Below, piece after piece: positions 1-64,000 of a DNA stretch of 64,000 nucleotides; the first letter of the stretch is position 1, and every line of letters begins with the position of its first letter. The notes beneath the pieces were generated by a model. The model was not told the origin of the DNA and did not search any database. It saw only the letters and a program-made list of their open reading frames with translations. This DNA is from Candidatus Promineifilum breve (GTDB lineage: Bacteria; Chloroflexota; Anaerolineae; Promineifilales; Promineifilaceae). Where the stretch lies: the NCBI RefSeq assembly GCF_900066015.1, contig NZ_LN890656.1, forward strand, positions 186,001-250,000, given 5' to 3'. A program made the translations under genes and the position numbers.

Positions 1-264
1 CCCGACGACCCGGCTATCCGTGACTGGGCGCGGCGGCGGGTGGCGCTGGCCCGCGATTGTTTCCGCGAGGGTCGGGCCTACATCGGCCAATTGCGGAACC
101 GGCGGCTGCGGCTGGCCGGTTACGCCTACGTGGCCCGCTTCGAGTACGTGGCCCGCCTCATCGAACGCGACGGCTACCGGCTGCGGGCCGAGTACCCGGA
201 GCGCAAGTCGGCCGCGTCGGCGCTATGGCTGGCCGGGCGGACGTTATCGTCGTTGTTTCAGTGA
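1..264 (+). CDS. Phytoene/squalene synthase-like protein, C-terminal part (5' truncated by window)
   Basis: Frame 1 is open from the first base to a TGA at 262-264 and gives about 87 residues. The residues are Arg/Tyr/Leu-rich and helical (for example GYAYVARFEYVARLIERDGY), like the last helices of trans-isoprenyl diphosphate synthases of the phytoene/squalene synthase family. The active-site Asp-rich motifs would lie upstream of the window, so the family call rests on helix style and on the CrtI-like desaturase that follows 142 bp downstream. In that pathway phytoene synthase makes phytoene from two geranylgeranyl diphosphates and the desaturase acts next. Any all-helical protein end would look similar, so certainty is moderate. 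Confidence 0.55.
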   Translation, partial: PDDPAIRDWARRRVALARDCFREGRAYIGQLRNRRLRLAGYAYVARFEYVARLIERDGYRLRAEYPERKSAASALWLAGRTLSSLFQ

Positions 265-275
265 TCAAGCAGATT

Positions 276-386
276 GTTACACAGAGATCACAGAGGATCA
301 CAGAGGAAATGGAGAAATGGGTTATTTTGACGTTCAATCTTACCCTCTCCGTGCTCTCTGTGTCCCTCCGTGTCCTCTGTGTAACC
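276..386. repeat. CACAGAG-type short-period repeat hairpin
   Basis: The left arm is made of ACACAGAGATCACAGAGG-like units and the right arm of the complementary CTCTGTGT units, so the transcript could fold into a long imperfect hairpin. The same family recurs at 6288-6415, 7492-7621 and 30362-30488. Confidence 0.8.
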
Positions 387-406
387 TCTTCATTACGGGG
401 TAAATC

Positions 407-1936
407 ATGAGTAAACATACCGCCATCGTCATCGGTGCGGGCATCGGCGGCATTGTGGCCGCCACCCATCTGGCCCAGCACGGCCTGCGCGTCACGGTCA
501 TCGAGAAGAACAGCCGCGCCGGCGGCCGCTGCGACCGCCTCAGCCGCGACGGCCACCATTTCGACACCGGCCCGACGCTGCTGGTCATGCCCCTGCTCTA
601 CGATGCCGAGTTCGCCGCGCTGGGGGCCGACATGGGCCAACTGCTCGACCTGCGGCGCATTGACCCGACCTACCACCTGGTGTTCGACGACGGCCGCCAG
701 TTGGCGCTGACCTCGAATATGGACGACATGCGCGAGCAACTGGAGGCCATCGAGCCGGGGGCGTATGATGCTTTCCGGCGCTATCTGGAAGAGGGCGACC
801 GCCACTACCACGTGGGCACGGCCAAGCTACTCTCGCGCGATTTCCGCACCTTCGGCGACTTCTTCAACCTCGACAACCTGCCCCTCATCTACCAGTTAAA
901 GCCCTTCGCCCGCCACTATGACCACATGGCCGACTACTTCCAAAGCCCGCGGCTGAAGGCGGCCTTCACCTTCCAGGACGTCTACATGGGTCTCAGCCCC
1001 TTCGAGGCCCCGGCCACCTTCTCCATGATGCCCTATAGCGAGCTGGCCCACGGCGTCTGGTATCCCCAGGGTGGCATGTACGCCATCGTCGAGGCCATGA
1101 TGGGGCTGGCCCATGACGCCGGGGTGGAATTCATCTTCGATACCGAGGTGAAGCAGATCACCATCGTTGACGACCGGGCGCGGGGGGTGGTGCTGGAGGA
1201 CGGCGAAACACTGGGGGCCGACGTGGTGCTGGCGAACGCCGACCTGCCCTACGTCTACCGCGAACTGCTGCCGCCGGACGGGCTGGCCCAAAAGCTGAAC
1301 AACAAGCGCTACTCCTGCTCGACCATCAGCTTCTTCTGGGGCGTCGATTGCGAGTGCGTCCTGCCGCCGCACACGCTCTTTCTGGCCGAGGATTACCGCG
1401 AGAACTTCGTCAGCATCATCCGCGATCTGACCATGCCGGTCAATCCCAGCGTCTACATCCATGCCCCGGCCCGGCTCGACCCGGCCATGGCCCCGCCGGA
1501 CGAGGACACGCTGATCGCCGTCGTGCCTGTCGGCCACCTGTCGGAGACGCGGACGCAGGATTGGGGCGAGATGCGCGACCGGGCGCGCGACCACGTTTTT
1601 CGCCGTCTGGCCCTGCTGGGCATCACCGACCTGCAAGACCACATCAAGTTCGAGATGTCGTTCAACCCGCTGTCCTGGCGCAAGCGGTATAACCTGGTGA
1701 AAGGCTCGACCCACGGCCTATGCCACAACCTGACCCAGTTGGCCTACTTCCGGCCCGGCAACCGCCACCCGGACTACGACAACCTCTACTTCGTGGGGGC
1801 CAGCACCCACCCCGGCACCGGCCTGCCCACGGCGATGGTCTCCGGCCGGCTGGTGGCCCGGCGTATTACCGAGGAGATGGGTATCTACCAGTTCGGCCGT
1901 CGGCGGGAGAGTAAGCCGGTTGCGGCGCTGATCTAG
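407..1936 (+). CDS. crtI: CrtI-type phytoene desaturase / carotenoid oxidoreductase
   Basis: This 509-residue flavoprotein would introduce double bonds into phytoene or a related C30-C40 carotenoid at the membrane. The N-terminus has the FAD dinucleotide-binding motif GAGIGGIVAA (about residues 10-19), followed by an acidic strand end (VIEKN) and GGRCDR, the standard CrtI/amine-oxidase opening. Near the C-terminus, YFVGASTHPGTGLPTAMVSG (about 462-481) matches the FAD-contact signature of bacterial phytoene desaturases. The length is normal for the family (490-510). The ATG at 407 starts directly at the FAD motif. The upstream neighbour looks like the matching synthase. Whether the product is phytoene desaturase, a diapo- variant or a later carotenoid oxygenase/isomerase cannot be fixed from sequence alone. 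Confidence 0.85.
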   Translation: MSKHTAIVIGAGIGGIVAATHLAQHGLRVTVIEKNSRAGGRCDRLSRDGHHFDTGPTLLVMPLLYDAEFAALGADMGQLLDLRRIDPTYHLVFDDGRQLALTSNMDDMREQLEAIEPGAYDAFRRYLEEGDRHYHVGTAKLLSRDFRTFGDFFNLDNLPLIYQLKPFARHYDHMADYFQSPRLKAAFTFQDVYMGLSPFEAPATFSMMPYSELAHGVWYPQGGMYAIVEAMMGLAHDAGVEFIFDTEVKQITIVDDRARGVVLEDGETLGADVVLANADLPYVYRELLPPDGLAQKLNNKRYSCSTISFFWGVDCECVLPPHTLFLAEDYRENFVSIIRDLTMPVNPSVYIHAPARLDPAMAPPDEDTLIAVVPVGHLSETRTQDWGEMRDRARDHVFRRLALLGITDLQDHIKFEMSFNPLSWRKRYNLVKGSTHGLCHNLTQLAYFRPGNRHPDYDNLYFVGASTHPGTGLPTAMVSGRLVARRITEEMGIYQFGRRRESKPVAALI

Positions 1937-1950
1937 GCGCATCGGGAACA

Positions 1951-2033
1951 GGTTCTAGGTTTTAGGTGCTAGGTGCTAGGGGAAGAGCGCTCTTCCCTAG
2001 CCCCTAGCACCTAGCACCTAGAACCTAGAACCT
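1951..2033. repeat. TGCTAGG heptamer hairpin
   Basis: Tandem TTCTAGG/TGCTAGG units run up to a palindromic centre (GGAAGAGCGCTCTTCC) and then return as CCTAGCA/CCTAGAA units. It fills the whole gap between the convergent crtI-like gene and the secreted protein gene. Its last base is also the first base of that gene's stop codon on the minus strand. It may act as a bidirectional terminator. Confidence 0.85.
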
Positions 2034-3298
2034 CAATTCACCACATCGATCGCATCAATATTGTAATTGAAGTGGTGGTCCGGCCCGTGCCAATAGAGGT
2101 AGGGGGCGACCACGTGATTCGTGGCGCTATCGACGACGAAGATGTCCTTCTCGGTGAAGGTGCGGCCGTCGATTCGGCCGCTGCCCTTGATCGTCAGGTA
2201 ATAGAGGTCGCCGTCTCCCTCGTCCGCGCCGACCACGTCTTCGGCGGCCAGGCCGGGAATCAGCGAACCGTCAAGCTCAAGGTAGCCGGCGGCATAGGCG
2301 GCAAAGACGATGTCTTCGTCCTGGGTCTTGAGGCCGTTAGCCGGGAACTTGGCCGCGCCGGTCGTGGAGAAATCGAACCAGTCGGCCAGCGCGTCAATCT
2401 TCTCACCGGCGGCGGTCAGCCCTTCCGGCTTGTAATTGTAGAAAAACTCGAAATACCCCACGGTGTTTGGCCCCAGAGAACCGCTGCTGGATTCGGTCGC
2501 GCCGTACTGGAAGGCGATGGAATCGTAGGGCGTCACCGGATGGACGCCGTCAGTACCTATCCACATGGATTGCGTCGCGCTCAGCCCCAGCACAATCTTG
2601 GTCGTATATCCCGGGTCGGCGTGGAGAACGGCCACGTTCTTGGTGATGTCCACGTCGGAAGCGTCGAAGAACAGCATCCACTTCTCCGTCCCGTCGGCGA
2701 AATCGTAGTGGGACAGCACGTCGGCCGCCTGGAACTGGATGCCGGCCACCGTGCCGCCCTTGGCCGGGCTGACCAACAACGGCCGATAGACCGCCAGCCG
2801 GTAGGTATAGGCGTTGCCGCCTACGTTGGCGTCATAGGCCTTCACCCGCAGATAGGCCGGGCCTTCAGTCCACCAAATGGCGCCCCAGACCATCGGATCC
2901 ACCCCGTTCGAGTCGTCGCTGCACGTTTGGACGGTGACGCCGTCGCCCTTCAGGAGACAGATCTTGGCGTCCAGCGGCGAGCCGTTCATCTGGGCGTCGA
3001 TGTCGGCCATCAGCTCCAGATAGCCCGACGGCGTGGCGAGGGCGTAATAATCCACGTCACCGGGCGAGTCGATCTTGCCGGCGATGACGTCGCCCAACAC
3101 GAGCCAGTCGGCATCGCTGGTGTCGTTGTTAGGCTCAATTTCGCTCTTGTTGGCGGCCGGCGAACCGGACTCGCCTAGCTCGTCGACCGGCGCGGCCTTG
3201 ATGGGCGCGGCCGGCTGGGCCTGGGCGGCGACCAGCGCCGTCAGCCCCAGCGTCACCAGGACGATGACAATTACCCGAAAAATCAGCTTGGCGTTCAT
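2033..3298 (-). CDS. Secreted protein with PPC domain and 'SDVDITKNV' repeat domain
   Basis: The 421-residue product starts with a signal peptide (basic MNAKLIFR, hydrophobic core, AQA near residue 28). Residues about 50-170 (EIEPNNDTSDAD, GDVDYYAL, YLRVKAYD) fit the bacterial pre-peptidase C-terminal (PPC) beta-sandwich found in secreted proteins. The second half has segments such as MLFFDASDVDITKNVAV, which resemble the FDGSDVGITKNL repeats of the surface protein at 23038-25437; both genes therefore draw on the same extracellular module, whose function is unknown to me. No catalytic motif is visible. The ATG at 3298 begins the signal peptide. A promoter and a conserved 35-bp block lie upstream at 3434-3477. 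Confidence 0.75.
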   Translation of the reverse strand: MNAKLIFRVIVIVLVTLGLTALVAAQAQPAAPIKAAPVDELGESGSPAANKSEIEPNNDTSDADWLVLGDVIAGKIDSPGDVDYYALATPSGYLELMADIDAQMNGSPLDAKICLLKGDGVTVQTCSDDSNGVDPMVWGAIWWTEGPAYLRVKAYDANVGGNAYTYRLAVYRPLLVSPAKGGTVAGIQFQAADVLSHYDFADGTEKWMLFFDASDVDITKNVAVLHADPGYTTKIVLGLSATQSMWIGTDGVHPVTPYDSIAFQYGATESSSGSLGPNTVGYFEFFYNYKPEGLTAAGEKIDALADWFDFSTTGAAKFPANGLKTQDEDIVFAAYAAGYLELDGSLIPGLAAEDVVGADEGDGDLYYLTIKGSGRIDGRTFTEKDIFVVDSATNHVVAPYLYWHGPDHHFNYNIDAIDVVN

Positions 3299-3433
3299 GC
3301 TACTCCTCAGAAAAGTGGCGCGGCGATTCAGGCGTCGAAGTCAGACGGCCGGGTCAGATACCGGTCTGGCTGAACCGGCGGGGTGGCTCCGCGGCGTGAG
3401 GATCGCCGCAAATGGCTCCAATACTCCTTCTAT

Positions 3434-3477
3434 ATTATAGAGGGGGTGGGGGGCGGTGGATAGTGACGAATGTCATA
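3434..3477 (-). promoter_or_regulatory. Promoter (-10 TATAAT) with conserved 35-bp upstream block, copy 1
   Basis: Reading the minus strand, a TATAAT lies at 3434-3439 and, 3 bp further upstream, a 35-bp block at 3443-3477. The block differs at one base from the one at 5482-5516 and has the same spacing to its -10. It holds an imperfect TGACA/CGTCA inverted repeat and no consensus -35, so activator-dependent transcription is plausible. Confidence 0.65.
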
Positions 3478-3499
3478 TCCTGGGGTGATATGACCAGAC

Positions 3500-5350
3500 C
3501 TAGCGCCGGGTAATGGGCACGAACACCCAATGATCCACCAGCGGCCCGGCCTCATACGCGCCGATGTCGCACTCGTTGGCCGAGGGTCGGCCGTCGCCGT
3601 TGATGTTGCGCGGGAAGTGGCGTTGGTCAGTCTGCCCGGCGCATTGCGCGGACGGCGCGGCGTCGATGGCCGGGCTGCCGGGCGGCAGGGCGTGGGTCGA
3701 CGTGGGGCCGAAGTTGTTGGCCAGGGTCATCGCCACGATTTGACCCGTGGTGACGCCGGCAGGCGGGACGATGTCGGTCGGGCCTACTTCGAAGCCGTAG
3801 ATGCCGGGATCGCCGTTGGCCCCGAACAGATTGAAGCCGCCGTCGAGCGGATTGCCAAAGGCGGCGATCGCCATTTGCGGGCCTAGCGGGGCGGCATTGC
3901 CGGTGATGAGGACGCGCTCGGCGAAGAATGTTTCGGGCCAGACGCCGTTGGTCCATATGCCACCGCCGGCGTTGTCGGCCACGTTAGCGGCGATGGTGCT
4001 GTTGCGGATCGTCAACAGATATGGCTCGACCACCAGGCCGCCGCCGTTGCCGCCATAGGCCGGGCCTTCAGCGGGCACGACGCGGAAAGCCTTGTTGCCA
4101 GAGATCGTGCAGTTTTCCAGCAGCACCTTGCCGCCCTCGGACAGAATGCCGCCGCCGTAAACCGCCTGGTTGCCGTTGATCGTCGTCTCGCGCACGGTCA
4201 CTTCGCCACCGCTCATGTAGATACCGCCGCCGGCCCCGGCCACATTACCGGACAGGATGGAATGGCTGATCTCCACATGCATCTCGCTGGGCCAGACGCT
4301 GTCGTGGATGGCGATCGCCCCGCCGGCTGTATCCTTAAAGCCGGGCACGTTCGGATTGCCGGTCACGTTGTTGGTGAAGCGGCTATGGCGGATGGCCGCG
4401 CTGGGTGTGCTCGCCAGGACCAATGCGCCGCCGATACGGCCGCCAGCCAGGGTGTAGTTGTTCGCGAAGACCGTGCCGTCGATGTCCACATCGCCGCGGT
4501 TGACGAAGACACCGCTGTTCACGGCGTTGTGTCCGCCGGTGATGAAGCTGTCGTGGAGGGTCACATCGGCATAGTAAGCCGAGATCGCGCCGCCGCTATT
4601 GCCGCCGAATTGGCTGCGCTCGACGGTTAGCGACGTGGATTCGGCGCGAATGGCCGCGCCGGTGTTACCGACGAAGGTGCTGTCCCGGACGATGAGGGGG
4701 CCGAGGGCGTGGATGGCCCCGCCGTGACTGCCCTGGACGCGGCCGCCGGCCAGGCCGAGGTTGTCGATCGTCAGGCTGCCGTATGGGCTGACGGTGAGCA
4801 GGTTGAGGTCTGCCTGCGTGTCCGGGTGTAGGCGAATGACCGCGCCGTTGCCCATAATGGTGACGGCCGACGTAATCATCGGCAGGCCGAGGAAGTTGAG
4901 GTAGGCGTGGCCTTGCTCGTGGGTCAGCAGGAATTCGCCGCCGGGCGGCAGGACGATGGTGTCGGCGCCGGCCGGGTCGCCGGGGGCGCAGTTGCCGTGG
5001 ATATGACCGTGAACCGTGTCGATGGCGTTTTCGATGGCCTCGGTCAGCGAGCAGAGATCATCTTCGTCGTCGATGTAGACCGCGCCATTGGCGACGGTGA
5101 TGTCGGCCGCGGCGGCGTAAGACCTGACAGGTTTTCCGAAACCTGTCAGGTCTAGGTGGGCCAGGTCAGGCTGGAAGGCCAGCAACAGCGCCGCCCCGGC
5201 CACAGTCAGGGCCAGGCGGCGGCGCAACAGCCGGCGCAATCGGCGCGGCAACCGGCTCAGCCGCTGATAATGGTGGACGAAACGCGCGGCGAGGGCCGAA
5301 TCGCGGCGCAACAGCCGGACGGCCGCCCACGGATCGGTGGGTGTGCTCAT
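3500..5350 (-). CDS. Secreted right-handed beta-helix protein (CSLREA-like / choice-of-anchor Q type)
   Basis: The start at 5350 is chosen because AGGGGAG lies just upstream of that ATG; the open frame extends 36 codons further, but that part has no ribosome site. The 616-residue product has an Arg-rich N-terminus with one hydrophobic segment (LALTVAGAALLLAF) acting as signal or anchor. Then DLCSLTEAIENA, a CSLREA-like motif, opens a long parallel beta-helix with turns such as GGGIYMSGGEVTVRETTING and GGGLVV...RNSTIAANVADNAGGGI. Near the end, NECDIGAYEAG matches the D-I-G-A-x-E tail of choice-of-anchor Q proteins. It is probably an adhesin-like or polysaccharide-contact surface protein. A 32-bp palindromic repeat lies inside the coding region at 5121-5152 and encodes the DLTGFGKPVRS stretch beside the hydrophobic segment. 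Confidence 0.75.
   Translation of the reverse strand: MSTPTDPWAAVRLLRRDSALAARFVHHYQRLSRLPRRLRRLLRRRLALTVAGAALLLAFQPDLAHLDLTGFGKPVRSYAAAADITVANGAVYIDDEDDLCSLTEAIENAIDTVHGHIHGNCAPGDPAGADTIVLPPGGEFLLTHEQGHAYLNFLGLPMITSAVTIMGNGAVIRLHPDTQADLNLLTVSPYGSLTIDNLGLAGGRVQGSHGGAIHALGPLIVRDSTFVGNTGAAIRAESTSLTVERSQFGGNSGGAISAYYADVTLHDSFITGGHNAVNSGVFVNRGDVDIDGTVFANNYTLAGGRIGGALVLASTPSAAIRHSRFTNNVTGNPNVPGFKDTAGGAIAIHDSVWPSEMHVEISHSILSGNVAGAGGGIYMSGGEVTVRETTINGNQAVYGGGILSEGGKVLLENCTISGNKAFRVVPAEGPAYGGNGGGLVVEPYLLTIRNSTIAANVADNAGGGIWTNGVWPETFFAERVLITGNAAPLGPQMAIAAFGNPLDGGFNLFGANGDPGIYGFEVGPTDIVPPAGVTTGQIVAMTLANNFGPTSTHALPPGSPAIDAAPSAQCAGQTDQRHFPRNINGDGRPSANECDIGAYEAGPLVDHWVFVPITRR
5121..5152. repeat. GACCTGACAGGT palindromic repeat inside a CDS
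   Basis: The two arms (GACCTGACAGGTTT and AAACCTGTCAGGTC) are perfect inverted copies around a 4-nt centre. A near-identical 32-bp unit is intergenic at 32366-32397, and a shorter form is at 19889-19903. The reading frame stays open through this copy. Confidence 0.9.
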
Positions 5351-5472
5351 GCTGCTCCCCTCATTCAACAGGCGCGGTGGCTCAGGCGATGAGGCCGGCC
5401 GGCCGGGCTGTGCCGGACGGTTGGCCTCAGGGGCAGGAGCAGCCGCCAATGGCTCCAACTACGATTTGGTTG

Positions 5473-5516
5473 AGTATAGCCGGGGTGGGGGGCGGTGGAT
5501 AGTGACGAACGTCATA
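5473..5516 (-). promoter_or_regulatory. Promoter (-10 TATACT) with conserved 35-bp upstream block, copy 2
   Basis: On the minus strand a TATACT lies at 5473-5478, and 3 bp upstream is the 35-bp block at 5482-5516, which matches 34 of 35 positions of the block at 3443-3477. This copy contains a perfect TGACG-AA-CGTCA inverted repeat (5503-5514). It should drive the beta-helix gene ending at 3500. Confidence 0.65.
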
Positions 5517-5563
5517 CAAAAAGGATCGAACAGACTTCCCGCGGACGTCTGTTCGCCAACCTG

Positions 5564-6202
5564 TCAGCCCTGGGAGCCAAGAATCCAGGCCAATGCGCCT
5601 TCGGTATCGACTTCTTCAGGTTCCCACAACCAATCCAGCCGCAGCCGGAAGCCGGGGATGGCGGCCGAGGAGTAGACGCCACCCTCGCCGATGGCGGCCG
5701 GAACGAACAGGCCGCGCTCGTCGCGGACGTAGAAGTCGGCTTGTTGCTGTTGGCTCCGGGGATCGATGATCCAGTATTCATTCACCCCGGCGCGTTCATA
5801 CTCGCGGAATTTATTGACGCGATCGGTGGTCACACTGGCGGGCGAGATGATCTCGATGACTAAATTTGGGCCGCCGTCAAAGCGTTGCCGGCTCAGGCTG
5901 CCCAGGCGGTCTTGACCGATGAACAGCACGTCCGGCTCGCGCGACGGGCCGCCGGGCCATAGCTTGACTTCATAGGGGGCCACCATAATCTGACCCAGAC
6001 GGAACTTGTTGACATAAAAGCCTAGAAGTAAGGCCAGCAGCAGGACGAGCTTCTGATGCGATGTTGATGCCGGCATATAGAAAATAGCCTCCCCATCGAC
6101 CCATTCGATAATCCGACTTTCGTCGGGTAGCGCCAGATACTCCTCGTAGGACATACGCTCCTTGCGGAGTGGCCTGATTATGTCAACCGTTAATGTTGCC
6201 AT
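5564..6202 (-). CDS. Uma2-family (DUF820) restriction-endonuclease-fold protein
   Basis: The 212-residue protein has the Uma2 hallmarks: MSYEEYLALPDE near the N-terminus, EWVDGEAI, an S-x-x-H pair (SHQKL), EPDVLFI, LVIEIISPAS, DRVNKFREYERAGVNEYWIID. The E-P-D-V and V-I-E-I-x-S-P motifs carry the PD-(D/E)XK-type acidic residues. The family is very common in Cyanobacteria and Chloroflexota, and its biological role is not settled. I start it at the ATG at 6202; a TTG one codon earlier is possible. Length is normal (180-220). Confidence 0.88.
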   Translation of the reverse strand: MATLTVDIIRPLRKERMSYEEYLALPDESRIIEWVDGEAIFYMPASTSHQKLVLLLALLLGFYVNKFRLGQIMVAPYEVKLWPGGPSREPDVLFIGQDRLGSLSRQRFDGGPNLVIEIISPASVTTDRVNKFREYERAGVNEYWIIDPRSQQQQADFYVRDERGLFVPAAIGEGGVYSSAAIPGFRLRLDWLWEPEEVDTEGALAWILGSQG

Positions 6203-6287
6203 CAATAAACCCCGACTATGAGATGCAAAGACATTATAGCATAGTTCGACCCATCGCTACCGCAGAGCTTTTCAGGAGCCACCTTGG

Positions 6288-6415
6288 AGACACAGAGTAC
6301 ACGGTTGAGTAACAGAGCGCACGGAGGGCAGACACAGAGAGCGCAGAGGACGGCAGCCTCTGGTTTCTTTGTGTGCTCTGAGTCTGCGCTTTATGGTCTC
6401 TGTGTTCTTTGCTCC
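6288..6415. repeat. CACAGAG-type repeat hairpin
   Basis: GACACAGAG and AACAGAGCGCA units in the left half face TCTCTGTGTTC-like units in the right half. It is a degenerate copy of the family at 276-386. Confidence 0.7.
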
Positions 6416-6448
6416 TTAGCCCGATTTAGGAAAAGCCCTGCAAGCCAC

Positions 6449-6601
6449 CTAGACCCTCAGCGAGCCTCGGAAGCCACGAGCGGCATAATACGATTCCGCG
6501 CCGTTGTGATAGACGAAGAGTGCCCCATAGCGGCGATCCATGAAGAGCGCGCCGCCGCGTTGGCGAATGGCCGGCGGGGTGAAGATTATTACGTTGATCA
6601 T
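6449..6601 (-). pseudogene. 3' remnant of a DUF4256-family gene
   Basis: On the minus strand about 50 codons ending in TAG read FTPPAIRQRGGALFMDRRYG followed by FVYHNGAESYYAARGFRGSL. This is the characteristic C-terminus of DUF4256 proteins, which are normally about 180 residues. The upstream part is missing: directly 5' of the remnant lies the GGGGAGCAG-type intergenic repeat. No ribosome site or full-length frame precedes it. The gene has lost roughly two thirds of its length and is probably not functional. Confidence 0.7.
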
Positions 6602-6740
6602 TCTGCTCCCCCGCCCCCCTGCTCCCCTGCACCCCTGCGCCGCCTGTGAATCATCGGTGAATCGTCGTTGGCCGCGCGGGCTGGTTCGGGTAGTATTGGG
6701 GGGCGATGGCGGCCGAAAACTGACGGCCGGCCTGTTGAGA

Positions 6741-6820
6741 ACTGAAGAACGATTGCGATTGCGACAACGATAGCGATAGCGACCTACTGACCACTGTCCA
6801 CTGCCCACTGCCTACTAATA
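6741..6820. repeat. GATTGC/GATAGC hexamer and CACTGTC heptamer repeat
   Basis: CGATTGCGATTGCGA and CGATAGCGATAGCGA units are followed by CCACTGTCCACTGCCCACTG. The same composite lies at 50966-51093, 60367-60475 and (inverted order) 63636-63765. Confidence 0.8.
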
Positions 6821-6823
6821 ACT

Positions 6824-7471
6824 ATGGACGACTCCACCACCATCGAATTCCGCGACAGCGCCGCGCCGTTGGGCGAGACGTTGCGCCAACTGGCCCGCTC
6901 CATCGAGGGCGAACGCGTCACCGTGCGCGAGCTACTGAGCATGGTCGGCGAGCAGGGGCTGTTGCTGGCCCTGATGTTCCTGACCGTGCCCTTCCTGCTG
7001 CCCATCTCCATCCCCGGCGTCAGCACCGTCTTCGGCGCGGTCGCCATCCTCATCTCGCTGGGCATCACTTTCAACCGCGTGCCCTGGCTGCCCGACCGGC
7101 TGCTGGATCGGCCGCTGGATGCCGTGAAGCTGACCGCGGCCATCGAAAAGGGGGCCGACCGCTTCGGCCGCGTCGACCGCATCAGCCACCCCCGCCTGCA
7201 ACGACTGACCGACAGCAAGGCCATGAACCGGCTGGCCGGGCTGGGGCTGCTGCTCGGCTCCACGCTGCTCATCTTCCCGCTGGGGCTGGTGCCCTTCAGC
7301 AATACGCTGCCGGCCTGGGGCATTCTGCTGCTGGCCGCCGGGCAGTTGCAGCGCGACGGGCTGCTCATCCTGTTGGGCTATCTCTTCCTGCTGGGCACGC
7401 TGGTCTACTTCGCCGCGCTGGGGATCGGGGTACTGACCGGGGCGCAGTGGGTCGTTAATATGTTTCAGTAA
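6824..7471 (+). CDS. ExoD-family membrane protein (exopolysaccharide synthesis)
   Basis: The 215-residue protein matches the ExoD family. The N-terminal cytosolic helix ends in ERVTVRELLSMVGEQGLLLAL, then come hydrophobic segments around residues 43-60 (LALMFLTVPFLLPISIPGVS), 62-80, 140-170 and 180-205. ExoD was named for an exopolysaccharide phenotype in rhizobia, but its molecular activity is unknown. The ATG at 6824 follows a repeat with no strong ribosome site. A CACAGAG repeat separates it from the next gene, so it is probably a single-gene unit. Confidence 0.82.
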   Translation: MDDSTTIEFRDSAAPLGETLRQLARSIEGERVTVRELLSMVGEQGLLLALMFLTVPFLLPISIPGVSTVFGAVAILISLGITFNRVPWLPDRLLDRPLDAVKLTAAIEKGADRFGRVDRISHPRLQRLTDSKAMNRLAGLGLLLGSTLLIFPLGLVPFSNTLPAWGILLLAAGQLQRDGLLILLGYLFLLGTLVYFAALGIGVLTGAQWVVNMFQ

Positions 7472-7491
7472 ATAGCAGTTTTCAGAAGTGG

Positions 7492-7621
7492 ACACAGAGA
7501 GCACAGAGGAGTCACAGAGAACGCCGAGTGAAAACGACTTCTCTAGCAATCTCCGTGCATCTCTGACCCTCTCTTGAAATCTCCGTGCATCTCTGTGTCT
7601 TCTCTGTGATCTCTGTGTAAC
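7492..7621. repeat. CACAGAG-type repeat hairpin
   Basis: Left arm GACACAGAGAGCACAGAGG, right arm TCTGTGTC/GATCTCTGTGTAAC. It occupies almost the entire gap between the ExoD-like gene and the hydrolase gene. Confidence 0.8.
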
Positions 7622-7651
7622 CATCCGGTGTCAGAGAGCGAGGAAACCAAT

Positions 7652-8299
7652 ATGGCATTGAATCAACCCAATGGTTATCTGGCCCAACCGGCGTTCGGCG
7701 CGGGCGACCCCGTGCTGGTGCTCCACGCCTGGTGGGGCCTGAATGACACCATCCGGGCGTTGTGCGACCGGCTGGCGGCCGAGGGATTCGTGGCCCTGGC
7801 CCCCGACCTGTACCACGGCCAGGTGGCCGACACCATCCCCGGCGCGGAAGCGTTGGCCCAGACGCTGAACTACGAGCAGGCCAAGGCTCAGGTGGCCGCC
7901 GCGGCCGACTATCTGATCGACCACGCCGGGCCGTCGCCGCGCGGGCTGGCGGTCATCGGTTTCTCATTGGGGGCCAGCTACGCGCTGGACTTTGTGGCCG
8001 GCGCGCCCGATGAGTTGCGGTCGGTCGTCCTCTTCTACGGCACCGGCGACACCGACGTCGGCCGCTCCAACGCCGCTTTCCTCGGCCACTTCGCCGCCAA
8101 CGACCCGTATGAGTCGCCGGAATACGTCGACGGGATGGAGAAATACATCCAAAGCGTCGGCCGCCCGGTGACGTTCCACACCTATCCCGGCACCGGCCAC
8201 TGGTTCTTCGAGCCGGACCGCCCCGATGCCTACAACCCGGCGGCGGCCGAACTGGCCTGGGAACGGACATTGGCATTCTTGCGGAGGGACGACCGCTGA
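7652..8299 (+). CDS. Dienelactone hydrolase family alpha/beta-hydrolase
   Basis: A 215-residue dienelactone hydrolase-like enzyme starts at the ATG at 7652, preceded by GAGGAA; an in-frame GTG at 7628 is less likely. Visible elements are the HAWWGL oxyanion-side motif (about residue 24), a nucleophile elbow GFSLGAS with Ser instead of the Cys of classical dienelactone hydrolase, an Asp in ANDPYES and the catalytic His in GTGHWFFEP. The family hydrolyses lactones and esters; the Ser nucleophile argues for a general esterase role over chlorocatechol degradation. The neighbours give no pathway. Confidence 0.85.
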   Translation: MALNQPNGYLAQPAFGAGDPVLVLHAWWGLNDTIRALCDRLAAEGFVALAPDLYHGQVADTIPGAEALAQTLNYEQAKAQVAAAADYLIDHAGPSPRGLAVIGFSLGASYALDFVAGAPDELRSVVLFYGTGDTDVGRSNAAFLGHFAANDPYESPEYVDGMEKYIQSVGRPVTFHTYPGTGHWFFEPDRPDAYNPAAAELAWERTLAFLRRDDR

Positions 8300-8300
8300 T

Positions 8301-8378
8301 CAATTAGGAATTAGGAATTAGGAATTACGAATTCAGAGAATGCGTATTCCTAATTCCTAATTCCTAATTCCTAATTGC
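8301..8378. repeat. AATTAGG heptamer hairpin
   Basis: Three AATTAGG units and their complement (four TAATTCC units) flank a short centre. It forms an almost perfect hairpin that fills the gap between the hydrolase and GNAT genes. The same family is at 47851-47939. Confidence 0.9.
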
Positions 8379-8381
8379 AAT

Positions 8382-8810
8382 ATGATTACCTACCACATTG
8401 ACCGTCCCCTAACCCCCGCCGTCTTCATCGACCTCCTGGTGCGCTCCACGTTGGGCGAGCGGCGGCCGATTGCCGACGCCGAGGCCATCGCCGGGATGCT
8501 GGCCCACGCTGATCTGACCGTCACTGCCTGGGACGGCGAGCGGCTGGTGGGCGTGGCCCGCTCGGTCACCGATTTCACCTATTGCTGCTATCTGTCCGAC
8601 CTGGCCGTGGATGCGACCTACCAGCGGCAGGGCATCGGCGTGGAACTCATCGCCCACACCCAGGCCCAACTCGGCCCGCGCTGCAACATCATCCTGCTGG
8701 CCGCCCCGGCCGCGGCCGACTACTACGGCCACGTCGGCTTCGAGCACCATCCGCGCTGCTGGATTCTGCCGCGGGGAAAAGCATTACGAATGACAAATAA
8801 AGGTGAGTGA
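8382..8810 (+). CDS. GNAT-family N-acetyltransferase
   Basis: The 142-residue protein has the GNAT fold order: beta strands around VTAWDGERLVGVARSV, then YLSDLAVDATYQRQGIGVEL with the acetyl-CoA pyrophosphate-binding Q-x-x-G-I-G loop (about residues 79-86), and a C-terminal YYGHVGF element. The substrate cannot be predicted. The last residues (RMTNKGE) are encoded by sequence that resembles the GACGAAT-type spacer repeats, so the C-terminal tail may have been replaced by a repeat. The gene is isolated between two repeat hairpins and may be a mobile single-gene cassette. Confidence 0.85.
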   Translation: MITYHIDRPLTPAVFIDLLVRSTLGERRPIADAEAIAGMLAHADLTVTAWDGERLVGVARSVTDFTYCCYLSDLAVDATYQRQGIGVELIAHTQAQLGPRCNIILLAAPAAADYYGHVGFEHHPRCWILPRGKALRMTNKGE

Positions 8811-8822
8811 AGGCCTGGCAGA

Positions 8823-8969
8823 AAAACGCAAAGGCGCAAAGACGCAAAGAGAAAGAGATTGATCCGCAGATTTCGCAGATTACGCAGATTTAAGTAATAT
8901 TCTTAATAATCTGCGTAATCTGCGAAATCTGCGGATTCTTTTTCTTTGCGCCTTTGCGCCTTTGCGTTG
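8823..8969. repeat. Composite CGCAAAG / CGCAGATT repeat hairpin
   Basis: Two nested short-period repeats (ACGCAAAGGCGCAAAG outside, CGCAGATTACGCAGATT inside) are mirrored as reverse complements on the right arm. The transcript would fold into a stem of more than 60 bp. Confidence 0.88.
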
Positions 8970-8976
8970 AATTCTT

Positions 8977-9825
8977 TCAATGGTCGATAGCCGCAAGGGC
9001 GTCCCACTTGTCCACGTAGCGGCGCAGGTGGGTCTGGCCGTTGGCGATGCGTTTGCGCAGCAGGTCGCGGACGCGGGTCAGCTCGGCGGCGTGGGCCTCG
9101 TCCGTGAAGTGGCCGGCGAAGTGGGCCGTGCGTAGCCACAGCAGGTAGGTCGTCAGCGCGTCGAACTCGTTGTACTGCACGATGGCCCGCGTGTTGCCGG
9201 CCAGCCACAGGTCGAGCACGTTGTCGCCGCTGGTGTCGATCTTGCCCGGCACGCCACAGGCCGCGGCGAAATCGTGGAGGCGCGGCACCGACTTGCCCCA
9301 GCCGCCGGAGATGACCTCCTTCAGATCGACGTGGCCCTCGTTGTACTTGGCGAAATAATCATATCCCTCCCAGTTTTTCTCCGGGCGGTGGCAGAAGCCG
9401 GGGGCGCTGACCCCCTGGGCGATGCCGCGCTGGATAAGGATGGGCAGGTCGGAGTCGCGCGAATTGAAGCCGACGAGCGCCGGCTTGGGGTTGGCCGTGC
9501 CCAGGCTGGTCAGGAAGCGGTCGAGCAATTGGCGCTCGCTCAGCCCCTCCTCGCCCTCGTGGGGCAATGAGGTCAGGCCGAGGAACACCTGGCCGTCGGC
9601 CTGCACCTTGCGCACCACCACGGCCACGGAGACGACGCGGCAGAGCATCGTCTTCAGGTACGGCCGCGGCTCCTGCTCCGTGGCCCCACCATGCGCCCAC
9701 ATGGCGGCGAAGACGTCGGCGTCGGGCGTGTCGGGCGGCAAATTATAGGCGCGGCGGCCGCTGGCCGTGTCGGGAACCCATTCGAGGTCAAAGGCCCATA
9801 CGTGGGCGGGGGCGGTGCGAATCAT
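8977..9825 (-). CDS. PolB-type 3'-5' exonuclease-like protein (DNA_pol_B_exo2)
   Basis: The 282-residue protein matches the predicted 3'-5' exonucleases related to the family B DNA polymerase proofreading domain. Exo I is VWAFDLEWVPD with the metal-binding D-x-E (about residues 12-20), Exo II is GFNSRDSDLPIL (about 119-130), and Exo III is QYNEFDALTTYLL near residue 220. It would be a single-stranded DNA exonuclease acting in repair. It stands alone between repeats, divergent from nothing obvious. The ATG at 9825 precedes Exo I at normal distance. Confidence 0.85.
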   Translation of the reverse strand: MIRTAPAHVWAFDLEWVPDTASGRRAYNLPPDTPDADVFAAMWAHGGATEQEPRPYLKTMLCRVVSVAVVVRKVQADGQVFLGLTSLPHEGEEGLSERQLLDRFLTSLGTANPKPALVGFNSRDSDLPILIQRGIAQGVSAPGFCHRPEKNWEGYDYFAKYNEGHVDLKEVISGGWGKSVPRLHDFAAACGVPGKIDTSGDNVLDLWLAGNTRAIVQYNEFDALTTYLLWLRTAHFAGHFTDEAHAAELTRVRDLLRKRIANGQTHLRRYVDKWDALAAIDH

Positions 9826-9990
9826 GGGGCGGCTCCTCCAGCAGTGCTAATTAGCCATGATGGGCGGCAGTATAGTTGGCAATGGGATCAAAGGCAATGA
9901 ATTCGACACGGATGGACACGGATACCACGGATGGGCACGGCCCAACCCGTTTGCCTGCCCCCTTCCAGTGTCCCCCATTGCGACCGATCG

Positions 9991-10059
9991 TAGGGGCGAG
10001 GCGGCGGCGATAGGCGTGGTTGAAACAATCAACATCGTCTCGCCGCCGCCTCGCCCCTC
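9991..10059. repeat. GGCGAGGCGGCGG hairpin
   Basis: The left arm GGGGCGAGGCGGCGGCGA and right arm TCGCCGCCGCCTCGCCCC are inverted copies around a loop containing GGTTGAAACAATC. A related pair lies at 14527-14682. Confidence 0.85.
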
Positions 10060-10077
10060 TTTGCGCCACGGCCGAAG

Positions 10078-10146
10078 AGGGGTCAGGCAACCGGGAGAGA
10101 AGTCCGCCCGTTTCCCACCAACACCTATCCCGGTTGCCTGACCCCT
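10078..10146. repeat. AGGGGTCAGGCAACCGGG hairpin
   Basis: The arms pair perfectly over about 18 bp. It sits just past the stop codon of the hydantoinase gene and could serve as its terminator. Confidence 0.8.
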
Positions 10147-10151
10147 ACCAT

Positions 10152-12308
10152 TTACACTTCTCGGCTAATGATCAAATTGCCGGTCGCAGCCACCCGCGCC
10201 ACCCACGCCGGGGGAATGATCGTCGTCGTGTCATACTGGTAGACCACCGCCGGCCCGGCCACGACGTTGCCCGGCCGCAGCCGGTCGCGGTCATAGAGCG
10301 CCGTGGGCACGAAGCCGCCGCCGAACCACACCGGCTTGTGGCCCAGATGGGCCGCCGCCGGGTCGGGGCCGGCCGGGGCGAGTTGGGGCAGGGCGAGAGG
10401 CGCGGCCGGGGCCACCGCCGCCAGCCGCGCCGTGACGATCTCCACCGCCGCCGCCGGGCGAGCGTAGCCGAAACGGGCGGCGTGGGCGGCGTGGAAGGCG
10501 GCTGTTACCTCGGCCGGGCCGTCGCCGGGGGCATGGGCGATGGTCAACTCGTGCGACTGGCCCACGTAGCGCGCGTCCAGGCTGTGGCGCAGCGTCAGGG
10601 CGGCCGGGTCGTGCCCCTCGGCGGCCATCTCATCCCGCGCCCGCGCCAGCAGCGGGGCGAAGACGGCCGCCAGCCGCGCCGGATCGGCCGCCGTGGCCGG
10701 CAAGTGGGCGGCCGTGGAGAAATCGCGGGTCGGCGCGGCGGCCAACATACCCAGCGCCGACAACACCCCCGGCGTGAGCGGCACGAGCACGCGGCCGACG
10801 CCCAACGCCGCGGCCAGTTCGCAGGCATGGAGCGGCCCGCCGCCGCCGAAGGCCACCAGCGTGAAGCGGCGCGGGTCGTGGCCGCGCTCCACCGACACGC
10901 GCCGCGCCGCCCGCTCCATGCCGGCATTAGCCACACGGATGACGGCCCAGGCCGCCTCTTCGGGCGAGGCCGCCCCCAACGCGCCGGCCAGGTCGGCCAG
11001 CGCCCGCCGCGCCGACGCTTCGTATAGTGGCATGGTTCCGCCCAGGAAGCGAGCCGGGTCGAGGCGGCCGAGGACGAGATTGGCGTCACTGACCGTGGCC
11101 CGCCCGGCGGGAAAATGGGCGTCCAGCATGGCCCGCCAGCGGCCGTAGTCGGCGTGGTAGGCCGCCGGGCCGGGGTTGGCGCCGGCGCTCTGTGGCCCCA
11201 CGAGCAGCGCCCCGCCGGCATCGACGGCCGCCAGACTGCCGCCGCCCGCGCCCACGGTGTGGATGTCGATCAGCGGCAGGCGTAGGGGCAGCCCGGCGAT
11301 CTCGCCCGCGGTGGTCAGCGGCGCGCCCCCGGCGCAGAGGGCCACGTCGGTGCTGGTGCCGCCCATGTCGAAGGTGATGAGGTTAAGACCCAGACCCTCC
11401 CCTAACCCCTCCCAAGGGGAGGGGGATCGGACTCCCTCTCCCCTTGGGAGAGGGTTGGGGAGAGGGTCTCTTGCTCCCTCGCCCTGTGGGAGAGGGTTGG
11501 GGAGAGGGTCTTGTGCGACAAACAGCGCCCCGACCACCCCCCCCGCCGGCCCACTGAGCGCCGTCCGCGCCGCCTGCGCCCCGGCCGCGGCCGCGTCGAT
11601 CAACCCGCCATTGCTCTGCATAATCGCCAGCCGCCGCGGGGCCAGCGCCGCCGCCAGCCGGGCCAGATAGCGGCTCATCAGCGGGGCAACGTAGGCGTTG
11701 ATGACCGTCGTCGCCAGCCGCTCGTACTCGCGGTATTCGGGCAAAATATCGACCGACAGCGAGACGAGGACGCCCGGCCCCAGCGCGGCCCGCACCAGCT
11801 CGCCCACCCGCCGCTCGTGGGCCGGATTGAGGAAGGAGAAGAGCAGGCAGACGGCCACCGACTCGATGCCCGCGGCGGCCATTTGCGCCAGAGCCGGGGC
11901 CAGCGCGGCCTCGTCCAGCGGGCGCACGACCTCGCCCCTTGCCCCGACGCGCTCATCGGCTTCGAAGCGCCAATCCTGCGGGACGAGCGGCGGCGGTTTT
12001 TGCGGCACGAGGGCGTAGAGGTCGGGGCGGTGCTGACGGCCGATTTCGAGGGCGTCGCCGAAGCCGGCGGTGGTGATGAGCGCCGCGCGCGCGCCGCGCC
12101 GCTCCAGCAGGGCGTTGGTGGCCACGGTGCTGCCGTGGACGATTGGCGCGTCGGGCGGCGCGCCACAGGCGGCCAGCCCGGCGACGATGGCCCGCGCCGG
12201 GTCGTCGGGCGTGGCCGGCTGCTTGTGGACGCGCAGGCGGCCGTCGTCATCTAGCCAGATGAAATCGGTGAACGTGCCGCCGGTGTCGATGCCGATGGGG
12301 GTGGGCAT
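10152..12308 (-). CDS. Hydantoinase/oxoprolinase subunit A (HyuA-like), with in-frame repeat insertion
   Basis: The 718-residue ATP-dependent hydantoinase/5-oxoprolinase-type protein opens with IGIDTGGTFTDFIW (ASKHA phosphate-1 motif), then HGSTVATNALLERRGA (about 58-73), LSGPAGGVVGA (251-261), FDMGGTSTDVAL (313-324) and GGGGPLHACELA near 470. These are standard for the family, which opens hydantoin or oxoproline rings with ATP. Residues about 266-306 (DPLPNPLPQGEG and a similar second unit) are not part of the family: they are encoded by CCCTCTCCC-type intergenic repeats (11389-11514) lying in frame between two conserved motifs. No HyuB partner gene is adjacent, which is unusual. ATG at 12308. 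Confidence 0.85.
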   Translation of the reverse strand: MPTPIGIDTGGTFTDFIWLDDDGRLRVHKQPATPDDPARAIVAGLAACGAPPDAPIVHGSTVATNALLERRGARAALITTAGFGDALEIGRQHRPDLYALVPQKPPPLVPQDWRFEADERVGARGEVVRPLDEAALAPALAQMAAAGIESVAVCLLFSFLNPAHERRVGELVRAALGPGVLVSLSVDILPEYREYERLATTVINAYVAPLMSRYLARLAAALAPRRLAIMQSNGGLIDAAAAGAQAARTALSGPAGGVVGALFVAQDPLPNPLPQGEGARDPLPNPLPRGEGVRSPSPWEGLGEGLGLNLITFDMGGTSTDVALCAGGAPLTTAGEIAGLPLRLPLIDIHTVGAGGGSLAAVDAGGALLVGPQSAGANPGPAAYHADYGRWRAMLDAHFPAGRATVSDANLVLGRLDPARFLGGTMPLYEASARRALADLAGALGAASPEEAAWAVIRVANAGMERAARRVSVERGHDPRRFTLVAFGGGGPLHACELAAALGVGRVLVPLTPGVLSALGMLAAAPTRDFSTAAHLPATAADPARLAAVFAPLLARARDEMAAEGHDPAALTLRHSLDARYVGQSHELTIAHAPGDGPAEVTAAFHAAHAARFGYARPAAAVEIVTARLAAVAPAAPLALPQLAPAGPDPAAAHLGHKPVWFGGGFVPTALYDRDRLRPGNVVAGPAVVYQYDTTTIIPPAWVARVAATGNLIISREV
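11389..11514. repeat. CCCTCTCCC / GGGAGAGGG repeat inserted in the hyuA-like CDS
   Basis: Several alternating CCTCCCCTAACCC and GGGAGAGGGTTGGGGAGAGG units form paired stems. The length is a multiple of three (about 126 bp), so the frame is preserved. Related copies are intergenic at 33049-33130. Confidence 0.88.
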
Positions 12309-12317
12309 AGCTTCCTG

Positions 12318-12350
12318 GAAACCGGGTTTCTTCGGTCAAAAGCCGGTTTC
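12318..12350. repeat. GAAACCGGGTTTC-type palindrome
   Basis: GGAAACCGGGTTTCTTC and AAGCCGGTTTCTAGG form a degenerate member of the GAAACCGAGTTT family (14268-14352, 20086-20136, 21572-21605). Confidence 0.7.
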
Positions 12351-12453
12351 TAGGTTTCTAATTGTAAACGATAATGACATGCTTGGGTTTCAAAATGGCC
12401 GGGTTTCTGTTACTATGATGTTGGTAGATAGTTGCCGATTGAACGAGGGTATT

Positions 12454-12756
12454 ATGACGTCCTTCACGATCACCGAAATATTGGACGATTTGCGCGCCGC
12501 CGACGAGACGACGCGGCGCTTCGAGCGGCGTTACTGGCTTAGTTCGGCCGATTTCTACGAACTGTACCAGCAAGGCTTGCTGGATGATGGCGAACACACC
12601 GAGGATTTCGCCATGTGGGCCGCCTACCATGAGATCAAGCAGGATCGCGAGTTGACCTTGCAACAACTCTCGGATGAGCGGAAGAAACGATTGCGCCGCC
12701 AGTATCGTGGAGGCTCCATTCAAATCGATCCACGCGAACCGGCTGTGTCTGACTAA
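12454..12756 (+). CDS. Small protein, candidate antitoxin partner of the DUF6516 gene
   Basis: The 100-residue protein starts at the ATG at 12454, preceded by GAGGG; the longer open frame upstream is not used. Its core, FERRYWLSSADFYELYQQG followed by a D-rich turn and FAMWAAYHEIKQ, resembles short acidic/aromatic proteins (F-x-x-K-Y-x-x-S-x-x-x-F-Y ... W-A-x-x-Y-E) often found next to DUF6516 genes. It ends 2 bp before the next ATG, so the two are translationally coupled. No DNA-binding domain is evident. Antitoxin function is inferred from pairing only. Confidence 0.6.
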   Translation: MTSFTITEILDDLRAADETTRRFERRYWLSSADFYELYQQGLLDDGEHTEDFAMWAAYHEIKQDRELTLQQLSDERKKRLRRQYRGGSIQIDPREPAVSD

Positions 12757-12758
12757 CT

Positions 12759-13169
12759 ATGTCGCTTTCGTCATTTTCCGAATACGAGCGTTTTATCTAC
12801 GGCCTCCTGGATACTCATCCGGAGGTCGTTTCCTCATCTTTACGACTGTTCAGTACGAGCGCGTTAACTGCTATAGTGGAAGGCCAGTTGACGCTTCGGA
12901 ACGGCCTGGAGATTCGTGTGATGGAAGTGCTGGATTTCAAAGAGAAGCGCATCCGTAACTATAGCTACGCTGTTTATCGGACCGGTGAGAAGATACGTTG
13001 GTATGATGCCCAGCCACACCCGGAAAATCCAGAACTGGCTTCAACCTTCCCTCATCATTTTCATGCGGAGCCGGGCATCAAACGTAACCGCCGGCCAGCG
13101 CCAGGGATTTCATTCTCATCGCCCAATTTGACGGTTGTTATCGATGACTGCCGACAACTTCAGGAGTAG
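12759..13169 (+). CDS. DUF6516 (TumE-like) family protein, candidate toxin
   Basis: The 136-residue protein has a DUF6516-like arrangement: a beta strand GQLTLRNGLEIRVMEVLDF, then RNYSYAVYRTGEKIRWYD, then a His-rich stretch FPHHFH and a final strand. This order (Y-x-Y ... R-x-D/Y-x-x-x-x-H-P ... F-P-H-H-x-H) is that of the TumE/DUF6516 group, whose members are proposed or shown toxins of type II pairs. The gene follows its small partner by 2 bp. Base composition (about half G+C) is lower than in neighbouring genes, in line with transfer. Confidence 0.65.
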   Translation: MSLSSFSEYERFIYGLLDTHPEVVSSSLRLFSTSALTAIVEGQLTLRNGLEIRVMEVLDFKEKRIRNYSYAVYRTGEKIRWYDAQPHPENPELASTFPHHFHAEPGIKRNRRPAPGISFSSPNLTVVIDDCRQLQE

Positions 13170-13217
13170 GATCGCGCGGATCCCTTACCGGAGATAGCTG
13201 GATATCAATAAAGAAAG

Positions 13218-13275
13218 AACACGGATTCGACGGATTGAACATAAGTGAAATCCGTTCAATCCGTTGAATCCGTGC
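13218..13275. repeat. ACGGATTGAAC hairpin
   Basis: CACGGATTCGACGGATTGAAC is mirrored by GTTCAATCCGTTGAATCCGTG (arms differ at a few positions). It lies between the convergent DUF6516 and membrane-protein genes and is a likely bidirectional terminator. Confidence 0.85.
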
Positions 13276-13299
13276 CCCAGCCGTGTTTACTTCTTCTTC

Positions 13300-14247
13300 T
13301 TACTTCTCAACCAACACATCTTTCCCCGTCCACTGCATATAGGCCAGGGTGAAGGTCGCCGACTGCCAGGCGGTGGTGATGGCCGAGACGAGGGCGAAGA
13401 CGATCAGCCCCAGCACCAGGCCCAGCACGGCCAGCAGCCCTTGCAGGAAGGTCGCGTTCGACTCCATCAGGGCCACCATCGGCACGCCGACCAGCAGGGC
13501 GATGGGGGCGATGATGGCCGCCGTGACGACGAGGATGATGATGCCGATGAGGAAGAAGGCCAGCCCCAGCAGCAGAATCTCGCCCAGGTTCTTGCGCACC
13601 ACCTGCCAGCCGTGGCGGATGCTGTCCATCACGCCCATGTCGCGCAGCACGATGCCGCGGAAGGCGAAGGCGTAGACCAGGCTAAGGGCGATGGCGAAGG
13701 GGATGAGCACACACAGCAGGCACATGAACACCAGTGCCATGCCGCCCAGCCCGGCCATCATGGCCGTGGGGTCATTCGCGCTGTTGGAGAAATAGGCCAG
13801 GCCGCCGGCCGCGCCGAGGAAGCCGACCATGATGACGATGAACAGGATGACCGGCACGATGTAGAGGAGGAGGGTCATGCCCACCAGCCGGCCGATGCGC
13901 CGCCAACCCAGGCGGAAGGCGCTGCCCACCGTCGGCGCGGCCGTGCCGCGCTCCAGTTGGGCCACGCCGGCGATGAGGCCGCCGCGCGCGCTCAGGCTGA
14001 CCAGCCACAGGATGATGCCGACGATGAAGGCGATGCAGGTGAAAGCGGCCAGACCGGCCGTCATGGCCGCGATGCGCTCCGGCGTCATCCATTCGGCCAT
14101 CGCTCCCGTATTGCCGGAGTTGGCCGAGTAGTTGGAATTCGAGAAGCCCGAGCCGCTGCCCAGCGCCGCCAGAAAGCCCAGCACCCACAAGAACTTGTTG
14201 TTCCAGGTGAGTTGCCAGCCACGTTTGATTGTTGCTAAATAGTCCAT
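13300..14247 (-). CDS. Polytopic membrane protein of the DUF7544/glycerophosphodiester-phosphodiesterase-membrane-domain type
   Basis: The 315-residue protein starts MDYLATIKRGWQLTWNNKFLWVLGFLAA, a typical opening for a family of Gly/Ala-rich membrane proteins of Chloroflexota and Actinobacteria whose function is unknown. Hydrophobic segments are visible at about residues 18-32, 62-88, 120-150, 165-195, 225-260 and 270-300, with two copies of an SAFRLGWRRIGRL / DSIRHGWQVVRKNLGE-like amphipathic helix. No catalytic motif is apparent. It is alone between repeat-filled gaps. Confidence 0.72.
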   Translation of the reverse strand: MDYLATIKRGWQLTWNNKFLWVLGFLAALGSGSGFSNSNYSANSGNTGAMAEWMTPERIAAMTAGLAAFTCIAFIVGIILWLVSLSARGGLIAGVAQLERGTAAPTVGSAFRLGWRRIGRLVGMTLLLYIVPVILFIVIMVGFLGAAGGLAYFSNSANDPTAMMAGLGGMALVFMCLLCVLIPFAIALSLVYAFAFRGIVLRDMGVMDSIRHGWQVVRKNLGEILLLGLAFFLIGIIILVVTAAIIAPIALLVGVPMVALMESNATFLQGLLAVLGLVLGLIVFALVSAITTAWQSATFTLAYMQWTGKDVLVEK

Positions 14248-14267
14248 GATTACATATCTCCTTGACC

Positions 14268-14352
14268 CGAAACCGAGTTTTTTCCTGAAAACTCGGTTTC
14301 TAGGTTGTATGTCGTCTTAGAAACCGAGTTTTCAAGAAAAAACTCGGTTTCC
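14268..14352. repeat. Paired GAAACCGAGTTTT palindromes
   Basis: Two palindromic units (CCGAAACCGAGTTTTTTCCTG... and GAAACCGAGTTTTCAAG...) lie in tandem, each capable of a hairpin. Other copies are at 20086-20136 and 21572-21605. Confidence 0.85.
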
Positions 14353-14526
14353 AGGGCTTATCTTACACTAATAATCTGTACGCGGTATGGTGGGAAAGAG
14401 TTTCAAGTCGGCCGCGCCAGGTTTGACCTCGCCGGGCGGATGATCACACCGAGGCCGCTGGACGAACGCCACCTATTCATCCCCCGGTCGCGGCGGGTTG
14501 TTGGAAATTATCATATTAATGCGGCG

Positions 14527-14682
14527 TAGGGGCGAGGCGGCGGCGATAGGCGTTGGTTGAAACAATGCGTCTTGTCTCGCCGCCGCCTCGCCCTTCTTCA
14601 GCCGCGACCCCAGAGGGCGAGGCAGCGGCGAGACAAGTAGGTTCTGCATGGCGAGGTTGGTTTGGCCGCTGTCTCGCCCCTA
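14527..14682. repeat. GGGGCGAGGCGGCGG hairpin and partial second unit
   Basis: A hairpin like that at 9991-10059, including the GGTTGAAACAATG loop, is followed by a shorter AGGGCGAGGCAGCGGCGAGAC ... GTCTCGCCCC unit. Confidence 0.82.
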
Positions 14683-14740
14683 CCGATATGTCAATTAATT
14701 TGTTAATGCCCTAAAACGCACTAAATGAGCGGCTCCCCTC

Positions 14741-14892
14741 TTCAACCGGCTTCAGCCGGTTTCGTGTGCCAGCGGTGGGTTCCAACCCACCGTGATGAAC
14801 CCACCGTGATGAACCCACCGCGATACACCCGCCGCGAGATATCCACCACTCGCCACCCGCTACCCGCTACCCGCTACCCGCCACCCGCCACT
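14741..14892. repeat. CCGGCTTCAGCCGG unit followed by CTACCCG heptamers
   Basis: TTCAACCGGCTTCAGCCGGTTT and GGTGGGTTCCAACCCACC palindromes (14741-14822) belong to the family amplified at 27611-28007. The following CTACCCGCTACCCGCTACCCGC heptamers overlap the selA stop codon. Confidence 0.82.
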
Positions 14893-16318
14893 CAGCACGC
14901 AACGCCCCCACCACCCCCCTCACCACCGCCTCCCCCTCCCCCGCCAACACCGTGCGCGGGTCGAGCAGCAGCCGGCCGTCATGGAGGCGGCCAATGACCG
15001 GCGGGGTCGCGGCCCGCAGCCGGGCGGCCAGCGCCTCGGCCCCCAGGTCGCCGGGCGCGATGACCACCACCCGCGTGGGCAGGCTTTCGCCGGGCAGGCT
15101 GCCGCCGCCGACGAACGACTCGGCCGCGACCGTGGTCGCAGCGATGCCTGCCGCTCGCAGTTGCCCGGCCCACGCCTCGGCCTCGGCGGCCACGTCGTCG
15201 AGCGGCCGGGCGATCATGCCCCAGACAGGGATTTCGGCGATGCGGCCGGTCAGGTAGTGGCCTAGCGTGGCCCCCAGCGCGGCCAGGGCCAGCTTGTCGG
15301 CGCGCACGGCGCGGGCCAGCGGGTGGCGGCGGGCGATGTCGATCAGATCGACCCGGCCGACGAGGATGCCCGCCTGCGGCCCGCCCAGCAGCTTGTCGCC
15401 GCTGAAGGTCACCACGTCGGCCCCGGCCCGCAGGCCGTTGGGCACGGTCGGCTCGGCGGCCAGCCCGTAGGCGGCCGTGTCCAGCAGCGCGCCGCTGCCC
15501 TGGTCATAGAGCAGCAGCAGGCCGCGCTCGTGGGCCAGCGCCGCCAGTTCGGCCGCTTCCGGCTCGCCGGCAAAGCCGATGATCTTGTAATTGGAATGGT
15601 GGACGAGCAGGATGGCCGCCGTATCGGCGGTGATGGCCGCGGCGTAGTCGCGCAAATGGGTGCGGTTGGTCGTGCCCACCTCGACCAGCCGCGCGCCAGA
15701 TTGGGCCAGCACGTCGGGCACGCGGAAGCCGCCGCCGATCTCCACCAGTTGGCCGCGGCTGATGAGCACCTCGCGCCCGCGACAGAGGGCTGACAGCATG
15801 AGCAGCACGGCGGCGGCGTTGTTGTTGACCACCAGAGCCGCCTCGGCCCCGGTCAATTCGGTCAGCAGCGCCTCGACCGCCGCCCCGCGTGGGCCGCGCC
15901 GTCCGGCGGCCACGTCGTACTCCAACGCGGCGTAACCGGCAGCGGTGGCGGCGATGGCCTCGATGGCGGCGGCACTCAATGGGGCGCGGCCGAGATTGGT
16001 GTGGATGATGATGCCCGTGGCATTGATGACCGGCGGCGGCGTGGGGGCCAGCCGGGCGGCCAGCCGTTCGCGGGCGGCGGCCAATCGCTCGCGGGCGGCG
16101 GCCACCACTTCCCAATCGGGCGGGGCGGCCGGGTCGGGGTCATGGCCGGCCAGCAGCGCGGCGCGGGCCTCGGCCAGCGTGGCCCGCAGCGCGTCGGTGG
16201 CCGGGGCGCGGCCGAAATCGGCCAGCAGTTCATTGGCCCCCGGGGCGCGCAGCAGGCGGTCGATACTGGGCAGGTCACGCAGCGCGGCGGCGGCGCGGCC
16301 GGAATCGCCGGGCGTCAT
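14867..16318 (-). CDS. selA: L-seryl-tRNA(Sec) selenium transferase (SelA)
   Basis: The 483-residue PLP enzyme converts seryl-tRNA(Sec) to selenocysteyl-tRNA(Sec) using selenophosphate. Family features in order: N-terminal LRDLPSIDRLLRAPGANELL, VINATGIIIHTNLGRAPLS (about 97-115), VVNNNAAAVLLMLSAL, GQLVEIGGGFRVPDVL, VHHSNYKIIGF, LYDQGSGALLD, and the PLP-lysine loop TFSGDKLLGGPQAGI (about 299-313). Length fits (460-480). The C-terminal residues WRVAGSG and the TAG stop are encoded by an intergenic GGCGGGTAGCGGGT repeat. selB, selC and selD are not in the window. It is 16 bp downstream of the membrane gene 16335-16829 and probably cotranscribed with it. Confidence 0.93.
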   Translation of the reverse strand: MTPGDSGRAAAALRDLPSIDRLLRAPGANELLADFGRAPATDALRATLAEARAALLAGHDPDPAAPPDWEVVAAARERLAAARERLAARLAPTPPPVINATGIIIHTNLGRAPLSAAAIEAIAATAAGYAALEYDVAAGRRGPRGAAVEALLTELTGAEAALVVNNNAAAVLLMLSALCRGREVLISRGQLVEIGGGFRVPDVLAQSGARLVEVGTTNRTHLRDYAAAITADTAAILLVHHSNYKIIGFAGEPEAAELAALAHERGLLLLYDQGSGALLDTAAYGLAAEPTVPNGLRAGADVVTFSGDKLLGGPQAGILVGRVDLIDIARRHPLARAVRADKLALAALGATLGHYLTGRIAEIPVWGMIARPLDDVAAEAEAWAGQLRAAGIAATTVAAESFVGGGSLPGESLPTRVVVIAPGDLGAEALAARLRAATPPVIGRLHDGRLLLDPRTVLAGEGEAVVRGVVGALRAEWRVAGSG

Positions 16319-16334
16319 GGGTGGGTTTACCCCT

Positions 16335-16829
16335 TTAGCGCGGCGCAGCCACGGCCGCGGCGCGCTCGCGAATTTGCAGCACCAGCTCGAACAGGATGAG
16401 GACAGCCGCGGCCAGCAGGGCCACGGCCAGGCCGAAGGTGCGGTTCATCTGGAGCCACAGGCAGAAGGCCACCCAGAAGCCGGCGAACATCGATTGGCGC
16501 AGCACGGCCAGGAAAACGGGCGGCTGGTCGCGCAGTTCGGGCGGGTTGAAGCGTTTGTTGAGGTAGTAGGCCGGCACCATGAACAGCCCGGTGACGGCGA
16601 CGATGACGGCGGCCATGAAGGCCAACAGCGCCTCGCGGTTGGCCGCCGCCAGCAGCGTGGCCGCATCGACCCGCTGGAGCACCACGGCCCGCGTCAACTC
16701 CAGCCGGTTGGGGTCGAACAGCCAGATGGTGTTGACGATGCGGTCGAGGGCCAGCGCGCCCAGGGCAAACAGCCCGGCGGCCAGCAACAGGACGGGCAAC
16801 ACGCCCAGGCGGTGGAGGAAGCGTTGCAT
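16335..16829 (-). CDS. Small membrane protein of unknown function
   Basis: The 164-residue protein has about four hydrophobic segments: residues 10-30 (LPVLLLAAGLFALGALAL), 66-90 (LLAFMAAVIVAVTGLFMVPAYYL), 108-127 and 133-152 (GLAVALLAAAVLILFELVL). I do not recognise a family with confidence. It precedes selA on the same strand with a 16-bp gap, but nothing in it suggests a selenium role. Confidence 0.6.
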   Translation of the reverse strand: MQRFLHRLGVLPVLLLAAGLFALGALALDRIVNTIWLFDPNRLELTRAVVLQRVDAATLLAAANREALLAFMAAVIVAVTGLFMVPAYYLNKRFNPPELRDQPPVFLAVLRQSMFAGFWVAFCLWLQMNRTFGLAVALLAAAVLILFELVLQIRERAAAVAAPR

Positions 16830-16868
16830 GGTTTGAATTATATACGATGTAAGCGGGAATGAAGAAAT

Positions 16869-16962
16869 AGAACGCGGATGACGCGGATTGACGCGGATTG
16901 ACGCGGATCAAATCCTTTTCTTATCCGCGAAAATCCGCGTTAATCCGTGTCATCCGCGTTCC
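16869..16962. repeat. GACGCGGATT decamer hairpin
   Basis: GATGACGCGGATTGACGCGG (three to four units) is mirrored by CCGCGTTAATCCGTGTCATCC. It separates the divergent membrane gene and xpt, so promoters must lie around or within it. Confidence 0.88.
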
Positions 16963-17047
16963 ATTCTTGGCGCGGCGGCCGGGGTTGGGCCATAATGGGC
17001 GGCTGTCGGGAGGATGCGGGGGTCGTTCGCCCTCGCCCACGCGCACC

Positions 17048-17626
17048 ATGCAGAGCCTGAAAGACCGTATCCGCCGCGAGGGGGAGAACCTCGGCCGCGG
17101 CATCCTGAAGATCGACAGCTTCCTCAATCACCAGATCGACCCCTTACTAATGGAAGAGGCCGGCCGGGCCATCGCCGCCCAGTTCGCCGCCGCCCAGCCC
17201 ACGCGCATCCTGACCGCCGAAGTCAGCGGCATCATCCCGGCCACGATGACCGGCCGCGCGCTGGGCAATCTGCCGGTGGTCTACGCCCGCAAGCACAAGC
17301 CGATCACCATGCGCGAGCCGGTCTACGTCGATTCGGCCCCCAGCCACACCAAGGGCGGCGAGGTGCTGCTCATGGTCTCGCCCGAGTTCCTGGCCGCCGG
17401 CGACCGCATCCTGATCGTCGATGACTTCCTGGCCTCCGGCCGCACCATCGACGCCCTGGCCCGCATCGTGCAATCGGCCGGGGCCACGCTGGTGGGCATT
17501 GCCGCGGTAGTGGAGAAGACGTTTGAGGGCGGGCGGGAGATGCTGGCCCACTGGGACGTGCGCATCGTGGCGTTGGCGACGATCACCGATATGAGTGAAG
17601 GCCAGATTATTCTTAATGACGAATGA
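17048..17626 (+). CDS. xpt: Xanthine phosphoribosyltransferase
   Basis: The ATG at 17048 gives 192 residues, the usual Xpt length, with the typical start MQSLKDRIRREG; the open frame upstream runs through a repeat and is not coding. Motifs: LKIDSFLNHQIDPLLM, TAEVSGIIPATMTG, VVYARKHKPITM and the PRPP-binding ILIVDDFLASGRT (about 121-133). The enzyme salvages xanthine to XMP with PRPP, and guaA downstream converts XMP to GMP, so the pair forms a salvage route to GMP. The last residues and the TGA stop (LNDE, stop) come from the GACGAAT repeat that follows. Confidence 0.93.
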   Translation: MQSLKDRIRREGENLGRGILKIDSFLNHQIDPLLMEEAGRAIAAQFAAAQPTRILTAEVSGIIPATMTGRALGNLPVVYARKHKPITMREPVYVDSAPSHTKGGEVLLMVSPEFLAAGDRILIVDDFLASGRTIDALARIVQSAGATLVGIAAVVEKTFEGGREMLAHWDVRIVALATITDMSEGQIILNDE

Positions 17627-17787
17627 CGAATGACGAATGACGAATGAAGAGCGCCGGCCGCATGGGGAATGACGAATGGCGAATGACGAATGACGAATGA
17701 AGAGCGCCGGTGACCGAGGTAGGTTGTAGGGCGGGATGGTATCCCGCCAGCCGCATTGTGAATGACGAAGGACGAATGACAAATTAT
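17617..17787. repeat. GACGAAT heptamer array with GTAGGGCGGGAT unit
   Basis: Several GACGAATGACGAATGACGAAT runs are interrupted by GAAGAGCGCCGG and by a GGCGGGATGGTATCCCGCC palindrome. The array begins inside the xpt stop codon. Its inverted counterpart lies at 18167-18213, on the far side of the four-helix-bundle gene. Confidence 0.9.
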
Positions 17788-17805
17788 AGTTGAAGAGGGG
17801 GCGTG

Positions 17806-18168
17806 ATGGGCGGTGAACAGGCTTTACAAGTTAAGACGGCCGATATTGCCCTGCGAATTATCAAAATGGTGGAAGCACTGCCTCCCGGTCCTATCGCCAA
17901 TGTGATTGGTCATCAAGTGCTACGCTCCGGCACGTCGATTGGAGCCAACTACCGGGCCGCCGCCCGCGCCAAATCCAAGGCCGACATGGTAAACAAGCTA
18001 AAAATCGTCGAAGAAGAAGCCGATGAGACAATCTATTGGCTGGATTTACTCGTCAAATCTGAACTCGTTCCCGAAAATCGATTGAAACCCCTGATGAACG
18101 AAGTAGAACAAGTCGTCGCCCTCACCGTCGCATCGATCAAAACCATCCGCGCCAACCAGCGCTCTTAA
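17806..18168 (+). CDS. Four-helix-bundle protein (23S rRNA intervening-sequence protein family)
   Basis: The 120-residue protein starts at ATG 17806 behind GAGGGGG. It has the family pattern: LRIIKMVEALPPGPIANVIG, HQVLRSGTSIGANYRAAARAKSKADMVNKL and KIVEEEADETIYWLDLLV. These proteins were first seen in 23S rRNA intervening sequences and are also scattered as stand-alone genes near repeats and retroelements; their function is not established. The gene lies between xpt and guaA, enclosed by inverted GACGAAT arrays, and its base composition is visibly less GC-rich than both neighbours. It looks like an inserted cassette. Confidence 0.85.
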   Translation: MGGEQALQVKTADIALRIIKMVEALPPGPIANVIGHQVLRSGTSIGANYRAAARAKSKADMVNKLKIVEEEADETIYWLDLLVKSELVPENRLKPLMNEVEQVVALTVASIKTIRANQRS

Positions 18169-18213
18169 TTCGTCATTCGTCATTCGTCATTCGTCATTAG
18201 CCATTCGTCATTC
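18167..18213. repeat. ATTCGTC heptamer array (inverse of 17617-17787)
   Basis: Six ATTCGTC-like units lie between the stop of the four-helix-bundle gene and the guaA start. Orientation is opposite to the upstream array, so both together bracket the gene as inverted repeats. Confidence 0.9.
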
Positions 18214-18216
18214 ATT

Positions 18217-19770
18217 ATGAACCACGACACTATTGTAGTCCTCGACTACGGCTCCCAATACGCCCAACTCATCGTCCGGCGCGTGCGCGAGGCCAACGTC
18301 TATTGCGAGCTTGTGCCCTGGAATGCGCCCGCGGCCGACGTGCTGGCCCTGCAACCCAAGGGCTTCATCCTCAGCGGCGGCCCCAACAGCGTCTATGACC
18401 CCGGCGCGCCGACCCTGCCCGACTACGTGCTACAGAGCGGCGCGCCCGTGCTGGGCATCTGCTACGGCATGCAACTGCTGGCCCACCGGCTGGGCGGGCA
18501 GGTGGCCGGCAGCACCATGCACGAATACGGCCCGGCCACCCTGACCGTCGATGTGGCCGACGACCCCCTCTTCGCCGGCTGGGACGCCGCCGGGCCGTCG
18601 CCGGTGTGGATGAGCCACGGCGACCGCGTGGCCGCGTTGCCGCCCGGCTTCCGCCCGCTGGCCCATTCGGCCAACTCCCCCTTCGCCGCCGCGGCCGACC
18701 CCGCCCGCGCCACCTACGCCGTGCAGTTCCACCCCGAAGTGGCCCACACGCCGCGCGGCCGGGTGCTGCTGAGCAACTTCGTCCATCGCATCTGCGGCTG
18801 CGCCCCCGACTGGACGCCGGCCAACTTCATCGACCAGCAGACGGCGGCCATCCGCGCCCAGGTGGGCGACGGTCGCGTGGTGCTGGGCCTCAGCGGCGGC
18901 CTCGATTCGGCCGTGGCCGCGGCCCTTATCCACCGCGCCGTGGGCGACCAGTTGACCTGCATCTTCGTCGATACCGGCCTGCTGCGGGCCGGCGAACCGC
19001 TGAGCATCGTCCAGGCCTTCCAGCAGGAGCAGGGCATCCGCCTCATCGCCGTCAACGCCATCGAGGAGTATCTGGCCGCGCTGGACGGGGTCAGCGAACC
19101 GGAGCAGAAGCGCCGCCTCATCGGCGAGAAGTTCGTGCGCATCTTCGAGCGCGAGGCGCGGGCCTTGGGCCGCATCGACTTTCTGGCCCAGGGCACGATC
19201 TACCCCGACGTGATCGAGAGCGCCGGGCCGGGCCGGGGCGAGGCGCGGGTCATCAAGACTCACCACAACGTCGGCGGGCTGCCGGCCGATATGGAATTCG
19301 AGCTGGTGGAGCCGCTGCGGCCGTTGTTCAAGGACGAGGTGCGGCGGCTGGGGCTGGCCCTGGGGCTGCCGGAGCGCATCATCTACCGCCAGCCGTTCCC
19401 GGGGCCGGGGCTGGCCGTGCGCTGCCTGGGCGAGATCACCTGGGAGCGGCTGGAGCGATTGCGGCAGGCCGACGCCATCTTCCTGGAAGAGCTGACCAGC
19501 GCCGACCTGCTGCGCGAGGGCACGCAACAGGCGTTCGCCGTGCTGCTGCCGGTGAAGAGCGTGGGCGTCATGGGCGACTATCGCACTTATAAGGAAGTGG
19601 TCGCCCTGCGTGCCGTCACGACCGAGGACTTTATGACCGCCGACTGGGCGCGACTGCCCTACGACGTGCTGGCCGAGGCCAGCCGGCGCATCGTCAACGA
19701 GGTGCCCGGCGTCAATCGGGTGGTGTTTGATATTACGTCGAAGCCGCCGGGGACGATTGAGTGGGAATGA
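18217..19770 (+). CDS. guaA: GMP synthase (glutamine-hydrolysing)
   Basis: The 517-residue enzyme aminates XMP to GMP with ATP and glutamine. N-terminal class I amidotransferase domain: [29 protein letters not shown], nucleophile loop [11 protein letters not shown] (Cys about residue 83), and [10 protein letters not shown] with catalytic His/Glu. ATP-pyrophosphatase domain: P-loop [15 protein letters not shown] (about 223-237). C-terminal dimerisation domain: [16 protein letters not shown] and the end [10 protein letters not shown], which is the canonical GuaA C-terminus. The ATG follows immediately after the heptamer array with no clear ribosome site. It pairs functionally with xpt upstream. 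Confidence 0.97.
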
Positions 19771-19866
19771 GGAAGGATGAAGGATGAAGGATGAATTATG
19801 AATGGTGGGTGCATCAGGGTGGGTTGAACCCGCCGGGCCGGTGGTCGCGGCGGGTTTGAACCCAAC
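19771..19866. repeat. GAAGGAT heptamers plus GGGTTGAACCCGCC unit
   Basis: GGAAGGATGAAGGATGAAGG begins straight after the guaA stop and is followed by a GGTTGAACCCGCCGGGCC/GCGGGTTTGAACCC pair related to the array at 27611-28007. Confidence 0.78.
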
Positions 19867-19888
19867 GCGCTTCATTGGTTTCTATCCA

Positions 19889-19903
19889 GACCTGTCAGGT
19901 CTG
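19889..19903. repeat. AGACCTGTCAGGTCT palindrome (half unit)
   Basis: A 15-bp palindrome matching one arm junction of the 32-bp repeats at 5121-5152 and 32366-32397. Confidence 0.7.
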
Positions 19904-19909
19904 GTTGGC

Positions 19910-20082
19910 TTACTGCCCGCTATTGATCGTGAACCCCCCGCCGCTGCCGCCGCTCGTATGCGGCAATTTGGGGATGAGCCAGCTCAGGAACTGGTCGGTC
20001 GAGCGGGTCTGCATCAGCACCCGGCCCGGTCAGATCGACCACCAACCCCTCGCCGCTGAACAGCAGCGACCTATAATAACAC
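19910..20082 (-). pseudogene. Frameshifted 3' remnant of an AIM24 (TIGR00266) family gene
   Basis: The minus strand encodes FSGEGLVVDLTGPG in one frame and, directly after it, RVLMQTRSTDQFLSWLIPKL in another frame, ending at the TAA at 19910-19912. Together these spell the conserved C-terminus of AIM24/DUF124 proteins (G-L-V-x-D-x-T-G-P-G-R-V-x-x-Q-T-R ... F-x-x-W-L-x-P-x-L-P). The frames join if about 5 bp were lost from a GGGCCGGGCCGGG-like stretch near 20029. The 5' part (about 75% of the gene) is missing, cut where the GAAACCGAGTTT repeat begins. The gene is therefore dead. Confidence 0.72.
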
Positions 20083-20085
20083 GAA

Positions 20086-20136
20086 TCGAAACCGAGTTTG
20101 GCGAACAGGAGTTCGCTCTGGGAAACTCGGTTTCCA
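20086..20136. repeat. GAAACCGAGTTT palindrome
   Basis: GAAACCGAGTTTGGCGAAC is mirrored by GTTCGCTCTGGGAAACTCGG. It abuts the AIM24 remnant and precedes the DsbA-family gene. Confidence 0.82.
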
Positions 20137-20151
20137 GGCGGAGGTAATCAA

Positions 20152-20778
20152 TTGCAAATCGATCTCTTCTCTGACATAGTCTGCCCCTGGTGCCGCATCG
20201 GCAAGCGGCATCTGGAACTGGCGCTGGCGGAGTGGGCGGGCGAACCGGTCACGGTGCGCTATCGCAGCTTCTTCCTCGACCCGACCATCCCGCCGGAGGG
20301 CAACGACTTCCGCGCCCACCTGACGGCCAAGGGCGGCGGCCGCGTGGCGCTGGAGCAGTTCTTCGCCACGCCGCGCGAACGGGGCGCGGCCGTGGGCCTG
20401 CCGTTCAACTTCGAGGCCATCGACAAAGCGCCCAACACCATGCTGGCCCACCGGCTGGCCTATCTGGCCCCCGAAGCGCGGCGGGGCGAACTGCTCGATG
20501 CCCTCTACGCCGCCTACTTCGAGCATGGCCGCGACATTGGCGACGCGGCCGTGCTGGTCGAGGTGGCCGCGGCCTGCGGGCTGGATGGCGCGACCATCGC
20601 CACCGCATTGGCCGGCGACGAGGGAACGGATGATGTGTTGGCCGACGTGGCCTTCGCCCAACAGGCGGGCATCAGCGGCGTGCCCTTTTTCATCTTCAAC
20701 GACAAGTATGCCTTCAGCGGGGCGCAGCCGCCGGCGATGATCCAGCGGGTGCTGGAACAGGTGGTATCCCAGACCTGA
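20152..20778 (+). CDS. DsbA-family (FrnE-like) thiol oxidoreductase
   Basis: The start is the TTG at 20152, because a strong GGAGG lies at 20140-20144 and the thioredoxin fold begins right there (LQIDLFSDIVCPWCRIG). The 208-residue protein has the C-P-W-C motif typical of FrnE/2-hydroxychromene-2-carboxylate isomerase-like DsbA relatives, a long helical insertion (residues 60-150) and the cis-Pro loop ISGVPFFIFNDKYAFSGAQP near residue 180. No signal peptide is present, so it acts in the cytoplasm. The substrate is unknown; FrnE relatives act in oxidative-stress thiol exchange and polyketide biosynthesis. Confidence 0.88.
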   Translation: MQIDLFSDIVCPWCRIGKRHLELALAEWAGEPVTVRYRSFFLDPTIPPEGNDFRAHLTAKGGGRVALEQFFATPRERGAAVGLPFNFEAIDKAPNTMLAHRLAYLAPEARRGELLDALYAAYFEHGRDIGDAAVLVEVAAACGLDGATIATALAGDEGTDDVLADVAFAQQAGISGVPFFIFNDKYAFSGAQPPAMIQRVLEQVVSQT

Positions 20779-20784
20779 CAATTT

Positions 20785-20846
20785 GTTCGTAGTCAGGCGC
20801 TTCAGCGCCGTTTCTTGGAACGCAACTAAAGTTGCTAACTACGAAC
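20785..20846. repeat. GTTCGTAGT ... ACTACGAAC composite hairpin
   Basis: Outer arms GTTCGTAGT/ACTACGAAC enclose two inner palindromes, GGCGCTTCAGCGCC and GCAACTAAAGTTGC. It is a nested mini-palindrome and lies between the DsbA-like gene and the peptidase gene. Confidence 0.85.
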
Positions 20847-20892
20847 CTCGGGATAGCTGCGTAACGGTGTAATCAAGCGCATAGGAGCGTCT

Positions 20893-21558
20893 ATGAAATT
20901 TCTACTCACATCCGGCGGTATCAAGAACAACAGTATCCACAACGCGCTGCTCGACCTATTGGGCAAACCGATTGCCGAGGCCAACGCCCTGTGCATCCCC
21001 ACCGCGTCCTACGCCCTGCCCGGCGGCGCGGCCATGGCCTGGAACTTCATCAGCGGCCGAGAACCCGACTGTCCCATGTGCGAATTGGGCTGGAAGTCGT
21101 TGGGCGTGCTGGAGCTGACGGCGCTGCCCAGCCTCGATGAAACGGTGTGGCTGCCCGCGCTGCGGCAGGCCGACGTGCTGCTGGTGAATGGCGGCGATCC
21201 GCTCTATCTGAACTACTGGATGCGCCAATCGGGCGTGGCCGGGCTGCTGCCGTCGCTGGCTGCGGTCTACGTGGGCCTCAGCGCGGGCAGCATGATCATG
21301 GCCCCGCGCATCGGCCAGGACTTCGTGGGCTGGACGCCGCCCAGCGGCGGCGACGAAACGCTGGGGCTGGTCGATTTCGCCATGTTCCCTCACCTGGATC
21401 ACAAGGATCTGCCGGAAAACACGCTGGCTAACGCCGAGAAATGGGCCGCCGGGCTGCCGCTGCCGGCCTACGCGCTGGACGACGAGACGGCCATCAAAGT
21501 CGTCGATGGCGCGGCCGAAGTCATCTCCGAAGGGCATTGGAAACTCTTCACGCCCTGA
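20893..21558 (+). CDS. Peptidase S51 (dipeptidase E-like) family protein
   Basis: The 221-residue protein has the class I glutamine-amidotransferase-like fold of S51 peptidases: KFLLTSGGIKN at the N-terminus, ADVLLVNGGDPLYL (about 94-107), the nucleophile elbow VGLSAGSMIM (Ser about 134) and the Asp/His region FPHLDHKDLPENT. It would cleave aspartyl dipeptides or related small peptides in the cytoplasm. The ATG at 20893 is preceded by TAGGAG. It is an isolated gene between repeats. Confidence 0.85.
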   Translation: MKFLLTSGGIKNNSIHNALLDLLGKPIAEANALCIPTASYALPGGAAMAWNFISGREPDCPMCELGWKSLGVLELTALPSLDETVWLPALRQADVLLVNGGDPLYLNYWMRQSGVAGLLPSLAAVYVGLSAGSMIMAPRIGQDFVGWTPPSGGDETLGLVDFAMFPHLDHKDLPENTLANAEKWAAGLPLPAYALDDETAIKVVDGAAEVISEGHWKLFTP

Positions 21559-21571
21559 CGCCCCCTCGCCC

Positions 21572-21605
21572 CGAAACCGAGTTTTTTCCTGAAAACTCGG
21601 TTTCT
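21572..21605. repeat. GAAACCGAGTTTT palindrome
   Basis: CCGAAACCGAGTTTTTTCC is mirrored by GAAAACTCGGTTTC. It sits between the convergent S51 and vapC genes. Confidence 0.85.
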
Positions 21606-21634
21606 CTCTTCCCCCCGTTCCCATCTCCCCCTTT

Positions 21635-22042
21635 CTATCTCCCCAACCACTCCACCCTGACCTTCTCCCCCAACGACCGAAACTCCGGGTCGCCGGTGAC
21701 GACGGTGGCCCCATACTCCTGAGCCAGCCCGGCGGCAAAGGCGTCGGCGTAGGCGAGGCGGTGGTTGGCCTTCAGGTGGGCGGCGGTCAGCACCCGGGCG
21801 CGGGTCGCCCCCATAAAATGAATAGGCGAGCGTTCCAGGCGAATCAACAGGCGATTCACGGCCGCCGCGCCGAAGCGCCGTTCTGTCTGATAAACCACCT
21901 CGCCAAAATTGATGAGGCTCATAAGAAGGCGAATCTCGCCCGCTCTGGCTTGGCGAAGCAATTCCCTGACCCGCTCGGCCCCCGGCTCTTGCTGAACCAA
22001 GGCCATCAGGGCGAAACTATCCAGCACGTAGATAGTGGTCAA
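21635..22042 (-). CDS. vapC: PIN-domain ribonuclease toxin (VapC-like)
   Basis: The 135-residue PIN domain protein has the acidic active-site residues in the usual places: YVLDSFALMALVQQE (first Asp), an E in NFGEVVYQTERRFG, AYADAFAAGLAQEYGATVVTGDPEF (two Asp in the A-D-A and T-G-D-P motifs). VapC toxins cut tRNA or rRNA unless bound by VapB. The start overlaps the end of the antitoxin gene by 26 bp, which is typical of coupled translation. Confidence 0.92.
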   Translation of the reverse strand: MTTIYVLDSFALMALVQQEPGAERVRELLRQARAGEIRLLMSLINFGEVVYQTERRFGAAAVNRLLIRLERSPIHFMGATRARVLTAAHLKANHRLAYADAFAAGLAQEYGATVVTGDPEFRSLGEKVRVEWLGR

Positions 22043-22283
22043 GTTCCGCTTCCTCCTTCTCGATTTCCTCGGCGTGTTCGCGGAGTAAGGCTTCGGTCAT
22101 TGATGGCTCACCGGCGAACATCCCATAGAGGGCTTCTATGGGGTCTTCAGGTATCGGCACAATGGAAATCACGCCACCATACTCCACAAACTGCACCCGC
22201 GACCCTTTCGTCAGGCCATACCGATCGCGCATCTCTTTGGGAATGACCACCCAGCCCTTGGCTGAGACAATTGACGTTGCCAT
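22017..22283 (-). CDS. vapB: SpoVT/AbrB-type antitoxin (VapB-like)
   Basis: The 88-residue protein starts with an AbrB swapped-hairpin DNA-binding domain (IVSAKGWVVIPKEMRDRYGL, GSRVQFVEYGGVISIVPIP). The acidic helical tail (LLREHAEEIEKEEAELDHYL) would bind and block the PIN toxin. GGAGG lies at normal distance upstream. The palindrome at 22296-22324 is the likely operator for autorepression with VapC. Confidence 0.92.
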   Translation of the reverse strand: MATSIVSAKGWVVIPKEMRDRYGLTKGSRVQFVEYGGVISIVPIPEDPIEALYGMFAGEPSMTEALLREHAEEIEKEEAELDHYLRAG

Positions 22284-22295
22284 TGCTTGACCTCC

Positions 22296-22324
22296 GTATA
22301 TACTGGAATGGAATTAGTATATAC
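22296..22324. promoter_or_regulatory. Palindromic operator upstream of vapBC
   Basis: GTATATACT and AGTATATAC are perfect 9-bp inverted arms separated by 11 bp, just upstream of the vapB ribosome site. Position and symmetry fit an AbrB-type antitoxin binding site overlapping the promoter. Confidence 0.75.
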
Positions 22325-22527
22325 TATTGGTAAATATTGTCCACGCCTATCGCCACCGCCCAGCCCCTACCCCCATGATCCTACCCACCGACGCCAATCC
22401 ACCCGATGGCCGCAAATCGTGTTTCAAGCCGCTAACTATGGTAAACTAAAGTTCACGTTCGGCCGTTCCGGCGCGGCCAACCGATCCCCTTTCCACCCGC
22501 CGGCCTAGCCATAAGGATACCCAACCG

Positions 22528-22953
22528 ATGGACACGAAAACCCTGATCGACAACCTCAACAAAGACCTGGCCGAAGAACTGGCCGCCGTCATCCAGTACA
22601 CCATCTACTCCGCCAAGGTGACCGGCCCCTATCGGCCGCAATTGCAACAATTCCTGCTGGCCGAAGTGCCGGAGGAGCAGCTCCACGCCCAATTCCTGGC
22701 TAACAAGATCGTCGCCCTGGGCGGCGAGCCGACGACCAAGCCCAGCGCCGTGAAGCTGGTGCACAACAACCACGAGATTCTGGAGGCGGTGATGGAGGCC
22801 GAGACGCGGGCCATCGCCGGCTACAAGCAGCGCGCCGAGGAGGCCGACGCCTTCGGCGACGTGGGCCTGAAGGTGCAACTGGAAGACATGGTGCGCGACG
22901 AGACCGGCCACCGCGAAGAGACGGAGCGCATGTTGCGCGATTGGCCGCTGTAG
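22528..22953 (+). CDS. Ferritin-like / bacterioferritin-type protein
   Basis: The 141-residue four-helix protein has diiron ligand positions in two E...ExxH sets: DLAEELAAVIQYTIY (first Glu), EVPEEQLHAQFL (E-x-x-H) and EAETRAIAGYKQR, MVRDETGHREETERML (E-x-x-H). This is the ferritin/bacterioferritin arrangement, so a role in iron storage or peroxide handling is likely. It is shorter than bacterioferritin (about 158) and lacks an obvious heme-ligand Met. An AAGGATA-type weak ribosome site precedes the ATG. Confidence 0.82.
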   Translation: MDTKTLIDNLNKDLAEELAAVIQYTIYSAKVTGPYRPQLQQFLLAEVPEEQLHAQFLANKIVALGGEPTTKPSAVKLVHNNHEILEAVMEAETRAIAGYKQRAEEADAFGDVGLKVQLEDMVRDETGHREETERMLRDWPL

Positions 22954-22955
22954 GG

Positions 22956-23038
22956 AGGAAAGGATGAAGGATGAGGGATGAATTATGAAGGAAGAGTGTT
23001 CTCTTCCTTCATAATTCATCCTTCATAATTCATCCTTC
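22956..23038. repeat. GAAGGAT heptamer hairpin
   Basis: AAGGATGAAGGATGAGGGATG plus ATTATGAAGGAAG are mirrored around AGTGTTCT by CTTCATAATTCATCCTTC units. It lies between convergent genes and overlaps the stop of the surface-protein gene. Confidence 0.88.
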
Positions 23039-25437
23039 TAGTTTTCCGGCGCGATGTGCAGCCCATGCACCCGCCCGGTGTAGCCCCAATCGCTGCCGTC
23101 CCAGAACTTCGTCACCGTGTTATTGGGGTGGAAGATGAGGATATCGTTCTCATTGCCGGCCAGGCCGCCGACGTTGGGGTAGGCGTCCCAGAAGGAGACG
23201 TACTTGTCGCCCGCGCCGTCGATGTAGAGGCTGATGATGTTCTCCTTCTTCAGTCCCGCCACCTGGGTGTTGTTGAAGTAGAGCGACCACGTGCCCAGGG
23301 TGGTGGCTCCGTAGCTGGTGGCGTCGAACAGTAGCAGGTCGTTCTTCTGCCCCTTCAGCAGCGGCGACCCCGGCACGTTGAACTTGTCCTTGGTGCTGAT
23401 CACCAGGTCGCCATTGGGCAGCACTTCCACCGCGTCGATGACCTCGCTGCTCGCGTCCAGCCCCACGTCGGAGCCGTCGAAGTACATCGTGAATGTCCCC
23501 GCCGTGTTGGTGCCGGTCGCCGTCGGGCAGAACTTCACCAGGTCTTGCGGCTTCACGAGGCCGACACCGGGCACGTTCTGATTACCGTTGAAGGTCATCA
23601 GCAGGCAGTCGTCGGCGGTGAAGGTGAAGTCGGTCAGATTCTTGGTGATGCCCACGTCGGAGCCGTCGAAGTACATGGCCCAATCGGCCGTGCCCAACGT
23701 GTTGACGATGATGTCCTCGTCCATGTAGGCCACGCCATCGACCATACCGTTGTTGCGGTTGGGAGCGATGTAGAGCAGGGACACCGGCGGCGGGATGAGC
23801 ACACAGTCTTCGATGCTGTCGGAGCCGGCCGGGGAAGTCGTTCCTTCCGGGCAGGCGGTCTGGGCCGTGGCCGCCGGGCCGGTGGCGTAGTAGCCCGCGT
23901 CGGCCTGAAGGCACGACACCGCGCCGCTACTGGGCTGGTAGGTGCCGGGGGCGCAGGCAACCTGAGCCGCCGCGCCTACGGTAGCGACGAAGTAGCCGGG
24001 GCCGGCCGGGGCGCAGGCCCAGGTGGCGGCCGTATCGAAATAGCCCGGCTGGCAGATGGTGTTGGTGAAGGTGCAACTGACGGGGATGCCGGGGTTCAGG
24101 GTGACGGACAGATTGCCGTCGGTGGCCGAGTCGCCATTGGTGCACAACGCCGCGGTGGCATAGCCGGGGGGGTTGGTCTCGTTGACGGCCACGACGCCAG
24201 GGGTGACGTTGCTATAGGTCACGTAAGGGTCCTCGTCGGTCAGGCTGAACACGTCCACGTCGCCAGTGAAACCGAACGACCAGTCGCTCGGCGCGCCGTC
24301 GCCGGTGACGGCCTTGACGATGGTCAGTTGGGCCGCGCACTCGCCGGCCGCGGCGTACTTCAGGTCGTCGTTGGTGATGTCTAAGTAGCTGATACGCGGG
24401 TTATCACAGGCGTCCAGCGCCAAGGAGGTGTACCAGCCCACTTGCCAGGCGCTGTCGACAATCTCGACGTCCCAGCTCGCCCCGTTCCAGGCGGCGTACT
24501 TCAGGACGCGGTTGCTGCCGTCTTCGTAGCTGATGCGCGGCCGGCCGGTCGCGTCCAGCGCCAGCGAGGAGTCCCGGCCCACGTACCCGGCGCTGTCGAC
24601 CGTCTCTATGTCCCAGCTCGCCCCGTCCCAGGCGGCGTACCTCAGGTCGTCGTCGGTGTCGTCGAAGTAGCTGATGCGCGGCATGCCGGCCGCGTCCAGC
24701 GCCAGCGAAGTGAAAAAGCCCACGTTCCCGGCGCTGTCGACGGTCGCCAGGTCCCAGCTTGTTCCGTTCCAGGCGGCGTACTTCAGGTCGAGGTTGGTCT
24801 CATCGAAGTAGCTGATGCGCGGCCGGCCGGCCGCGTCCAGCGCCAGCGAGGTGTACCGGCCCACGTTCCCGGCGCTGTCGACCGTCGCCACGTCCCAACT
24901 CGTCCCGTTCCAGGCGGCGTACTTCAGGTCGCCGTTTACGACGTCCAAGTAGCTGATGTGCGGTAGGCCGGCGCTGTCCAGAGCCAGCGAGGTGTGGTAG
25001 CCCACTTGCCCGGCGCTGTCGACCGTCTCGAGGACCCAGCTCGTGCCGTTCCAGGTGGCGTACTTCAGTTCGTCGTTGGTGGCATCGTAGTAGCTGATGC
25101 GCGGCCGGCCGGCTGCGTCCAGCGCCAGTGAGGTGTAGTAGCCCACGTCCCCGGTGCTGTCGACCGTCGCCACGTCCCAACTCGTCCCGTTCCAGGCGGC
25201 GTACTTCAGGTCGTCGTTGGTGTCGTCGAAGTAGCTGATGCGCGGCCGGCCAGCCGCGTCCAGCACCAGCGAGGTGAACTTGCCCATGTCCCCGGTGCTA
25301 TCGACCGTTTCGGTGTTCCAGGTGAGGGCCAGGACGGCCGCCGCCGGCAACAATAGACACAATAGCAACGCCAATAAGAATGCCGCACGGCGGGGCCGGG
25401 CGGCGCGGATACCATACCAACGTCTTGAACTGGCCAT
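23038..25437 (-). CDS. Large modular surface protein: seven-repeat propeller plus SDVGL repeats
   Basis: The start is the ATG at 25437 behind GGAGGAAAATC, giving 799 residues; the frame is open for 49 more codons but without a ribosome site. An Arg-rich N-terminus and a hydrophobic stretch (AAFLLALLLCLLLPAAAVLA) form a signal peptide. Seven 47-residue repeats follow (W-N-G-T-S-W-D-V-A-T-V-D-S ... P-R-I-S-Y), matching a seven-bladed beta-propeller. Next are a SpaA/Cna-like beta domain (LTIVKAVTGDGAPSD), Cys-rich repeats (CAPGTYQPSSGAVSC) and four copies of an FDGSDVGL-type module. The C-terminal module is shared with the protein at 2033-3298. It is probably an adhesin or sheath protein. Its promoter spacer holds a nine-base homopolymer. 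Confidence 0.78.
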   Translation of the reverse strand: MASSRRWYGIRAARPRRAAFLLALLLCLLLPAAAVLALTWNTETVDSTGDMGKFTSLVLDAAGRPRISYFDDTNDDLKYAAWNGTSWDVATVDSTGDVGYYTSLALDAAGRPRISYYDATNDELKYATWNGTSWVLETVDSAGQVGYHTSLALDSAGLPHISYLDVVNGDLKYAAWNGTSWDVATVDSAGNVGRYTSLALDAAGRPRISYFDETNLDLKYAAWNGTSWDLATVDSAGNVGFFTSLALDAAGMPRISYFDDTDDDLRYAAWDGASWDIETVDSAGYVGRDSSLALDATGRPRISYEDGSNRVLKYAAWNGASWDVEIVDSAWQVGWYTSLALDACDNPRISYLDITNDDLKYAAAGECAAQLTIVKAVTGDGAPSDWSFGFTGDVDVFSLTDEDPYVTYSNVTPGVVAVNETNPPGYATAALCTNGDSATDGNLSVTLNPGIPVSCTFTNTICQPGYFDTAATWACAPAGPGYFVATVGAAAQVACAPGTYQPSSGAVSCLQADAGYYATGPAATAQTACPEGTTSPAGSDSIEDCVLIPPPVSLLYIAPNRNNGMVDGVAYMDEDIIVNTLGTADWAMYFDGSDVGITKNLTDFTFTADDCLLMTFNGNQNVPGVGLVKPQDLVKFCPTATGTNTAGTFTMYFDGSDVGLDASSEVIDAVEVLPNGDLVISTKDKFNVPGSPLLKGQKNDLLLFDATSYGATTLGTWSLYFNNTQVAGLKKENIISLYIDGAGDKYVSFWDAYPNVGGLAGNENDILIFHPNNTVTKFWDGSDWGYTGRVHGLHIAPEN
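24346..25332 (-). repeat. Seven tandem 141-bp coding repeats (propeller blades)
   Basis: Seven consecutive 47-codon units, several nearly identical at DNA level, encode the beta-propeller of the surface protein. Such similarity allows blade gain or loss by recombination. Confidence 0.82.
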
Positions 25438-25558
25438 GATTTTCCTCCCAAACTGGAACCGCGACAGTTCGGCCGGGCCAACCCCACGACGGCGCCTGCC
25501 CCGACCAGGCCACCACCGTTCGTTTCCGCGACCGGCATACGAATGTATACTACGGACA

Positions 25559-25591
25559 ATTATAGCAAAAAAAAAGGCCGCCATCTGTCAA
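25559..25591 (-). promoter_or_regulatory. Promoter with homopolymer in the spacer
   Basis: On the minus strand TTGACA (25586-25591) and TATAAT (25559-25564) are separated by 21 bp, of which nine are a T run. Both hexamers are perfect consensus but the spacer is 4 bp too long, so slippage in the run could tune expression of the surface-protein gene. Confidence 0.55.
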
Positions 25592-25616
25592 CTAGCCGAC
25601 ATAACGGCCCGAATTT

Positions 25617-25733
25617 TCAGAGAAAGAACGCCGATGACGCGGAGAACGCAGAGAATTCTACTCTTTGTTTTCTCTGCGTTCTCCGCGTCTTCCCTCGGCG
25701 TTCTCCGCGTTCCTCTTCCCATTCTTGGACTTT
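25617..25733. repeat. GCGGAGAACGC hairpin
   Basis: GAACGCCGATGACGCGGAGAACGC units are mirrored by GCGTTCTCCGCGTCTTCC and GGCGTTCTCCGCG. It separates two divergent promoters. Confidence 0.83.
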
Positions 25734-25754
25734 GGAAAAGCCCTGGATTTCCTC

Positions 25755-25784
25755 TTGCCTACCGCGCCACTGTCATGCTATACT
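25755..25784 (+). promoter_or_regulatory. Promoter with extended -10 ahead of the pyrC leader
   Basis: TTGCCT (25755-25760), an 18-bp spacer and TATACT (25779-25784), preceded by TGC, which makes an extended -10. Transcription would start near 25791. Confidence 0.68.
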
Positions 25785-25790
25785 GATATC

Positions 25791-25928
25791 CCAGTGTGCA
25801 AGCGAAACGACATACTGGCGGCGGGCCGCGTGCCCGCCGGAGAACGCCACCGGGCCAACCCCCGCCCGGCCCGGCCCCTATTCCAATTAACCATTGCCAG
25901 CCTGATCCCCAGTGATCAGGCTTTTTTT
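25791..25928 (+). ncRNA. Candidate leader RNA or small RNA upstream of pyrC
   Basis: From the expected start near 25791, about 138 nt run to an intrinsic terminator. A hairpin can form from GGCGGGC (about 25817) and GCCCGCC, closed by TGGC/GCCA with an asymmetric GGAGAAC internal loop. A pyrimidine attenuator or a free small RNA are both possible. I do not recognise a known riboswitch class. Confidence 0.45.
25899..25928 (+). terminator. Intrinsic terminator in the pyrC leader
   Basis: AGCCTGATC and GATCAGGCT form a perfect 9-bp stem with a 6-nt loop, followed by seven T residues. Confidence 0.88.
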
Positions 25929-25932
25929 ATGA

Positions 25933-26091
25933 AGGGGGGTGGGGGAGCAGGGGAGCAGGGGAGCAGGGGAGCAGGGGAGATGCGTGGCGCTCCTACGGAT
26001 AATGCTTCCCAACGTCAAGGAAACCGGGGACAGAACTCATGCACCCCTGCCCCCCTGCCCCCCTGCTCCCCTGCGCTTCCGCCCCCCCCCC
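25933..26091. repeat. GGGGAGCA octamer hairpin
   Basis: Four to five GGGGAGCA units on the left and CCCCTGCTCCCCTGC units on the right flank about 60 bp. It lies between the terminator and pyrC. Similar units are at 31659-31690 and near 6601-6640. Confidence 0.83.
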
Positions 26092-26105
26092 CGGAGACCA
26101 CCTAA

Positions 26106-27158
<1,053 letters not shown>

Positions 27159-27286
27159 GGCGGGATGGCATCCCGCCCAGCGGTAAGGCGGCACTGTGGT
27201 CGTTGGTCATCGCACCTTCACAACCTAATACGCAGTGTAGCGACCACGTAAATAGGTTTACGGGATTTATCGCCGACGCGCTATTC

Positions 27287-27460
27287 AACACCCGCGGGTT
27301 CAAACTCGCGGCTGGCACGCCCCGCGGGTTCAAACCCGCGGCTGACATGACCCGCGGGTTAAAACCCCGTGGCTGACACGCCCCGCGGGTTCAAACCCGC
27401 GGCTGACACGCCCCGCGGGTTCAAACCCGCGTCTGACACGCGAAACCCGGCTAAAGCCGG
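27287..27460. repeat. CCCGCGGGTTCAAACCCGCGG array
   Basis: About five palindromic units, each roughly 30 bp and separated by TGACACGC-like linkers, end in a CCGGCTAAAGCCGG palindrome. Confidence 0.88.
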
Positions 27461-27610
27461 TTAAAAGAGACGGATGCCGGGGGTCTTGGCCTGACCGTAG
27501 AGCGCATTTCGCATAGCCTATCCTGTAAACCTCAATCATACGTCATTGATAGAAATGGCCTGACGCCTGCGCCAATAAACGGATACCGCCTAACATCGAT
27601 CGGCGGCCTC

Positions 27611-28007
27611 TTCAACCGGCTTCAGCCGGTTTTGCATGGCAGCGGCGGGTTTGAACCCGCCTCGTGGATGGACCGATTATTCCCATCGGCGGCCTCTTCA
27701 ACCGGCTTCAGCCGGTTTTGCATGACAGCGGCGGGTTTGAACCCGCCTCGTGGATGGACCGATTATTCCCTTCGGCGGCCTCTTCAACCGGCTTCAGCCG
27801 GTTTTGCATGGCAGCGGCGGGTTTGAACCCGCCTCGTGGATGGACCGATTATTCCCATCGGCCGCCTCTTCAACCGGCTTCAGCCGGTTTTGTATGGCAG
27901 CGGCGGGTTTGAACCCGCCTCGTGGATGGACCGATTATTCCGAGCGGCGGCCTCTTCAACCGGCTTCAGCCGGTTTTGCATGACAGCGGCGGGTTTGAAC
28001 CCGCCGG
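27611..28007. repeat. Tandem 86-bp repeat, about 4.6 units
   Basis: Units begin at 27611, 27697, 27783, 27869 and 27955. Each carries two palindromes, AACCGGCTTCAGCCGGTT and GCGGGTTTGAACCCGC, plus the linker CTCGTGGATGGACCGATTAT. Units differ at only a few positions. Single copies of the palindromes are at 14741-14822 and 19806-19866. Confidence 0.93.
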
Positions 28008-28076
28008 CCAATCAATCGCCTGGCCGCCTTTAACTTTAACAACAGGCAAGCAACAATCATTGTAAGGAGACACAAA

Positions 28077-29099
28077 ATGGAAACAACGAAACTGCAACCG
28101 TTATTCAATTTGCAAGAACTGGAAACCAAGTTCGGCCGCAACGGCGACGTTGCAAACGGCCACAAAGCCAACGGCCTAACCGGCTGGGACATCCTCTCGG
28201 TCGAGCAGTTCGACCGCGACAAGCTGGGCTACATCTTCGGCCGGGCCGAGGAGATGCGCGAGATGGTCAATCGCGTCCACGGCGTGGATTTGCTGAAGGG
28301 GCGGGTGCTGACCTGCCTGTTCTATGAGCCGAGCACCCGCACCAGCGCTTCGTTCATCGCCGCCATGGAACGGCTGGGCGGCAGCGTCATCCCCATCACC
28401 CAGGGCGTGCAGTTCAGTTCGGTCAGCAAGGGCGAGACGCTGGCCGACACCATCCGCACGCTGGAGCAATACTCCGACGTGATCGTGCTGCGCCACCCGG
28501 AAATCGGCTCAGCCCGCGTGGCGGCCGAGGCGGCCGGCATCCCGGTCATCAACGCCGGCGACGGCCCCGGCGAGCACCCCACCCAGGCGCTGCTCGATCT
28601 GTTCACCATTCAGGAAGAGATGGGGCGCATCGACGGGCTGAAGATCGCCATGGTCGGCGATTTGCGCTTCGGCCGCACCGTCCATAGCCTGACCAAGCTG
28701 CTGCTCCACTTCGACGTGAGCCTGCGCTTCGTCTCGCCGGAGATTTTGCGGATGCCGCTGAAGATTATGAACGAGGTGCGCGACAAGGGGCTGAACGTGC
28801 GCGAGACCCACGACGTGGCCGACGTCATCGAGAACGCCGACGTGCTCTACGTGACCCGCGTCCAGAAGGAGCGCTTCAGTGACCTGGCCCAATACGACGA
28901 GGTGAAGGACAACTACATCATCACCCCCGAACTATTGGAGCGGGCCAAGCAGAAGATGATCGTGCTCCATCCCCTGCCGCGCGTGGGCGAGATCAGCCCG
29001 GCCGTGGACAGCGACCCCCGCGCCGCCTACTTCCGCCAGGTGCAGAACGGGATGTATATTCGGATGGCGCTATTGGCGGCGGTGTTGGGCAAAGCGTAA
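28077..29099 (+). CDS. pyrB: Aspartate carbamoyltransferase catalytic chain
   Basis: The 340-residue enzyme joins carbamoyl phosphate and aspartate in pyrimidine synthesis. Carbamoyl-phosphate motif [12 protein letters not shown] (about 82-93), [13 protein letters not shown] with the mobile Lys loop, [21 protein letters not shown] (about 164-175) and [16 protein letters not shown] (about 300-315) are all present. The N-terminus has about 30 extra residues before the family core. AAGGAGA lies 7 bp before the ATG. No pyrI regulatory chain is visible. Its position after pyrC suggests a common pyrimidine locus, although the 0.9-kb repeat gap argues for a separate promoter. Confidence 0.94.
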
Positions 29100-29102
29100 G
29101 AA

Positions 29103-29172
29103 GGTGGCGAGTGGCGGGTAGCGGGTGGCGAGTTCAGCGCGACTCGCCACCCGCTACTCGCCACTTGCCACT
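29103..29172. repeat. GGCGAGTGGCGGGTAGCGGG hairpin
   Basis: GTGGCGGGTAGCGGGTGGCGAG is mirrored by CTCGCCACCCGCTACTCGCC. It lies between convergent pyrB and the aldolase gene; the same repeat supplies the end of selA. Confidence 0.88.
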
Positions 29173-30142
29173 AATATTTGCGGAACCAGTGCTCGCCAAT
29201 ATCATCTTCCGCGCTGGCGTAATATTTCGTCCAGGGGGTGGCGTGCTCGGCGATGAGGTCGCCCAGCTGCACCATGCGGTCGATGGCCGTCTTCGAGAGG
29301 AAGTCATCGTGGGCCTTGTTGCGCAGTTCGGCCGCTTCCTGCCACACGGCGCGGCCGACGACCACGCCGCTGGCCCCGTGGCGGCAGGCGATCTCCGTCT
29401 GGGCCGAGAACTCCTTGAAGGGCACGCCGCCACTGAGCAGCACCCAGGGCACGGCGCTGGCCTCGGTCAATTCGCGGCAGGCGTCTTCCCATTCGCCGCG
29501 GCGCGGTTCCTGGCGCGGGTCGAGCGGGAATTCGGCCTTCAGCACGTCGATGCCACGGGCCGACAGGCGGCGGGCGGTCTCGACGACCACGGCCCGCCGT
29601 TCGGCCGACGGCAGGGTCTTGTTTTTGGCGTCCAATGAGTAGGACAGCGGCTCCAGAAACAGCGGCAAATCGGCGGCGCGGCAGGCGGCGACGATCTCAT
29701 CGACCAGCGCCTCCTGTTTGGCGGCATGGCGCGCTTCGGGATGGTAGTAGATGCGCATCTTGACCGCCGACGCGCCCATGCGGGCCACCTTGTCCACCCC
29801 CCAGTCGTCGAGCAGCGTCGAGCGCCGGTCGCCGTCCGTGCCGCCATAGCCGGCGGCCTCCACCGTGACCAGCAGCCCGCTATGGCCGGGCAGCGACCCG
29901 GCGGCGATGGCCTGGCCCGCGCCAAATTCGGGGTCGAGCACCACGGCCGAGCTGACCGGGGCCAGCGCCCGCACCACCTCCGACTTGAAGGCGGCCATTT
30001 CGGCGTAGCTCAGGCTCTCCGGCTCGACCGGCTTCAACAGGCGGCGCAGGTCGTCGCGGTGATCGAGGGCGACGATGACGAACAGGCCGTCAGGGGTGCT
30101 GCATTGTTGCAGCCGGCGTAACTTGCCGATGGTCAAACTCAT
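29171..30142 (-). CDS. LacD-like class I aldolase (tagatose-1,6-bisphosphate aldolase family)
   Basis: The 323-residue TIM-barrel protein opens with GKLRRLQQCSTPDGLFVIVALDHRD and includes VVLDPEFGAGQAI, a metal-free class I core with the presumptive Schiff-base Lys in GIDVLKAEFPLD (about residue 210), then PWVLLSGGVPFKEF and GASGVVVGRAVWQEA. These match LacD, which cleaves tagatose or fructose bisphosphate. The real substrate could be another sugar or sulfosugar phosphate. GAGGAA precedes the ATG at 30142. It stands 351 bp from the MFS gene, so a shared operon is unlikely. Confidence 0.8.
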   Translation of the reverse strand: MSLTIGKLRRLQQCSTPDGLFVIVALDHRDDLRRLLKPVEPESLSYAEMAAFKSEVVRALAPVSSAVVLDPEFGAGQAIAAGSLPGHSGLLVTVEAAGYGGTDGDRRSTLLDDWGVDKVARMGASAVKMRIYYHPEARHAAKQEALVDEIVAACRAADLPLFLEPLSYSLDAKNKTLPSAERRAVVVETARRLSARGIDVLKAEFPLDPRQEPRRGEWEDACRELTEASAVPWVLLSGGVPFKEFSAQTEIACRHGASGVVVGRAVWQEAAELRNKAHDDFLSKTAIDRMVQLGDLIAEHATPWTKYYASAEDDIGEHWFRKY

Positions 30143-30493
30143 GTTTTTTCCTCAAGTGAAAGCGCGTCACCGCGACAGACTGTCGCGGATGAATCATGGG
30201 ACGTCGCGGCCGGTCATGCGCCGGCTATGCGTCGTTCAATGGTCAGGCTGGTTGGGCCGGTTGGATGGCTATTCCTCTTTACGCAGGCAAAAAATCGAGT
30301 GCTCCAAAACCTTGCCGGGGGATTATCCATGATCCGGGGAGATTGCGCAACATGCGCGGCGGAGTAACACAGAGGACACGGAGGACACAGAGAGCACAGA
30401 GGGGGAGGAAGAGATAAGAGAATGTGGAGAGAGCATTAATTCTTTTCTCCGCGCTCTCTGTGGTCCTCTGTGCCCTCTGTGTAGCTCTTCCTC
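30143..30493. other. Intergenic region, mostly repeat
   Basis: This 351-bp gap holds about 210 bp of unassigned sequence next to the aldolase gene and a CACAGAG hairpin at 30362-30488. No gene is visible. Confidence 0.7.
30362..30488. repeat. CACAGAG-type repeat hairpin
   Basis: AACACAGAGGACACGGAGG units are mirrored by TCCTCTGTGCCCTCTGTGTA. It ends at the stop codon of the MFS gene. Confidence 0.85.
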
Positions 30494-31648
30494 TCAAGCC
30501 GGGACGCGCCGGGTTGTGCGCCGCAGCAACCGGGCGGCCACGAACACCACCAGCATCCCCAGCGTCAACCAGCCCATCACCAGGAACAGCCGGGCAAAGC
30601 CGATGGCCTCATAGGTCGGGCCGCCCAGGAAGCCGCCCAGCGCCGAGCCGACGCCGAACATCATGCCCGTGAACAACCCCTGGGCCGTGGCGCTGAGGCC
30701 CAGCGGCGCGGCGGCGTCGGCGTCGGCCACGCCGGCCGCCCACAGGATGGCGAACGACGGCCCGTGCAACAGGTTGATGGGCAGCACCGGCCACGGCGCG
30801 GTCATCAGACCCGTCGCCAGGAAGCGCACCGTGGACGCGGTTAGGGCCAGGGCGATCATCTTGCTGGTGCCATAGCGGCGCAAGAGCCAGGCGCTGACGA
30901 ACCAGAACGGCACTTCGCTGAGCGTGGCGAACACCAGCGACCACGACATCAGCGTGGTTTTCGCGCCCAGTTCTTCCAGAAAGAGGAACTGATAGCTTTG
31001 GGTCACGCCCATGGTGATGCCGAAGACGAGGGCCGTGAGCAGCAGCAACAGGAAGCGGCCGTTGCCGGCCAGCACGCGCAAGCCGGCGGCATAGCTGACT
31101 TTCGCCTCGTGGATGATGCCCATCGGCAGCTTGCGCGAGACGAAAAAGTTGACGACCATGAAGGCCACGAAGCCATAGAAGGCCCACACCAGCCCGGCCC
31201 GCTCCAGCACCGGCCCCAGCAGCAGCGCCCCCGAGGCAAAGCCGAAGCTGCCCCACAGCCGCACGCGGCCGTAGCGCTCCTTGTGCTCGCCCAGCAGGCC
31301 CAGCACGGCGTTATCGACCAGGGGCACGATGGGGCCGATGAAGAAGGCGTAGGCGATGACCCCCACCAGCAGGGTGGCGAACGAGGCGGCGAAGGACAGA
31401 GCCAGCACCGACACACACAAGCCGGCGATGGTCAGCAGCAGCACGCCGCGATGGGCGCGGCGGGCGTCGGCGATGCCGCCCCAGAACGGCGCGCTGAGCC
31501 AGACGATGAACGGGATGATGCCCGACAGCACGCCGATTTGCGTCCCGCTCATGCCGCGCTCCTGATAGTAGAGGCTCATAAACGGCACGAGGCAAGCCAG
31601 GGCAGCGTAGTAGAAGAAGTAGACGGCTTTTGGGCGTGTTGTTGACAT
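30494..31648 (-). CDS. Major facilitator superfamily transporter
   Basis: The 384-residue protein has about 12 hydrophobic segments and the MFS loop signature in GGIADARRAHRG after helix 2 (about residue 60). The start KAVYFFYYAALACLVPFMSLYYQERGMSGTQIGVL and GPSFAILWAAGVADADAAAPLGLSATAQG near residue 305 resemble the LacY/nucleoside-symporter/HcaT (MFS_1_like, PPP) group. The substrate is not predictable. It is encoded on the same strand as the aldolase gene downstream. Confidence 0.83.
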   Translation of the reverse strand: MSTTRPKAVYFFYYAALACLVPFMSLYYQERGMSGTQIGVLSGIIPFIVWLSAPFWGGIADARRAHRGVLLLTIAGLCVSVLALSFAASFATLLVGVIAYAFFIGPIVPLVDNAVLGLLGEHKERYGRVRLWGSFGFASGALLLGPVLERAGLVWAFYGFVAFMVVNFFVSRKLPMGIIHEAKVSYAAGLRVLAGNGRFLLLLLTALVFGITMGVTQSYQFLFLEELGAKTTLMSWSLVFATLSEVPFWFVSAWLLRRYGTSKMIALALTASTVRFLATGLMTAPWPVLPINLLHGPSFAILWAAGVADADAAAPLGLSATAQGLFTGMMFGVGSALGGFLGGPTYEAIGFARLFLVMGWLTLGMLVVFVAARLLRRTTRRVPA

Positions 31649-31658
31649 AAATAGCCTT

Positions 31659-31737
31659 CGCAGGGGAGCAGGGGCGCAGGGGAGCAGGGGAGAAAGGGAT
31701 CGCTCTTTGCGTCTTCGCGCCTTTGCGTTTTTCTAAA
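31659..31737. repeat. GGGGAGCA and CGCCTTTGCG repeat units
   Basis: GCAGGGGAGCAGGGGCGCAGG units are followed by a half CTTCGCGCCTTTGCGTTTTTC unit from the family at 8823-8969. Unlike most other copies, no full inverted arm is present. Confidence 0.7.
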
Positions 31738-32319
31738 TCAGTTCGTGGCCACAAAACGAACGAAGTCCCAGGCCACACCCGGCGCGGCGGCGGTGGCCTT
31801 GACCGTCAGGCCGCCCGGCGCGGCGGCGATAGGCAGGCCGTAGAGGACGCCGTTACATTGGAAAGGGGCCAGCGTCGCCGGGTCGATGGCCCCCGCGGCG
31901 GCGACAATGCCTTCCGGCGCGGCGGCCAGTTGCCCAACCAACCCACACACGGCCGCCGGCGACAGGGCCACCACGTCGGCCGCCGTGCCCGCCCCCAGCG
32001 CGTCGCGCACGGTCTGGTCATAGGCCGCCGGGTCGATGGTCTCGATGGTGACGGCCACGCCGGGGTTGGCGGCGGTGTAGGCGTCGGCCGCGGCCTGCAG
32101 CGCGGCGTGGGCGGTCTCGTCCTGGGGCAGCCACAGGCGCAGGGGGATGCTCTGGCCCACGCCGCCGCCCTCGTCGGCGCTGCCGCCGCCCTCGGCCGGG
32201 GGGGCCTCGCTGATAGGCGTGGGGCGCGTCTCGTCGCCGCCCGGCCCGCTGCCCCGGCAGCCGGCGGCGGCCAGCAGGGCGAGCAACAGAATCGTTAACT
32301 TGAGAATCGATGTCTTCAT
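31738..32319 (-). CDS. Lipoprotein resembling a truncated solute-binding protein
   Basis: The 193-residue product has a lipoprotein signal (LLALLAAAGC, Cys about residue 21), a Gly/Pro/Glu-rich linker, then LRLWLPQDETAHAALQAAAD and NPGVAVTIETIDPAAYDQTV, like the first lobe of extracellular ABC solute-binding proteins (family 1). The protein is less than half the normal 400-450 residues and stops after GVAWDFVRFVATN, which resembles a segment normally near residue 300. Internal loss of the middle lobe is therefore likely. No transporter genes adjoin except the MFS gene. Confidence 0.6.
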   Translation of the reverse strand: MKTSILKLTILLLALLAAAGCRGSGPGGDETRPTPISEAPPAEGGGSADEGGGVGQSIPLRLWLPQDETAHAALQAAADAYTAANPGVAVTIETIDPAAYDQTVRDALGAGTAADVVALSPAAVCGLVGQLAAAPEGIVAAAGAIDPATLAPFQCNGVLYGLPIAAAPGGLTVKATAAAPGVAWDFVRFVATN

Positions 32320-32365
32320 ACCGGGCTTGAGTATAACCCGAATCGTGATGGTTAACCCGTTTTTA

Positions 32366-32397
32366 GACCTGACAGGTCTTCCGAGACCTGTCAGGTC
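32366..32397. repeat. GACCTGACAGGTC palindromic repeat
   Basis: A 32-bp unit with perfect arms around TTCCGA, nearly identical to the copy inside the beta-helix gene at 5121-5152. Confidence 0.9.
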
Positions 32398-32403
32398 TTG
32401 ACT

Positions 32404-32754
32404 CTACCAGCAACTGGCATTCACCCAATCGCCGCTCTGGGATTGGGGCACGTAAACGACACACGACTTGGTCGGCGTCGTCCGCGAGATGGTCACGTTA
32501 CCAACCCACCACCAGCCGGTCGTGCTGACGGTGGGGCGCGTGCACGGCAAGTATGACGAGTTGACGGCGCGCCAGGTGGCGATATGCCCGTATTGGTTCC
32601 GGCCGGTGATGGTGACCGAACTCCAGGTGCAGCCCACGGTCACCTTCAGTTGCTGCCCATTGTAACCGGCCGCGGCCGATTCAACGCGGGCTAAACCGAA
32701 CACCAGCCCGAACAGTAAAGTCAATGCCAAAACCACAAACCCTTGGTGCTTCAT
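32404..32754 (-). CDS. Small secreted protein of unknown function
   Basis: The 116-residue protein has a signal peptide (MKHQGFVVLALTLLFGLVFGLA ... AAAG). The mature part of about 85 residues has four Cys residues (VGCTW, LPCTRP, KSCVVY and the final SCW) and many Thr/Ser/Trp, like a compact disulfide-bonded beta domain. I do not recognise a family. GGAGGA precedes the ATG by 9 bp. Confidence 0.62.
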   Translation of the reverse strand: MKHQGFVVLALTLLFGLVFGLARVESAAAGYNGQQLKVTVGCTWSSVTITGRNQYGHIATWRAVNSSYLPCTRPTVSTTGWWWVGNVTISRTTPTKSCVVYVPQSQSGDWVNASCW

Positions 32755-33165
32755 CTACAAAATCCTCCATGCAAAAAGTATGCTGTGCAAAACGGATGGG
32801 GAACAGTCGTCGTCTCTGGAACTACGTACCCGATACCAACGTATAAAACCCTCCTTGAATGCCTGCGGCCGATCAGGATTGCCTGGCCGGGACGTTCGTC
32901 CCTCCCTGTGGCGCGTCAGGCCATTCATGTCTGCATGATAGCGGGTAACAGGGGGTGGAACTCTCTTGTAGCTACCTGGTTGGAAGGGGTGGGGGAGCGA
33001 GAAATTGGGGAGGATTAGGGGAGCCAACTCCTTGGCGTAAGCTTCAAACTCCCTCTCCCCTCGGGAGAGGGCTAGGGAGAAAGTCAACAGCAATTCCCCT
33101 CTCCCCTCGGGAGAGGGCTGGGGAGAGGGGGGCCGGCACAAGCGATTACCTGAAGACCACCGACC
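32755..33165. other. Intergenic region with CCCTCTCCC repeat
   Basis: The 411-bp gap carries a CCCTCTCCCCTCGGGAGAGGG repeat pair at 33049-33130. The first 290 bp hold no gene I can support. Confidence 0.65.
33049..33130. repeat. CCCTCTCCCCTCGGGAGAGGG pair
   Basis: Two palindromic units lie in tandem about 50 bp apart. This is the intergenic form of the repeat that interrupts the hydantoinase gene. Confidence 0.85.
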
Positions 33166-34038
33166 CTAGCCGGCCGCGAAATAACCCCGCCAATTCGGCC
33201 GCTCGGCCAGCACGTGGGCCACGAGTACGCTCAGTTGGCCGCGCCGCTGGCAATATCCCATCAATTCGCCGAATTTGTTTGATTTTGTCCGACCCGGCAA
33301 TTCCTCAAAATCGATGTGCATCCTCAGGCACAGATCGCGCATTTCATCGACGGAGAAGGCGCGGTTAAGAAGATAATAGAGCGGCTCCCAGCTCCGATAG
33401 AGGGATGCAAAACCATTGGTCTCGATCATTACGCTGGCAGGTTCCATGTCAAACTCACGGTCACTCACCTGGGATTCTATGTGAAAGCTGACGCCGCCTA
33501 CCGTCTCCAATAAATTACTGACCGTCACGTGAATAATGTGTTCGCCGGCTGCCACTGGAGTCAGCATGAAGTTAAGCTCCGGCGCGTCGTCGTCGGTATA
33601 GACCGAAAATACGCGGAAATTCTCACCGGCGATCGTGCAGCCCGACGCCTGCACCTCAACGATCAAATCGATTGAGGGGTTTTCTTCTTTCCAACCCACT
33701 CGGAATTTGGGCGAGCGACTTTGCCATTGCCTACCGAGTTGCATCGATGGTGATGACGGCCAGCGTACGGCTACGATCAATTCAAACGGTTTACTCACAA
33801 CGACCTTGTTTGGCACGGCCGCGTCGAGGCGAAGCTGCCGCGACCAGGGATTCTCCTGCACCTCAAACCTGGGCGAAGCGCCTACAGTCATGGGGCGGGG
33901 CATGGCGGGGTCCACAGTCATCGGCGGTGAGTACTGTACAATTACGCGCGACCGCGCGCGAACCCACCGAGCGAACAAAAGAAGCACCGCTATACCGCCG
34001 ATCAAAATTAACAATTCAATTAGCGGCAGTCCACCCAT
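33166..34038 (-). CDS. Membrane protein with C-terminal effector-associated-like helical domain
   Basis: The start chosen is the ATG at 34038 behind AGGGGAA, giving 290 residues. An N-terminal membrane helix (LIELLILIGGIAVLLLFARW) anchors the protein. Residues about 55-210 look like beta-rich Ig-type sheets (PFELIVAVRWPSS, GEHIIHVTVSNL). The last 75 residues (LYYLLNRAFSVDEMRDLCLR, IDFEELPGRTKSNKFGELM, GQLSVLVAHVLAERPNW) match the pattern of death-like effector-associated domains (L-x-x-L-C ... Y-E-x-L-P-G ... K-x-x-E-L-V-x-Y-x-x-R-x-G-x-L). In known systems these connect STAND NTPases to effectors. It is the last gene of the ATPase operon. Confidence 0.68.
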   Translation of the reverse strand: MGGLPLIELLILIGGIAVLLLFARWVRARSRVIVQYSPPMTVDPAMPRPMTVGASPRFEVQENPWSRQLRLDAAVPNKVVVSKPFELIVAVRWPSSPSMQLGRQWQSRSPKFRVGWKEENPSIDLIVEVQASGCTIAGENFRVFSVYTDDDAPELNFMLTPVAAGEHIIHVTVSNLLETVGGVSFHIESQVSDREFDMEPASVMIETNGFASLYRSWEPLYYLLNRAFSVDEMRDLCLRMHIDFEELPGRTKSNKFGELMGYCQRRGQLSVLVAHVLAERPNWRGYFAAG

Positions 34039-34079
34039 GGGGATTCCCCTTACTTTCGCACTAGCGAGATATGCCACCC

Positions 34080-34745
34080 TTACGGATAGGGATTCACAGT
34101 CGGCGGCACCTCCACAGTCGGCGGCGGCGCATCAGTTGGCGCGTCAGTCGGCAGCGGATTCGGCGTCAACGTCTGCGTGGGTGGGGCCGGGGGGGGCTGG
34201 TCGTCGGCCGGCGGGTCGGTGGCGGGCGGGGGCAGCGTGGCGAGGGGCGCGGCCGTCGCCGGCGCGGTCGGCAGGGCGGGGATATTGGCCACCACGGCGA
34301 TGGTCGCCGGGTCAACGCCCAGTAGTTCGACCACGTTGGCCGCCACCCAGCCGCTTAGCCCGGCGTCCGTCTGCACGGCGTACCAGTCGCCGGCCAGGGT
34401 GCGGCCCAGCACGGCCGCCGTCTCGCCGGCGCGCAGCATGGCGATGACCTCATAGTCGATGCCCGGCCCGCCGCGCACGTTGATTCCCTCCAGCAAGGGG
34501 CGCGCTCGCGGCGCGTCGGCCGAAATTGCGGCCAGGGTAGAGGTCGCCAGGCCGGCCGGCGCGCTGGGGGCGGCCGTCGATGTCGCCAACGATACCGGGG
34601 TTGCTTGCAGGGCCGGGTCGGCGGCGGGCGTTGCGTCGGGGGGGACGGGGCTGCCCACGGCCGCCGGCGCGCTGGGGCGAGGCGAACAGGCGGCGATCCA
34701 TCCAACCAGGGCCAATCCTATCCAGCGGCGCGTGATCCGTCTCAT
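34080..34745 (-). CDS. SH3-domain lipoprotein
   Basis: The ATG at 34745 is chosen because GGAGGGAGAC precedes it. The 221-residue product has a lipobox (GWIAAC, Cys about residue 20). A bacterial SH3 domain spans about residues 85-150: INVRGGPGIDYEVIAMLRAG, GRTLAGDWYAVQTDAGLSGWV. A Pro/Thr/Asp-rich tail ends in NPYP. Similar SH3 modules and tails occur in the kinase at 58623. It lies between the WD40-ATPase gene (38 bp upstream) and the membrane gene (41 bp downstream) and is probably cotranscribed. Confidence 0.8.
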   Translation of the reverse strand: MRRITRRWIGLALVGWIAACSPRPSAPAAVGSPVPPDATPAADPALQATPVSLATSTAAPSAPAGLATSTLAAISADAPRARPLLEGINVRGGPGIDYEVIAMLRAGETAAVLGRTLAGDWYAVQTDAGLSGWVAANVVELLGVDPATIAVVANIPALPTAPATAAPLATLPPPATDPPADDQPPPAPPTQTLTPNPLPTDAPTDAPPPTVEVPPTVNPYP

Positions 34746-34783
34746 GTCTCCCTCCACTGTGGTTAGCCGGGTTGGCGATCCGC

Positions 34784-37700
34784 TCAGGGGCAGGCCGCCT
34801 CGTCCGACGCGCTCGGCCCCACGTATTGGGCCTTCTCCTCGGGCGTCAGGTTGCGGCCGGCAATGGCGCAGGCCAAGTCCGCCGGCTGCGGGTGATCCAT
34901 GACGGTCAGGAAAATCAGGCCGTTCAGGTCGGCCGAGGCCAGGCGGCGGCCGTCGGGGCTGAAGGCCAGGGCATAGATCTCCGTCTCATGGATGTCCAGC
35001 GGCAGGCCCACCCCTTGCCGCCCGGCCACGTCCCACAAGGCGATGGTGCCATCTTTGCCGGCCGTCGCCAGCAGCGTCCCGTCGGGCGTGAAGGCCAGCG
35101 CATTGACCCGCGGCGTCTGGCCGGTCAGCAGTGGGCCACTGACGACCCGCCCGGCCACGTCGATCAGCACCACCGTTTCCGGCGCGCCGGCCACGGCCAA
35201 CAGCCGGCTGTCGGGGCTGAAGGCGATGTCCCAGACCTCCTCCAGGCCGACCGCCAGCGGCTCGCCCAGGGGGGCCAGCGTGGCCGCGTCCCAGAAGCGC
35301 ACCGTGTCGTCCCAGCTACCCGTCGCCAGCAGCCGGCCGTCGGGGCTATAGGCCACGTCGAATATCTCTCCGCTATGGGCCTCATCGATGTTGAAGACCA
35401 GCGCCCCGGTGGCGACGTCCCAGATGTGCAGGCGGCCCTGATCGTCGGCCGAGGCCAGGCGCGCGCCGTCGGGGCTGAAGGCCAGGGCGCGGGCGCGGGC
35501 GTCGTGGCGGCCCAGCTCCACCGCCGCCGGCGGGTCGGCGGCCATGTCCCACAGCAGCACCCGGCCGTCGTGGCCGGTCGAGGCCAGCAAGTCGCCGCCG
35601 GGTTGATAGACGACGCGGCGAACGGAACCTTCGTGGCCCACTAGAGGGGTTGCCGGCGGGGACGCCGGCGATCCATCGGCCGGCGGGGACGCTGGCGATC
35701 CATTGGGCGGCGGGGACGACGGCGATCCATCGGCCGGCGGGGACGCCGGCGATCCATTGGGCGGGGGGGATGCCGGCGATTCGAGCGATGTGTCCCAGAG
35801 GCGGATGGTGCCATCTGCGCCGGCCGAGGCCAGGGTGCGGCCGTCGGCCGGGTGGAAGTCCAGCCCCAGCGCGCCGCCGTCGTGGCCCCACAGGCGGCGA
35901 CCGCGGGCCGCGTCGCCGGCCAAGTCCCACACCACGATGGCCTCATCGGCGATGGACAGCAACGTCGGGCCGCGCGGCGTGTCGGCCACGGCCATGCTCC
36001 AGCCGGTAGCCCCCTGGTCGGGCAGGCTCAACTCGGCCGCCGGCCGGCCGGTTGACCCATCGGCCGCCCATTGGACAATGCGGCCGTCGCCGCCGGTGGA
36101 AAAGAGGCGGCCGGCGGCGTCGAAAGCCAGATCGTGGACGGGCCCGGCGTGGCCGGCGAAGGACGAGACCACCGGCTCCCACGAGGCGGCGTCCCACACG
36201 GCCAGACTGCCGTCTCGTCCGCCGGAGGCCAGGCGCCGGCCGTCGTCGCTGAAGGCCAGGGCCGACAGGGTGTCGGCATGGGCGGCGAATTCCAGTTCGA
36301 CCGTGCCCGTCGCCAGGTTGGCCAGCCGCAGCGTGCCCGCGCCGTCGCCGAAAACCAGCCGGTCGGGATCGGTGGGGTGGAAGGCCAGGCTGGTCAGCCT
36401 GTGGCCCTCTGCCATCGTATAGGCCCACAGCTGTTTGCCGTCGGGCAGCCCGCGGACGATCAGGGTCGTCGCGCCGATGGACGCCAGATAGCGCCCGTCG
36501 GCATTGAAGGCCACGCCCACCACGAGGTCGTCATGGCCCGGCCAGGCGGCCAGCCGTTGGCCGCCGGCCGTGTCCCATAGCGTCACCTCGCCCTCGGTGC
36601 AGGCGACGGGCTCGGGCGCGGCGGCGCAGCCCCCGGCGGCCAACAGGTCGCCGGCGGCGCTGAAGGCCAGGGCGTTGACGCCGCCGACGGCGTTGACGCC
36701 GCCGACGGCGTTGATGGCGGCGGCGGCGGCGGGGGTCAACGGCCGCGGCGACAGGTCGGCGGCGTCCCACAGCACGATCTGCCCCGCCTCGTCGGCCGAG
36801 GCGAAGCGCGCGCCGTCGCCGGCCGCGGCTACCACGTTGACCTGGGCCTCATGGGCGCGCAGAAAGGCGGCCAGATACGGGTTGGCGCTCAGGTCGGAAC
36901 GCAGGAAGGCGGCCGTCTCGGCCGTGGGCGACAGGCGATAGGCCTCGACCCCCAGCAGCAGCCCCAGGTCGTATTGCGAGTCCAGCACGGCGGCGCTCTC
37001 GGCGAATAGCCGGCGGGTCAGAGCCAACCGTTCGCTGCTTCTGGCCCGCGCCAGCGAGATTAAGAGCAGCCCGAAGAGCAGGAGCACCACGCCGGCCCCG
37101 ACCCAGGCGGAGCGCGGCACGACCCACAACCAGCGCCAGGTGCTATTGTTGCGCACCCAACGGGAGTTGAAGACGCGCTCATAGATGGGATTGGCCACGG
37201 CCAGATTGCCCTCGGAGTTGGGCCGCACCAGCCCGTAGAAGCGCAATTCGCGCTGGATGGGCGATTGCTCCTGGTGGCGCACGCGCCGGCCGTGGCAGAC
37301 GGCCCCATAGAGGCGCAATAGCTCGTCCCGGTTCGGACTCAGCAGCAGCGCGTCGCGCACGTAGGACAGGTTGGAATCCAGCTCGCGGGCCTCGTCGGCC
37401 AGCAAGAGATATTTGACCTGGGTATCGACGTCACTTTCGGTCCACGGGCGGCTACCTTCCTGGGCAATGGCCAGACAGATGCGCTGCGTCAGATAGGGGT
37501 GGCCGTTGGTCCAATGGAAAACACGGTGCAGGATGGCCGGGTCCTGACCCGCCAGCCCATCGAGCAGCACCCCGGCCTCGTCGAGGGTCAGATCGCCCAG
37601 GGGGACGCGTACGCCGACGTTGAAGCGGGCCGCCGTCCGGTCGCGAATCAGTTGGTCGGGGGCGATCATGCCGATGAGCACGAAGGCCAGCCGGTAATGC

Positions 37701-38224
37701 GGCTCCTGCGCCCCCAGGGATTGATGAAGCGCGCGAATGCCGTTCAGAAAGTCGTCGCCGAACGCCAGGTGAACGATCACGCCGACTTCATCGACGAAGA
37801 TGGCCGCCGCGCCGCCGGTTTGGACGCAGACGACCCGCCGCAAGAAGGTCAGCAGGCGGTCGAGCGGGGTCAGGCCGTCGTGGTCGAGCCACCAGCCGGC
37901 CACGTCGACGGCGATGTCCATCTGCTCGGCCACCTGGTTCAGGAAGCTGAGGCACCACAGATCGACGGTGACGCCGGGGCCGCTGCCGAAGCTTTGCAGG
38001 TCGATGTAGGCGGTGGGGATGCGGTGCTCGCGCAGATAATCCTGGGCGCGGAAGATGAGGCTGGTCTTGCCCATCTGCGAGGCGGTCAGCACGTAGGCCA
38101 ACTCACCATCGGCCACCAGCCGGCGTAATTGCTTATCGGCCGAACGCTCCACGTAGCAGGGGGCATCATACGGGATGGCCCCATCCACGTAGAAAAATGG
38201 GCGTCCGCTAACGTGTGCTGACAT
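34784..38224 (-). CDS. AAA-like ATPase fused to about 14 WD40 repeats
   Basis: The start at 38224 (MSAHVSGRPFFYVDG) overlaps the upstream gene by 17 bp; the open frame has 19 extra codons. Residues 1-330 form an AAA-like (AAA_35-type) domain: YVERSADKQLRRLV, a P-loop-like TASQMGKTSLIFRA, AAIFVDEVG as Walker B, and WTNGHPYLTQRI. A membrane helix (VGAGVVLLLFGLLLISLA) lies near residue 380. About 14 WD40 repeats follow (for example LAFSPDGARLASADDQGRLH), enough for two seven-bladed propellers. A low-complexity GSPASPP linker interrupts them. This layout is STAND-like: a regulated NTPase with a C-terminal sensor, facing a membrane. Substrate and partners are unknown. Confidence 0.8.
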   Translation of the reverse strand: MSAHVSGRPFFYVDGAIPYDAPCYVERSADKQLRRLVADGELAYVLTASQMGKTSLIFRAQDYLREHRIPTAYIDLQSFGSGPGVTVDLWCLSFLNQVAEQMDIAVDVAGWWLDHDGLTPLDRLLTFLRRVVCVQTGGAAAIFVDEVGVIVHLAFGDDFLNGIRALHQSLGAQEPHYRLAFVLIGMIAPDQLIRDRTAARFNVGVRVPLGDLTLDEAGVLLDGLAGQDPAILHRVFHWTNGHPYLTQRICLAIAQEGSRPWTESDVDTQVKYLLLADEARELDSNLSYVRDALLLSPNRDELLRLYGAVCHGRRVRHQEQSPIQRELRFYGLVRPNSEGNLAVANPIYERVFNSRWVRNNSTWRWLWVVPRSAWVGAGVVLLLFGLLLISLARARSSERLALTRRLFAESAAVLDSQYDLGLLLGVEAYRLSPTAETAAFLRSDLSANPYLAAFLRAHEAQVNVVAAAGDGARFASADEAGQIVLWDAADLSPRPLTPAAAAAINAVGGVNAVGGVNALAFSAAGDLLAAGGCAAAPEPVACTEGEVTLWDTAGGQRLAAWPGHDDLVVGVAFNADGRYLASIGATTLIVRGLPDGKQLWAYTMAEGHRLTSLAFHPTDPDRLVFGDGAGTLRLANLATGTVELEFAAHADTLSALAFSDDGRRLASGGRDGSLAVWDAASWEPVVSSFAGHAGPVHDLAFDAAGRLFSTGGDGRIVQWAADGSTGRPAAELSLPDQGATGWSMAVADTPRGPTLLSIADEAIVVWDLAGDAARGRRLWGHDGGALGLDFHPADGRTLASAGADGTIRLWDTSLESPASPPPNGSPASPPADGSPSSPPPNGSPASPPADGSPASPPATPLVGHEGSVRRVVYQPGGDLLASTGHDGRVLLWDMAADPPAAVELGRHDARARALAFSPDGARLASADDQGRLHIWDVATGALVFNIDEAHSGEIFDVAYSPDGRLLATGSWDDTVRFWDAATLAPLGEPLAVGLEEVWDIAFSPDSRLLAVAGAPETVVLIDVAGRVVSGPLLTGQTPRVNALAFTPDGTLLATAGKDGTIALWDVAGRQGVGLPLDIHETEIYALAFSPDGRRLASADLNGLIFLTVMDHPQPADLACAIAGRNLTPEEKAQYVGPSASDEAACP
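35645..35795 (-). repeat. 27-bp coding repeat (GSPASPPAD units) inside the WD40 region
   Basis: About five nine-residue units (D-G-S-P-A-S-P-P-A, with variants) lie between two WD40 blades. The DNA units are near-identical, so the number is likely to vary between strains. Confidence 0.8.
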
Positions 38225-39686
38225 GGAGTCTGTCGGCGAAGTATTGGCGATACAATTCGCAACGACAGACGTAATTATCACCGACTTTGGCCACCAGTCC
38301 AGCTTTTAACAGGTGATGGCCGACTTTGGCGTCGGTGCAGCAGCGATTGGCCAGCACCTCGACGATGGCCGCCCGCAGGCGGGCGTCGTCGTCGACGCGC
38401 TGCAATTGCCAGCGCAAATGCTGATCGAACGGGCCTTCGTCCTGGACCGCGGCGGCCAATAGCTGGGGCCACGCCAGGCCGCCGGCGACCAGCGTGTAGA
38501 GGGCCACGCGGGTCAGATAGGGGTGGCCGTTGAGCAGGGCATGGAGCGCCGCCGTCTCGGCCGCGTTCAGCGGCGCGCCGTAGCGCCGGTTCAACTCGGC
38601 CGTCTGCTCATAGGTGAAATCATGCAGATAGAGCAGGTGGCCGATATTGAACGGGGATTCGCCCACTTTGTCGATCAGCAGATACGGCTCGGTGGAGATC
38701 GCCATCATCAGCGTCAACTTGCGCCAGGCGACATTACTGGCCCGTAAGTTGTGCCAGGAGCGCAACATACTGAAGAAATCTTTGGAGAAGGGGGTCAGTT
38801 GCAGGATGTCGACCTCGTCCATCGCCAGCAGGAGCGGCTGGTCGATCTGGCGCAGGGCATATTGGATGAGCCACTTCAAGTTGTCTTGCGGCAGAAAAGG
38901 CGTCGTCCATCGGTTTTGCCAGACGGTCAGGTCAAGCTCCAGGGTGTCGAAGATGTGGGCCGACAGGACGCGCGCCAGATCGCCCAGCGAGCCGCGCGCC
39001 TCTTCGCCCACGCCCTGGAAATCCAGATAGACGAGCCGGGCGCCGGAAATCTCCTGGGCATTGTGGATGCCGCGGGCCAGCAGCGACGTTTTGCCCACCT
39101 GGCGCGGGCCGCGGATGGTGATCGTCTGCCCCTCGCTGCGCAGTGCGAAGGCCAGTTTGTCGTCCGCCTCGCGCTCGATGTAGAACGGGTCGTCGGCCCG
39201 CATCCCGCCGCTGGGATACTCCAGCCGCCAGGGGATCTCGTCGCGGGTCATGGGGATTCCTTCCAGCGTGCGTAACTCTTCGGCTAATATCATTCTGGCC
39301 TTCCCGTACTCGCGGTGATAGTGGGCGCTGGCGAGGCCCACCAAATCCTGTAGGGCGGCGGTCGATATGCTGCGGTGGCGGGCGGTCAGGCCGCGCAAAA
39401 TACAGTACGGCCGCCAGTTGTAATCGAGCCAGCGCGGGTCTTCGGGGTTGTCGAGCGAGGGCGGGGCGGCGGTGTCGGGAGCCAGGCGGGCCACGGCCTC
39501 GTCGATGACGGCCCGCAAGGCGACGGCCGGGGTCAACTTGTCGGCCGCCTGACGCGCCGCTACCTGCCGCAGCCCCAGCAGCGGGCTGGCGGCCAGTCGA
39601 TCCGGTTTGCGCCACTGCTTGATGGCGTCATGGATCAACTCGTCCCATTGATCTTCGGTCAGACTGGTGAGCGATTGAGCGATCAT
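38208..39686 (-). CDS. AAA-like (AAA_35-type) ATPase with N-terminal helical domain
   Basis: The 492-residue protein has an N-terminal helical part (to about residue 150; SISTAALQDLVGLASAHYHR) and then an AAA-like domain: FYIEREADDKLAFALRS, Walker A RGPRQVGKTSLLARG (about 193-207), Walker B PLLLAMDEVD (about 280), and a sensor-like LNGHPYLTRVALYTLV. A winged-helix-like end follows. It is homologous in the ATPase core to the downstream WD40 protein, which starts 17 bp before this gene stops, so the two are translationally coupled and may form a hetero-oligomer. Neither carries an obvious effector, which may instead be the membrane protein at 33166. Confidence 0.78.
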   Translation of the reverse strand: MIAQSLTSLTEDQWDELIHDAIKQWRKPDRLAASPLLGLRQVAARQAADKLTPAVALRAVIDEAVARLAPDTAAPPSLDNPEDPRWLDYNWRPYCILRGLTARHRSISTAALQDLVGLASAHYHREYGKARMILAEELRTLEGIPMTRDEIPWRLEYPSGGMRADDPFYIEREADDKLAFALRSEGQTITIRGPRQVGKTSLLARGIHNAQEISGARLVYLDFQGVGEEARGSLGDLARVLSAHIFDTLELDLTVWQNRWTTPFLPQDNLKWLIQYALRQIDQPLLLAMDEVDILQLTPFSKDFFSMLRSWHNLRASNVAWRKLTLMMAISTEPYLLIDKVGESPFNIGHLLYLHDFTYEQTAELNRRYGAPLNAAETAALHALLNGHPYLTRVALYTLVAGGLAWPQLLAAAVQDEGPFDQHLRWQLQRVDDDARLRAAIVEVLANRCCTDAKVGHHLLKAGLVAKVGDNYVCRCELYRQYFADRLHVSTR

Positions 39687-39928
39687 CTTCCCTCAGGGCC
39701 AGGCCCGCGCCGCGCTCCCCCTGCCCGGCGATTTGTCCCTAACGTATTCAGTTTAACGCCAAACGCGGCCCGTGACTCCCCTAAAACTCTCCTGAAGGCG
39801 GGCCGGGGGCGGTTTTTTCTCTCTTTTCACGGGAGAAAACGGGATAGGTCTGTGGGATTCCGCCGCCGGGGGATGTCATATGATGTAATCAAGTTTGCGG
39901 CTGACCCAGGCAAACAATGGAGGCAACG

Positions 39929-40513
39929 ATGACTGCTCATAATATAAGCGAAACATACCAGTTCGGGCCAATCTTCCGGCGACTGCTGGGCCGCCGAGAG
40001 CCGGCGCGGCGGGCCGTCCAACCGCTGGCCCAACTGCACCGTGAATTCCAACCCGGCCAGCGCGGCATCTGCTACGATGACCTCTTCGGCCCCTATCTGG
40101 CCGGCGCGCGGCGGATCGTGATCACCGACCCGTTCATCCAGAGCTTCTACCAGACGCGCAATCTGATGGAACTGCTGGAGACCATCGTCCGCCACAAGAC
40201 CGCCAAACAGACGGTGTCGTTGCACCTGATCACCGAGCGCAGCGAGCCGGAGGAATTCGCCCGCAAACAGGCGAGCTTCCTGGACGACATCGCCGCCGTC
40301 GCGCCGGCGGCCGGCATCAGCTTTAGCTGGGAAACAAACCCCGACCTGCACGACCGTTCCATCCTCACCGACAACGGCTGGAAGATCGTCCTGGGCCGTG
40401 GGCTGGACATCTTCGAGCGCTACGATATGCACAACGCCTTCGATTTCCAGAACCGGCTGCAAATATGCCGCGCCGTGAAGGGCTTCTCGATCACGGTCAT
40501 CCAGTTGCTTTGA
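39929..40513 (+). CDS. MIT_C-type (PLD-like) domain protein
   Basis: The start is the ATG at 39929 behind GGAGG, not the one at 39917, giving 194 residues. Residues about 45-180 match the MIT C-terminal domain: ICYDDLFGPYLAGARRIVI, ITDPFIQSFYQTRNLMEL, LHDRSILTDNGWKIVLG and GRGLDIFERYD. This phospholipase D-like fold is known from animal MITD1, where it binds membranes, and from bacterial proteins, where it is often joined to Lon- or AAA-type ATPases. The catalytic HKD pair is absent, so it is a binding domain. It is transcribed away from the AAA-like operon, which starts 242 bp to the left. Confidence 0.8.
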   Translation: MTAHNISETYQFGPIFRRLLGRREPARRAVQPLAQLHREFQPGQRGICYDDLFGPYLAGARRIVITDPFIQSFYQTRNLMELLETIVRHKTAKQTVSLHLITERSEPEEFARKQASFLDDIAAVAPAAGISFSWETNPDLHDRSILTDNGWKIVLGRGLDIFERYDMHNAFDFQNRLQICRAVKGFSITVIQLL

Positions 40514-40519
40514 TAGAAG

Positions 40520-40557
40520 GTGACCTTTATCACCACCAATCAGTGATATGTGTCACA
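40520..40557. promoter_or_regulatory. Two CRP/FNR-like sites ahead of the kinase island
   Basis: GTGA-N6-TCAC occurs at 40520-40533 and GTGA-N6-TCACA at 40543-40557. Centres are 23 bp apart, about two helix turns. The second touches the -35 and is centred near -43 from the predicted start, a usual position for class II activation by a CRP/FNR-family regulator. Confidence 0.6.
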
Positions 40558-40586
40558 TTGCGCGTACTTTTTACTTATCTTATACT
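40558..40586 (+). promoter_or_regulatory. Promoter of the kinase/FHA island
   Basis: TTGCGC (40558-40563), a 17-bp spacer and TATACT (40581-40586), 84 bp before the ATG at 40671. It is the clearest promoter before the 23-kb plus-strand run. Confidence 0.72.
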
Positions 40587-40670
40587 AATCTGACTGCTAC
40601 CCGGCCTTTTTTTGACCGAGGGGCAGCGCGTTCCAGCCGCTTAACAGATTGTCTTTCGTTCCGGTGAGTC

Positions 40671-42323
40671 ATGGATACGACGCTTGGTTTACTATTGCTA
40701 TTGGGCTTGTTGGCCGGGGTGGTCTGGCTGATGTGGCGGCGCAGGGGAGCGGGCAGCGGCCGGCTGACCAGAGTGCAACCCCAGCCGTCGGGCCGGCAAC
40801 TGGTGTGCCTGCAAGGGCCGCTGGCCTCGCAGAGCTTCGCCTTCACTCGCAACGATCTGACCATCGGCCGCGAGCGGGATAACGACGTGGTCATCGACAG
40901 CCTGACCGTCTCGCGCCACCATGCCCGCCTCGTCGCCGGCCCCCAGGGCATCACCCTGAGCGACCCCGGCAGCACCAACGGCACGTGGGTGGCCGGGCGG
41001 CGCGTCACGGCCTACGCCCTGGACGAAAACGACACGTTCCAGATCGGCCCGTGCGTCTTCAGTGTGTTGGTTCCCGGCCGGGCCGTGGCCTTGCCGTCGG
41101 TGGCGCCCATCGCCCAGGTCGTCTCGTCCGTCTCGGCCGAGATGGCCCGCAGCGTGGAGATCAGCGCCTACCAGCAGGAGGAGTTGCTGGGCGAGGGCGG
41201 CGCGGCCTACGTCTACAAGCTGCGCAACCGCAATACCGGCGAGCTGGCCGCGCTGAAGGTGCTCAAGGACAAGGCCGACCCCTATTTCAAGGAGCGTTTC
41301 ACCGGCGAGGGGCAAATCGGGCTGCAACTGGATCATCCCCACATCGTCACCGTCTACAATACCGGCGAATACAACGGCATCCGCTACATCCTGATGGAGT
41401 ATCTGCCCGGCCAGTCGCTGCGCGAGCGGCTGCCCGGCCCGCTCGACGTGGGCCAGGCGGTCAACATCTTCGGCCAGATTTCCGAGGCCCTCGACTATGC
41501 CCACAGCCGCGGCGTCTACCATCGCGACATCAAGCCCGAAAATATCCTGTTCACCGACCGGGGCGTTGCCAAACTGGGCGACTTCGGCATCGCTCGCCTG
41601 ACGGGCATGAAGCGCATCACCCGCGAGGGCATGTTCATCGGCACGCCGGAATATATGTCGGCCGACCAGGCCCGCGGCCAGGACCCCGACGGCAAGAGCG
41701 ACCAGTATTCGCTGGGCGTCGTCCTCTACGAGATGCTCACCGGGCGGCAGCCGTTCTACGCCGCCGACCCGCTGGTCATCGTCGAGAAGCATCTGTCCGA
41801 GGCCCCCGAATCGCCGCGCCGCTACAACACCGCCATCCCGGCCAAAACCGAGACGGCCATCCTGCGCATGCTCAGCAAGGATCGCAGCCGGCGCTATAAC
41901 AGCCTGACCGAGGCGGCGGCGGCCCTGGGCTACCGCACGACGATGGCCGCCGGGCCGTCGCGGCCGGTCAAGCAGGCCGCCAAGCCGAGCGGCGCGTGGC
42001 GGTCGGGGCCGGCCGGGCCGGGGCCGCGGCTGGTCAACGTGGTCACCGGCCAGATCTGGCCGCTGAACGGGCCGGTGATTGTCCTGGGCCGGGCGCAGAT
42101 CGACGACCCGCTCGTCTCCCGCCACCATGCCGAGATCCATCAGAACGGCGCCAGTTACGTCATCGTCGATGTTGGCTCGAAGAACGGCACCTACGTCAAC
42201 GACCAGCCCATCGCCGCACCCCTTGTGCTTCAGCCGGGGGCCAGGATTAGCCTGGGCCAAACCCGGTTTGTGTTGCAGTTTCTTGTCGATGAGGCGCCGC
42301 CCAACGGCCGGCGTCTCGGCTAA
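40671..42323 (+). CDS. FHA - Ser/Thr kinase - FHA membrane protein
   Basis: The 550-residue protein has an N-terminal membrane helix (LGLLLLLGLLAGVVWLMW), FHA domain 1 (about 55-125: LTIGRERDNDVVIDSLTVSR, HHARLV, STNGTWV), a Hanks-type kinase (about 170-430: LLGEGGAAYVYKL, AALKVL, YHRDIKPENILF, GDFGIARL, GTPEYMSADQ) and FHA domain 2 (about 455-540: VSRHHAEIHQNG, SKNGTYVND). All kinase catalytic residues are present. Having FHA on both sides of the kinase is unusual and suggests it nucleates phosphothreonine-dependent complexes at the membrane. Next gene 23 bp away. Confidence 0.93.
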   Translation: MDTTLGLLLLLGLLAGVVWLMWRRRGAGSGRLTRVQPQPSGRQLVCLQGPLASQSFAFTRNDLTIGRERDNDVVIDSLTVSRHHARLVAGPQGITLSDPGSTNGTWVAGRRVTAYALDENDTFQIGPCVFSVLVPGRAVALPSVAPIAQVVSSVSAEMARSVEISAYQQEELLGEGGAAYVYKLRNRNTGELAALKVLKDKADPYFKERFTGEGQIGLQLDHPHIVTVYNTGEYNGIRYILMEYLPGQSLRERLPGPLDVGQAVNIFGQISEALDYAHSRGVYHRDIKPENILFTDRGVAKLGDFGIARLTGMKRITREGMFIGTPEYMSADQARGQDPDGKSDQYSLGVVLYEMLTGRQPFYAADPLVIVEKHLSEAPESPRRYNTAIPAKTETAILRMLSKDRSRRYNSLTEAAAALGYRTTMAAGPSRPVKQAAKPSGAWRSGPAGPGPRLVNVVTGQIWPLNGPVIVLGRAQIDDPLVSRHHAEIHQNGASYVIVDVGSKNGTYVNDQPIAAPLVLQPGARISLGQTRFVLQFLVDEAPPNGRRLG

Positions 42324-42346
42324 CCATTCACGTTAGGAGGTTTATC

Positions 42347-43099
42347 ATGGAAGGGCTTATGAGTTTTTGGTACGGATGGGGCGCGTTCCTCGGCGTGTTT
42401 CTGGCCGCCGCCGCCGCCATCTACATTTTCTTCGATTCGCAGGCCGCCGCGCCCGGCCGGGCCACCGCGCCGCGCATCCTGAGCATCGCCGGGCTGGCCC
42501 TGACGATACCCAGCCTCTTTTACCGGCTGACGAAGATGGATGGCATCGACGTGATGACGCCGGCCGACTTTTTCGCCGCCGACAGCAACTTCTCGTTGTT
42601 CCTCTATCTGGCGCTGGCCGGGGTGGCGCTGGCCCTGGGCGCGCTGATCTATTACTTGATGAGCGTGCGCAACTCAAGCTCAATTAATGTGACGGTCTAC
42701 CCGCCGCCGCCCCCGCCGCCGCCGCCGCCGCCGGTGGAACCGGTGGCCCCCCGGCCGCGCCCGGTCGCGGCGACGCTGCCCATGAATCAGGAACCGGCCC
42801 CGCAGGCTTGGCTGGTGGTGCGCGCCGGGCCGCGGGTGGGCCAGCAGTTGGCCCTGGGCATGTCGCGCCCCAACGTCATCGGCCGCGACCCCAACAAGGC
42901 CGACATCGTCATCGACGAGGAATCCGTCAGCCGTGAACATGCCCGCGTGCGCTTCGAGAACGGCCAGTTTGTCATCTACGACATGGCCAGCACCGGCGGC
43001 ACCCACGTCAACGGCAGCAACGTGCAGCGCCAAATGCTGTATGACAACGACCGCATCAATCTCGGCCGCGTCGAGATGGTCTTCAAGAAGGTAGCTTGA
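42347..43099 (+). CDS. Membrane-anchored FHA-domain protein
   Basis: The 250-residue protein has three hydrophobic segments in its first 105 residues (GAFLGVFLAAAAAIYIFF, ILSIAGLALTIPSLFYRL, FLYLALAGVALALGALIYYL), then a poly-Pro linker (residues about 122-135) and a cytosolic FHA domain (NVIGRDPNKADIVIDEESVS, REHARV, TGGTHVNG). AGGAGG lies at perfect distance from the ATG at 42347. It probably recruits phosphorylated partners to the membrane. Confidence 0.88.
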   Translation: MEGLMSFWYGWGAFLGVFLAAAAAIYIFFDSQAAAPGRATAPRILSIAGLALTIPSLFYRLTKMDGIDVMTPADFFAADSNFSLFLYLALAGVALALGALIYYLMSVRNSSSINVTVYPPPPPPPPPPPVEPVAPRPRPVAATLPMNQEPAPQAWLVVRAGPRVGQQLALGMSRPNVIGRDPNKADIVIDEESVSREHARVRFENGQFVIYDMASTGGTHVNGSNVQRQMLYDNDRINLGRVEMVFKKVA

Positions 43100-43110
43100 G
43101 CGAGGACAAC

Positions 43111-43554
43111 ATGACCAACCAATCCGACAGACCGACTGAACTCTATGACCCCAACGTACACGGGGCCGGCGCCCGCGGTGGGCGGCGCAAGACGGAAGTG
43201 CTGGAGCCGAAAGGGCCGCGTATCATCGCCATGCTCGTCGGCGTGGAAGGCGCGCCGGGTGTGGCCGGCCACATCTTCCGCCTCAGCACCGTCGCCGGCA
43301 CCAGCATCGGCCGCGACTACGAGAACGACATCGTCCTTGACGAGCCGGCCGTCAGCGGCCAGCACGCCAAGGTGAAGCTGGACGAGGTCGAGAAGGGACG
43401 GCTGCAATTCTTCATCCAGGACCTGGCCAGCGAGAACGGCACGGTCGTCAACGGGCAGAAGATCATCAAGCATTATCTGACCGAGAACGACCGCATCACG
43501 CTGGGGCGGGCCACGCTGGTCTTCAAGATCATCGACGACACACCCGGCGCGTAG
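43111..43554 (+). CDS. Soluble FHA-domain protein with GarA-like TEVL motif
   Basis: The ATG at 43111 (behind CGAGGA) is preferred over the TTG overlapping the previous stop; the protein has 147 residues. A short tail carries RPTELYDP and RRKTEVLEPKGP, then one FHA domain (SIGRDYENDIVLDEPAVSG, QHAKVKL, ENGTVVNGQKI). The layout of a short N-terminal Thr motif followed by a single FHA is that of mycobacterial GarA/corynebacterial OdhI, where phosphorylation of the Thr turns the FHA inward. Here the T-E-V-L threonine (codon 43192-43194) is the candidate phospho-site. Confidence 0.88.
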   Translation: MTNQSDRPTELYDPNVHGAGARGGRRKTEVLEPKGPRIIAMLVGVEGAPGVAGHIFRLSTVAGTSIGRDYENDIVLDEPAVSGQHAKVKLDEVEKGRLQFFIQDLASENGTVVNGQKIIKHYLTENDRITLGRATLVFKIIDDTPGA

Positions 43555-43579
43555 GCCGGGATCACAGGAGGTTTTTGTT

Positions 43580-44611
43580 ATGTCCGCTTTCAAGAAGTCT
43601 TACATCCCGCTCATCGGCGCCCTGCTCGTCGTGGTGGGGTTCTTCCTGCCGTGGCTTTCCATTGATGCGCTGGATCTATTGGCGGGGGAATTCGGCGGCG
43701 AATTAAACTCGTCCGCCTTTGGATTGGCTAATCTGGGACGGAGCGAGTTAATGGATTTGGTACCCGAAGCGCGGGTGCTCCTAGCCCTGTGGGCCTTTTT
43801 AATCATTGGCCTGGCCGTCCTCGGATTGGGTGCCTGGGCGCTGCGTGATCCGTCCAAGGAGCGCGTCGCCGCCCAATGGCAGTTCGTTGCCGGCATCGTG
43901 GGCTTGTCCTTGATCATTGGCCCGCTGCTCTACATCTTCGTGGCTGAACCCGAGCTGTCCTTCGCCATCGATACCCTGCTTAATCCGGGAATCGGCTTTT
44001 GGCTGTCCATCCTTGGCCTGGTGGCGATCGTGATCGGCGCTACCCTCGTCTTACGCGAATTCCGCGCCGGGCTGGCCGGCCATGCCCCGCTCGACTACGG
44101 CGGCTATCCCCAAACGAGCACCGGCGGCGTGGGCATCGGCTATGGCGTCGGGACGATCGACGGCGGCGAGGCCAACTATCAGCCGCCGGCCCCCAGTTTC
44201 ACCGCCCCGGTCACGATGAATGAGCCGCCGCCCGCCCCGCCGCGCCACGCCACCGAAGTGCTCGACCGGCGCGACCCGCTGGCGATGGCCTGGCTGGTGA
44301 TGAAAGACGGCCCGCGCGCCGGCCACACCTTCCGGCTGCTGGAGACGACCAGCATCGGCCGCGACGCCGGCAACGACGTCATCATCGACGACGTGTCGCT
44401 GTCGGGCCAGCATGCCAAGGTCAAGTTCGAGGACGGCGATCATTACGTCATCTACGACCTGGCCAGCACCAACGGCCTGTTCTACTACGACGAGGCCAAG
44501 CAGGAGTGGGTGCGCGACTATCGCATCGCGCTGAAGGACGGCCAGCAGGTGAAGCTGGGGCGCACCGTGCTCCATTTCATGGCCCCCAAAATCGACAAGA
44601 GCGCCATGTAG
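43580..44611 (+). CDS. Polytopic membrane protein with C-terminal FHA domain
   Basis: The 343-residue protein has about four hydrophobic segments (LIGALLVVVGFFLPWLSI, LLALWAFLIIGLAVLGLGAW, FVAGIVGLSLIIGPLLYIF, IGFWLSILGLVAIVIGATLV) in residues 10-160, a Gly/Pro linker, an ATEVLDRRDP motif (Thr codon 44252-44254) and an FHA domain (SIGRDAGNDVIIDDVSLSG, QHAKVKFEDG, STNGLFYYD). The extracytoplasmic loops are short. AGGAGG precedes the ATG at 43580. It is the second case of TEVL followed by FHA. Confidence 0.87.
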   Translation: MSAFKKSYIPLIGALLVVVGFFLPWLSIDALDLLAGEFGGELNSSAFGLANLGRSELMDLVPEARVLLALWAFLIIGLAVLGLGAWALRDPSKERVAAQWQFVAGIVGLSLIIGPLLYIFVAEPELSFAIDTLLNPGIGFWLSILGLVAIVIGATLVLREFRAGLAGHAPLDYGGYPQTSTGGVGIGYGVGTIDGGEANYQPPAPSFTAPVTMNEPPPAPPRHATEVLDRRDPLAMAWLVMKDGPRAGHTFRLLETTSIGRDAGNDVIIDDVSLSGQHAKVKFEDGDHYVIYDLASTNGLFYYDEAKQEWVRDYRIALKDGQQVKLGRTVLHFMAPKIDKSAM

Positions 44612-44742
44612 GTGGAACTTCCAGTTCCACCCGCTGGGCAAACGCGGACTCGTAGGTGGAACTTCCAGTTCCACCTATGGGGAAGTGGAACTGGAAGTTC
44701 CACCTACAGGGAAGTGGAACTGGAAGTTCCACCTACATTCGA
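44612..44742. repeat. GGTGGAACTTCCAGTTCCACC repeats
   Basis: Four GTGGAACTTCCAGTTCCAC-type palindromes, two in each orientation of their flanks, fill the gap between the FHA gene and the phosphatase gene. They could fold into paired hairpins between cotranscribed genes. Confidence 0.9.
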
Positions 44743-44759
44743 GGAACAGGCGCAACGCC

Positions 44760-45947
44760 ATGACCATGAGTCTATCAGTCGCCCACGCCGCCCACGTCGG
44801 CCTGGAACGTGAAACCAACGAGGACAGCTATCTCGTCCTCGTGCCGCCGGGGGTGCGCCCGCCGGTCGATGGCCTGCTGCTGGTGGCCGACGGCGTGGGC
44901 GGCACCAACGCCGGCGAAGTCGCCAGCGGCGTGCTGGTCGAGTCGTTCCTGGCCTGGTTCAACGGCCACACCTACGGCGGCGCGGTGCATTACAACCCGG
45001 CCCATGCCGATTATTTCGTGGCCGGGCTGAAGGATTTGCTGGAAAACGCCAACGAAACGCTCTACCAACTGGCCGGCACGCGCTCGGAATGGGCCAAGAT
45101 GGGCACCACGGCCACCGTGGCCCTGTTCAGCAATGACCGCCTGTTTCTGGGCCACGTGGGCGACACGCGGGCCTACCTGTTGCGCGACGGGGCGCTGAGC
45201 CAACTGACGGCCGACCACTCGTGGGTGGCCGAGGAAGTGGCCGCCGGGCGCATGACCCCGGCCGAGGCCCAGAACCACCCCCGCCGCAACGTCATCAGCC
45301 GCGTGCTGGGCAACGGCCTGCTGCTGCGCGTCGACCGCCAGGCCATCGACCTGAAGCCGCAGGACGTGGTGATCCTGACCTCCGACGGGCTGACCGGGCT
45401 GGTGGGCGACGCCGAGATACAGGCCGCGGCGCTGGGGTCGCGCTCCTTGCAAGAGGCGTGCGACCGGCTGATCGCCACGGCCAACAGCCGCGGCGGCCAC
45501 GACAACAGCACCGTACTGGCCGCCCGCGTGTTGCCCGAGGGCCAGGGCCGCCCGGTCACGCCAGATGGCGTGGTCGTCAATTCCGTCTATCTGAGGCGCG
45601 AGGCCGCGCCCAACCGGGCCGGGGCCGGGCGGGCGGAGCGCCCCGGCCGGGGGCAGACGACGGTCATGCCCGCCCGACCGGCCGGCGGCAAGCGAGGCGC
45701 CGGGGCCGGCGCGAAGTTGTTGCTGTTCGTGGCCGTGGCCGCCGCGGCCGGGGCGCTGGGGCTGGCCGCGGCCGTCGTCTTGGGCGAGAACCGGGGCCTG
45801 ACACTCGCCGGCCGGTCGTTCGATTCGGTTGATTTGGCCGGGATGCTGGCCGGTCTGGCCGTCATTATCGGCTTTGCATTGGGCTACTATGGGCGGCAAT
45901 GGCTGCATGAGCGCCGCCAACCGGGTAGCCCGCCACAGGAGAGGTAA
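44760..45947 (+). CDS. PP2C-type Ser/Thr phosphatase with C-terminal membrane segments
   Basis: The 395-residue protein starts at ATG 44760 (a second ATG lies two codons later). The PP2C domain has ETNEDSYLV, LVADGVGGTNAGEVAS, GHVGDTRAYLLRDG, LTSDGLTGLVGDAEI and GGHDNSTVL, with all metal-binding Asp residues. A linker with GQTTVMPARP leads to two hydrophobic segments (LLLFVAVAAAAGALGLAAAVVL and LAGLAVIIGFALGYY). It would remove phosphates added by the adjacent kinases, from the cytosolic side. T-T-V-M resembles the TEVL phospho-motif of its neighbours. Confidence 0.92.
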   Translation: MTMSLSVAHAAHVGLERETNEDSYLVLVPPGVRPPVDGLLLVADGVGGTNAGEVASGVLVESFLAWFNGHTYGGAVHYNPAHADYFVAGLKDLLENANETLYQLAGTRSEWAKMGTTATVALFSNDRLFLGHVGDTRAYLLRDGALSQLTADHSWVAEEVAAGRMTPAEAQNHPRRNVISRVLGNGLLLRVDRQAIDLKPQDVVILTSDGLTGLVGDAEIQAAALGSRSLQEACDRLIATANSRGGHDNSTVLAARVLPEGQGRPVTPDGVVVNSVYLRREAAPNRAGAGRAERPGRGQTTVMPARPAGGKRGAGAGAKLLLFVAVAAAAGALGLAAAVVLGENRGLTLAGRSFDSVDLAGMLAGLAVIIGFALGYYGRQWLHERRQPGSPPQER

Positions 45948-45949
45948 CC

Positions 45950-47851
45950 ATGAAATCTCGTGCCTTTTTCGTTTTATTCATCATTGCCCTGGGCGCGGCC
46001 ATGTTGGCCCGTCCGGCGGCGGCCCAATCGGGCGTGAGCCTGGAGTTCCACCCCACCGGCGAGGCCGACGCCACGCCGCTGGTCGATGAGAGCGGCTTTC
46101 CCCAGTTGCGGATGGGTCTCACGCCGCTGAGCGATTCCGGCGTGCCCATCGGCGGCCTGACGACGCCCAATTTCGGCGTCAGCGAGAACGGCGGCCCGGT
46201 GGAAAACCTGGTCGTCAACGAACGGGTTGACCCCAACCAGGGCATCTCGGTCGTGCTGGTGCTCGACGTCAGCGGCAGTATGCTCGACGACATCGACGCG
46301 CTGCGGACGGCCACGGCCGCGCTCTATGATCAGGTGCTGCAACAGACCGACGAATCGGCCCTGGTCACCTTCGCCGCGCTGGAAGACGGCAACACCGTCA
46401 ACCTGGGCGACCCCTTCCCGCAACTGACCGCCGGGCGCGAGGCCAACTTCACCAATGATGAAGGGCTGCTGCGCAATCTGATCAACGGCCTGATCATCAA
46501 TGCCGGCGACGGCACGCCGCTGTATGACGCCATCTATAAGGGGGCGCGGCTGGCCCGCGAGGAAGCCCACAACTCGCGCCGGGTGGTCATCGTGATGACC
46601 GACGGCGTGGACGAAGACCGCCAGGGCACGGCCGAGGCCGGCAGCGTCGTCTATGACCGCGATAGCGTCATCGTCGAGCTGCGCGAGTTGAACGTGCCGG
46701 TCTTCACCGTGGGGCTGGGCGACGAGATCGATAGCCCGTTCCTGCAACGGGTCGCCAATACCACCGGCGGCACCTACCAGAACGCGCCCGACGCCGCCGC
46801 GCTGGCCGCTATCTTCACCGAGGTGGCCTCGCAATTGAAGGTCAAGTATGACCTGTCGTTTACGTCGGCCACCGAGTCCGATGGCGAGCAGCACAACCTG
46901 ACCATCGATGTGAGCACGCCGCTGGGGGATGCGTCCGACAGCGTGCCATTCGAGGCGCTCTTCCCCGTCCAGCCCTGGGTTCGGGACGTGCAGGCGGCCA
47001 ACCCGCGCCAGGAGTTCCGCTCGCTGACGACCTTCGAGGGGGTGAAGGGGCGGGTGACGTTGCAGCCGAAGGTGGTGGCCCGTGGCGACATCGCCGCCGT
47101 CAACTACTACGTCGATGACACCCTGGTGTACCAGGCGACGGCCGCGCCGTGGGAGTACCTCTGGAACACGACCGAGTTGACGCCCAACGAGAACCACCGG
47201 CTGCGCATCGAGGCCGCCGACGACAGCCCGACGCCCAACGTCGGCCTGAGAGACTTCGATCTGCTGGTCGAGGAGTGCAGCATCATCTGCCAGGTGGAGC
47301 AGTCGACCGGCATCCCGGCCAACTTGCTGCTCATCGGCCTGCTGGTGCTGTTGCTGCTGTTCGCTCTGTTGGTCTGGCTGCTGACCCGCCGCCGGCAGGA
47401 GCCGGAAGTGATCTACGTGCCGCCGGTCTACACGCCGCCGGTCGTGGATTCGCGCCCGCCGACGCAGCCCACGCCGGTCGCGCCGCGGCCGACGATCAGC
47501 GCCGAGGCCCCGGCGGGCATGGCCGCCCGCCCGCGCGCCAAGACCGAGGTGCTCAATCGCGCCCAGGGGCCGATCGCCTTCCTGATCGACACCCAGACCG
47601 GCCGCCAGTTCCCGCTGAGCGACGGCACGACCATCGGCAGCGGCGCCGGCAACGACGTCATCCTGGACGAGACGACCGTCAGCGGCCAGCACGCCAAGGT
47701 CAAGCTGGAGAACGGCGCGTTCGCCCTGTTCGACCTGGCCAGCACCAACGGCACCACCGTCAACGGCGCGGCGATCACCCATCAGGTGTTGGCCGACGGC
47801 GACCGCGTGCAGGTGGGGCGGAAGGTGTTGACGTTTAAGGTGGTGGGATGA
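45950..47851 (+). CDS. von Willebrand A protein with membrane helix and cytosolic FHA domain
   Basis: The 633-residue protein has a signal peptide (MKSRAFFVLFIIALGAAM ... AAA), an extracellular vWA domain with MIDAS (VVLVLDVSGSMLDD near residue 100; MTDGVDED near 220), beta-rich domains, a membrane helix (ANLLLIGLLVLLLLFALLVWLL, about 460-482), the AKTEVLNRAQGP motif (Thr codon 47543-47545) and an FHA domain (TIGSGAGNDVILDETTVSG, QHAKVKLENG, STNGTTVNG). It links an outside ligand-binding module with inside phosphothreonine recognition, which I have not seen as a standard architecture. 2 bp separate it from the phosphatase gene, so they are coupled. Confidence 0.9.
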   Translation: MKSRAFFVLFIIALGAAMLARPAAAQSGVSLEFHPTGEADATPLVDESGFPQLRMGLTPLSDSGVPIGGLTTPNFGVSENGGPVENLVVNERVDPNQGISVVLVLDVSGSMLDDIDALRTATAALYDQVLQQTDESALVTFAALEDGNTVNLGDPFPQLTAGREANFTNDEGLLRNLINGLIINAGDGTPLYDAIYKGARLAREEAHNSRRVVIVMTDGVDEDRQGTAEAGSVVYDRDSVIVELRELNVPVFTVGLGDEIDSPFLQRVANTTGGTYQNAPDAAALAAIFTEVASQLKVKYDLSFTSATESDGEQHNLTIDVSTPLGDASDSVPFEALFPVQPWVRDVQAANPRQEFRSLTTFEGVKGRVTLQPKVVARGDIAAVNYYVDDTLVYQATAAPWEYLWNTTELTPNENHRLRIEAADDSPTPNVGLRDFDLLVEECSIICQVEQSTGIPANLLLIGLLVLLLLFALLVWLLTRRRQEPEVIYVPPVYTPPVVDSRPPTQPTPVAPRPTISAEAPAGMAARPRAKTEVLNRAQGPIAFLIDTQTGRQFPLSDGTTIGSGAGNDVILDETTVSGQHAKVKLENGAFALFDLASTNGTTVNGAAITHQVLADGDRVQVGRKVLTFKVVG

Positions 47852-47939
47852 GAATTAAGAATTAGGAATTAGGAATTAGGAATGAAGAGCGCGCTCTGAA
47901 TTCCTAATTCGTAATTCGTAATTCGTAATTCCTAATTCT
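47851..47939. repeat. AATTAGG / AATTACG heptamer hairpin
   Basis: GAATTAGGAATTAGGAATTAGG meets the centre GAAGAGCGCGCTCTGAATTC and returns as AATTCGTAATTCGTAATTC units. It begins at the stop codon of the vWA-FHA gene. Confidence 0.9.
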
Positions 47940-47950
47940 CTGGAGAGACG

Positions 47951-49411
47951 ATGTCTAACTTGACCGGCCGCGCCTTGGGCGTCTATCAGGTGGAGAAGAA
48001 GATCGGCGAGGGGGGCAACTCCGACGTCTATCTGGCGCGCGACACCCGCAACAACGAGCGGGTGGCGCTGAAGCTGCTGCGCCTGGAGCACCACGCCGAC
48101 CCCAAGAAGGTGGAGCGCTTCTGGCAGAGCGGCCACGCCGCGCGCCATCTGCAACACCGCCACATCGTGCGCGTGCGCGAGGCCGGCATGGCCGATGCCC
48201 GCTACTACATCGCCATGGATTACATGTCCGGCCGCTCGGTGGAGGACGTGCTGAACCAGGGCGAGAAGGCGTTGCACTGGAAGGCGGCGCTGCACTATAT
48301 AGAGCAGGTGGCCGAGGCCATCGACTACGCCCATACCCAGGGCGTCATCCACCGCGACATCAAGCCCAGCAATATCCTGCTGTCGGAAGACCGCAAGACG
48401 GCCTATCTGACCGACTTCGGCATTGCCCTGCTGACCGGCCGGGAGACTTCCACCCATTCGGGCACGCTGGTGGGCACGCCGGAGTACATCTCGCCGGAGC
48501 AGATCCAGGGGCGCACCGCCGACCGCCGCAGCGACATCTACAGCCTGGGCGTCACCGCCTACCATATGTTGAGCGGCCGACTGCCCTTCGACGGCCCGGC
48601 GGTGACAGTGCTCTATAACCACGTCCACACGCCGCCGCCGGCCATCGGCCGCATCAATCGCGAGCTGCCGGCCGGTTTCAATCGGGCCATCAACCGGGCG
48701 CTGGCCAAGGACCCGCAGCGGCGCTACGCCACGGCCGGCGAGTTCGCCCGCGAGCTGCGCCGGGCGGCGACCGGCAAGCCCAACCGGATGGTGTGGGCCG
48801 GGCTGGGCGCGGTGGTTGCGCTGATCCTGCTGCTGGCCGTCGTGCCCCGCTTGCTGAACCAAAACCCGGCGACCACGACGGTCGTCACCCGGCAGGTAAC
48901 GGCCACGGCCGGGGCCATCGTCGACGGGCCGACCGCGACGGTGGCGGCTACCATCGCGGGGGCCACCGCTGTGGGGGCCACTTCCACGACGGCGGCCATT
49001 GCGCCGGCCACCAGCACCGGCCGCCCACCGGCCACCGACCCGCCGCCCACGCTGGCCGCGGCGGGCAACACGCCCACGCGCCCGCCCGCGCCGGACAGGG
49101 CCGCGCCGCGCCCGTTGGCCCCGGCCGATGGGGCCGACCTGGCCCGCAACGCGGCCATCCAGACCTTCCGCTGGGAGTGGGCACGGCCGCTGGCCGCCGA
49201 TGAATCGTATGAGTTGCGCTTCTATGGGGCGACCGGCGATGATTTCGCGGCCCCGTTCGGCTGGCACAAGCAGAGCAGCGCCGAAGTCGATCTGAATAAT
49301 CTGCCGGCCGGGACGTATCGCTGGGCCGTGGCCGTGGTGCGCGGCGTGGACGGCGCGTGGGCCGGCGACGTGGCCGAGAGCGAAAAGTTGGACCTGACCT
49401 GGGGTCGTTGA
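47951..49411 (+). CDS. Membrane Ser/Thr kinase with extracellular sensor-like domain
   Basis: The 486-residue protein has a kinase domain (about 10-270: KIGEGGNSDVYLA, VALKLL, IHRDIKPSNILL, LTDFGIALL, GTPEYISPEQ), a membrane helix (VWAGLGAVVALILLLAVVPRL, about 280-300), a Thr/Ala-rich spacer and a beta-sandwich-like domain (TFRWEWARPLAADESYELRF ... GTYRWAVAVVRG). The catalytic DFG and HRD motifs are complete. The outer domain resembles Fn3/Ig-like folds and not the PASTA repeats of Actinobacteria and Firmicutes. GGAGAG precedes the ATG. Confidence 0.92.
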   Translation: MSNLTGRALGVYQVEKKIGEGGNSDVYLARDTRNNERVALKLLRLEHHADPKKVERFWQSGHAARHLQHRHIVRVREAGMADARYYIAMDYMSGRSVEDVLNQGEKALHWKAALHYIEQVAEAIDYAHTQGVIHRDIKPSNILLSEDRKTAYLTDFGIALLTGRETSTHSGTLVGTPEYISPEQIQGRTADRRSDIYSLGVTAYHMLSGRLPFDGPAVTVLYNHVHTPPPAIGRINRELPAGFNRAINRALAKDPQRRYATAGEFARELRRAATGKPNRMVWAGLGAVVALILLLAVVPRLLNQNPATTTVVTRQVTATAGAIVDGPTATVAATIAGATAVGATSTTAAIAPATSTGRPPATDPPPTLAAAGNTPTRPPAPDRAAPRPLAPADGADLARNAAIQTFRWEWARPLAADESYELRFYGATGDDFAAPFGWHKQSSAEVDLNNLPAGTYRWAVAVVRGVDGAWAGDVAESEKLDLTWGR

Positions 49412-49426
49412 CGGATTAAGATAACT

Positions 49427-50947
49427 ATGGAAAGCATCAACAACGCCGCCGCTGCCTTTGACCCGCGCTTCCTGGGCGTCACCACTGTGGCCGGCCGCCG
49501 CCCGGTCAACGAGGACGCCTGGGGCGCGCCGCCGCCGGGCGCGGCCGACGCCGTGGCCTGCTTCGTCGTGGCCGATGGGGTGGGGGGGCAGGAGCGGGGC
49601 GACGTGGCGTCGCGGACGGCGGCGGCGGCGGTCATCCGTGCCTTCTATGAGCGCCGCGCCGCCGGCGATGACCCGGCCGCGGCGCTGCTGGCCGCCGTGA
49701 GCGCGGCCAACGCCGAGGTCTACCGGCTGGCCCAGAGCCTGGGGGTGGAGCGGATGGGCTGCACCCTGGCGGCGGCGGCCGTGGGCGGCGGGCGGCTCGA
49801 CGTGGTGCACGTGGGCGACGCGCGGGCCTGGCTGTGGCAGGGCGGGCGGCTCTATGCCCTGACCCGCGACCACACCTGGGTGCAGGAACAGGTCGACCGG
49901 GGCACGATTACCCCGGCCGACGCCGCCCAGCACGAATTGCGCCACATCGTGACCCGCGTGCTGGGCAACGAGGCGACCATCGAGGCCACGCTGGCCCGCC
50001 CGGCGGCCTTTGGGCCGGGGGACAGGCTGCTGCTGTCGTCCGATGGTCTACACGACGTGGTGGACGAGACGCGGCTGGCCCAACTGCTGGGCCTGGGCGC
50101 GCCGGGCGTGGCGGCCCAGACACTGGTCGAGGCGGCGCTGGCCGGCGGGTCGGAGGACAACGTGACGGCGCTGGTGGTGGAGGGGCGACCGGCAGGGGCC
50201 GCCCGCCCGCATGAGGCCACGCCGGTCGCCCAACCGCGTGAGGTCGCGCCGGCCGCCCGCCAGGCGACCGAAGTCTTGCCGCCCGACAATAAACGGATCG
50301 CCGCCGTCCCGCCGGCCACCCAATCGCCATCCGAAGTAGCCACCGTGCAGGGCAAACGCCCGCCCCCCGGCTACATTCCCCCACAGGGGCGCGCCCCGGC
50401 CGCGGCCCCGCCCGCCCAGCGGACGGCGCTGTTGCCGGTGTTGGGCGCGGCGGTATTGGCGGTGTTTGTGCTCATTGGGGCGTTTACAATCCTGTTGCCT
50501 ATTCTGCGCAGCCTGAGCGGGTCGGACGCCACGCCCACGGCCGCCGTTCCGGGCGGGGCGGCGACGAGCACGCCCGACCCGGCCGCCACGAGTCCGGCGG
50601 CGGCGGCCACGTCTACCGGCGCGCCGACCGGCGTGCCTGACGGCTATCCCCCCCCGACGGCGACGGCCGCGGCGGAGGCGACGGTCGCGGTGGGCGGCGT
50701 GATGTGCATTGTGCCGGCCAATGGGACTTTTCGTTATTCGAACGAAAAGGCCGCGATGACGGCAACGTGCCTTTGGGCGGATGATCTGCTGCAAGGGCCG
50801 GTGACCATCCTGGCCGGCCGGCAGATGATTACCACCCAACCCGATTGTGGCGACTACGAATTTCAGCAGGTGCAATCGGTGGCGTCCCCGCACATTGTCG
50901 GCTGGGTGTTGGCAGCAAACCTTGTTGCCTGCCCGGAGGAGCGATAG
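49427..50947 (+). CDS. PP2C phosphatase with membrane helix and CIVPANGTF extracellular domain
   Basis: The 506-residue protein contains a PP2C domain (NEDAWGAPPP, FVVADGVGGQERGDVAS, HVGDARAWLW, LSSDGLHDVVDETRL, GGSEDNVTALVV). A cytosolic linker bears ATEVLPPDNK (Thr codon 50267-50269). Then come a membrane helix (VLGAAVLAVFVLIGAFTILL), a low-complexity stalk and a last domain of about 80 residues beginning [17 protein letters not shown]. That domain is almost identical to the tail of the kinase at 58623-60359. A kinase and a phosphatase therefore carry the same outside module and may respond to one signal. It follows the kinase gene by 15 bp. Confidence 0.92.
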   Translation: MESINNAAAAFDPRFLGVTTVAGRRPVNEDAWGAPPPGAADAVACFVVADGVGGQERGDVASRTAAAAVIRAFYERRAAGDDPAAALLAAVSAANAEVYRLAQSLGVERMGCTLAAAAVGGGRLDVVHVGDARAWLWQGGRLYALTRDHTWVQEQVDRGTITPADAAQHELRHIVTRVLGNEATIEATLARPAAFGPGDRLLLSSDGLHDVVDETRLAQLLGLGAPGVAAQTLVEAALAGGSEDNVTALVVEGRPAGAARPHEATPVAQPREVAPAARQATEVLPPDNKRIAAVPPATQSPSEVATVQGKRPPPGYIPPQGRAPAAAPPAQRTALLPVLGAAVLAVFVLIGAFTILLPILRSLSGSDATPTAAVPGGAATSTPDPAATSPAAAATSTGAPTGVPDGYPPPTATAAAEATVAVGGVMCIVPANGTFRYSNEKAAMTATCLWADDLLQGPVTILAGRQMITTQPDCGDYEFQQVQSVASPHIVGWVLAANLVACPEER

Positions 50948-50965
50948 GGGTCATGGGAGGTTGGA

Positions 50966-51093
50966 CTGTTCACTGTTCACTGTTCACTGTTCACTGTTCA
51001 CTGTTCACTGAAGAACGATTGCGATTGCGATTGCGATAGCGATAGCGAGCCACTGACTACTGTTCACTGCCCACTATCCACTGCCCACTGACC
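50966..51093. repeat. CTGTTCA heptamer and GATTGC/GATAGC hexamer repeat
   Basis: ACTGTTCACTGTTCACTG units, CGATTGCGATTGCGATAGCG units and a final CACTGCCCACTATCC part follow each other. The same composite follows the paralogous domain at 60367-60475. Confidence 0.88.
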
Positions 51094-51107
51094 AAGGAGC
51101 GATTACG

Positions 51108-52739
51108 ATGACCATGGCGATCAGTCATAAAGGCAAGACCGACACCGGCAAGGTGCGCCAACACAACGAAGACGCCTTCTACCCCGACCCCAGGGACGGC
51201 ACGCACGATCCGTCGGGCGTGGCCGCCGCCGGGCAGCTGTTCATCGTGGCCGATGGCGTGGGCGGCAACCGGGGCGGGGCGCGGGCGTCCCATCTGGCCG
51301 TGACGAGGCTGCCGGCCTTTTTCTATGGCGCGACCAATGGCGACCCGGTGCGCGGGCTGAAAGTGGCCTTCAACAGCGTGGCCCACGAGATCGTGAGCGA
51401 GGCCGCGGCCAACCCCGACCGGGCCAACATGAGTTGCACCGTGGTGGCGGCCGTGATCAAGGACGGCGCGGCGACCATCGCCCATCTGGGGGACGCGCGG
51501 GCCTATCTGCTGCGCGGCGGGCTGCTGCAACCGCTGACGACCGACCACACCTGGGTGCAGATGCAGGTGGAGAAGGGCACGCTGAGCGCGGCCGAGGCCG
51601 AAAATCACCCCGACCGCAACGTGATCACCAAGTCGATGGGCAACCCCAGCTTCCCCGAGCCGACGGTGCGGCAGATCGCCCTGCAGGCGGGCGACCGGCT
51701 GCTGCTGTGCAGCGACGGGCTATGCGGGCTGGCGACGGACGCCGAGATGGCCGCCGTGCTCAATCGCGCGGCCAACCCGGCGGCGGCCGTGGAGCCGTTG
51801 ATCGAGCTGGCGAACCGCAAGGGCGGCTCGGACAACATCACCGCCGTGGTCATCCAGGCCGGGCCGGGCGGGGCGGTGGCCGCGCCGCCGCGCCGGAGCA
51901 ACGCCGGGCTGATCGTGGGCGCGCTGGTCGGGCTGGTGTTGCTGCTGGCCGCGTTCGTCGTGCTGCGGCCCCAGGGCAGCGGGGTGGGCAACGGGCCGCC
52001 GGCGGCCGAGGCGACGGGGACGGGCGGGCCGGGGACGGTCGTGGCGGTCGTGGCCGGGCCGACGCTCGAACCGGGGGCGCCGACATCGACGTTGGCGGCG
52101 GGGGTGGTGGCGACGGAGATGGTGACGGTGACGGAGACGGTGGCGGTGGCGGTGGTGGCGACGTTGCCGGCTACGGCGGCCGCACCGACAGTAGCTGTTG
52201 TTGCAACCCCTATTAAGCCGGTGCTAATCCGACCGGGGGCGTCGTGCCAGCCGGGAAACGTCGGGCAGAACTATACCGTGCCCGCCGAGGGGGTTCGATT
52301 TGTCTGGACTGATAACGGCAATCCCCCGCCGGCCGGCGCATGGATCGTTCGCTATGGCACAAGCAGCGGTCTCAAAATGGTGGAAACGCCGCCGCAACAG
52401 GATGGCAATACCTGGTCGGTCCTTGTGAACGGCAGCGAATTTGCCGCAGCGGGTGATTACATGTGGCAGGTATCTTACACGGCGAACGGGCAACCGGTTG
52501 CCTCTGATCGCTGGTGCTTTCGGATAGAGGCGGCCGCGCCAACGGACACGCCGGAACCGCCACAGACGCGACCGTCGGATACGCCAGAACCGCCGACTCC
52601 AACGAATACGCCCATGCCCCCGACACCGACGAATACACCGCTGCCACCGACACCAACCAGCACGCCGGTCGCCCGGCCTACAGACCCGACTGCGACTGCA
52701 ACCGCGCCTGCGGTGCCGACAGCTTCGCCCACGCCATGA
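51108..52739 (+). CDS. PP2C phosphatase with membrane helix, sensor domain and Pro/Thr-rich tail
   Basis: The 543-residue protein has a PP2C domain (KVRQHNEDAFYPD, FIVADGVGGNRGGARAS, HLGDARAYLLRGG, LCSDGLCGLATDAEM, GGSDNITAVVI), a membrane helix (AGLIVGALVGLVLLLAAFVVL, about 265-285), a spacer, a Cys-containing beta-sandwich-like domain (GASCQPGNVGQNYT ... GDYMWQVSYTANG) and a TPEPPTPTNTP-type tail of about 60 residues that could span or bind the cell wall. The outside domain resembles those of the kinases at 54164 and 56098. The ATG at 51108 is preceded by AGGAGCG. Confidence 0.9.
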   Translation: MTMAISHKGKTDTGKVRQHNEDAFYPDPRDGTHDPSGVAAAGQLFIVADGVGGNRGGARASHLAVTRLPAFFYGATNGDPVRGLKVAFNSVAHEIVSEAAANPDRANMSCTVVAAVIKDGAATIAHLGDARAYLLRGGLLQPLTTDHTWVQMQVEKGTLSAAEAENHPDRNVITKSMGNPSFPEPTVRQIALQAGDRLLLCSDGLCGLATDAEMAAVLNRAANPAAAVEPLIELANRKGGSDNITAVVIQAGPGGAVAAPPRRSNAGLIVGALVGLVLLLAAFVVLRPQGSGVGNGPPAAEATGTGGPGTVVAVVAGPTLEPGAPTSTLAAGVVATEMVTVTETVAVAVVATLPATAAAPTVAVVATPIKPVLIRPGASCQPGNVGQNYTVPAEGVRFVWTDNGNPPPAGAWIVRYGTSSGLKMVETPPQQDGNTWSVLVNGSEFAAAGDYMWQVSYTANGQPVASDRWCFRIEAAAPTDTPEPPQTRPSDTPEPPTPTNTPMPPTPTNTPLPPTPTSTPVARPTDPTATATAPAVPTASPTP

Positions 52740-52808
52740 CCTATTAATATCAATCAGAAGCCCGGCCGAGGAGATGGCATATAGAAGCCAGAGGATGAAT
52801 TCAAGCTT

Positions 52809-54167
52809 ATGAACCCGAAGAGATATCTACTCATTCCGGTCCTGATGGCGTTGTTATGGCTTTTGGCCGTATGGACGCCGGGCTTACGCCACTCCTCCGC
52901 GGCCGAGCAAGCGGTTGTGGGTCAAGGCTCGCAACTCCTCACGCCCGGCGCTCCTAATCCAATCGAGTCGCCCACCACGCCGACGGCCACCCCGACCACG
53001 ACGGCAACCACCACGGGGACAGTCACCGCAACCCCGACGGCAACCACTACGGGGACAGCCACCGCTACGCCAACGGCTACCACTACGGGGACGGTCACCG
53101 CAACGCCAACGGCAACCGCCACGGGGACTACCACCACGACCCCGACGGCAACGTCGACCGGAACAATCGTGGCGCCGCCAACTCCACCGGATCTTTACAT
53201 TCCTGTTGTCCGTGCGGAAGGGTTGTGGAGACGGATGGATGATGGCGCCGTCCAGGCCGGCGCGTTGAGTCTGGCCGTCTGTCCGACTGATGGTAAACAC
53301 GACATTCGCTATCTCGGCGCGGCCGGCGGCCTGTTCAAATGGTTACCAGGTGACAAGAAATGGGAACAGGTGATGCAGACCGCAGACCCGACACCAATAC
53401 CGATACCGGGCGCGGTGTGGGATGTCTGGCTGGAAGGCCAGGATTGTAACAAGGTCTATGCCGCCGCGCTGGAAAACGGCCTCTGGAGCGTGACCGTGAC
53501 TTCGAATAAGAATGAAGTTGAGCGGCTCGATGAAGAAGAGGATGAAATTCCGCCGGTGGGCAGCGTCGTCATTCGCAACAATCTCCTCTTTGCCGGAACC
53601 GATGGCGGGGTTCGTCTTTATGACCTCAATGACGATGAATGGCGGCCGGCAACCACCGTCACGGAACTAATCACCCGGCAAAGCATGGCCGGCGATCGCG
53701 TCTACGTCGCTGCCTGGACATTCGGCGTTAAGTACCACGACGCGTGCGGTCAAAACCAGTGTAACAACTGGCAGGAACTGCCCGCGCCGACGAATCTGGC
53801 TTACGTCCGCGACGTGCTGGGCAGCGCGGAGGGCGACCCGAATGATCCGGCTTTCTGGGCCGTGGCCGCCACCTCGGCCGGCGTCACCTATTGGAACGGA
53901 ACCACATGGACTCAACCGGACGAGGACGATGGGCCGCAACCCAATGGCGATACCTACGCGTTGGCTCAAACGACAGACGGAGCAACTATCTTCGCCGCGG
54001 TCGAGGGCAGCGGCATCTGGACTTCGGCCGATAAAGGGCAAACCTGGACCCGGCTGGGCGAATTCAACTATCTGACCCGCGACCTGACCGTCGCCGGCAA
54101 TGTGCTTTATGCCGTTACGCCCAATGATGGCGTCTGGCAATGGCTTTTACAGGAAGCGACCCCATGA
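52809..54167 (+). CDS. Secreted Asp-box / propeller-like protein with Thr-rich N-terminal repeats
   Basis: The 452-residue protein has a signal anchor (YLLIPVLMALLWLLAVW), then about eight T-A-T-P-T-A-T-T-T-G-T units (residues 58-120), followed by beta-rich repeats ending with an Asp-box: IWTSADKGQTWTRLGEF and YAVTPNDGVWQWLLQ. The repeats fit a sialidase-like or YCF48-like propeller. It carries no kinase, phosphatase or FHA domain. Its stop overlaps the next kinase ATG as ATGA at 54164-54167, so the two are coupled; it may be the outside partner of that kinase. Confidence 0.78.
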   Translation: MNPKRYLLIPVLMALLWLLAVWTPGLRHSSAAEQAVVGQGSQLLTPGAPNPIESPTTPTATPTTTATTTGTVTATPTATTTGTATATPTATTTGTVTATPTATATGTTTTTPTATSTGTIVAPPTPPDLYIPVVRAEGLWRRMDDGAVQAGALSLAVCPTDGKHDIRYLGAAGGLFKWLPGDKKWEQVMQTADPTPIPIPGAVWDVWLEGQDCNKVYAAALENGLWSVTVTSNKNEVERLDEEEDEIPPVGSVVIRNNLLFAGTDGGVRLYDLNDDEWRPATTVTELITRQSMAGDRVYVAAWTFGVKYHDACGQNQCNNWQELPAPTNLAYVRDVLGSAEGDPNDPAFWAVAATSAGVTYWNGTTWTQPDEDDGPQPNGDTYALAQTTDGATIFAAVEGSGIWTSADKGQTWTRLGEFNYLTRDLTVAGNVLYAVTPNDGVWQWLLQEATP

Positions 54168-56086
54168 CCAACCAACAACTAGGCCCCTACACCATCCAAT
54201 CCCTTCTCGGCCAGGGCGGCATGGCCGACGTCTATCTGGGCTGGGACGCGGCCAACCGCTGGCCGGTGGCCCTCAAGGTGCTGCGCGCCGCGCCGGGCAA
54301 GGAGACCAAGCTGCTGCGCCGCTCGGAGCGCGAGGCGGCCCTGCTGCTGAAGCTGCGCCACCCCCACATCGTCCAGATCTACGGCGCGAACCGGGCCGAC
54401 GACGGCCGCTACTACATCGCCATGGAGTACGTGGCCGGCGGCGACCTCGATGACCTGATGCGCCGCAAGCCGGGGGCCAAGCTGGCGGTCAACGAGGCCG
54501 TCTACCTGATGCGCCGCGTGGCCGGGGCCATGGCCTATGCCCACGAGCAGGGCATCGTCCACCGCGACCTGAAGCCGAGCAACGTGCTGCTGCGGGCCGA
54601 CACGGGCGAGCCGGTGGTCACCGATCTGGGCATCGCCGCCTTCGCCGGGGCCAACCCGCTGACGGGCACGATGGAGTCATTGGGCACGCCGCAATACATG
54701 GCCCCCGAGCAGGTATCGAGCAACGCCCCGGCCGACGGCCGGGCCGACATCTACGCCATCGGCGTGATGCTCCACGAGCTGCTGACCGCCCGCCTGCCGT
54801 TTGAGGGGGACAACAACTGGAGCATCCTCTTCCGCAAGCAGCAGGAGGACGCGCCGTCGGTGCTGGCGGCGCGGCCCAATCTCGATCCGCGGCTGGCGGC
54901 CGTGGTCGATACCTGTCTGCGGCGCGACCCGGCCGACCGCTACCAGACGGCCGGGGCGCTGGCCGCGGCCCTCGACGCCCTGCTGCCGGCCGACGCCCAC
55001 CCGCCCATGCCGGTCGTGGTGAAGTCCAAGAAGGGCGTGGCGGCGACGCCGTCCAACCCGTCGGTTGTGCCGGGGGTTGTGGCCTTGCCTGTCGTCGCGG
55101 AGCCGGCCGGAGGCCGGCGATCCGTGTTGCCGTGGGTTGGGGGGGCGGCGCTGTTGTTGCTGTTGCTGCTGGCCGGTTTCTGGCTGTTCGGCGGCGGCGG
55201 CGGCGGCGGGGGGGAGCCGACGGCCGCGCCGGCCATCGCCGCGGCGACCGACAAGCCGGCGGCCATTAATTCGGCCACCATTAATGAAGATGAATCCGGC
55301 GCGCCTACCTCAACGGCGGCGGCCGTCGCCGGGCAGGCGAACGACAACACGGCGGCCAACGACGCCGCGGGTCGGGCGACGGCCACCCGCCCGGCCACCC
55401 GCCGCGCGGCCACGCCCACCCGGCGGGCCACGCGCGGCGCGGCCACGGCCACCCCGGCCAGACGGGCCGCCGTCACCGCCGCCCCGGCCACGACCGCGCC
55501 GGTGCTGCTGGAGCCGCCGCCGGCCACCTGCCCACCGGGGGCAACGTCGCCGCAATACACCGGCGGCGCCACGATCACCTTCCGTTGGCGCTGGCCCCAA
55601 TTGCCGGCCGCCGGCCACGGGCTGGAAGTGCAGGCCGGGCCGGTGGGCAGCCTCAGGAGCCTGGGCCGCGTCGATCCGGCCGTCCATCGCCAGGCCAACG
55701 GCGAATGGGCCTTCCCCGTGGCCGCGGCCACCATCGCCCAGGGGGGCGGGAGCGACTTCTCCTGGCGCGTCGTCTACCGCGCCACCGCCGGCGCGGAAGT
55801 GGCCGTCTCGCCCGTGGCCTGCTTCCGCATCAGCGGCGGCGAGGCCGGCGGCGCGCAGCCGACCGACACCCCCCGCCCGGCCGATACGGCCCGACCGACT
55901 GATCCCCCGCGGGCGACCAACACGCCCTGGCCCACAGCCACGATCGAGCCGACGAGCCCGCCGCTGCCGACGGCCACGATTTCGCCGACGCCCTACGTCG
56001 AACCGCCGACCGTGACGCCGAATCCGTCCCCACCTTACTATCCGCCGCCGCAGGCGACCGACACGCCCAATCCGCCCTATCCATAG
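54164..56086 (+). CDS. Membrane Ser/Thr kinase (DLG variant) with outside sensor domain
   Basis: The start is ATG 54164 ([12 protein letters not shown]), overlapping the previous stop; 640 residues. Kinase domain about 8-270: [31 protein letters not shown], then VTDLGIAAF, where Leu replaces the Phe of DFG, and [10 protein letters not shown]. The metal-binding Asp is kept. Then come a Pro/Val linker, a membrane helix ([14 protein letters not shown]), a poly-Gly spacer, an Arg/Thr-rich stretch and a Cys-framed domain ([20 protein letters not shown] to VACFRISGG). A Pro/Thr-rich tail ends PNPPYP. It is the first of four close paralogs. Confidence 0.92.
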
Positions 56087-56097
56087 GGGATATGACG

Positions 56098-58626
56098 ATG
56101 AACCAGAGTCTGCAAATCGGCCCCTATACCATCCAGTCCAACCTCGGCCACGGCGGCATGGCCGACGTCTACCTGGCCTGGGACAATGCCAACCGCTGGC
56201 CGGTGGCGCTGAAGGTGCTGCGGGCCACGCCCGGCAAGGAAGCCAAACAGCGCAAGCGGTTCCAGCGCGAGGCCGAGGTCCTGACGCGCCTGCGCCACCC
56301 CTACATCGTCCAATTTTTGGCCGCCGGCCAGACGAGCGACGGCCGCACCTACATCGCCATGGAGTACGTGGCCGGCGGCGATCTGGTCGACCTGATGCGC
56401 CGCAAGCCGGGGGCGAAGCTGCCCGCGATCCAGGCCGCCTACCTGATGCGCCGCGTGGCCGGGGCCATGGCCTACGCCCACGAGCAGGGCGTCGTCCACC
56501 GCGACCTGAAGCCCAGCAACATCCTGCTGCGGACCGATACGGGCGAGCCGGTGGTGGCCGATCTGGGCGTGGCGGCGTTGGGTGGGGCCGGTTCGTTGAC
56601 GGGAACCATGGAGTCGCTGGGCACGCCGCACTATATGGCTCCCGAACAGGCCGGCGGCGGCGCGACGGTCGATGGGCGGGCCGACATCTACGCCATGGGG
56701 GTCATGCTGTTCGAGCTACTCACCGGCCGGCTGCCGTTCGAGGGGGACGGCGGCTGGGCCATCCTGTTCCGCAAGCGCGAGGAAGACGCCCCGGCCATCC
56801 TCGCCGTTCGTCCCGACCTGGACGCGCGGCTGGCGGCGGTCGTCGATGGCTGTCTGCGGCGCGACCCGGCGGCCCGCCCCCAGACGGCCGGCGAACTGGC
56901 GGCGGCGCTCGATGCCCTGCTGCCGGTCGACGCCCGCCCGCCCGCGCCGCTGAAACGCAAAGGCGCGGCGGCCCAGGGCGCGGCGGCCCCAACGCCATCC
57001 AACCCGCCGCTGCCGCCGCCCGGCAAGCGCACGGCCCCGGCAACGCCCGATGACCGGCCGCCGCCGGTCGAGACGAGGCAATCGCCCCGGCCGTGGCTGG
57101 GCGGCGCGGCCGTGGTGCTGCTGCTGGCGCTGGCGAGCTTCTTCCTCTTTGGCCGGGGCGGCGGCGGCGGGGGCGGGAGCGAACCGACGGCCGCGCCGGC
57201 AATTATCGGCGACACGACCGGCACACCGGCGGTGAGCAATGGCCGCGCCGGCAGCGGGCCGACCTCGACGGCCGCGGCCATCGCCGAGCAGATCGACGAC
57301 GCGCCGGCCACCGACGCGCCGGCGGCCACCAACGAAACGGGCCAGACCGCCACCCGCCGCGCGGCCACGCCCGCGCCGGGAGCTACGGCCACGGCCGGCA
57401 GCCGGACGACCACGACCGGCAGCCGGCCGACCACCACGCGGGCCACGGCCACCCCGATTCGCGCGGTGAATTTGTTGCAACCGCCGCCACAATCGTGCCC
57501 GCCTTCGGCCACGTCGCCGCAATTCACCGGCAACGACACGATCACCTTCCGCTGGCAGTGGGACGAAGTACCGGCCGGCGACGCCTACCTGGAACTCAGG
57601 CTTGGGCCGCAGGACAGGGCCTATAGTGCCGTCCGCATCGATCCCCAGGCGCATCGCCGGGCCAACGGCGAATGGGCCTATTCCCTGCCCGTGGGCGGTT
57701 TCCAGCAGTCCGGCGCTACCAATTATCAATGGCGCGTCGTCTATGTGACGGCCGCGGGCGAAGAGTTGGGCGGCTCGCCGGCGGCCTGTTTCCGCGTGAC
57801 CGGAGGCGCCGGCAGCGCCGCGCAACTCACCAGCTTGCCGACCGTGACCCGAACGGCAACCGGCACGGTCACCGCCACGCCTTCGGGCACGCCAACGCCA
57901 TCACGCACGCCCACAGCGACGTCGACCGGCTCGATCACGCCGACGCCCACGCCCACGCCGTCACGCACGCCCACCGCGACGTCGACCGGCTCGGTCACCC
58001 CGACGCGCACGCCCACGGCCACGCCCACCGGTTCGACCACGGCGACGCTGACGCCCACAGCCACGCCCACCGAAACCGGCACACCCACCGCCACGCCGAC
58101 GTTGACGGATACCCCGACGCACACGCCAACGCCGACCGACACGGCCACGCCGGTTGACACCGACGCCGATGACGACGGCGTGCCCGATTGGGATGACGAG
58201 TGCCCCAACGAACCGGCCGGCGAAAACCCTGACCCCAAGCGTCCCGGCTGCCCATTGCCGCCCGACCCCGACTCCGATGGCGATGGCGTACCCGATTCGT
58301 ATGATAAGTGCCCCAACGAACCGGCCGGCCCCAACCCCAACCCCGACCGACCCGGCTGCCCACTGCCATCCGGCCCCGACACCGACGGCGATGGCGTGCC
58401 CGATTCGCAAGACGTGTGCCCCGACCAACCGGCCGGCCCCAACCCCGACCCGGCCCGGCCCGGCTGCCCAATGGAGACCGCCCCCGACGCCGTGGCTGAC
58501 GGCGTATCCGATTTGCCTGACCGCTCCCGGACGAGCCGGCCGGCAGCGACCCGGCCCGGCCCGGCTGCCCGTGGCCGCCGACCGGACGCCGGGCACGACG
58601 ATGAGGCCGGCAGGGGATCACCATGA
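56098..58626 (+). CDS. Membrane Ser/Thr kinase (DLG variant) with TSP3-like calcium repeats; 3' frameshift suspected
   Basis: The ATG at 56098 (behind GGGGA) gives 842 residues; an ATG two codons earlier is possible. Kinase about 8-270: [39 protein letters not shown] (DLG) and [10 protein letters not shown]. Membrane helix [15 protein letters not shown], then a Cys-framed sensor domain ([20 protein letters not shown] to ACFRVTGG) as in the preceding kinase. Next come T-P-T-A-T repeats and thrombospondin type 3-like units ([20 protein letters not shown]; three clear copies). The fourth copy breaks at 58525: dropping to the next frame restores [16 protein letters not shown] and would end at 58604. 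As it stands the frame runs into the next start (ATGA). Confidence 0.9.
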
Positions 58627-60359
58627 ATCCTAACCCGCAAATCGGCCCCTACACCATCCAGTCCAACCTCGGCCACGGCGGCATGGCCGACGTCTATCTG
58701 GCGTGGGATAGCGCCAACCGCTGGCAGGTGGCGCTGAAGGTGCTGCGCGGCACGTCGGGCAAGGACGCGCGGCTGCAAAAACGGTTCGAGCGCGAGGCGG
58801 CGGCGCTGACCAAATTGCGCCACCCCCACATCGTCCAGATCTTCGCCACCGGGCAGGCGGCCGACGGCCGCTCCTACATCGCCATGGAGTACGTGGCCGG
58901 CGGCGATCTGGAAGCGTTGATCGACCGCGCCGCCGGGCAAAAACTGCCGATCAGCGAGGCCGTCTATCTGATGCGCCGCGTGGCCGGGGCCATCGCCTAT
59001 GCCCACGGGCAGGGAGTCATCCACCGCGACCTGAAACCGAGCAATATCCTGCTGCGGGCCGACACGGGCGAGCCGGTGGTGGTCGATTTGGGCATCGCCA
59101 CGCTGGCCGGGGCCAAGCCGCTGACGGGCACGATGGAATCGCTGGGCACGCCGCAATACATGGCCCCCGAGCAGGCCGGCGACGGGGCCAAGGCCGACGG
59201 CCGGGCCGACGTGTATGCCATCGGCGTGATGCTCCACGAACTGCTGACGGGGCGGACGCCGTTCGCCGAGGAGAGCGGCTGGGGGTTGCTGTTGCGCAAG
59301 CAATCGACCGACGCGCCGTCGATCCTGACTGTGCGGCGCGATCTGGAGCCGCACCTGGCGGCCGTGGTCGATGCCTGCCTGCGGCGCGACCCGGCGGCCC
59401 GCTACCAGACGGCCGGGGCCTTGGCGGCGGCGCTCGATGCCTTTCTGCCGGCCGGGGCCGGGCCGCCCGCGCCGGTGGCGGCCAAAGGCCATAGCCGCTC
59501 GGCCACGCCGCGCACGCCCTCGACGCCCGGAACCGGGGCCACGGGCGGCAGGCGGCGGCCGTCGTCGTTGCTGTGGGCCGTGGGCGCGGCGTTGGTCATG
59601 GTGCTGGGGTTGGCGCTGCTCATCCCGCTGCTGGGCGGCGGGGGGGCGGGGACGGTGGACGACGGACGACGGACGACGGGCGACGGACGAACGCTGACCG
59701 CTGGGGCTGAGGTAGTGGTCGAGGGGACGGAAGAGGCGACGCTCGAGCCGGGCGCGCCGACCTCGACGCTGGCCGGGCCGCAGCCGGTGAACGGGGCCGA
59801 CGACACGGCCGAGCCGGTGGTCACGCCCAGCCTTGCCCCGTCGCCGGGCGGTGCGACGATGGGCCGCGTCACGCGCAACGTGTATACCCGCGCCGGGCCG
59901 GGCCTGGATTACCCCATCGACGGCGGCCTGATCGGCGACGAGGTCGTGCCGGTGCTGGGGCGCGACGCCGGCGGCGACTGGTTTCTGGTGCAGTCGGCCA
60001 ATGGGCCGGTGTGGATTTCCAAGGGGTATATCACGGCGGTGTCCGGTTCGCTGACCGGGGTTGAGATGGCGGCCACGATTCCGGTGCTGCCGACGGCGGC
60101 GGCGGGTGACGTGATGTGCATTGTTCCGGCCAATGGGACTTTTCGGTATTCCAACGAAAAGGCCGCGGAGACGGAAGTGTGCCATTGGGCTGATGATATG
60201 TTACAAGGAGAAGTGTACATATTGGAAGGCCGGCAGATTATTGCCACCCAACCTGATTGTGGAGCATATGAAGCTCAACAGGTGCAATCGGTGGCGGATC
60301 CGGAGATTGTCGGCTGGGTGCTGGCATCACAACTTGTTGCCTGCCCGGAGGAGCGATAG
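58623..60359 (+). CDS. Membrane Ser/Thr kinase (DLG variant) with SH3 and CIVPANGTF domains
   Basis: The 578-residue protein starts at ATG 58623 behind AGGGGAT. Kinase about 8-270: [39 protein letters not shown] (DLG), [10 protein letters not shown]. After a membrane helix ([16 protein letters not shown]) lie an SH3-like domain ([20 protein letters not shown] to WISKGYI, about 418-480) and an 80-residue C-terminal domain ([17 protein letters not shown] ... VACPEER) shared with the phosphatase at 49427. The DNA of that last part is also alike and is followed by the same CTGTTCA repeat, which points to a recent segment copy. Confidence 0.92.
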
Positions 60360-60366
60360 GCGTGGG

Positions 60367-60475
60367 GACGATGAACTGTTCACTGTTCCCTGCCCACTGA
60401 CCACTGTTTACTGAAGAACGATAGCGATTGCGATTGCGATTGCGATAGCGATAGCGATTGCGATTGGGATTAGGT
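60367..60475. repeat. CTGTTCC heptamer and CGATTG/CGATAG hexamer repeat
   Basis: ACTGTTCACTGTTCCCTG units followed by CGATAGCGATTGCGATTGCG units; same composite and same position after the CIVPANGTF domain as at 50966-51093. Confidence 0.88.
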
Positions 60476-60492
60476 GGATGAAGTAATTGACG

Positions 60493-62649
60493 ATGAACCA
60501 AAACCCCCAAATCGGCCCCTACACCCTCCAGCGTCTCCTCGGCGGCGGCGGCATGGCCGACGTCTATCTGGCCTGGGACAACGCCAACCGCTGGCCGGTG
60601 GCCCTGAAGCTGCTGCGCGCGGCCACGGGGCAGGACGCCCGGATGTTGCAGCGCTTCGAGCGCGAGGCGGCGCTGCTGATGAAGCTGCGCCACCCCCACA
60701 TCATCCAGGTCTACGACGCCGGGCAGACCGACGACGGCCGCCCCTACATCGCCATGGAGTACGTCACCGGCGGCGACCTGGTTGACCTGATCCAGCAGCG
60801 CAAGGGCAACAAGCTGGCCGTCAGCGAGGCGCTCTATCTGATGCGCCGCGTGGCCGGGGCCATGGCCTATGCCCACGAGCGGGGCATCGTCCACCGCGAC
60901 CTGAAGCCGAGCAACATCCTGCTGCGGGCCGACACGGGCGAGCCGGTCATCGCCGACCTGGGCATCGCCGCGCTGGCCGGGGCCAAGCCGCTGACGGGCA
61001 CGATGGAAGCCCTGGGCACGCCGCAATACATGGCCCCCGAGCAGGGGGCGCACCACGGCGCGGCCGACGGCCGGGCCGACGTCTACGCCATCGGCGTGAT
61101 GCTCTATGAACTGCTCAGTGGCCGGCTGCCGTTCGAGGGGGATAACGGCTGGGCCTTGCTGCTCCAGAAGCAGCAGGCCGACGCCCCGCCGGTGCTGAGC
61201 CAGCGGCGCGACCTGGACCCGCGCCTGGCGGCCGTGGTCGATACCTGCCTGCGGCGCGACCCGGCGGCCCGCTACCCCACGGCCGGGGCGCTGGCGACGG
61301 CCCTCGACGCCTTTTTGCCGGCCGACGCCCGCCCGCCCGCGCCCGTGGCCGCCCGGCGCAAGAAAGACGGGGACGCGGCCACGCCGCTGGGGCCGTTGAC
61401 GCCGGGCGGGGCGCTCAGTTCGACCGGGCGGGTGACGCCAGTTGGCGCGGCCCAGAAGCGGCGTTCGCCGGTGGGCTGGATCGCGGCGCTGCTGGTGATT
61501 GGGCTATTGGCTGTTGGGGCCGTATTTCTCTGGCCGCGGTTGAGCGGCGGAGCGGCGGCCGGGCCAACGCCGACCGTCATCGCCGCGGTCGCCACCCAAC
61601 CACCGGCTACGGCGACGGACGGTATGATCGGAGTGGGGGCGGTGGGGCCGACCTCGACGACCGCGGCCACGGCCGCGCCGAAGACCGCCACGCCGGTCAA
61701 TCTGCCCACAGCCAATTTTGTCAGCCCATTCGACGGCGCGGTGCTGCCCACCGGGCGGCCGGTGGAGATCGTGCTGGCCGCCGGCGACGCGACCGGGCTG
61801 GCGAGCCTGAAGCTGGCGATTGACGGCCGGAACTTCGCCGTCTATCCCATCGACGGCGAGAAGCTCTACGCCCGCACGCTCAACTGGGACGCGCCGCAAG
61901 AGGCGGGCGAAGTGGTCTTCACCGTCACGGCCGTCAACGTCGATGGCGTGAGCGGCGAGCCGCAAACGATCACCGTCAATTTCGTCGCCGCCGTGGTCGA
62001 TGTGACGGCGACGATTACCCCGACCGCTACGCCGCTGCCGGCCCGCGCGACCACGGCCACCACCGGGACAACGGCCGCGCCCGCCGGGGTTGCCTCGGCC
62101 ACACCGGCGGCCACTGTCGCGCCGCCGACTGCGGCCCCGGCCAACCCGGTTGGCCCCACGACGCTGCTGGGCTTCGAGGCGTTCGGCAATTGGCGGCGGG
62201 GCGATCAGGCGAACGGCGAGTTCACCCAGTCGAGCGAGCAATCACGCAGTGGCTTCGCGGCCAAGTACGCCTACAACTTTCCCGGCCCGGACAATGATTT
62301 CGTCGTCTTCAGCCAATTCCACGACGTGGCCGGCCGGCCGAACGCGCTGACGTTGTGGGTCTACGGCGACAATTCAGGCAACTATCTCAACGCCTGGATC
62401 ATCGACGCCGAGGGCCAGGCGTGGTCGGCCCCATTCGGCCGCATCCAGCATACCGGCTGGCAGCAGATGACGGCGCGCATCGATCCGGAGCAGGGCTGGC
62501 CGGGCGGCCACGTCTATGGCCCTGACAACGGCCAGATCGATTACCCCATCCAATTCAGCTCGTTTGTGCTCGACGACGCGGCCAACGATTTCGTGGGCCA
62601 GGGCACAATCTATCTGGACGATCTGGTCGTAACGACATTGGAGGAATAG
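60493..62649 (+). CDS. Membrane Ser/Thr kinase (DLG variant) with Ig-like and carbohydrate-binding-like domains
   Basis: The ATG at 60493 gives 718 residues and aligns with the starts of its paralogs; a TTG lies two codons before. Kinase about 8-270: [40 protein letters not shown] (DLG), [10 protein letters not shown]. Membrane helix WIAALLVIGLLAVGAVFLW. Outside: an Ig-like domain (NFVSPFDGAVLPTGRPVEIV to TITVNFV, about 400-500), a Thr/Ala linker and a jelly-roll-like domain (LGFEAFGNWRRG to GTIYLDDLVVTT, about 560-715) resembling CBM11/CIA30 sugar-binding folds. It may sense wall or matrix polysaccharide. Confidence 0.92.
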   Translation: MNQNPQIGPYTLQRLLGGGGMADVYLAWDNANRWPVALKLLRAATGQDARMLQRFEREAALLMKLRHPHIIQVYDAGQTDDGRPYIAMEYVTGGDLVDLIQQRKGNKLAVSEALYLMRRVAGAMAYAHERGIVHRDLKPSNILLRADTGEPVIADLGIAALAGAKPLTGTMEALGTPQYMAPEQGAHHGAADGRADVYAIGVMLYELLSGRLPFEGDNGWALLLQKQQADAPPVLSQRRDLDPRLAAVVDTCLRRDPAARYPTAGALATALDAFLPADARPPAPVAARRKKDGDAATPLGPLTPGGALSSTGRVTPVGAAQKRRSPVGWIAALLVIGLLAVGAVFLWPRLSGGAAAGPTPTVIAAVATQPPATATDGMIGVGAVGPTSTTAATAAPKTATPVNLPTANFVSPFDGAVLPTGRPVEIVLAAGDATGLASLKLAIDGRNFAVYPIDGEKLYARTLNWDAPQEAGEVVFTVTAVNVDGVSGEPQTITVNFVAAVVDVTATITPTATPLPARATTATTGTTAAPAGVASATPAATVAPPTAAPANPVGPTTLLGFEAFGNWRRGDQANGEFTQSSEQSRSGFAAKYAYNFPGPDNDFVVFSQFHDVAGRPNALTLWVYGDNSGNYLNAWIIDAEGQAWSAPFGRIQHTGWQQMTARIDPEQGWPGGHVYGPDNGQIDYPIQFSSFVLDDAANDFVGQGTIYLDDLVVTTLEE

Positions 62650-62675
62650 GAATTTAAGGAGGCCAGGGGGGAATT

Positions 62676-63635
62676 ATGCCGGGTGTGACAATCGGCCCTT
62701 ATACCATTATCCAACCGCTGGGCAGCGGCGGTTTCAGCCAGGTTTACGCCGCCCAGCACCAGCAGGGGCAGCTGGTCGCCCTGAAGCTGCTCGACGCGAC
62801 AGTGACGCAGACCGAGGAAGGGCGGCAGCGCTTTCTGCGCGAGGTGGTGGCCGCCCGCCGGCTGAACTATCGCCACGTGGTGCCGGTCTATGCCGCGGGC
62901 ATCAGCGGCGGCCGGGCCTATCTGGCGATGCGGCTGATGCGCGGCGGCACGCTGGCCCAACGGCTGGCCCAGCGGCCCATCCTCAACGACGAGGCCGCGG
63001 CCCAGGTGATGCGCCACACGGCCCGCGCCCTCGACTATGCCCGGCGGCTGGGCATCGTCCACCGCGACGTGAAGCCGTCGAACATCTTCTATGATCACGA
63101 CCGCCTCGTCTGCCTGGGCGATTTCGGACTGGCCAAGGTGCGCGGGCTGGACACGGTGACCCAGTTCGGCCAGATCATCGGCTCGGTCTACTACATGGCC
63201 CCGGAGCAGGTGCGCGGCCTGCTCTATACCAATGAACTGTCCGACGTCTACTCGCTGGGGGTGGTGCTGTTCGAGATGCTGACCGGGCGCGTGCCGTTCG
63301 CCGGGCAGTCGCAGGCGAGTGTGCTCCACGCCATCGTCCACGCCGATCCGCCCCGGCCGCGGCGGATCAACGGCCGCATCACGCCCGAAGTGGAGGCGGT
63401 CATCCTGCGCGCGTTGAGCAAAGACCCCGCCCGGCGCTACGCCTCGGCCGGGCAGTTGGCCGCCGCCTATCAGAACGCGCTGCCGCGGCGGGTCTTTGCC
63501 GGCGCGGGCCAACCCGTCGGGCCGCGCATCGGCCAGGCCGTCGCCGCCCCCCGCGCCACCGAGCGGCCGGCGTTCTGGCTGGTGATCGTGGCCCTGGTGG
63601 CCTTTATTTTGTTGGCGGTCTATATGGCCGGTTAG
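62676..63635 (+). CDS. Ser/Thr kinase with short C-terminal membrane anchor
   Basis: The 319-residue protein is mostly kinase (about 8-270): PLGSGGFSQVYAA, VALKLL, VHRDVKPSNIFY, GDFGLAKV, GSVYYMAPEQVRG. A final helix (FWLVIVALVAFILLAVYMA) anchors it, leaving no outside domain. It keeps canonical DFG, unlike the four preceding paralogs, and its activation loop differs (TVTQFGQIIG). It may be the downstream or dedicated trans-acting kinase of the island. AAGGAGG lies before the ATG. Confidence 0.93.
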   Translation: MPGVTIGPYTIIQPLGSGGFSQVYAAQHQQGQLVALKLLDATVTQTEEGRQRFLREVVAARRLNYRHVVPVYAAGISGGRAYLAMRLMRGGTLAQRLAQRPILNDEAAAQVMRHTARALDYARRLGIVHRDVKPSNIFYDHDRLVCLGDFGLAKVRGLDTVTQFGQIIGSVYYMAPEQVRGLLYTNELSDVYSLGVVLFEMLTGRVPFAGQSQASVLHAIVHADPPRPRRINGRITPEVEAVILRALSKDPARRYASAGQLAAAYQNALPRRVFAGAGQPVGPRIGQAVAAPRATERPAFWLVIVALVAFILLAVYMAG

Positions 63636-63765
63636 TGGGTAGTGGACAGTGGGCAGTGGTCAGTGGGCCGCTATCGCTGTCGCAATCGCAATCGTTCTTC
63701 AGTCGTCAGTCGTCAGTGGTCAGTGGTCTTCATTCGTCATTCGTCATTCGTAATTCTTAATTCGT
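63636..63765. repeat. CAGTGGTCAGTGG, GATTGC and ATTCGTC repeats
   Basis: A composite of TGGACAGTGGGCAGTGGTCAG units, a CAATCGCAATCG stretch, more AGTCGTCAGTGG units and ATTCGTCATTCGTCATTCG. It joins two repeat families in one spacer. Confidence 0.82.
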
Positions 63766-63773
63766 AATTGTCC

Positions 63774-64000
63774 ATGAACGATACAACCGGCATCTTTTTG
63801 TTTTTCATCCTGGTGAGCGGGATCGTGCTCATCCTGTTGCTGCTGACCAAGGACAAAGGCAGCGGTGTGCTCAAATTCGGCCGCGCCGAGTTGCGCATCG
63901 ACTTCGATAACGCCAAAGGCTGGGTGAAAAGCAGCCGCCAACCGCCCGGACGACCGCGGGCCGCCTGTTATCTGGCGGTGAAGGGCACGGATTGGACCTT
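63774..64000 (+). CDS. Membrane protein, N-terminal part (3' truncated by window)
   Basis: From the ATG at 63774 the frame is open to the window end (75 codons). It starts with one membrane helix (GIFLFFILVSGIVLILLLLT, about residues 6-25), then a basic, beta-like start (VLKFGRAELRIDFDNAKG, AACYLAVKGTDWT). I do not recognise a family. The preceding spacer contains repeats and no clear ribosome site. It is on the strand of the kinase island and may belong to it. Confidence 0.6.
   Translation, partial: MNDTTGIFLFFILVSGIVLILLLLTKDKGSGVLKFGRAELRIDFDNAKGWVKSSRQPPGRPRAACYLAVKGTDWT

Follow-up and report, generated by a model that had tools for sequence, protein, structure and literature searches.

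A duplicated promoter box before two exported-protein genes of Candidatus Promineifilum breve and a DosR-like regulator that may read it

Introduction

DosR reads the operator core GAC-N4-GTC, whereas proteins of the CRP/FNR family read TGA-N6-TCA, which at class II sites lies near −41.5 to −42.5 and replaces the −35 element. In the DevR promoters of Mycobacterium tuberculosis the boxes are close-packed, the proximal box overlaps the −35 element and cooperative binding is needed (PMC3029386, PMC4973870); full induction at the promoters studied required at least two boxes (PMC3029386), and the contacts of DosR with DNA involve Lys179, Lys182 and Asn183 (PMC4082495). OsdR of Streptomyces coelicolor is surrounded by Usp genes and targets a pyruvate phosphate dikinase, and its predicted targets include exported proteases (PMC5069765). 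The operator of the DevR-like pair PolS-PolR, from Microlunatus, is a direct repeat (PMC6754071), so operators vary among DevR-like systems. No description of a DosR regulon in Chloroflexota was found in the literature searched.

The bacterium considered here, 'Ca. Promineofilum breve', is described as a facultative anaerobe, with two chromosomes and a plasmid in its Cfx-K genome (PMC6753630). The 5.03 Mb genome analysed, presumably this same one, was available in three contigs, and the 64,000-nucleotide stretch that was analysed (the window) is C2:186001-250000. The system reported below is like DosR/DevR in having a NarL-type regulator with a GAF sensor kinase, in the GAC-N4-GTC core of its box, whose outer bases differ, in close-packed boxes with the promoter-proximal one at −35 (PMC3029386), and, as in the DosR regulon (PMC5069765), in stress and redox genes near boxes. 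It differs in its operator, which is TGACATTYGTCA against the mycobacterial TTSGGGACTWWAGTCCCSAA (PMC2275270), in a kinase with one GAF domain, and in exported beta-helix and PPC-like proteins as putative targets; the window promoters are by eye single-boxed, in contrast to the at least two boxes required for full DevR induction (PMC3029386). Usp genes and a presumed pyruvate phosphate dikinase beside the regulator pair recall the OsdKR cluster, although the OsdKR operator, AGGGCCGATCGGCCCT, differs from the present box and Streptomyces belongs to another phylum (PMC5069765). The likeness to CRP/FNR class II promoters lies in the TGA-N6-TCA core and in a site that takes the place of the −35 element; unlike these, the present boxes have a conserved centre and a 22-23 bp doubling and are not co-localised with any of the three CRP/FNR-type genes of the genome.

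The two window genes

The window pair consists of a gene for a PPC-like protein and a gene for a right-handed beta-helix protein (Table 1), both on the minus strand, which corrects an earlier sequence-only reading of this DNA; both products are called exported from signal-peptide-like N-termini judged by eye. The PPC label given in that reading is supported by predicted fold and not by family: the PPC-like protein has no match in Pfam or NCBIfam, but its structure model finds its best PDB matches among collagenase collagen-binding (PPC) domains (E 3e-6). The C-terminal part (about residues 174-420) has 28 matches in this genome (G000). We note that it recurs in many large proteins, mostly encoded on C2, again with no Pfam or NCBIfam match. 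The two coding regions are not homologous, as the earlier reading had stated, yet four paralogues in the same genome join a beta-helix part and the PPC-like C-terminal domain in one frame, which argues that the window pair is functionally linked.

Table 1. Features of the window pair and of related loci (window coordinates unless a locus or contig is given)
Feature	Position	Strand	Details
Exported PPC-like protein, 421 aa	2033..3298	minus	structure model pLDDT 75.6
5′ leader, PPC-like gene	3299..3433	minus	homologous to beta-helix leader; RNA folding z −0.89
−10 hexamer TATAAT, PPC-like gene	3434..3439	minus	sequence and TANNNT peak 23-25 nt past box
Shared 35-bp block, copy 1	3443..3477	minus	34/35 identical to copy 2
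CTATCC directly 3′ of box 1	3458..3463	minus	−35 position, 17-18 nt before −10
Operator box 1 (putative), TGACATTCGTCA	3464..3475	minus	exact match in genome search; −10 lies 24 nt downstream
Exported right-handed beta-helix protein	3500..5350	minus	choice-of-anchor Q domain near C end
5′ leader, beta-helix gene	5351..5472	minus	homologous to PPC-like leader; RNA folding z −0.13
−10 hexamer TATACT, beta-helix gene	5473..5478	minus	sequence and TANNNT peak
Shared 35-bp block, copy 2	5482..5516	minus	read from window sequence
CTATCC directly 3′ of box 2	5497..5502	minus	−35 position
Operator box 2 (putative), TGACGTTCGTCA	5503..5514	minus	genome search; −10 lies 24 nt downstream
DosR-like regulator, 218 aa	L186:17907-18563	minus	
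Fused beta-helix/PPC-like paralogues	C2:707446-709938, 630485-632869, 966074-968728, 969171-971687		

Probable duplication of promoter and leader

On the minus strand both genes carry ATGACRTTCGTCACTATCCACCGCCCCCCACCCC, and the observations from which the earlier reading had started are confirmed: the two copies of this 35-bp block agree at 34 positions, lie exactly three bases before the −10 hexamer in both cases, and are followed by similar leaders. The symmetry TGACG-AA-CGTCA that had been ascribed to the block is a near-palindrome, which has this form in copy 2 and reads TGACG-AA-TGTCA in copy 1. The missing −35 consensus also stands, since a promoter search finds no sigma-70 −35/−10 pair at either site, and an ordinary sigma-70 promoter with a normal −35 element was rejected for that reason. 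Each window promoter has a single box 24 nt from its −10 hexamer, a second box being absent from both by eye, and a C-rich spacer was seen solely in these two promoters.

The similarity is longer than the block, with 77 % identity over about 118 bp by blast (E = 3.4e-15). Between the block and the start codons the leader alignment has 94 identities, 33 mismatches and 23 gap positions, and none of 2000 shuffles attained the local alignment score of 41, the highest shuffled score being 19. Because the similarity extends through the leader to the start codons, promoter and 5′ leader were probably duplicated together as one unit. The earlier reading had offered a regulatory segment either copied alone or kept by selection; both turn out to apply, in that promoter and leader were copied and the block then stayed better conserved than the leader (P = 3.5e-4 for 34/35 given a leader identity of 74 %). 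An RNA element in the leader was considered and rejected, as the window has no Rfam match, neither leader gives a folding signal (Table 1) and alignment of leaders across the PPC family produced nothing convincing. The sequence GGAGCC is common to several leaders. A 13-bp inverted repeat followed by Ts lies on the minus strand at 5527-5555, just upstream of box 2 and 3′ of a Uma2-family gene (5564-6154), of which it could be the terminator.

The box in the genome, genus and family

A search of the genome with the block, proposed earlier as a way to define a regulon, yields a regulon-like set, although what recurs is not the 35-bp block: the working element is the 12-bp box TGACATTYGTCA, which ends 24 nt before the −10 hexamer and is followed by CTAT(C) at the −35 position. 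Apart from the window copies, the block is matched in part at a single site of the genome, C2:502037 before a PPC paralogue; this site shares TGACATTCGTCACTATCC with it and has a further box 22 bp upstream. When this genome was searched with TGACATTCGTCA at no more than one mismatch, 46 places were found against 4 for the reversed pattern; of the 45 distinct ones entered in a table, which leaves out C2:502015, 33 are intergenic. Contig C2, a fifth of the genome, holds 18 of the 46 (P = 0.0026). Across the genus, TGACATTYGTCAC at the same threshold gives 219 matches against 21 for the control and is found in all eight genomes. The box is a promoter element across genome and genus and is not private to the window pair. 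Ratios of box to control are usually high within the family and low outside it, with the family genomes G015 (12:10), G020 (20:69), G025 (16:13) and G032 (35:36) as exceptions.

Intergenic arrays of the heptamer AATGACG / CGTCATT are present in the window at 17615-17724, 18156-18213 and 63725-63783. Such arrays resemble half of the box and explain some near matches, and by eye some of the 46 places fall within them (L027, L028, L039).

Promoter geometry

Geometry was scored on 69 unique boxes, 11 of them within genes, 52 boxes providing 74 oriented promoter positions. The pattern TANNNT occurs 23, 24 and 25 nt past the box in 6, 14 and 11 of the 74 oriented boxes, against a mean of 1.3 at other offsets; these counts are not independent, the loci having mostly been fetched by a box query and some being orthologous, although no selection was made for spacing. 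The further peak at 46 nt, with 8 boxes, comes from the distal member of box pairs. For 58 intergenic boxes, a neighbouring box (no more than three mismatches, pairs possibly being counted from both ends) was found 22 times at a distance of 22 bp and 8 times at 23 bp, against a mean of 0.19 at other distances. CTAT directly follows the box in 12 of the 31 oriented boxes with TANNNT at 23-25 nt and in none of the 43 without it. The ATT at the centre of the box is conserved at 1.1-1.3 bits in a sample picked for likeness to the box. The oriented boxes thus include the close-packed palindromic GAC-N4-GTC boxes, the proximal one at −35, that are a DosR/DevR-type feature, and also the CRP/FNR-type feature of a TGA-N6-TCA operator at the class II position.

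Co-regulation of the window pair by one activator, as the earlier reading had proposed, is well supported by the genome- and genus-wide box, its fixed distance from the −10 hexamer and its frequent doubling.

Candidate regulators

A GAF sensor kinase and a NarL-type regulator are encoded at C1:498.7-500.6k among Usp, CBS, DsbA and VKOR genes, and the gene adjoining the pair is one that we take to encode pyruvate phosphate dikinase. When the PDB was searched with the regulator using phmmer, the best match was DevR (3c3w, E 2.3e-47), with VraR equal within error; the recognition helix, TVRNYVS, is closer to TVKNYVS of DevR than to TVKTHVS of VraR. Compared with the DNA contacts of DosR (PMC4082495), this helix keeps Asn and, by our own count, has Arg for Lys182 and Gly for Lys179. 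The five best PDB matches of the kinase are DevS/DosT GAF entries (best E 3.8e-29). The fifth of these, 2vzw, is presumably DosT. A pattern search for the HPP-motif histidine, by our reading the haem-ligating H149, found it in 15 of 20 loci and not in the other five; judging from its sequence, the DevS-like GAF kinase is probably haem-binding.

The regulator and the CRP/FNR-type protein CRP-A were compared in 20 of the 24 family genomes that have both genes, with up to 7.4 kb around each. The surroundings of the DosR-like gene contain a box in 20/20 genomes (35 boxes at no more than one mismatch, control 2), against 2/20 for CRP-A (2 boxes, control 0). At 72 regulator loci outside the family, as judged by identity, there are 9 boxes against 2 in the control, and at four of the 72 (L260, L280, L288 and L293) the box reads TGAC-N4-GTCACTAT with a −10 hexamer exactly 24 nt on. 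At these four loci the box precedes a gene of 75-92 aa, followed in L288 by a gene readable as a universal stress protein. Autoregulation of the DosR-like gene could not be shown to be conserved: a box is directly upstream of the regulator in 5/30 loci, the background being 17/307 windows.

We regard it as probable that the window pair is co-regulated by a redox regulator of the DosR/DevR/OsdR type with a diverged operator, acting at a duplicated activator-dependent promoter. The main objection to the DosR-like regulator as reader of the box comes from boxed relatives without its gene. Three family genomes with CRP-A and no regulator orthologue above 50 % still have boxes (box to control, G007 26:1, G027 33:0, G031 18:7), as do two with neither gene (G006 15:1, G023 19:7); ten genomes outside the family with a regulator orthologue have 72 boxes against 41 in the control, and over 59 genomes box enrichment does not follow the distribution of the regulator.

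A CRP/FNR-family activator binding the box as a class II site was our first reading, dropped because boxes are near CRP-A in so few family genomes, and we now hold it to be unlikely. The TGA-N6-TCA core of the box has CRP/FNR spacing, its distance from the −10 hexamer is also compatible with class II activation, and the genome has three CRP/FNR-type genes, one of which, CRP-A, is present at 60-84 % identity in 26/34 other family genomes and 0/24 outside, matching the family-wide enrichment. However, in this genome all three genes are free of boxes to a distance of 10 kb, family genomes without CRP-A retain boxes (for example G013, 47:13), and the conserved ATT centre sets the box apart from a CRP site, with its spacer. 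In its recognition helix CRP-A has V at the position of CRP E181, a poor fit to a TGA half-site. We note that a second such gene, CRP-B, adjoins a nosZ-like gene (L079, about 1217-1450; C1:125k), where a palindrome, TTTGCATTATTGCAAA, is seen by eye some 23 nt upstream of a potential −10 hexamer; given this separate palindrome, CRP-B probably has its own, different operator.

That another regulator, perhaps a NarL-type protein conserved in the family, reads the box, with DosR-like genes merely frequent among its targets, seems to us quite unlikely. Each genome has many NarL-type regulators, and the persistence of boxes in family members for which no DosR-like gene was found would then be expected, but those genomes are drafts, 68-94 % complete, in some of which only part of the candidates were scored, and the 20/20 co-localisation and the matching register outside the family are easiest to explain with the DosR-like gene as the reader. 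It is highly improbable that the block is a recent local duplication or repeat of no regulatory meaning: promoter and leader are alike as a whole and part of the box resembles the ATTCGTC heptamer arrays elsewhere in the window, yet the block outlasts its leader in conservation, the box is found at a constant distance from the −10 hexamer in promoters that are otherwise unrelated, which speaks against the common repeat without promoter context that the earlier reading had allowed for, and boxes also stand in other sequence surroundings before a paralogue in this genome and before relatives of both genes.

Regulation by a DosR-like protein would run as follows. A dimer of a NarL-family response regulator of the DosR/DevR/OsdR type, phosphorylated by the DevS-like GAF kinase, would bind TGACATTYGTCA, whose centre would be at about −42.5 for a transcription start 7 nt past the −10 hexamer, abutting a degenerate −35 element (CTATC). 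The bound regulator would act as an activator, recruiting RNA polymerase to a promoter with a −10 hexamer and no usable −35 element. Since the kinase is DevS-like and probably haem-binding, it is likely to respond to low oxygen, NO or redox state. The window pair would belong to a regulon made up of redox, anaerobic, stress and exported-protein genes, one local duplication having given the two promoter-leader copies and selection having then retained the block. As the box word and the helix residues differ from those of DosR, we call the present set a variant that may work like the DosR regulon, and do not claim membership as proven.

We would give an even chance to a broader proposition, that the Promineifilum family has a DosR/OsdR-type regulon in which the operator has been re-written to TGACATTYGTCA plus CTAT and surface proteins have been recruited by promoter-leader cassettes. 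Genes for exported, adhesin-like proteins of the beta-helix and PPC types, the majority of them on the second replicon of 1 Mb, would then have joined by whole-cassette copying, and the cell surface would be switched as filaments move between aerobic and anaerobic conditions. The exported proteins of filamentous sludge bacteria would be tied to oxygen or redox state, and the dormancy-type DosR system of Actinobacteria would reach into Chloroflexota, where its changed DNA word would offer a natural experiment on shifts of specificity among NarL-type regulators. For a phylum whose gene regulation is little known, the analysis names a candidate regulator and a specific operator that can be searched for.

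Genes downstream of boxes

In this genome the genes downstream of boxes include those for formate dehydrogenase alpha, a 2Fe-2S thioredoxin-like ferredoxin, a multicopper oxidase, a MauG-type cytochrome c peroxidase, a DsbA-like thioredoxin, two regulators (a DtxR-type repressor and an ArsR-type regulator) and several exported proteins. Boxed PPC-like/beta-helix paralogues include those at C2:502k (L025), C2:587k (L071), C2:637k (L152) and C2:966k (L183). By eye, four of seven PPC-family upstream regions have a box (the window, L143, L129 and L142, the last with a box ending in TCC), and the other three (L127, L128, L151) have a TTGAC-type −35 element and no box; a box-like core is seen in 3 of 10 readable beta-helix upstream regions (the window, L157 and L183). 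The formate dehydrogenase gene (L187:7036-9159; C1:509k) is seemingly split by a stop after VDHCARL, possibly a selenocysteine codon. A strongly conserved double box, TGACAAATCGTA-N10-TGACATTTGTCACTAT, precedes a short gene (104 aa in L031) that matches no known family, and the same upstream footprint is found in four loci (L031, L108, L110 and L121).

Follow-up and report, generated by a model that had tools for sequence, protein, structure and literature searches.

FHA proteins, kinases, and phosphatases of the island

The window (the whole 64,000-nucleotide stretch of DNA analyzed here) comes from a Chloroflexota genome of 5.03 Mb in three contigs with 18 Pfam FHA matches. It contains an island of genes for Ser/Thr kinases, PP2C phosphatases, and FHA domain proteins. 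The features considered below are as follows, with the corresponding motifs of G038, an Anaerolineae MAG (Chloroflexota) of the same genus.

40671..42323, + strand: FHA-kinase-FHA Ser/Thr kinase, candidate writer and reader (Pfam; HRDIKPEN and DFG intact)
42347..43099, + strand: TM protein with a proline-rich linker and an FHA domain (Pfam)
42773..42784, + strand: TLPM (VAATLPMNQ), a diverged copy of the motif in TM-FHA protein 42347, positioned as in the other FHA proteins (G038: VAATQPVNP)
43111..43554, + strand: small soluble FHA protein, 147 aa, with the motif and one FHA domain (Pfam, AF2, structure and PDB sequence comparison; closest folds GarA, OdhI, and DgcB)
43192..43203, + strand: TEVL (RRKTEVLEP) of the 43111 protein; FHA strand 1 follows at a distance of 12 residues (G038: RRKTEVLRP)
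43580..44611, + strand: multi-TM protein with a cytosolic linker, the motif, and an FHA domain (Pfam)
44252..44263, + strand: TEVL (RHATEVLDR) of the multi-TM protein, N-terminal to its FHA domain (G038: RRATEVLSR)
44685..45947, + strand: PP2C phosphatase with a cytosolic linker and TM, candidate eraser (Pfam; start probably at ATG 44760)
45657..45668, + strand: TTVM in the linker of PP2C 44685, not strictly conserved (G038: SHTVVA)
45950..47851, + strand: protein with extracytoplasmic vWA and Big_7, TM, and a cytosolic FHA domain with GSG for GR, i.e., no conserved phosphate-contact Arg (Pfam; topology from sequence)
47543..47554, + strand: TEVL (RAKTEVLNR) of the vWA-TM-FHA protein, in its cytosolic linker (G038: RAKTEVLSR)
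47951..49411, + strand: transmembrane Ser/Thr kinase, candidate writer (Pfam; HRDIKPSN and DFG intact)
49427..50947, + strand: second PP2C phosphatase, with a linker and TM (Pfam)
50267..50278, + strand: TEVL (RQATEVLPP) in the linker of PP2C 49427 (absent from the G038 orthologue)

An earlier note on this DNA had reported TEVL at four codons, and the motif is found at all of them: T33 of ORF 43096 (codon 43192; ATG 43111 is the likely start), T225 of 43580 (44252), T532 of 45950 (47543), and T281 of PP2C 49427 (50267). It also held that TEVL shortly precedes the FHA domain in three genes; this was confirmed, the distance to FHA strand 1 being 10 to 12 residues. The TTVMPA that it described in the other PP2C was located as well. 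Pfam detects FHA in all three TEVL-bearing FHA proteins, whose scores of 46.5 to 69.4 bits exceed the PF00498 gathering cutoff of 20.7, and PP2C in both phosphatases, the motifs of which are intact. For one motif-bearing protein, the FHA fold was confirmed by structure comparison. Among the 18 FHA domains of the genome, only those of the 43111, 43580, and 45950 proteins are preceded by TEVL; the genomic background for the motif was taken from 29 stretches of 20 kb. TEVL is one instance of a wider T-x-[VIL]-[LIM] tag.

Positions 44604-44738, between 43580 and PP2C 44760, hold an intergenic cluster of four copies, direct and inverted, of a 24-nt palindrome-like repeat (GTAGGTGGAACTTCCAGTTCCACC). 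Since GTG 44685 lies inside this cluster, ATG 44760 is the likelier start of the phosphatase.

Conservation of the tag in G038 and across the class

The sole orthologous island that we found is that of G038, the nearest island-bearing relative. No close orthologues beyond it turned up in the family, of which 52 genomes were searched; apart from the G038 contig, a contig scan across genomes yielded mostly distant FHA proteins. The small FHA protein is 72% identical to its G038 orthologue. TEVL and the Arg at −3 are invariant in all three pairs of FHA orthologues, while the linkers directly upstream are only 30 to 39% identical. Thus, in the orthologue alignment that the earlier note had proposed as a check for loss of the motif, the FHA proteins keep it between diverged flanks. 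Because the TEVL codons differ both between the species and between paralogues, TEVL identity is kept at the protein level; recent duplication as the source of the repeated motif was rejected, since both the codons and the linkers differ. The vWA-FHA orthologue of G038 carries a second copy further upstream (KLGATEVMAG).

The G038 island includes one more small FHA gene (L080 17158-17517), inserted where the orthologues of 42347 and 43096 would otherwise be neighbors. Its pThr site is degenerate (IGHD), yet a Thr tag is present (EPTRNLDT).

The same alignment gave the opposite outcome for the phosphatases. The G038 orthologue of PP2C 49427 lacks the whole segment holding ATEVLPP, so that TEVL is lost, and TTVMPA of PP2C 44685 is replaced by SHTVVA. 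In other islands, PP2C linkers contain AKTIQL, SRTAIV, HDTLPV, and similar sequences. The 17 PP2C linkers analyzed hold 19 motif instances against 10 after shuffling (P = 0.002), an excess driven by one linker with five; when linkers with at least one motif are counted instead, the enrichment is marginal (11 of 17 against 7.5 shuffled, P = 0.054). The missing ATEVLPP segment and the replaced TTVMPA weaken the proposal of the earlier note that the phosphatases are clients of the tag as well as its erasers, and we regard this part of the model as doubtful. When whole proteins were scanned with the motif profile, the background was so high that no clients other than FHA proteins could be called.

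A profile built from six sequences led to FHA islands distributed over many families of the class. Other genomes have the same gene set of FHA-STPK-FHA, several FHA proteins, PP2C, vWA-TM-FHA, and STPK. We read 20 regions in full; together with the window and G038, they gave 22 loci with 80 non-kinase FHA proteins. Redundancy removal left 54, of which 53 single-FHA proteins extended far enough upstream. T-x-x-[LIVMF] at −9 to −18 from FHA strand 1 is present in 41 of the 53, compared to a shuffled mean of 9.2 and a maximum of 16 (z = 12); as the island paralogues are related, the trials are not independent, and the shuffle statistics overstate independence. The remaining 12 proteins have no tag at the expected place. 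With Ser in place of Thr, the tag is not enriched in this set (6 versus 8.2 shuffled).

The distances show a sharp peak at −11, where Thr occurs 30 times and Ser never; elsewhere in the same linkers the ratio is 153:158 (Fisher P = 3e-9). When Thr is at −11, the +3 residue is hydrophobic in 26 of 30 proteins and the +4 residue in none of the 30; for other linker Thr residues, a hydrophobic +3 is seen in 34 of 134. In an alignment of 42 rows, the Thr column is Thr in 38 and the +3 column is L, I, V, M, or F in 41, while positions +1 and +2 vary. Selection bias from the motif-containing search profile was considered and rejected, as dropping the island-seeding proteins made no change: the tag was found in 28 of 37 proteins (6.5 shuffled) and, after an additional 50% redundancy cut, in 18 of 21 (3.8 shuffled). 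Overall, the sequence comparisons support the view that the tag is real, is maintained by selection, and goes with the FHA domains of kinase/phosphatase islands.

Outside the islands, neither the FHA proteins of other taxa from the contig scan (10 of 44, 6.0 shuffled) nor generic FHA proteins of the same family (5 of 25, 3.8 shuffled) show enrichment of the tag. The clear KTEVL/KTEIL cases among the latter are of the same linker-FHA type, and two of them (L071 and L074) adjoin a PP2C gene. In other classes of the phylum, the tag is present in 17 of 41 proteins (5.6 shuffled) with looser spacing, and the Ser version in 4 of 41. On the basis of these controls, the tag belongs to Chloroflexota FHA proteins, being strictest in kinase/phosphatase islands, and is not a general FHA feature. 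Some of the FHA proteins from other classes (L178, L185, L186, L189, L193, and L195) are encoded beside a small membrane-anchored FHA gene; their tags are similar (TTQVM, TMTMIM) and lie farther, and at variable distances, from the FHA domain.

Proposed recognition of the tag by FHA domains

FHA domains are strict pThr readers, and pTxx[I/L/V] is one of their two catalogued ligand classes (PMC8786283). The tag sequence matches this rule twice, in its strict Thr and in its aliphatic +3. The pThr-binding residues (GR, SxxH, and NG) are intact in 43096 and 43580, as in most other island FHA domains; 45950 has GS for GR.

The AF2 model of the 43111 protein is confident for the FHA domain (residues 38 to 142, mean pLDDT 86.6), whereas the tag has a pLDDT of only about 70 and the tail one of about 62 to 73. 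The nearest solved structures are GarA (Z 18.2, 1.3 Å over 99 residues), OdhI (Z 18.1), and DgcB (Z 16.9); GarA again ranks first in the sequence comparison with the PDB. All three proteins read a peptide from their own tail (PMC6733907; for GarA self-binding, PMC5448819).

Could the tag be an unphosphorylated structural element that leads into the FHA sandwich and packs against it? The tight spacing to strand 1 would fit, and N-terminal residues of kanadaptin do pack on sheet 2 (PMC4157861). However, Thr at −11 is not swapped for Ser, Val, or Ile as it would be at a structural site, +1 and +2 vary, model residues 28 to 31 have no regular structure, and FHA domains elsewhere do without the tag, all of which makes this explanation very improbable. 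It is also quite improbable that the tag serves only as a kinase target or as a docking site for a kinase and acts by charge or through a reader other than the island FHA domains. A hydrophobic +3 can be a kinase preference too, and the basic residue or Pro at −1 and Arg at −3 of the window paralogues would suit a kinase. Yet the position of the tag is tied to FHA domains, and strict Thr without Ser fits FHA reading better, because Ser/Thr kinases commonly accept both.

The earlier note had suggested a GarA-like switch, with reading in cis or in trans. In a cis switch like that of GarA and OdhI, the phosphorylated tag would fold onto the FHA domain of its own chain and keep partners from it. 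One half of this comparison stands: the tag always shares its chain with an FHA domain, and the TSVF of GarA and OdhI, the nearest structures, has the same T-x-V-hydrophobic form. Docking in cis fares worse. In the structural alignment, model residue 36 corresponds to GarA 52 and OdhI 43, so that the distance from the tag to strand 1 is about 34 residues for GarA T22 and about 32 for OdhI T15, compared to 12 in the 43111 protein, 10 to 12 in the window, and typically 11 in island FHA proteins. For DgcB T14, it is about 18 to 20 residues. Moreover, among FHA domains without the phosphate-contact Arg or Ser, the tag is kept in five of five clear cases, including the vWA-FHA protein of the window, which also weakens docking on the own FHA domain. 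In FHA folds, the termini generally lie at the end opposite to the ligand loops, a further point against cis reading. The pThr site itself lies at one end (PMC4157861).

Short spacers are compatible with binding between molecules. In TIFA, pThr9 directly precedes the FHA domain (the first ordered residue is Glu10) and is bound between dimers (PMC7083832), and the N-terminal segment of kanadaptin binds a symmetry mate (PMC4157861). Since the spacer is short and the tag is kept on FHA domains without a phosphate-contact residue, we favor trans reading, i.e., TIFA-like phospho-dependent assembly, over a cis switch, which we consider unlikely; with five degenerate domains, this preference is not a proof.

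It is thus probable that the island FHA proteins share one phosphorylation tag, through which they are written, read, and joined to each other. Kinases 40671 and 47951 would phosphorylate T-x-[VIL]-[LIM] in the cytosolic linkers, and the phosphorylated tag would become a ligand for FHA domains of another copy, of sister proteins, or of the FHA-kinase; reading mainly in trans is proposed because only some 11 residues separate the tag from the FHA domain of its own chain. Phosphorylation would link the vWA-TM-FHA receptor, a putative extracytoplasmic sensor, with the TM-FHA scaffolds acting as anchors, the FHA-kinase, and the soluble FHA protein in a single complex attached to the membrane. The PP2C phosphatases would reverse the phosphorylation and dissolve it. 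We consider this scheme, a kinase-written FHA ligand read mainly in trans, reasonably probable. A stronger version, put forward tentatively, is a network in which interchangeable pThr tags at a near-fixed short spacing let sensor, scaffolds, adaptor, and FHA-kinases polymerize, as a bacterial counterpart of the TIFA-type signalosome that is conserved in the class and looser across the phylum.

Related systems and flanking genes

In the FHA dimers of MDC1 and Chk2, an N-terminal pThr is read by the FHA domain of a second molecule. The MDC1 pT4-peptide entries 3uot and 3unn are among the structure matches of the 43111 model; unlike the island proteins, MDC1 and Chk2 are DNA-damage proteins with a longer spacer and are not bacterial. 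The T6SS PpkA-PppA-Fha pathway comprises a Ser/Thr kinase, a PP2C, and an FHA partner encoded together. Ser/Thr kinase, PP2C, and vWA partners are likewise encoded together, as in the island, in the GAP1-N2 and related triads (PMC7159879). In neither case is a multi-paralogue FHA set with a common N-terminal tag known to have been described, and no GAP1 GTPase or T6SS genes were identified among the island proteins examined.

GarA (Rv1827) and OdhI of Actinobacteria share with the 43111 protein the small FHA architecture, with the closest fold (Z about 18, 36 to 37% identity), and an N-terminal T-x-V-hydrophobic motif, a phosphosite in GarA and OdhI and a putative one in the island protein. 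They differ in their longer spacer and in being single genes for cis control of 2-oxoglutarate metabolism, whereas the island has several paralogues, some membrane-bound, within one kinase/phosphatase island. TIFA, from vertebrate innate immunity, has a Thr directly N-terminal to the FHA domain whose reading between dimers yields oligomers (PMC7083832). This is an analogy, not homology: TIFA is a single eukaryotic protein with the alpha-kinase ALPK1 as its writer and no phosphatase or vWA partner in the locus. DgcB of Bdellovibrio is a bacterial FHA protein with a self-derived N-terminal Thr peptide and +3 Val (PMC6733907), but it is a single protein with a GGDEF output domain and a longer spacer.

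Self-recognition of pThr by FHA proteins is therefore known already. New, as far as open papers show, is a tag common to many FHA paralogues of one kinase/phosphatase island, with fixed spacing and class-wide occurrence; the open-licence papers searched do not describe this motif in FHA proteins of Chloroflexota. Bacteria have many FHA domains, for which few ligands are known, and the tag, through its presence in most island proteins, names a likely phosphosite and a likely reader in several hundred kinase-island proteins. One cheap test could decide how a large uncharacterized Chloroflexota signaling system works. If trans reading is true, the system would be a bacterial, multi-component version of phosphothreonine-driven assembly.

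The island is flanked by other genes. An ATPase-like pair, one member with WD40-type repeats, lies at 34784-39686 of the window, divergent from the kinase/FHA island. It adjoins the island in G038 too (L081 1136-5954) and for this reason may belong to the same system. Between the pair and the FHA-kinase, 39917-40513 encodes a protein of about 200 aa that is conserved in G038 (L081 291-905). On the other side, four tandem transmembrane Ser/Thr kinases (54140-62649) have near-identical activation segments with DLG for DFG, unlike the two FHA-linked kinases (40671 and 47951), which have DFG.
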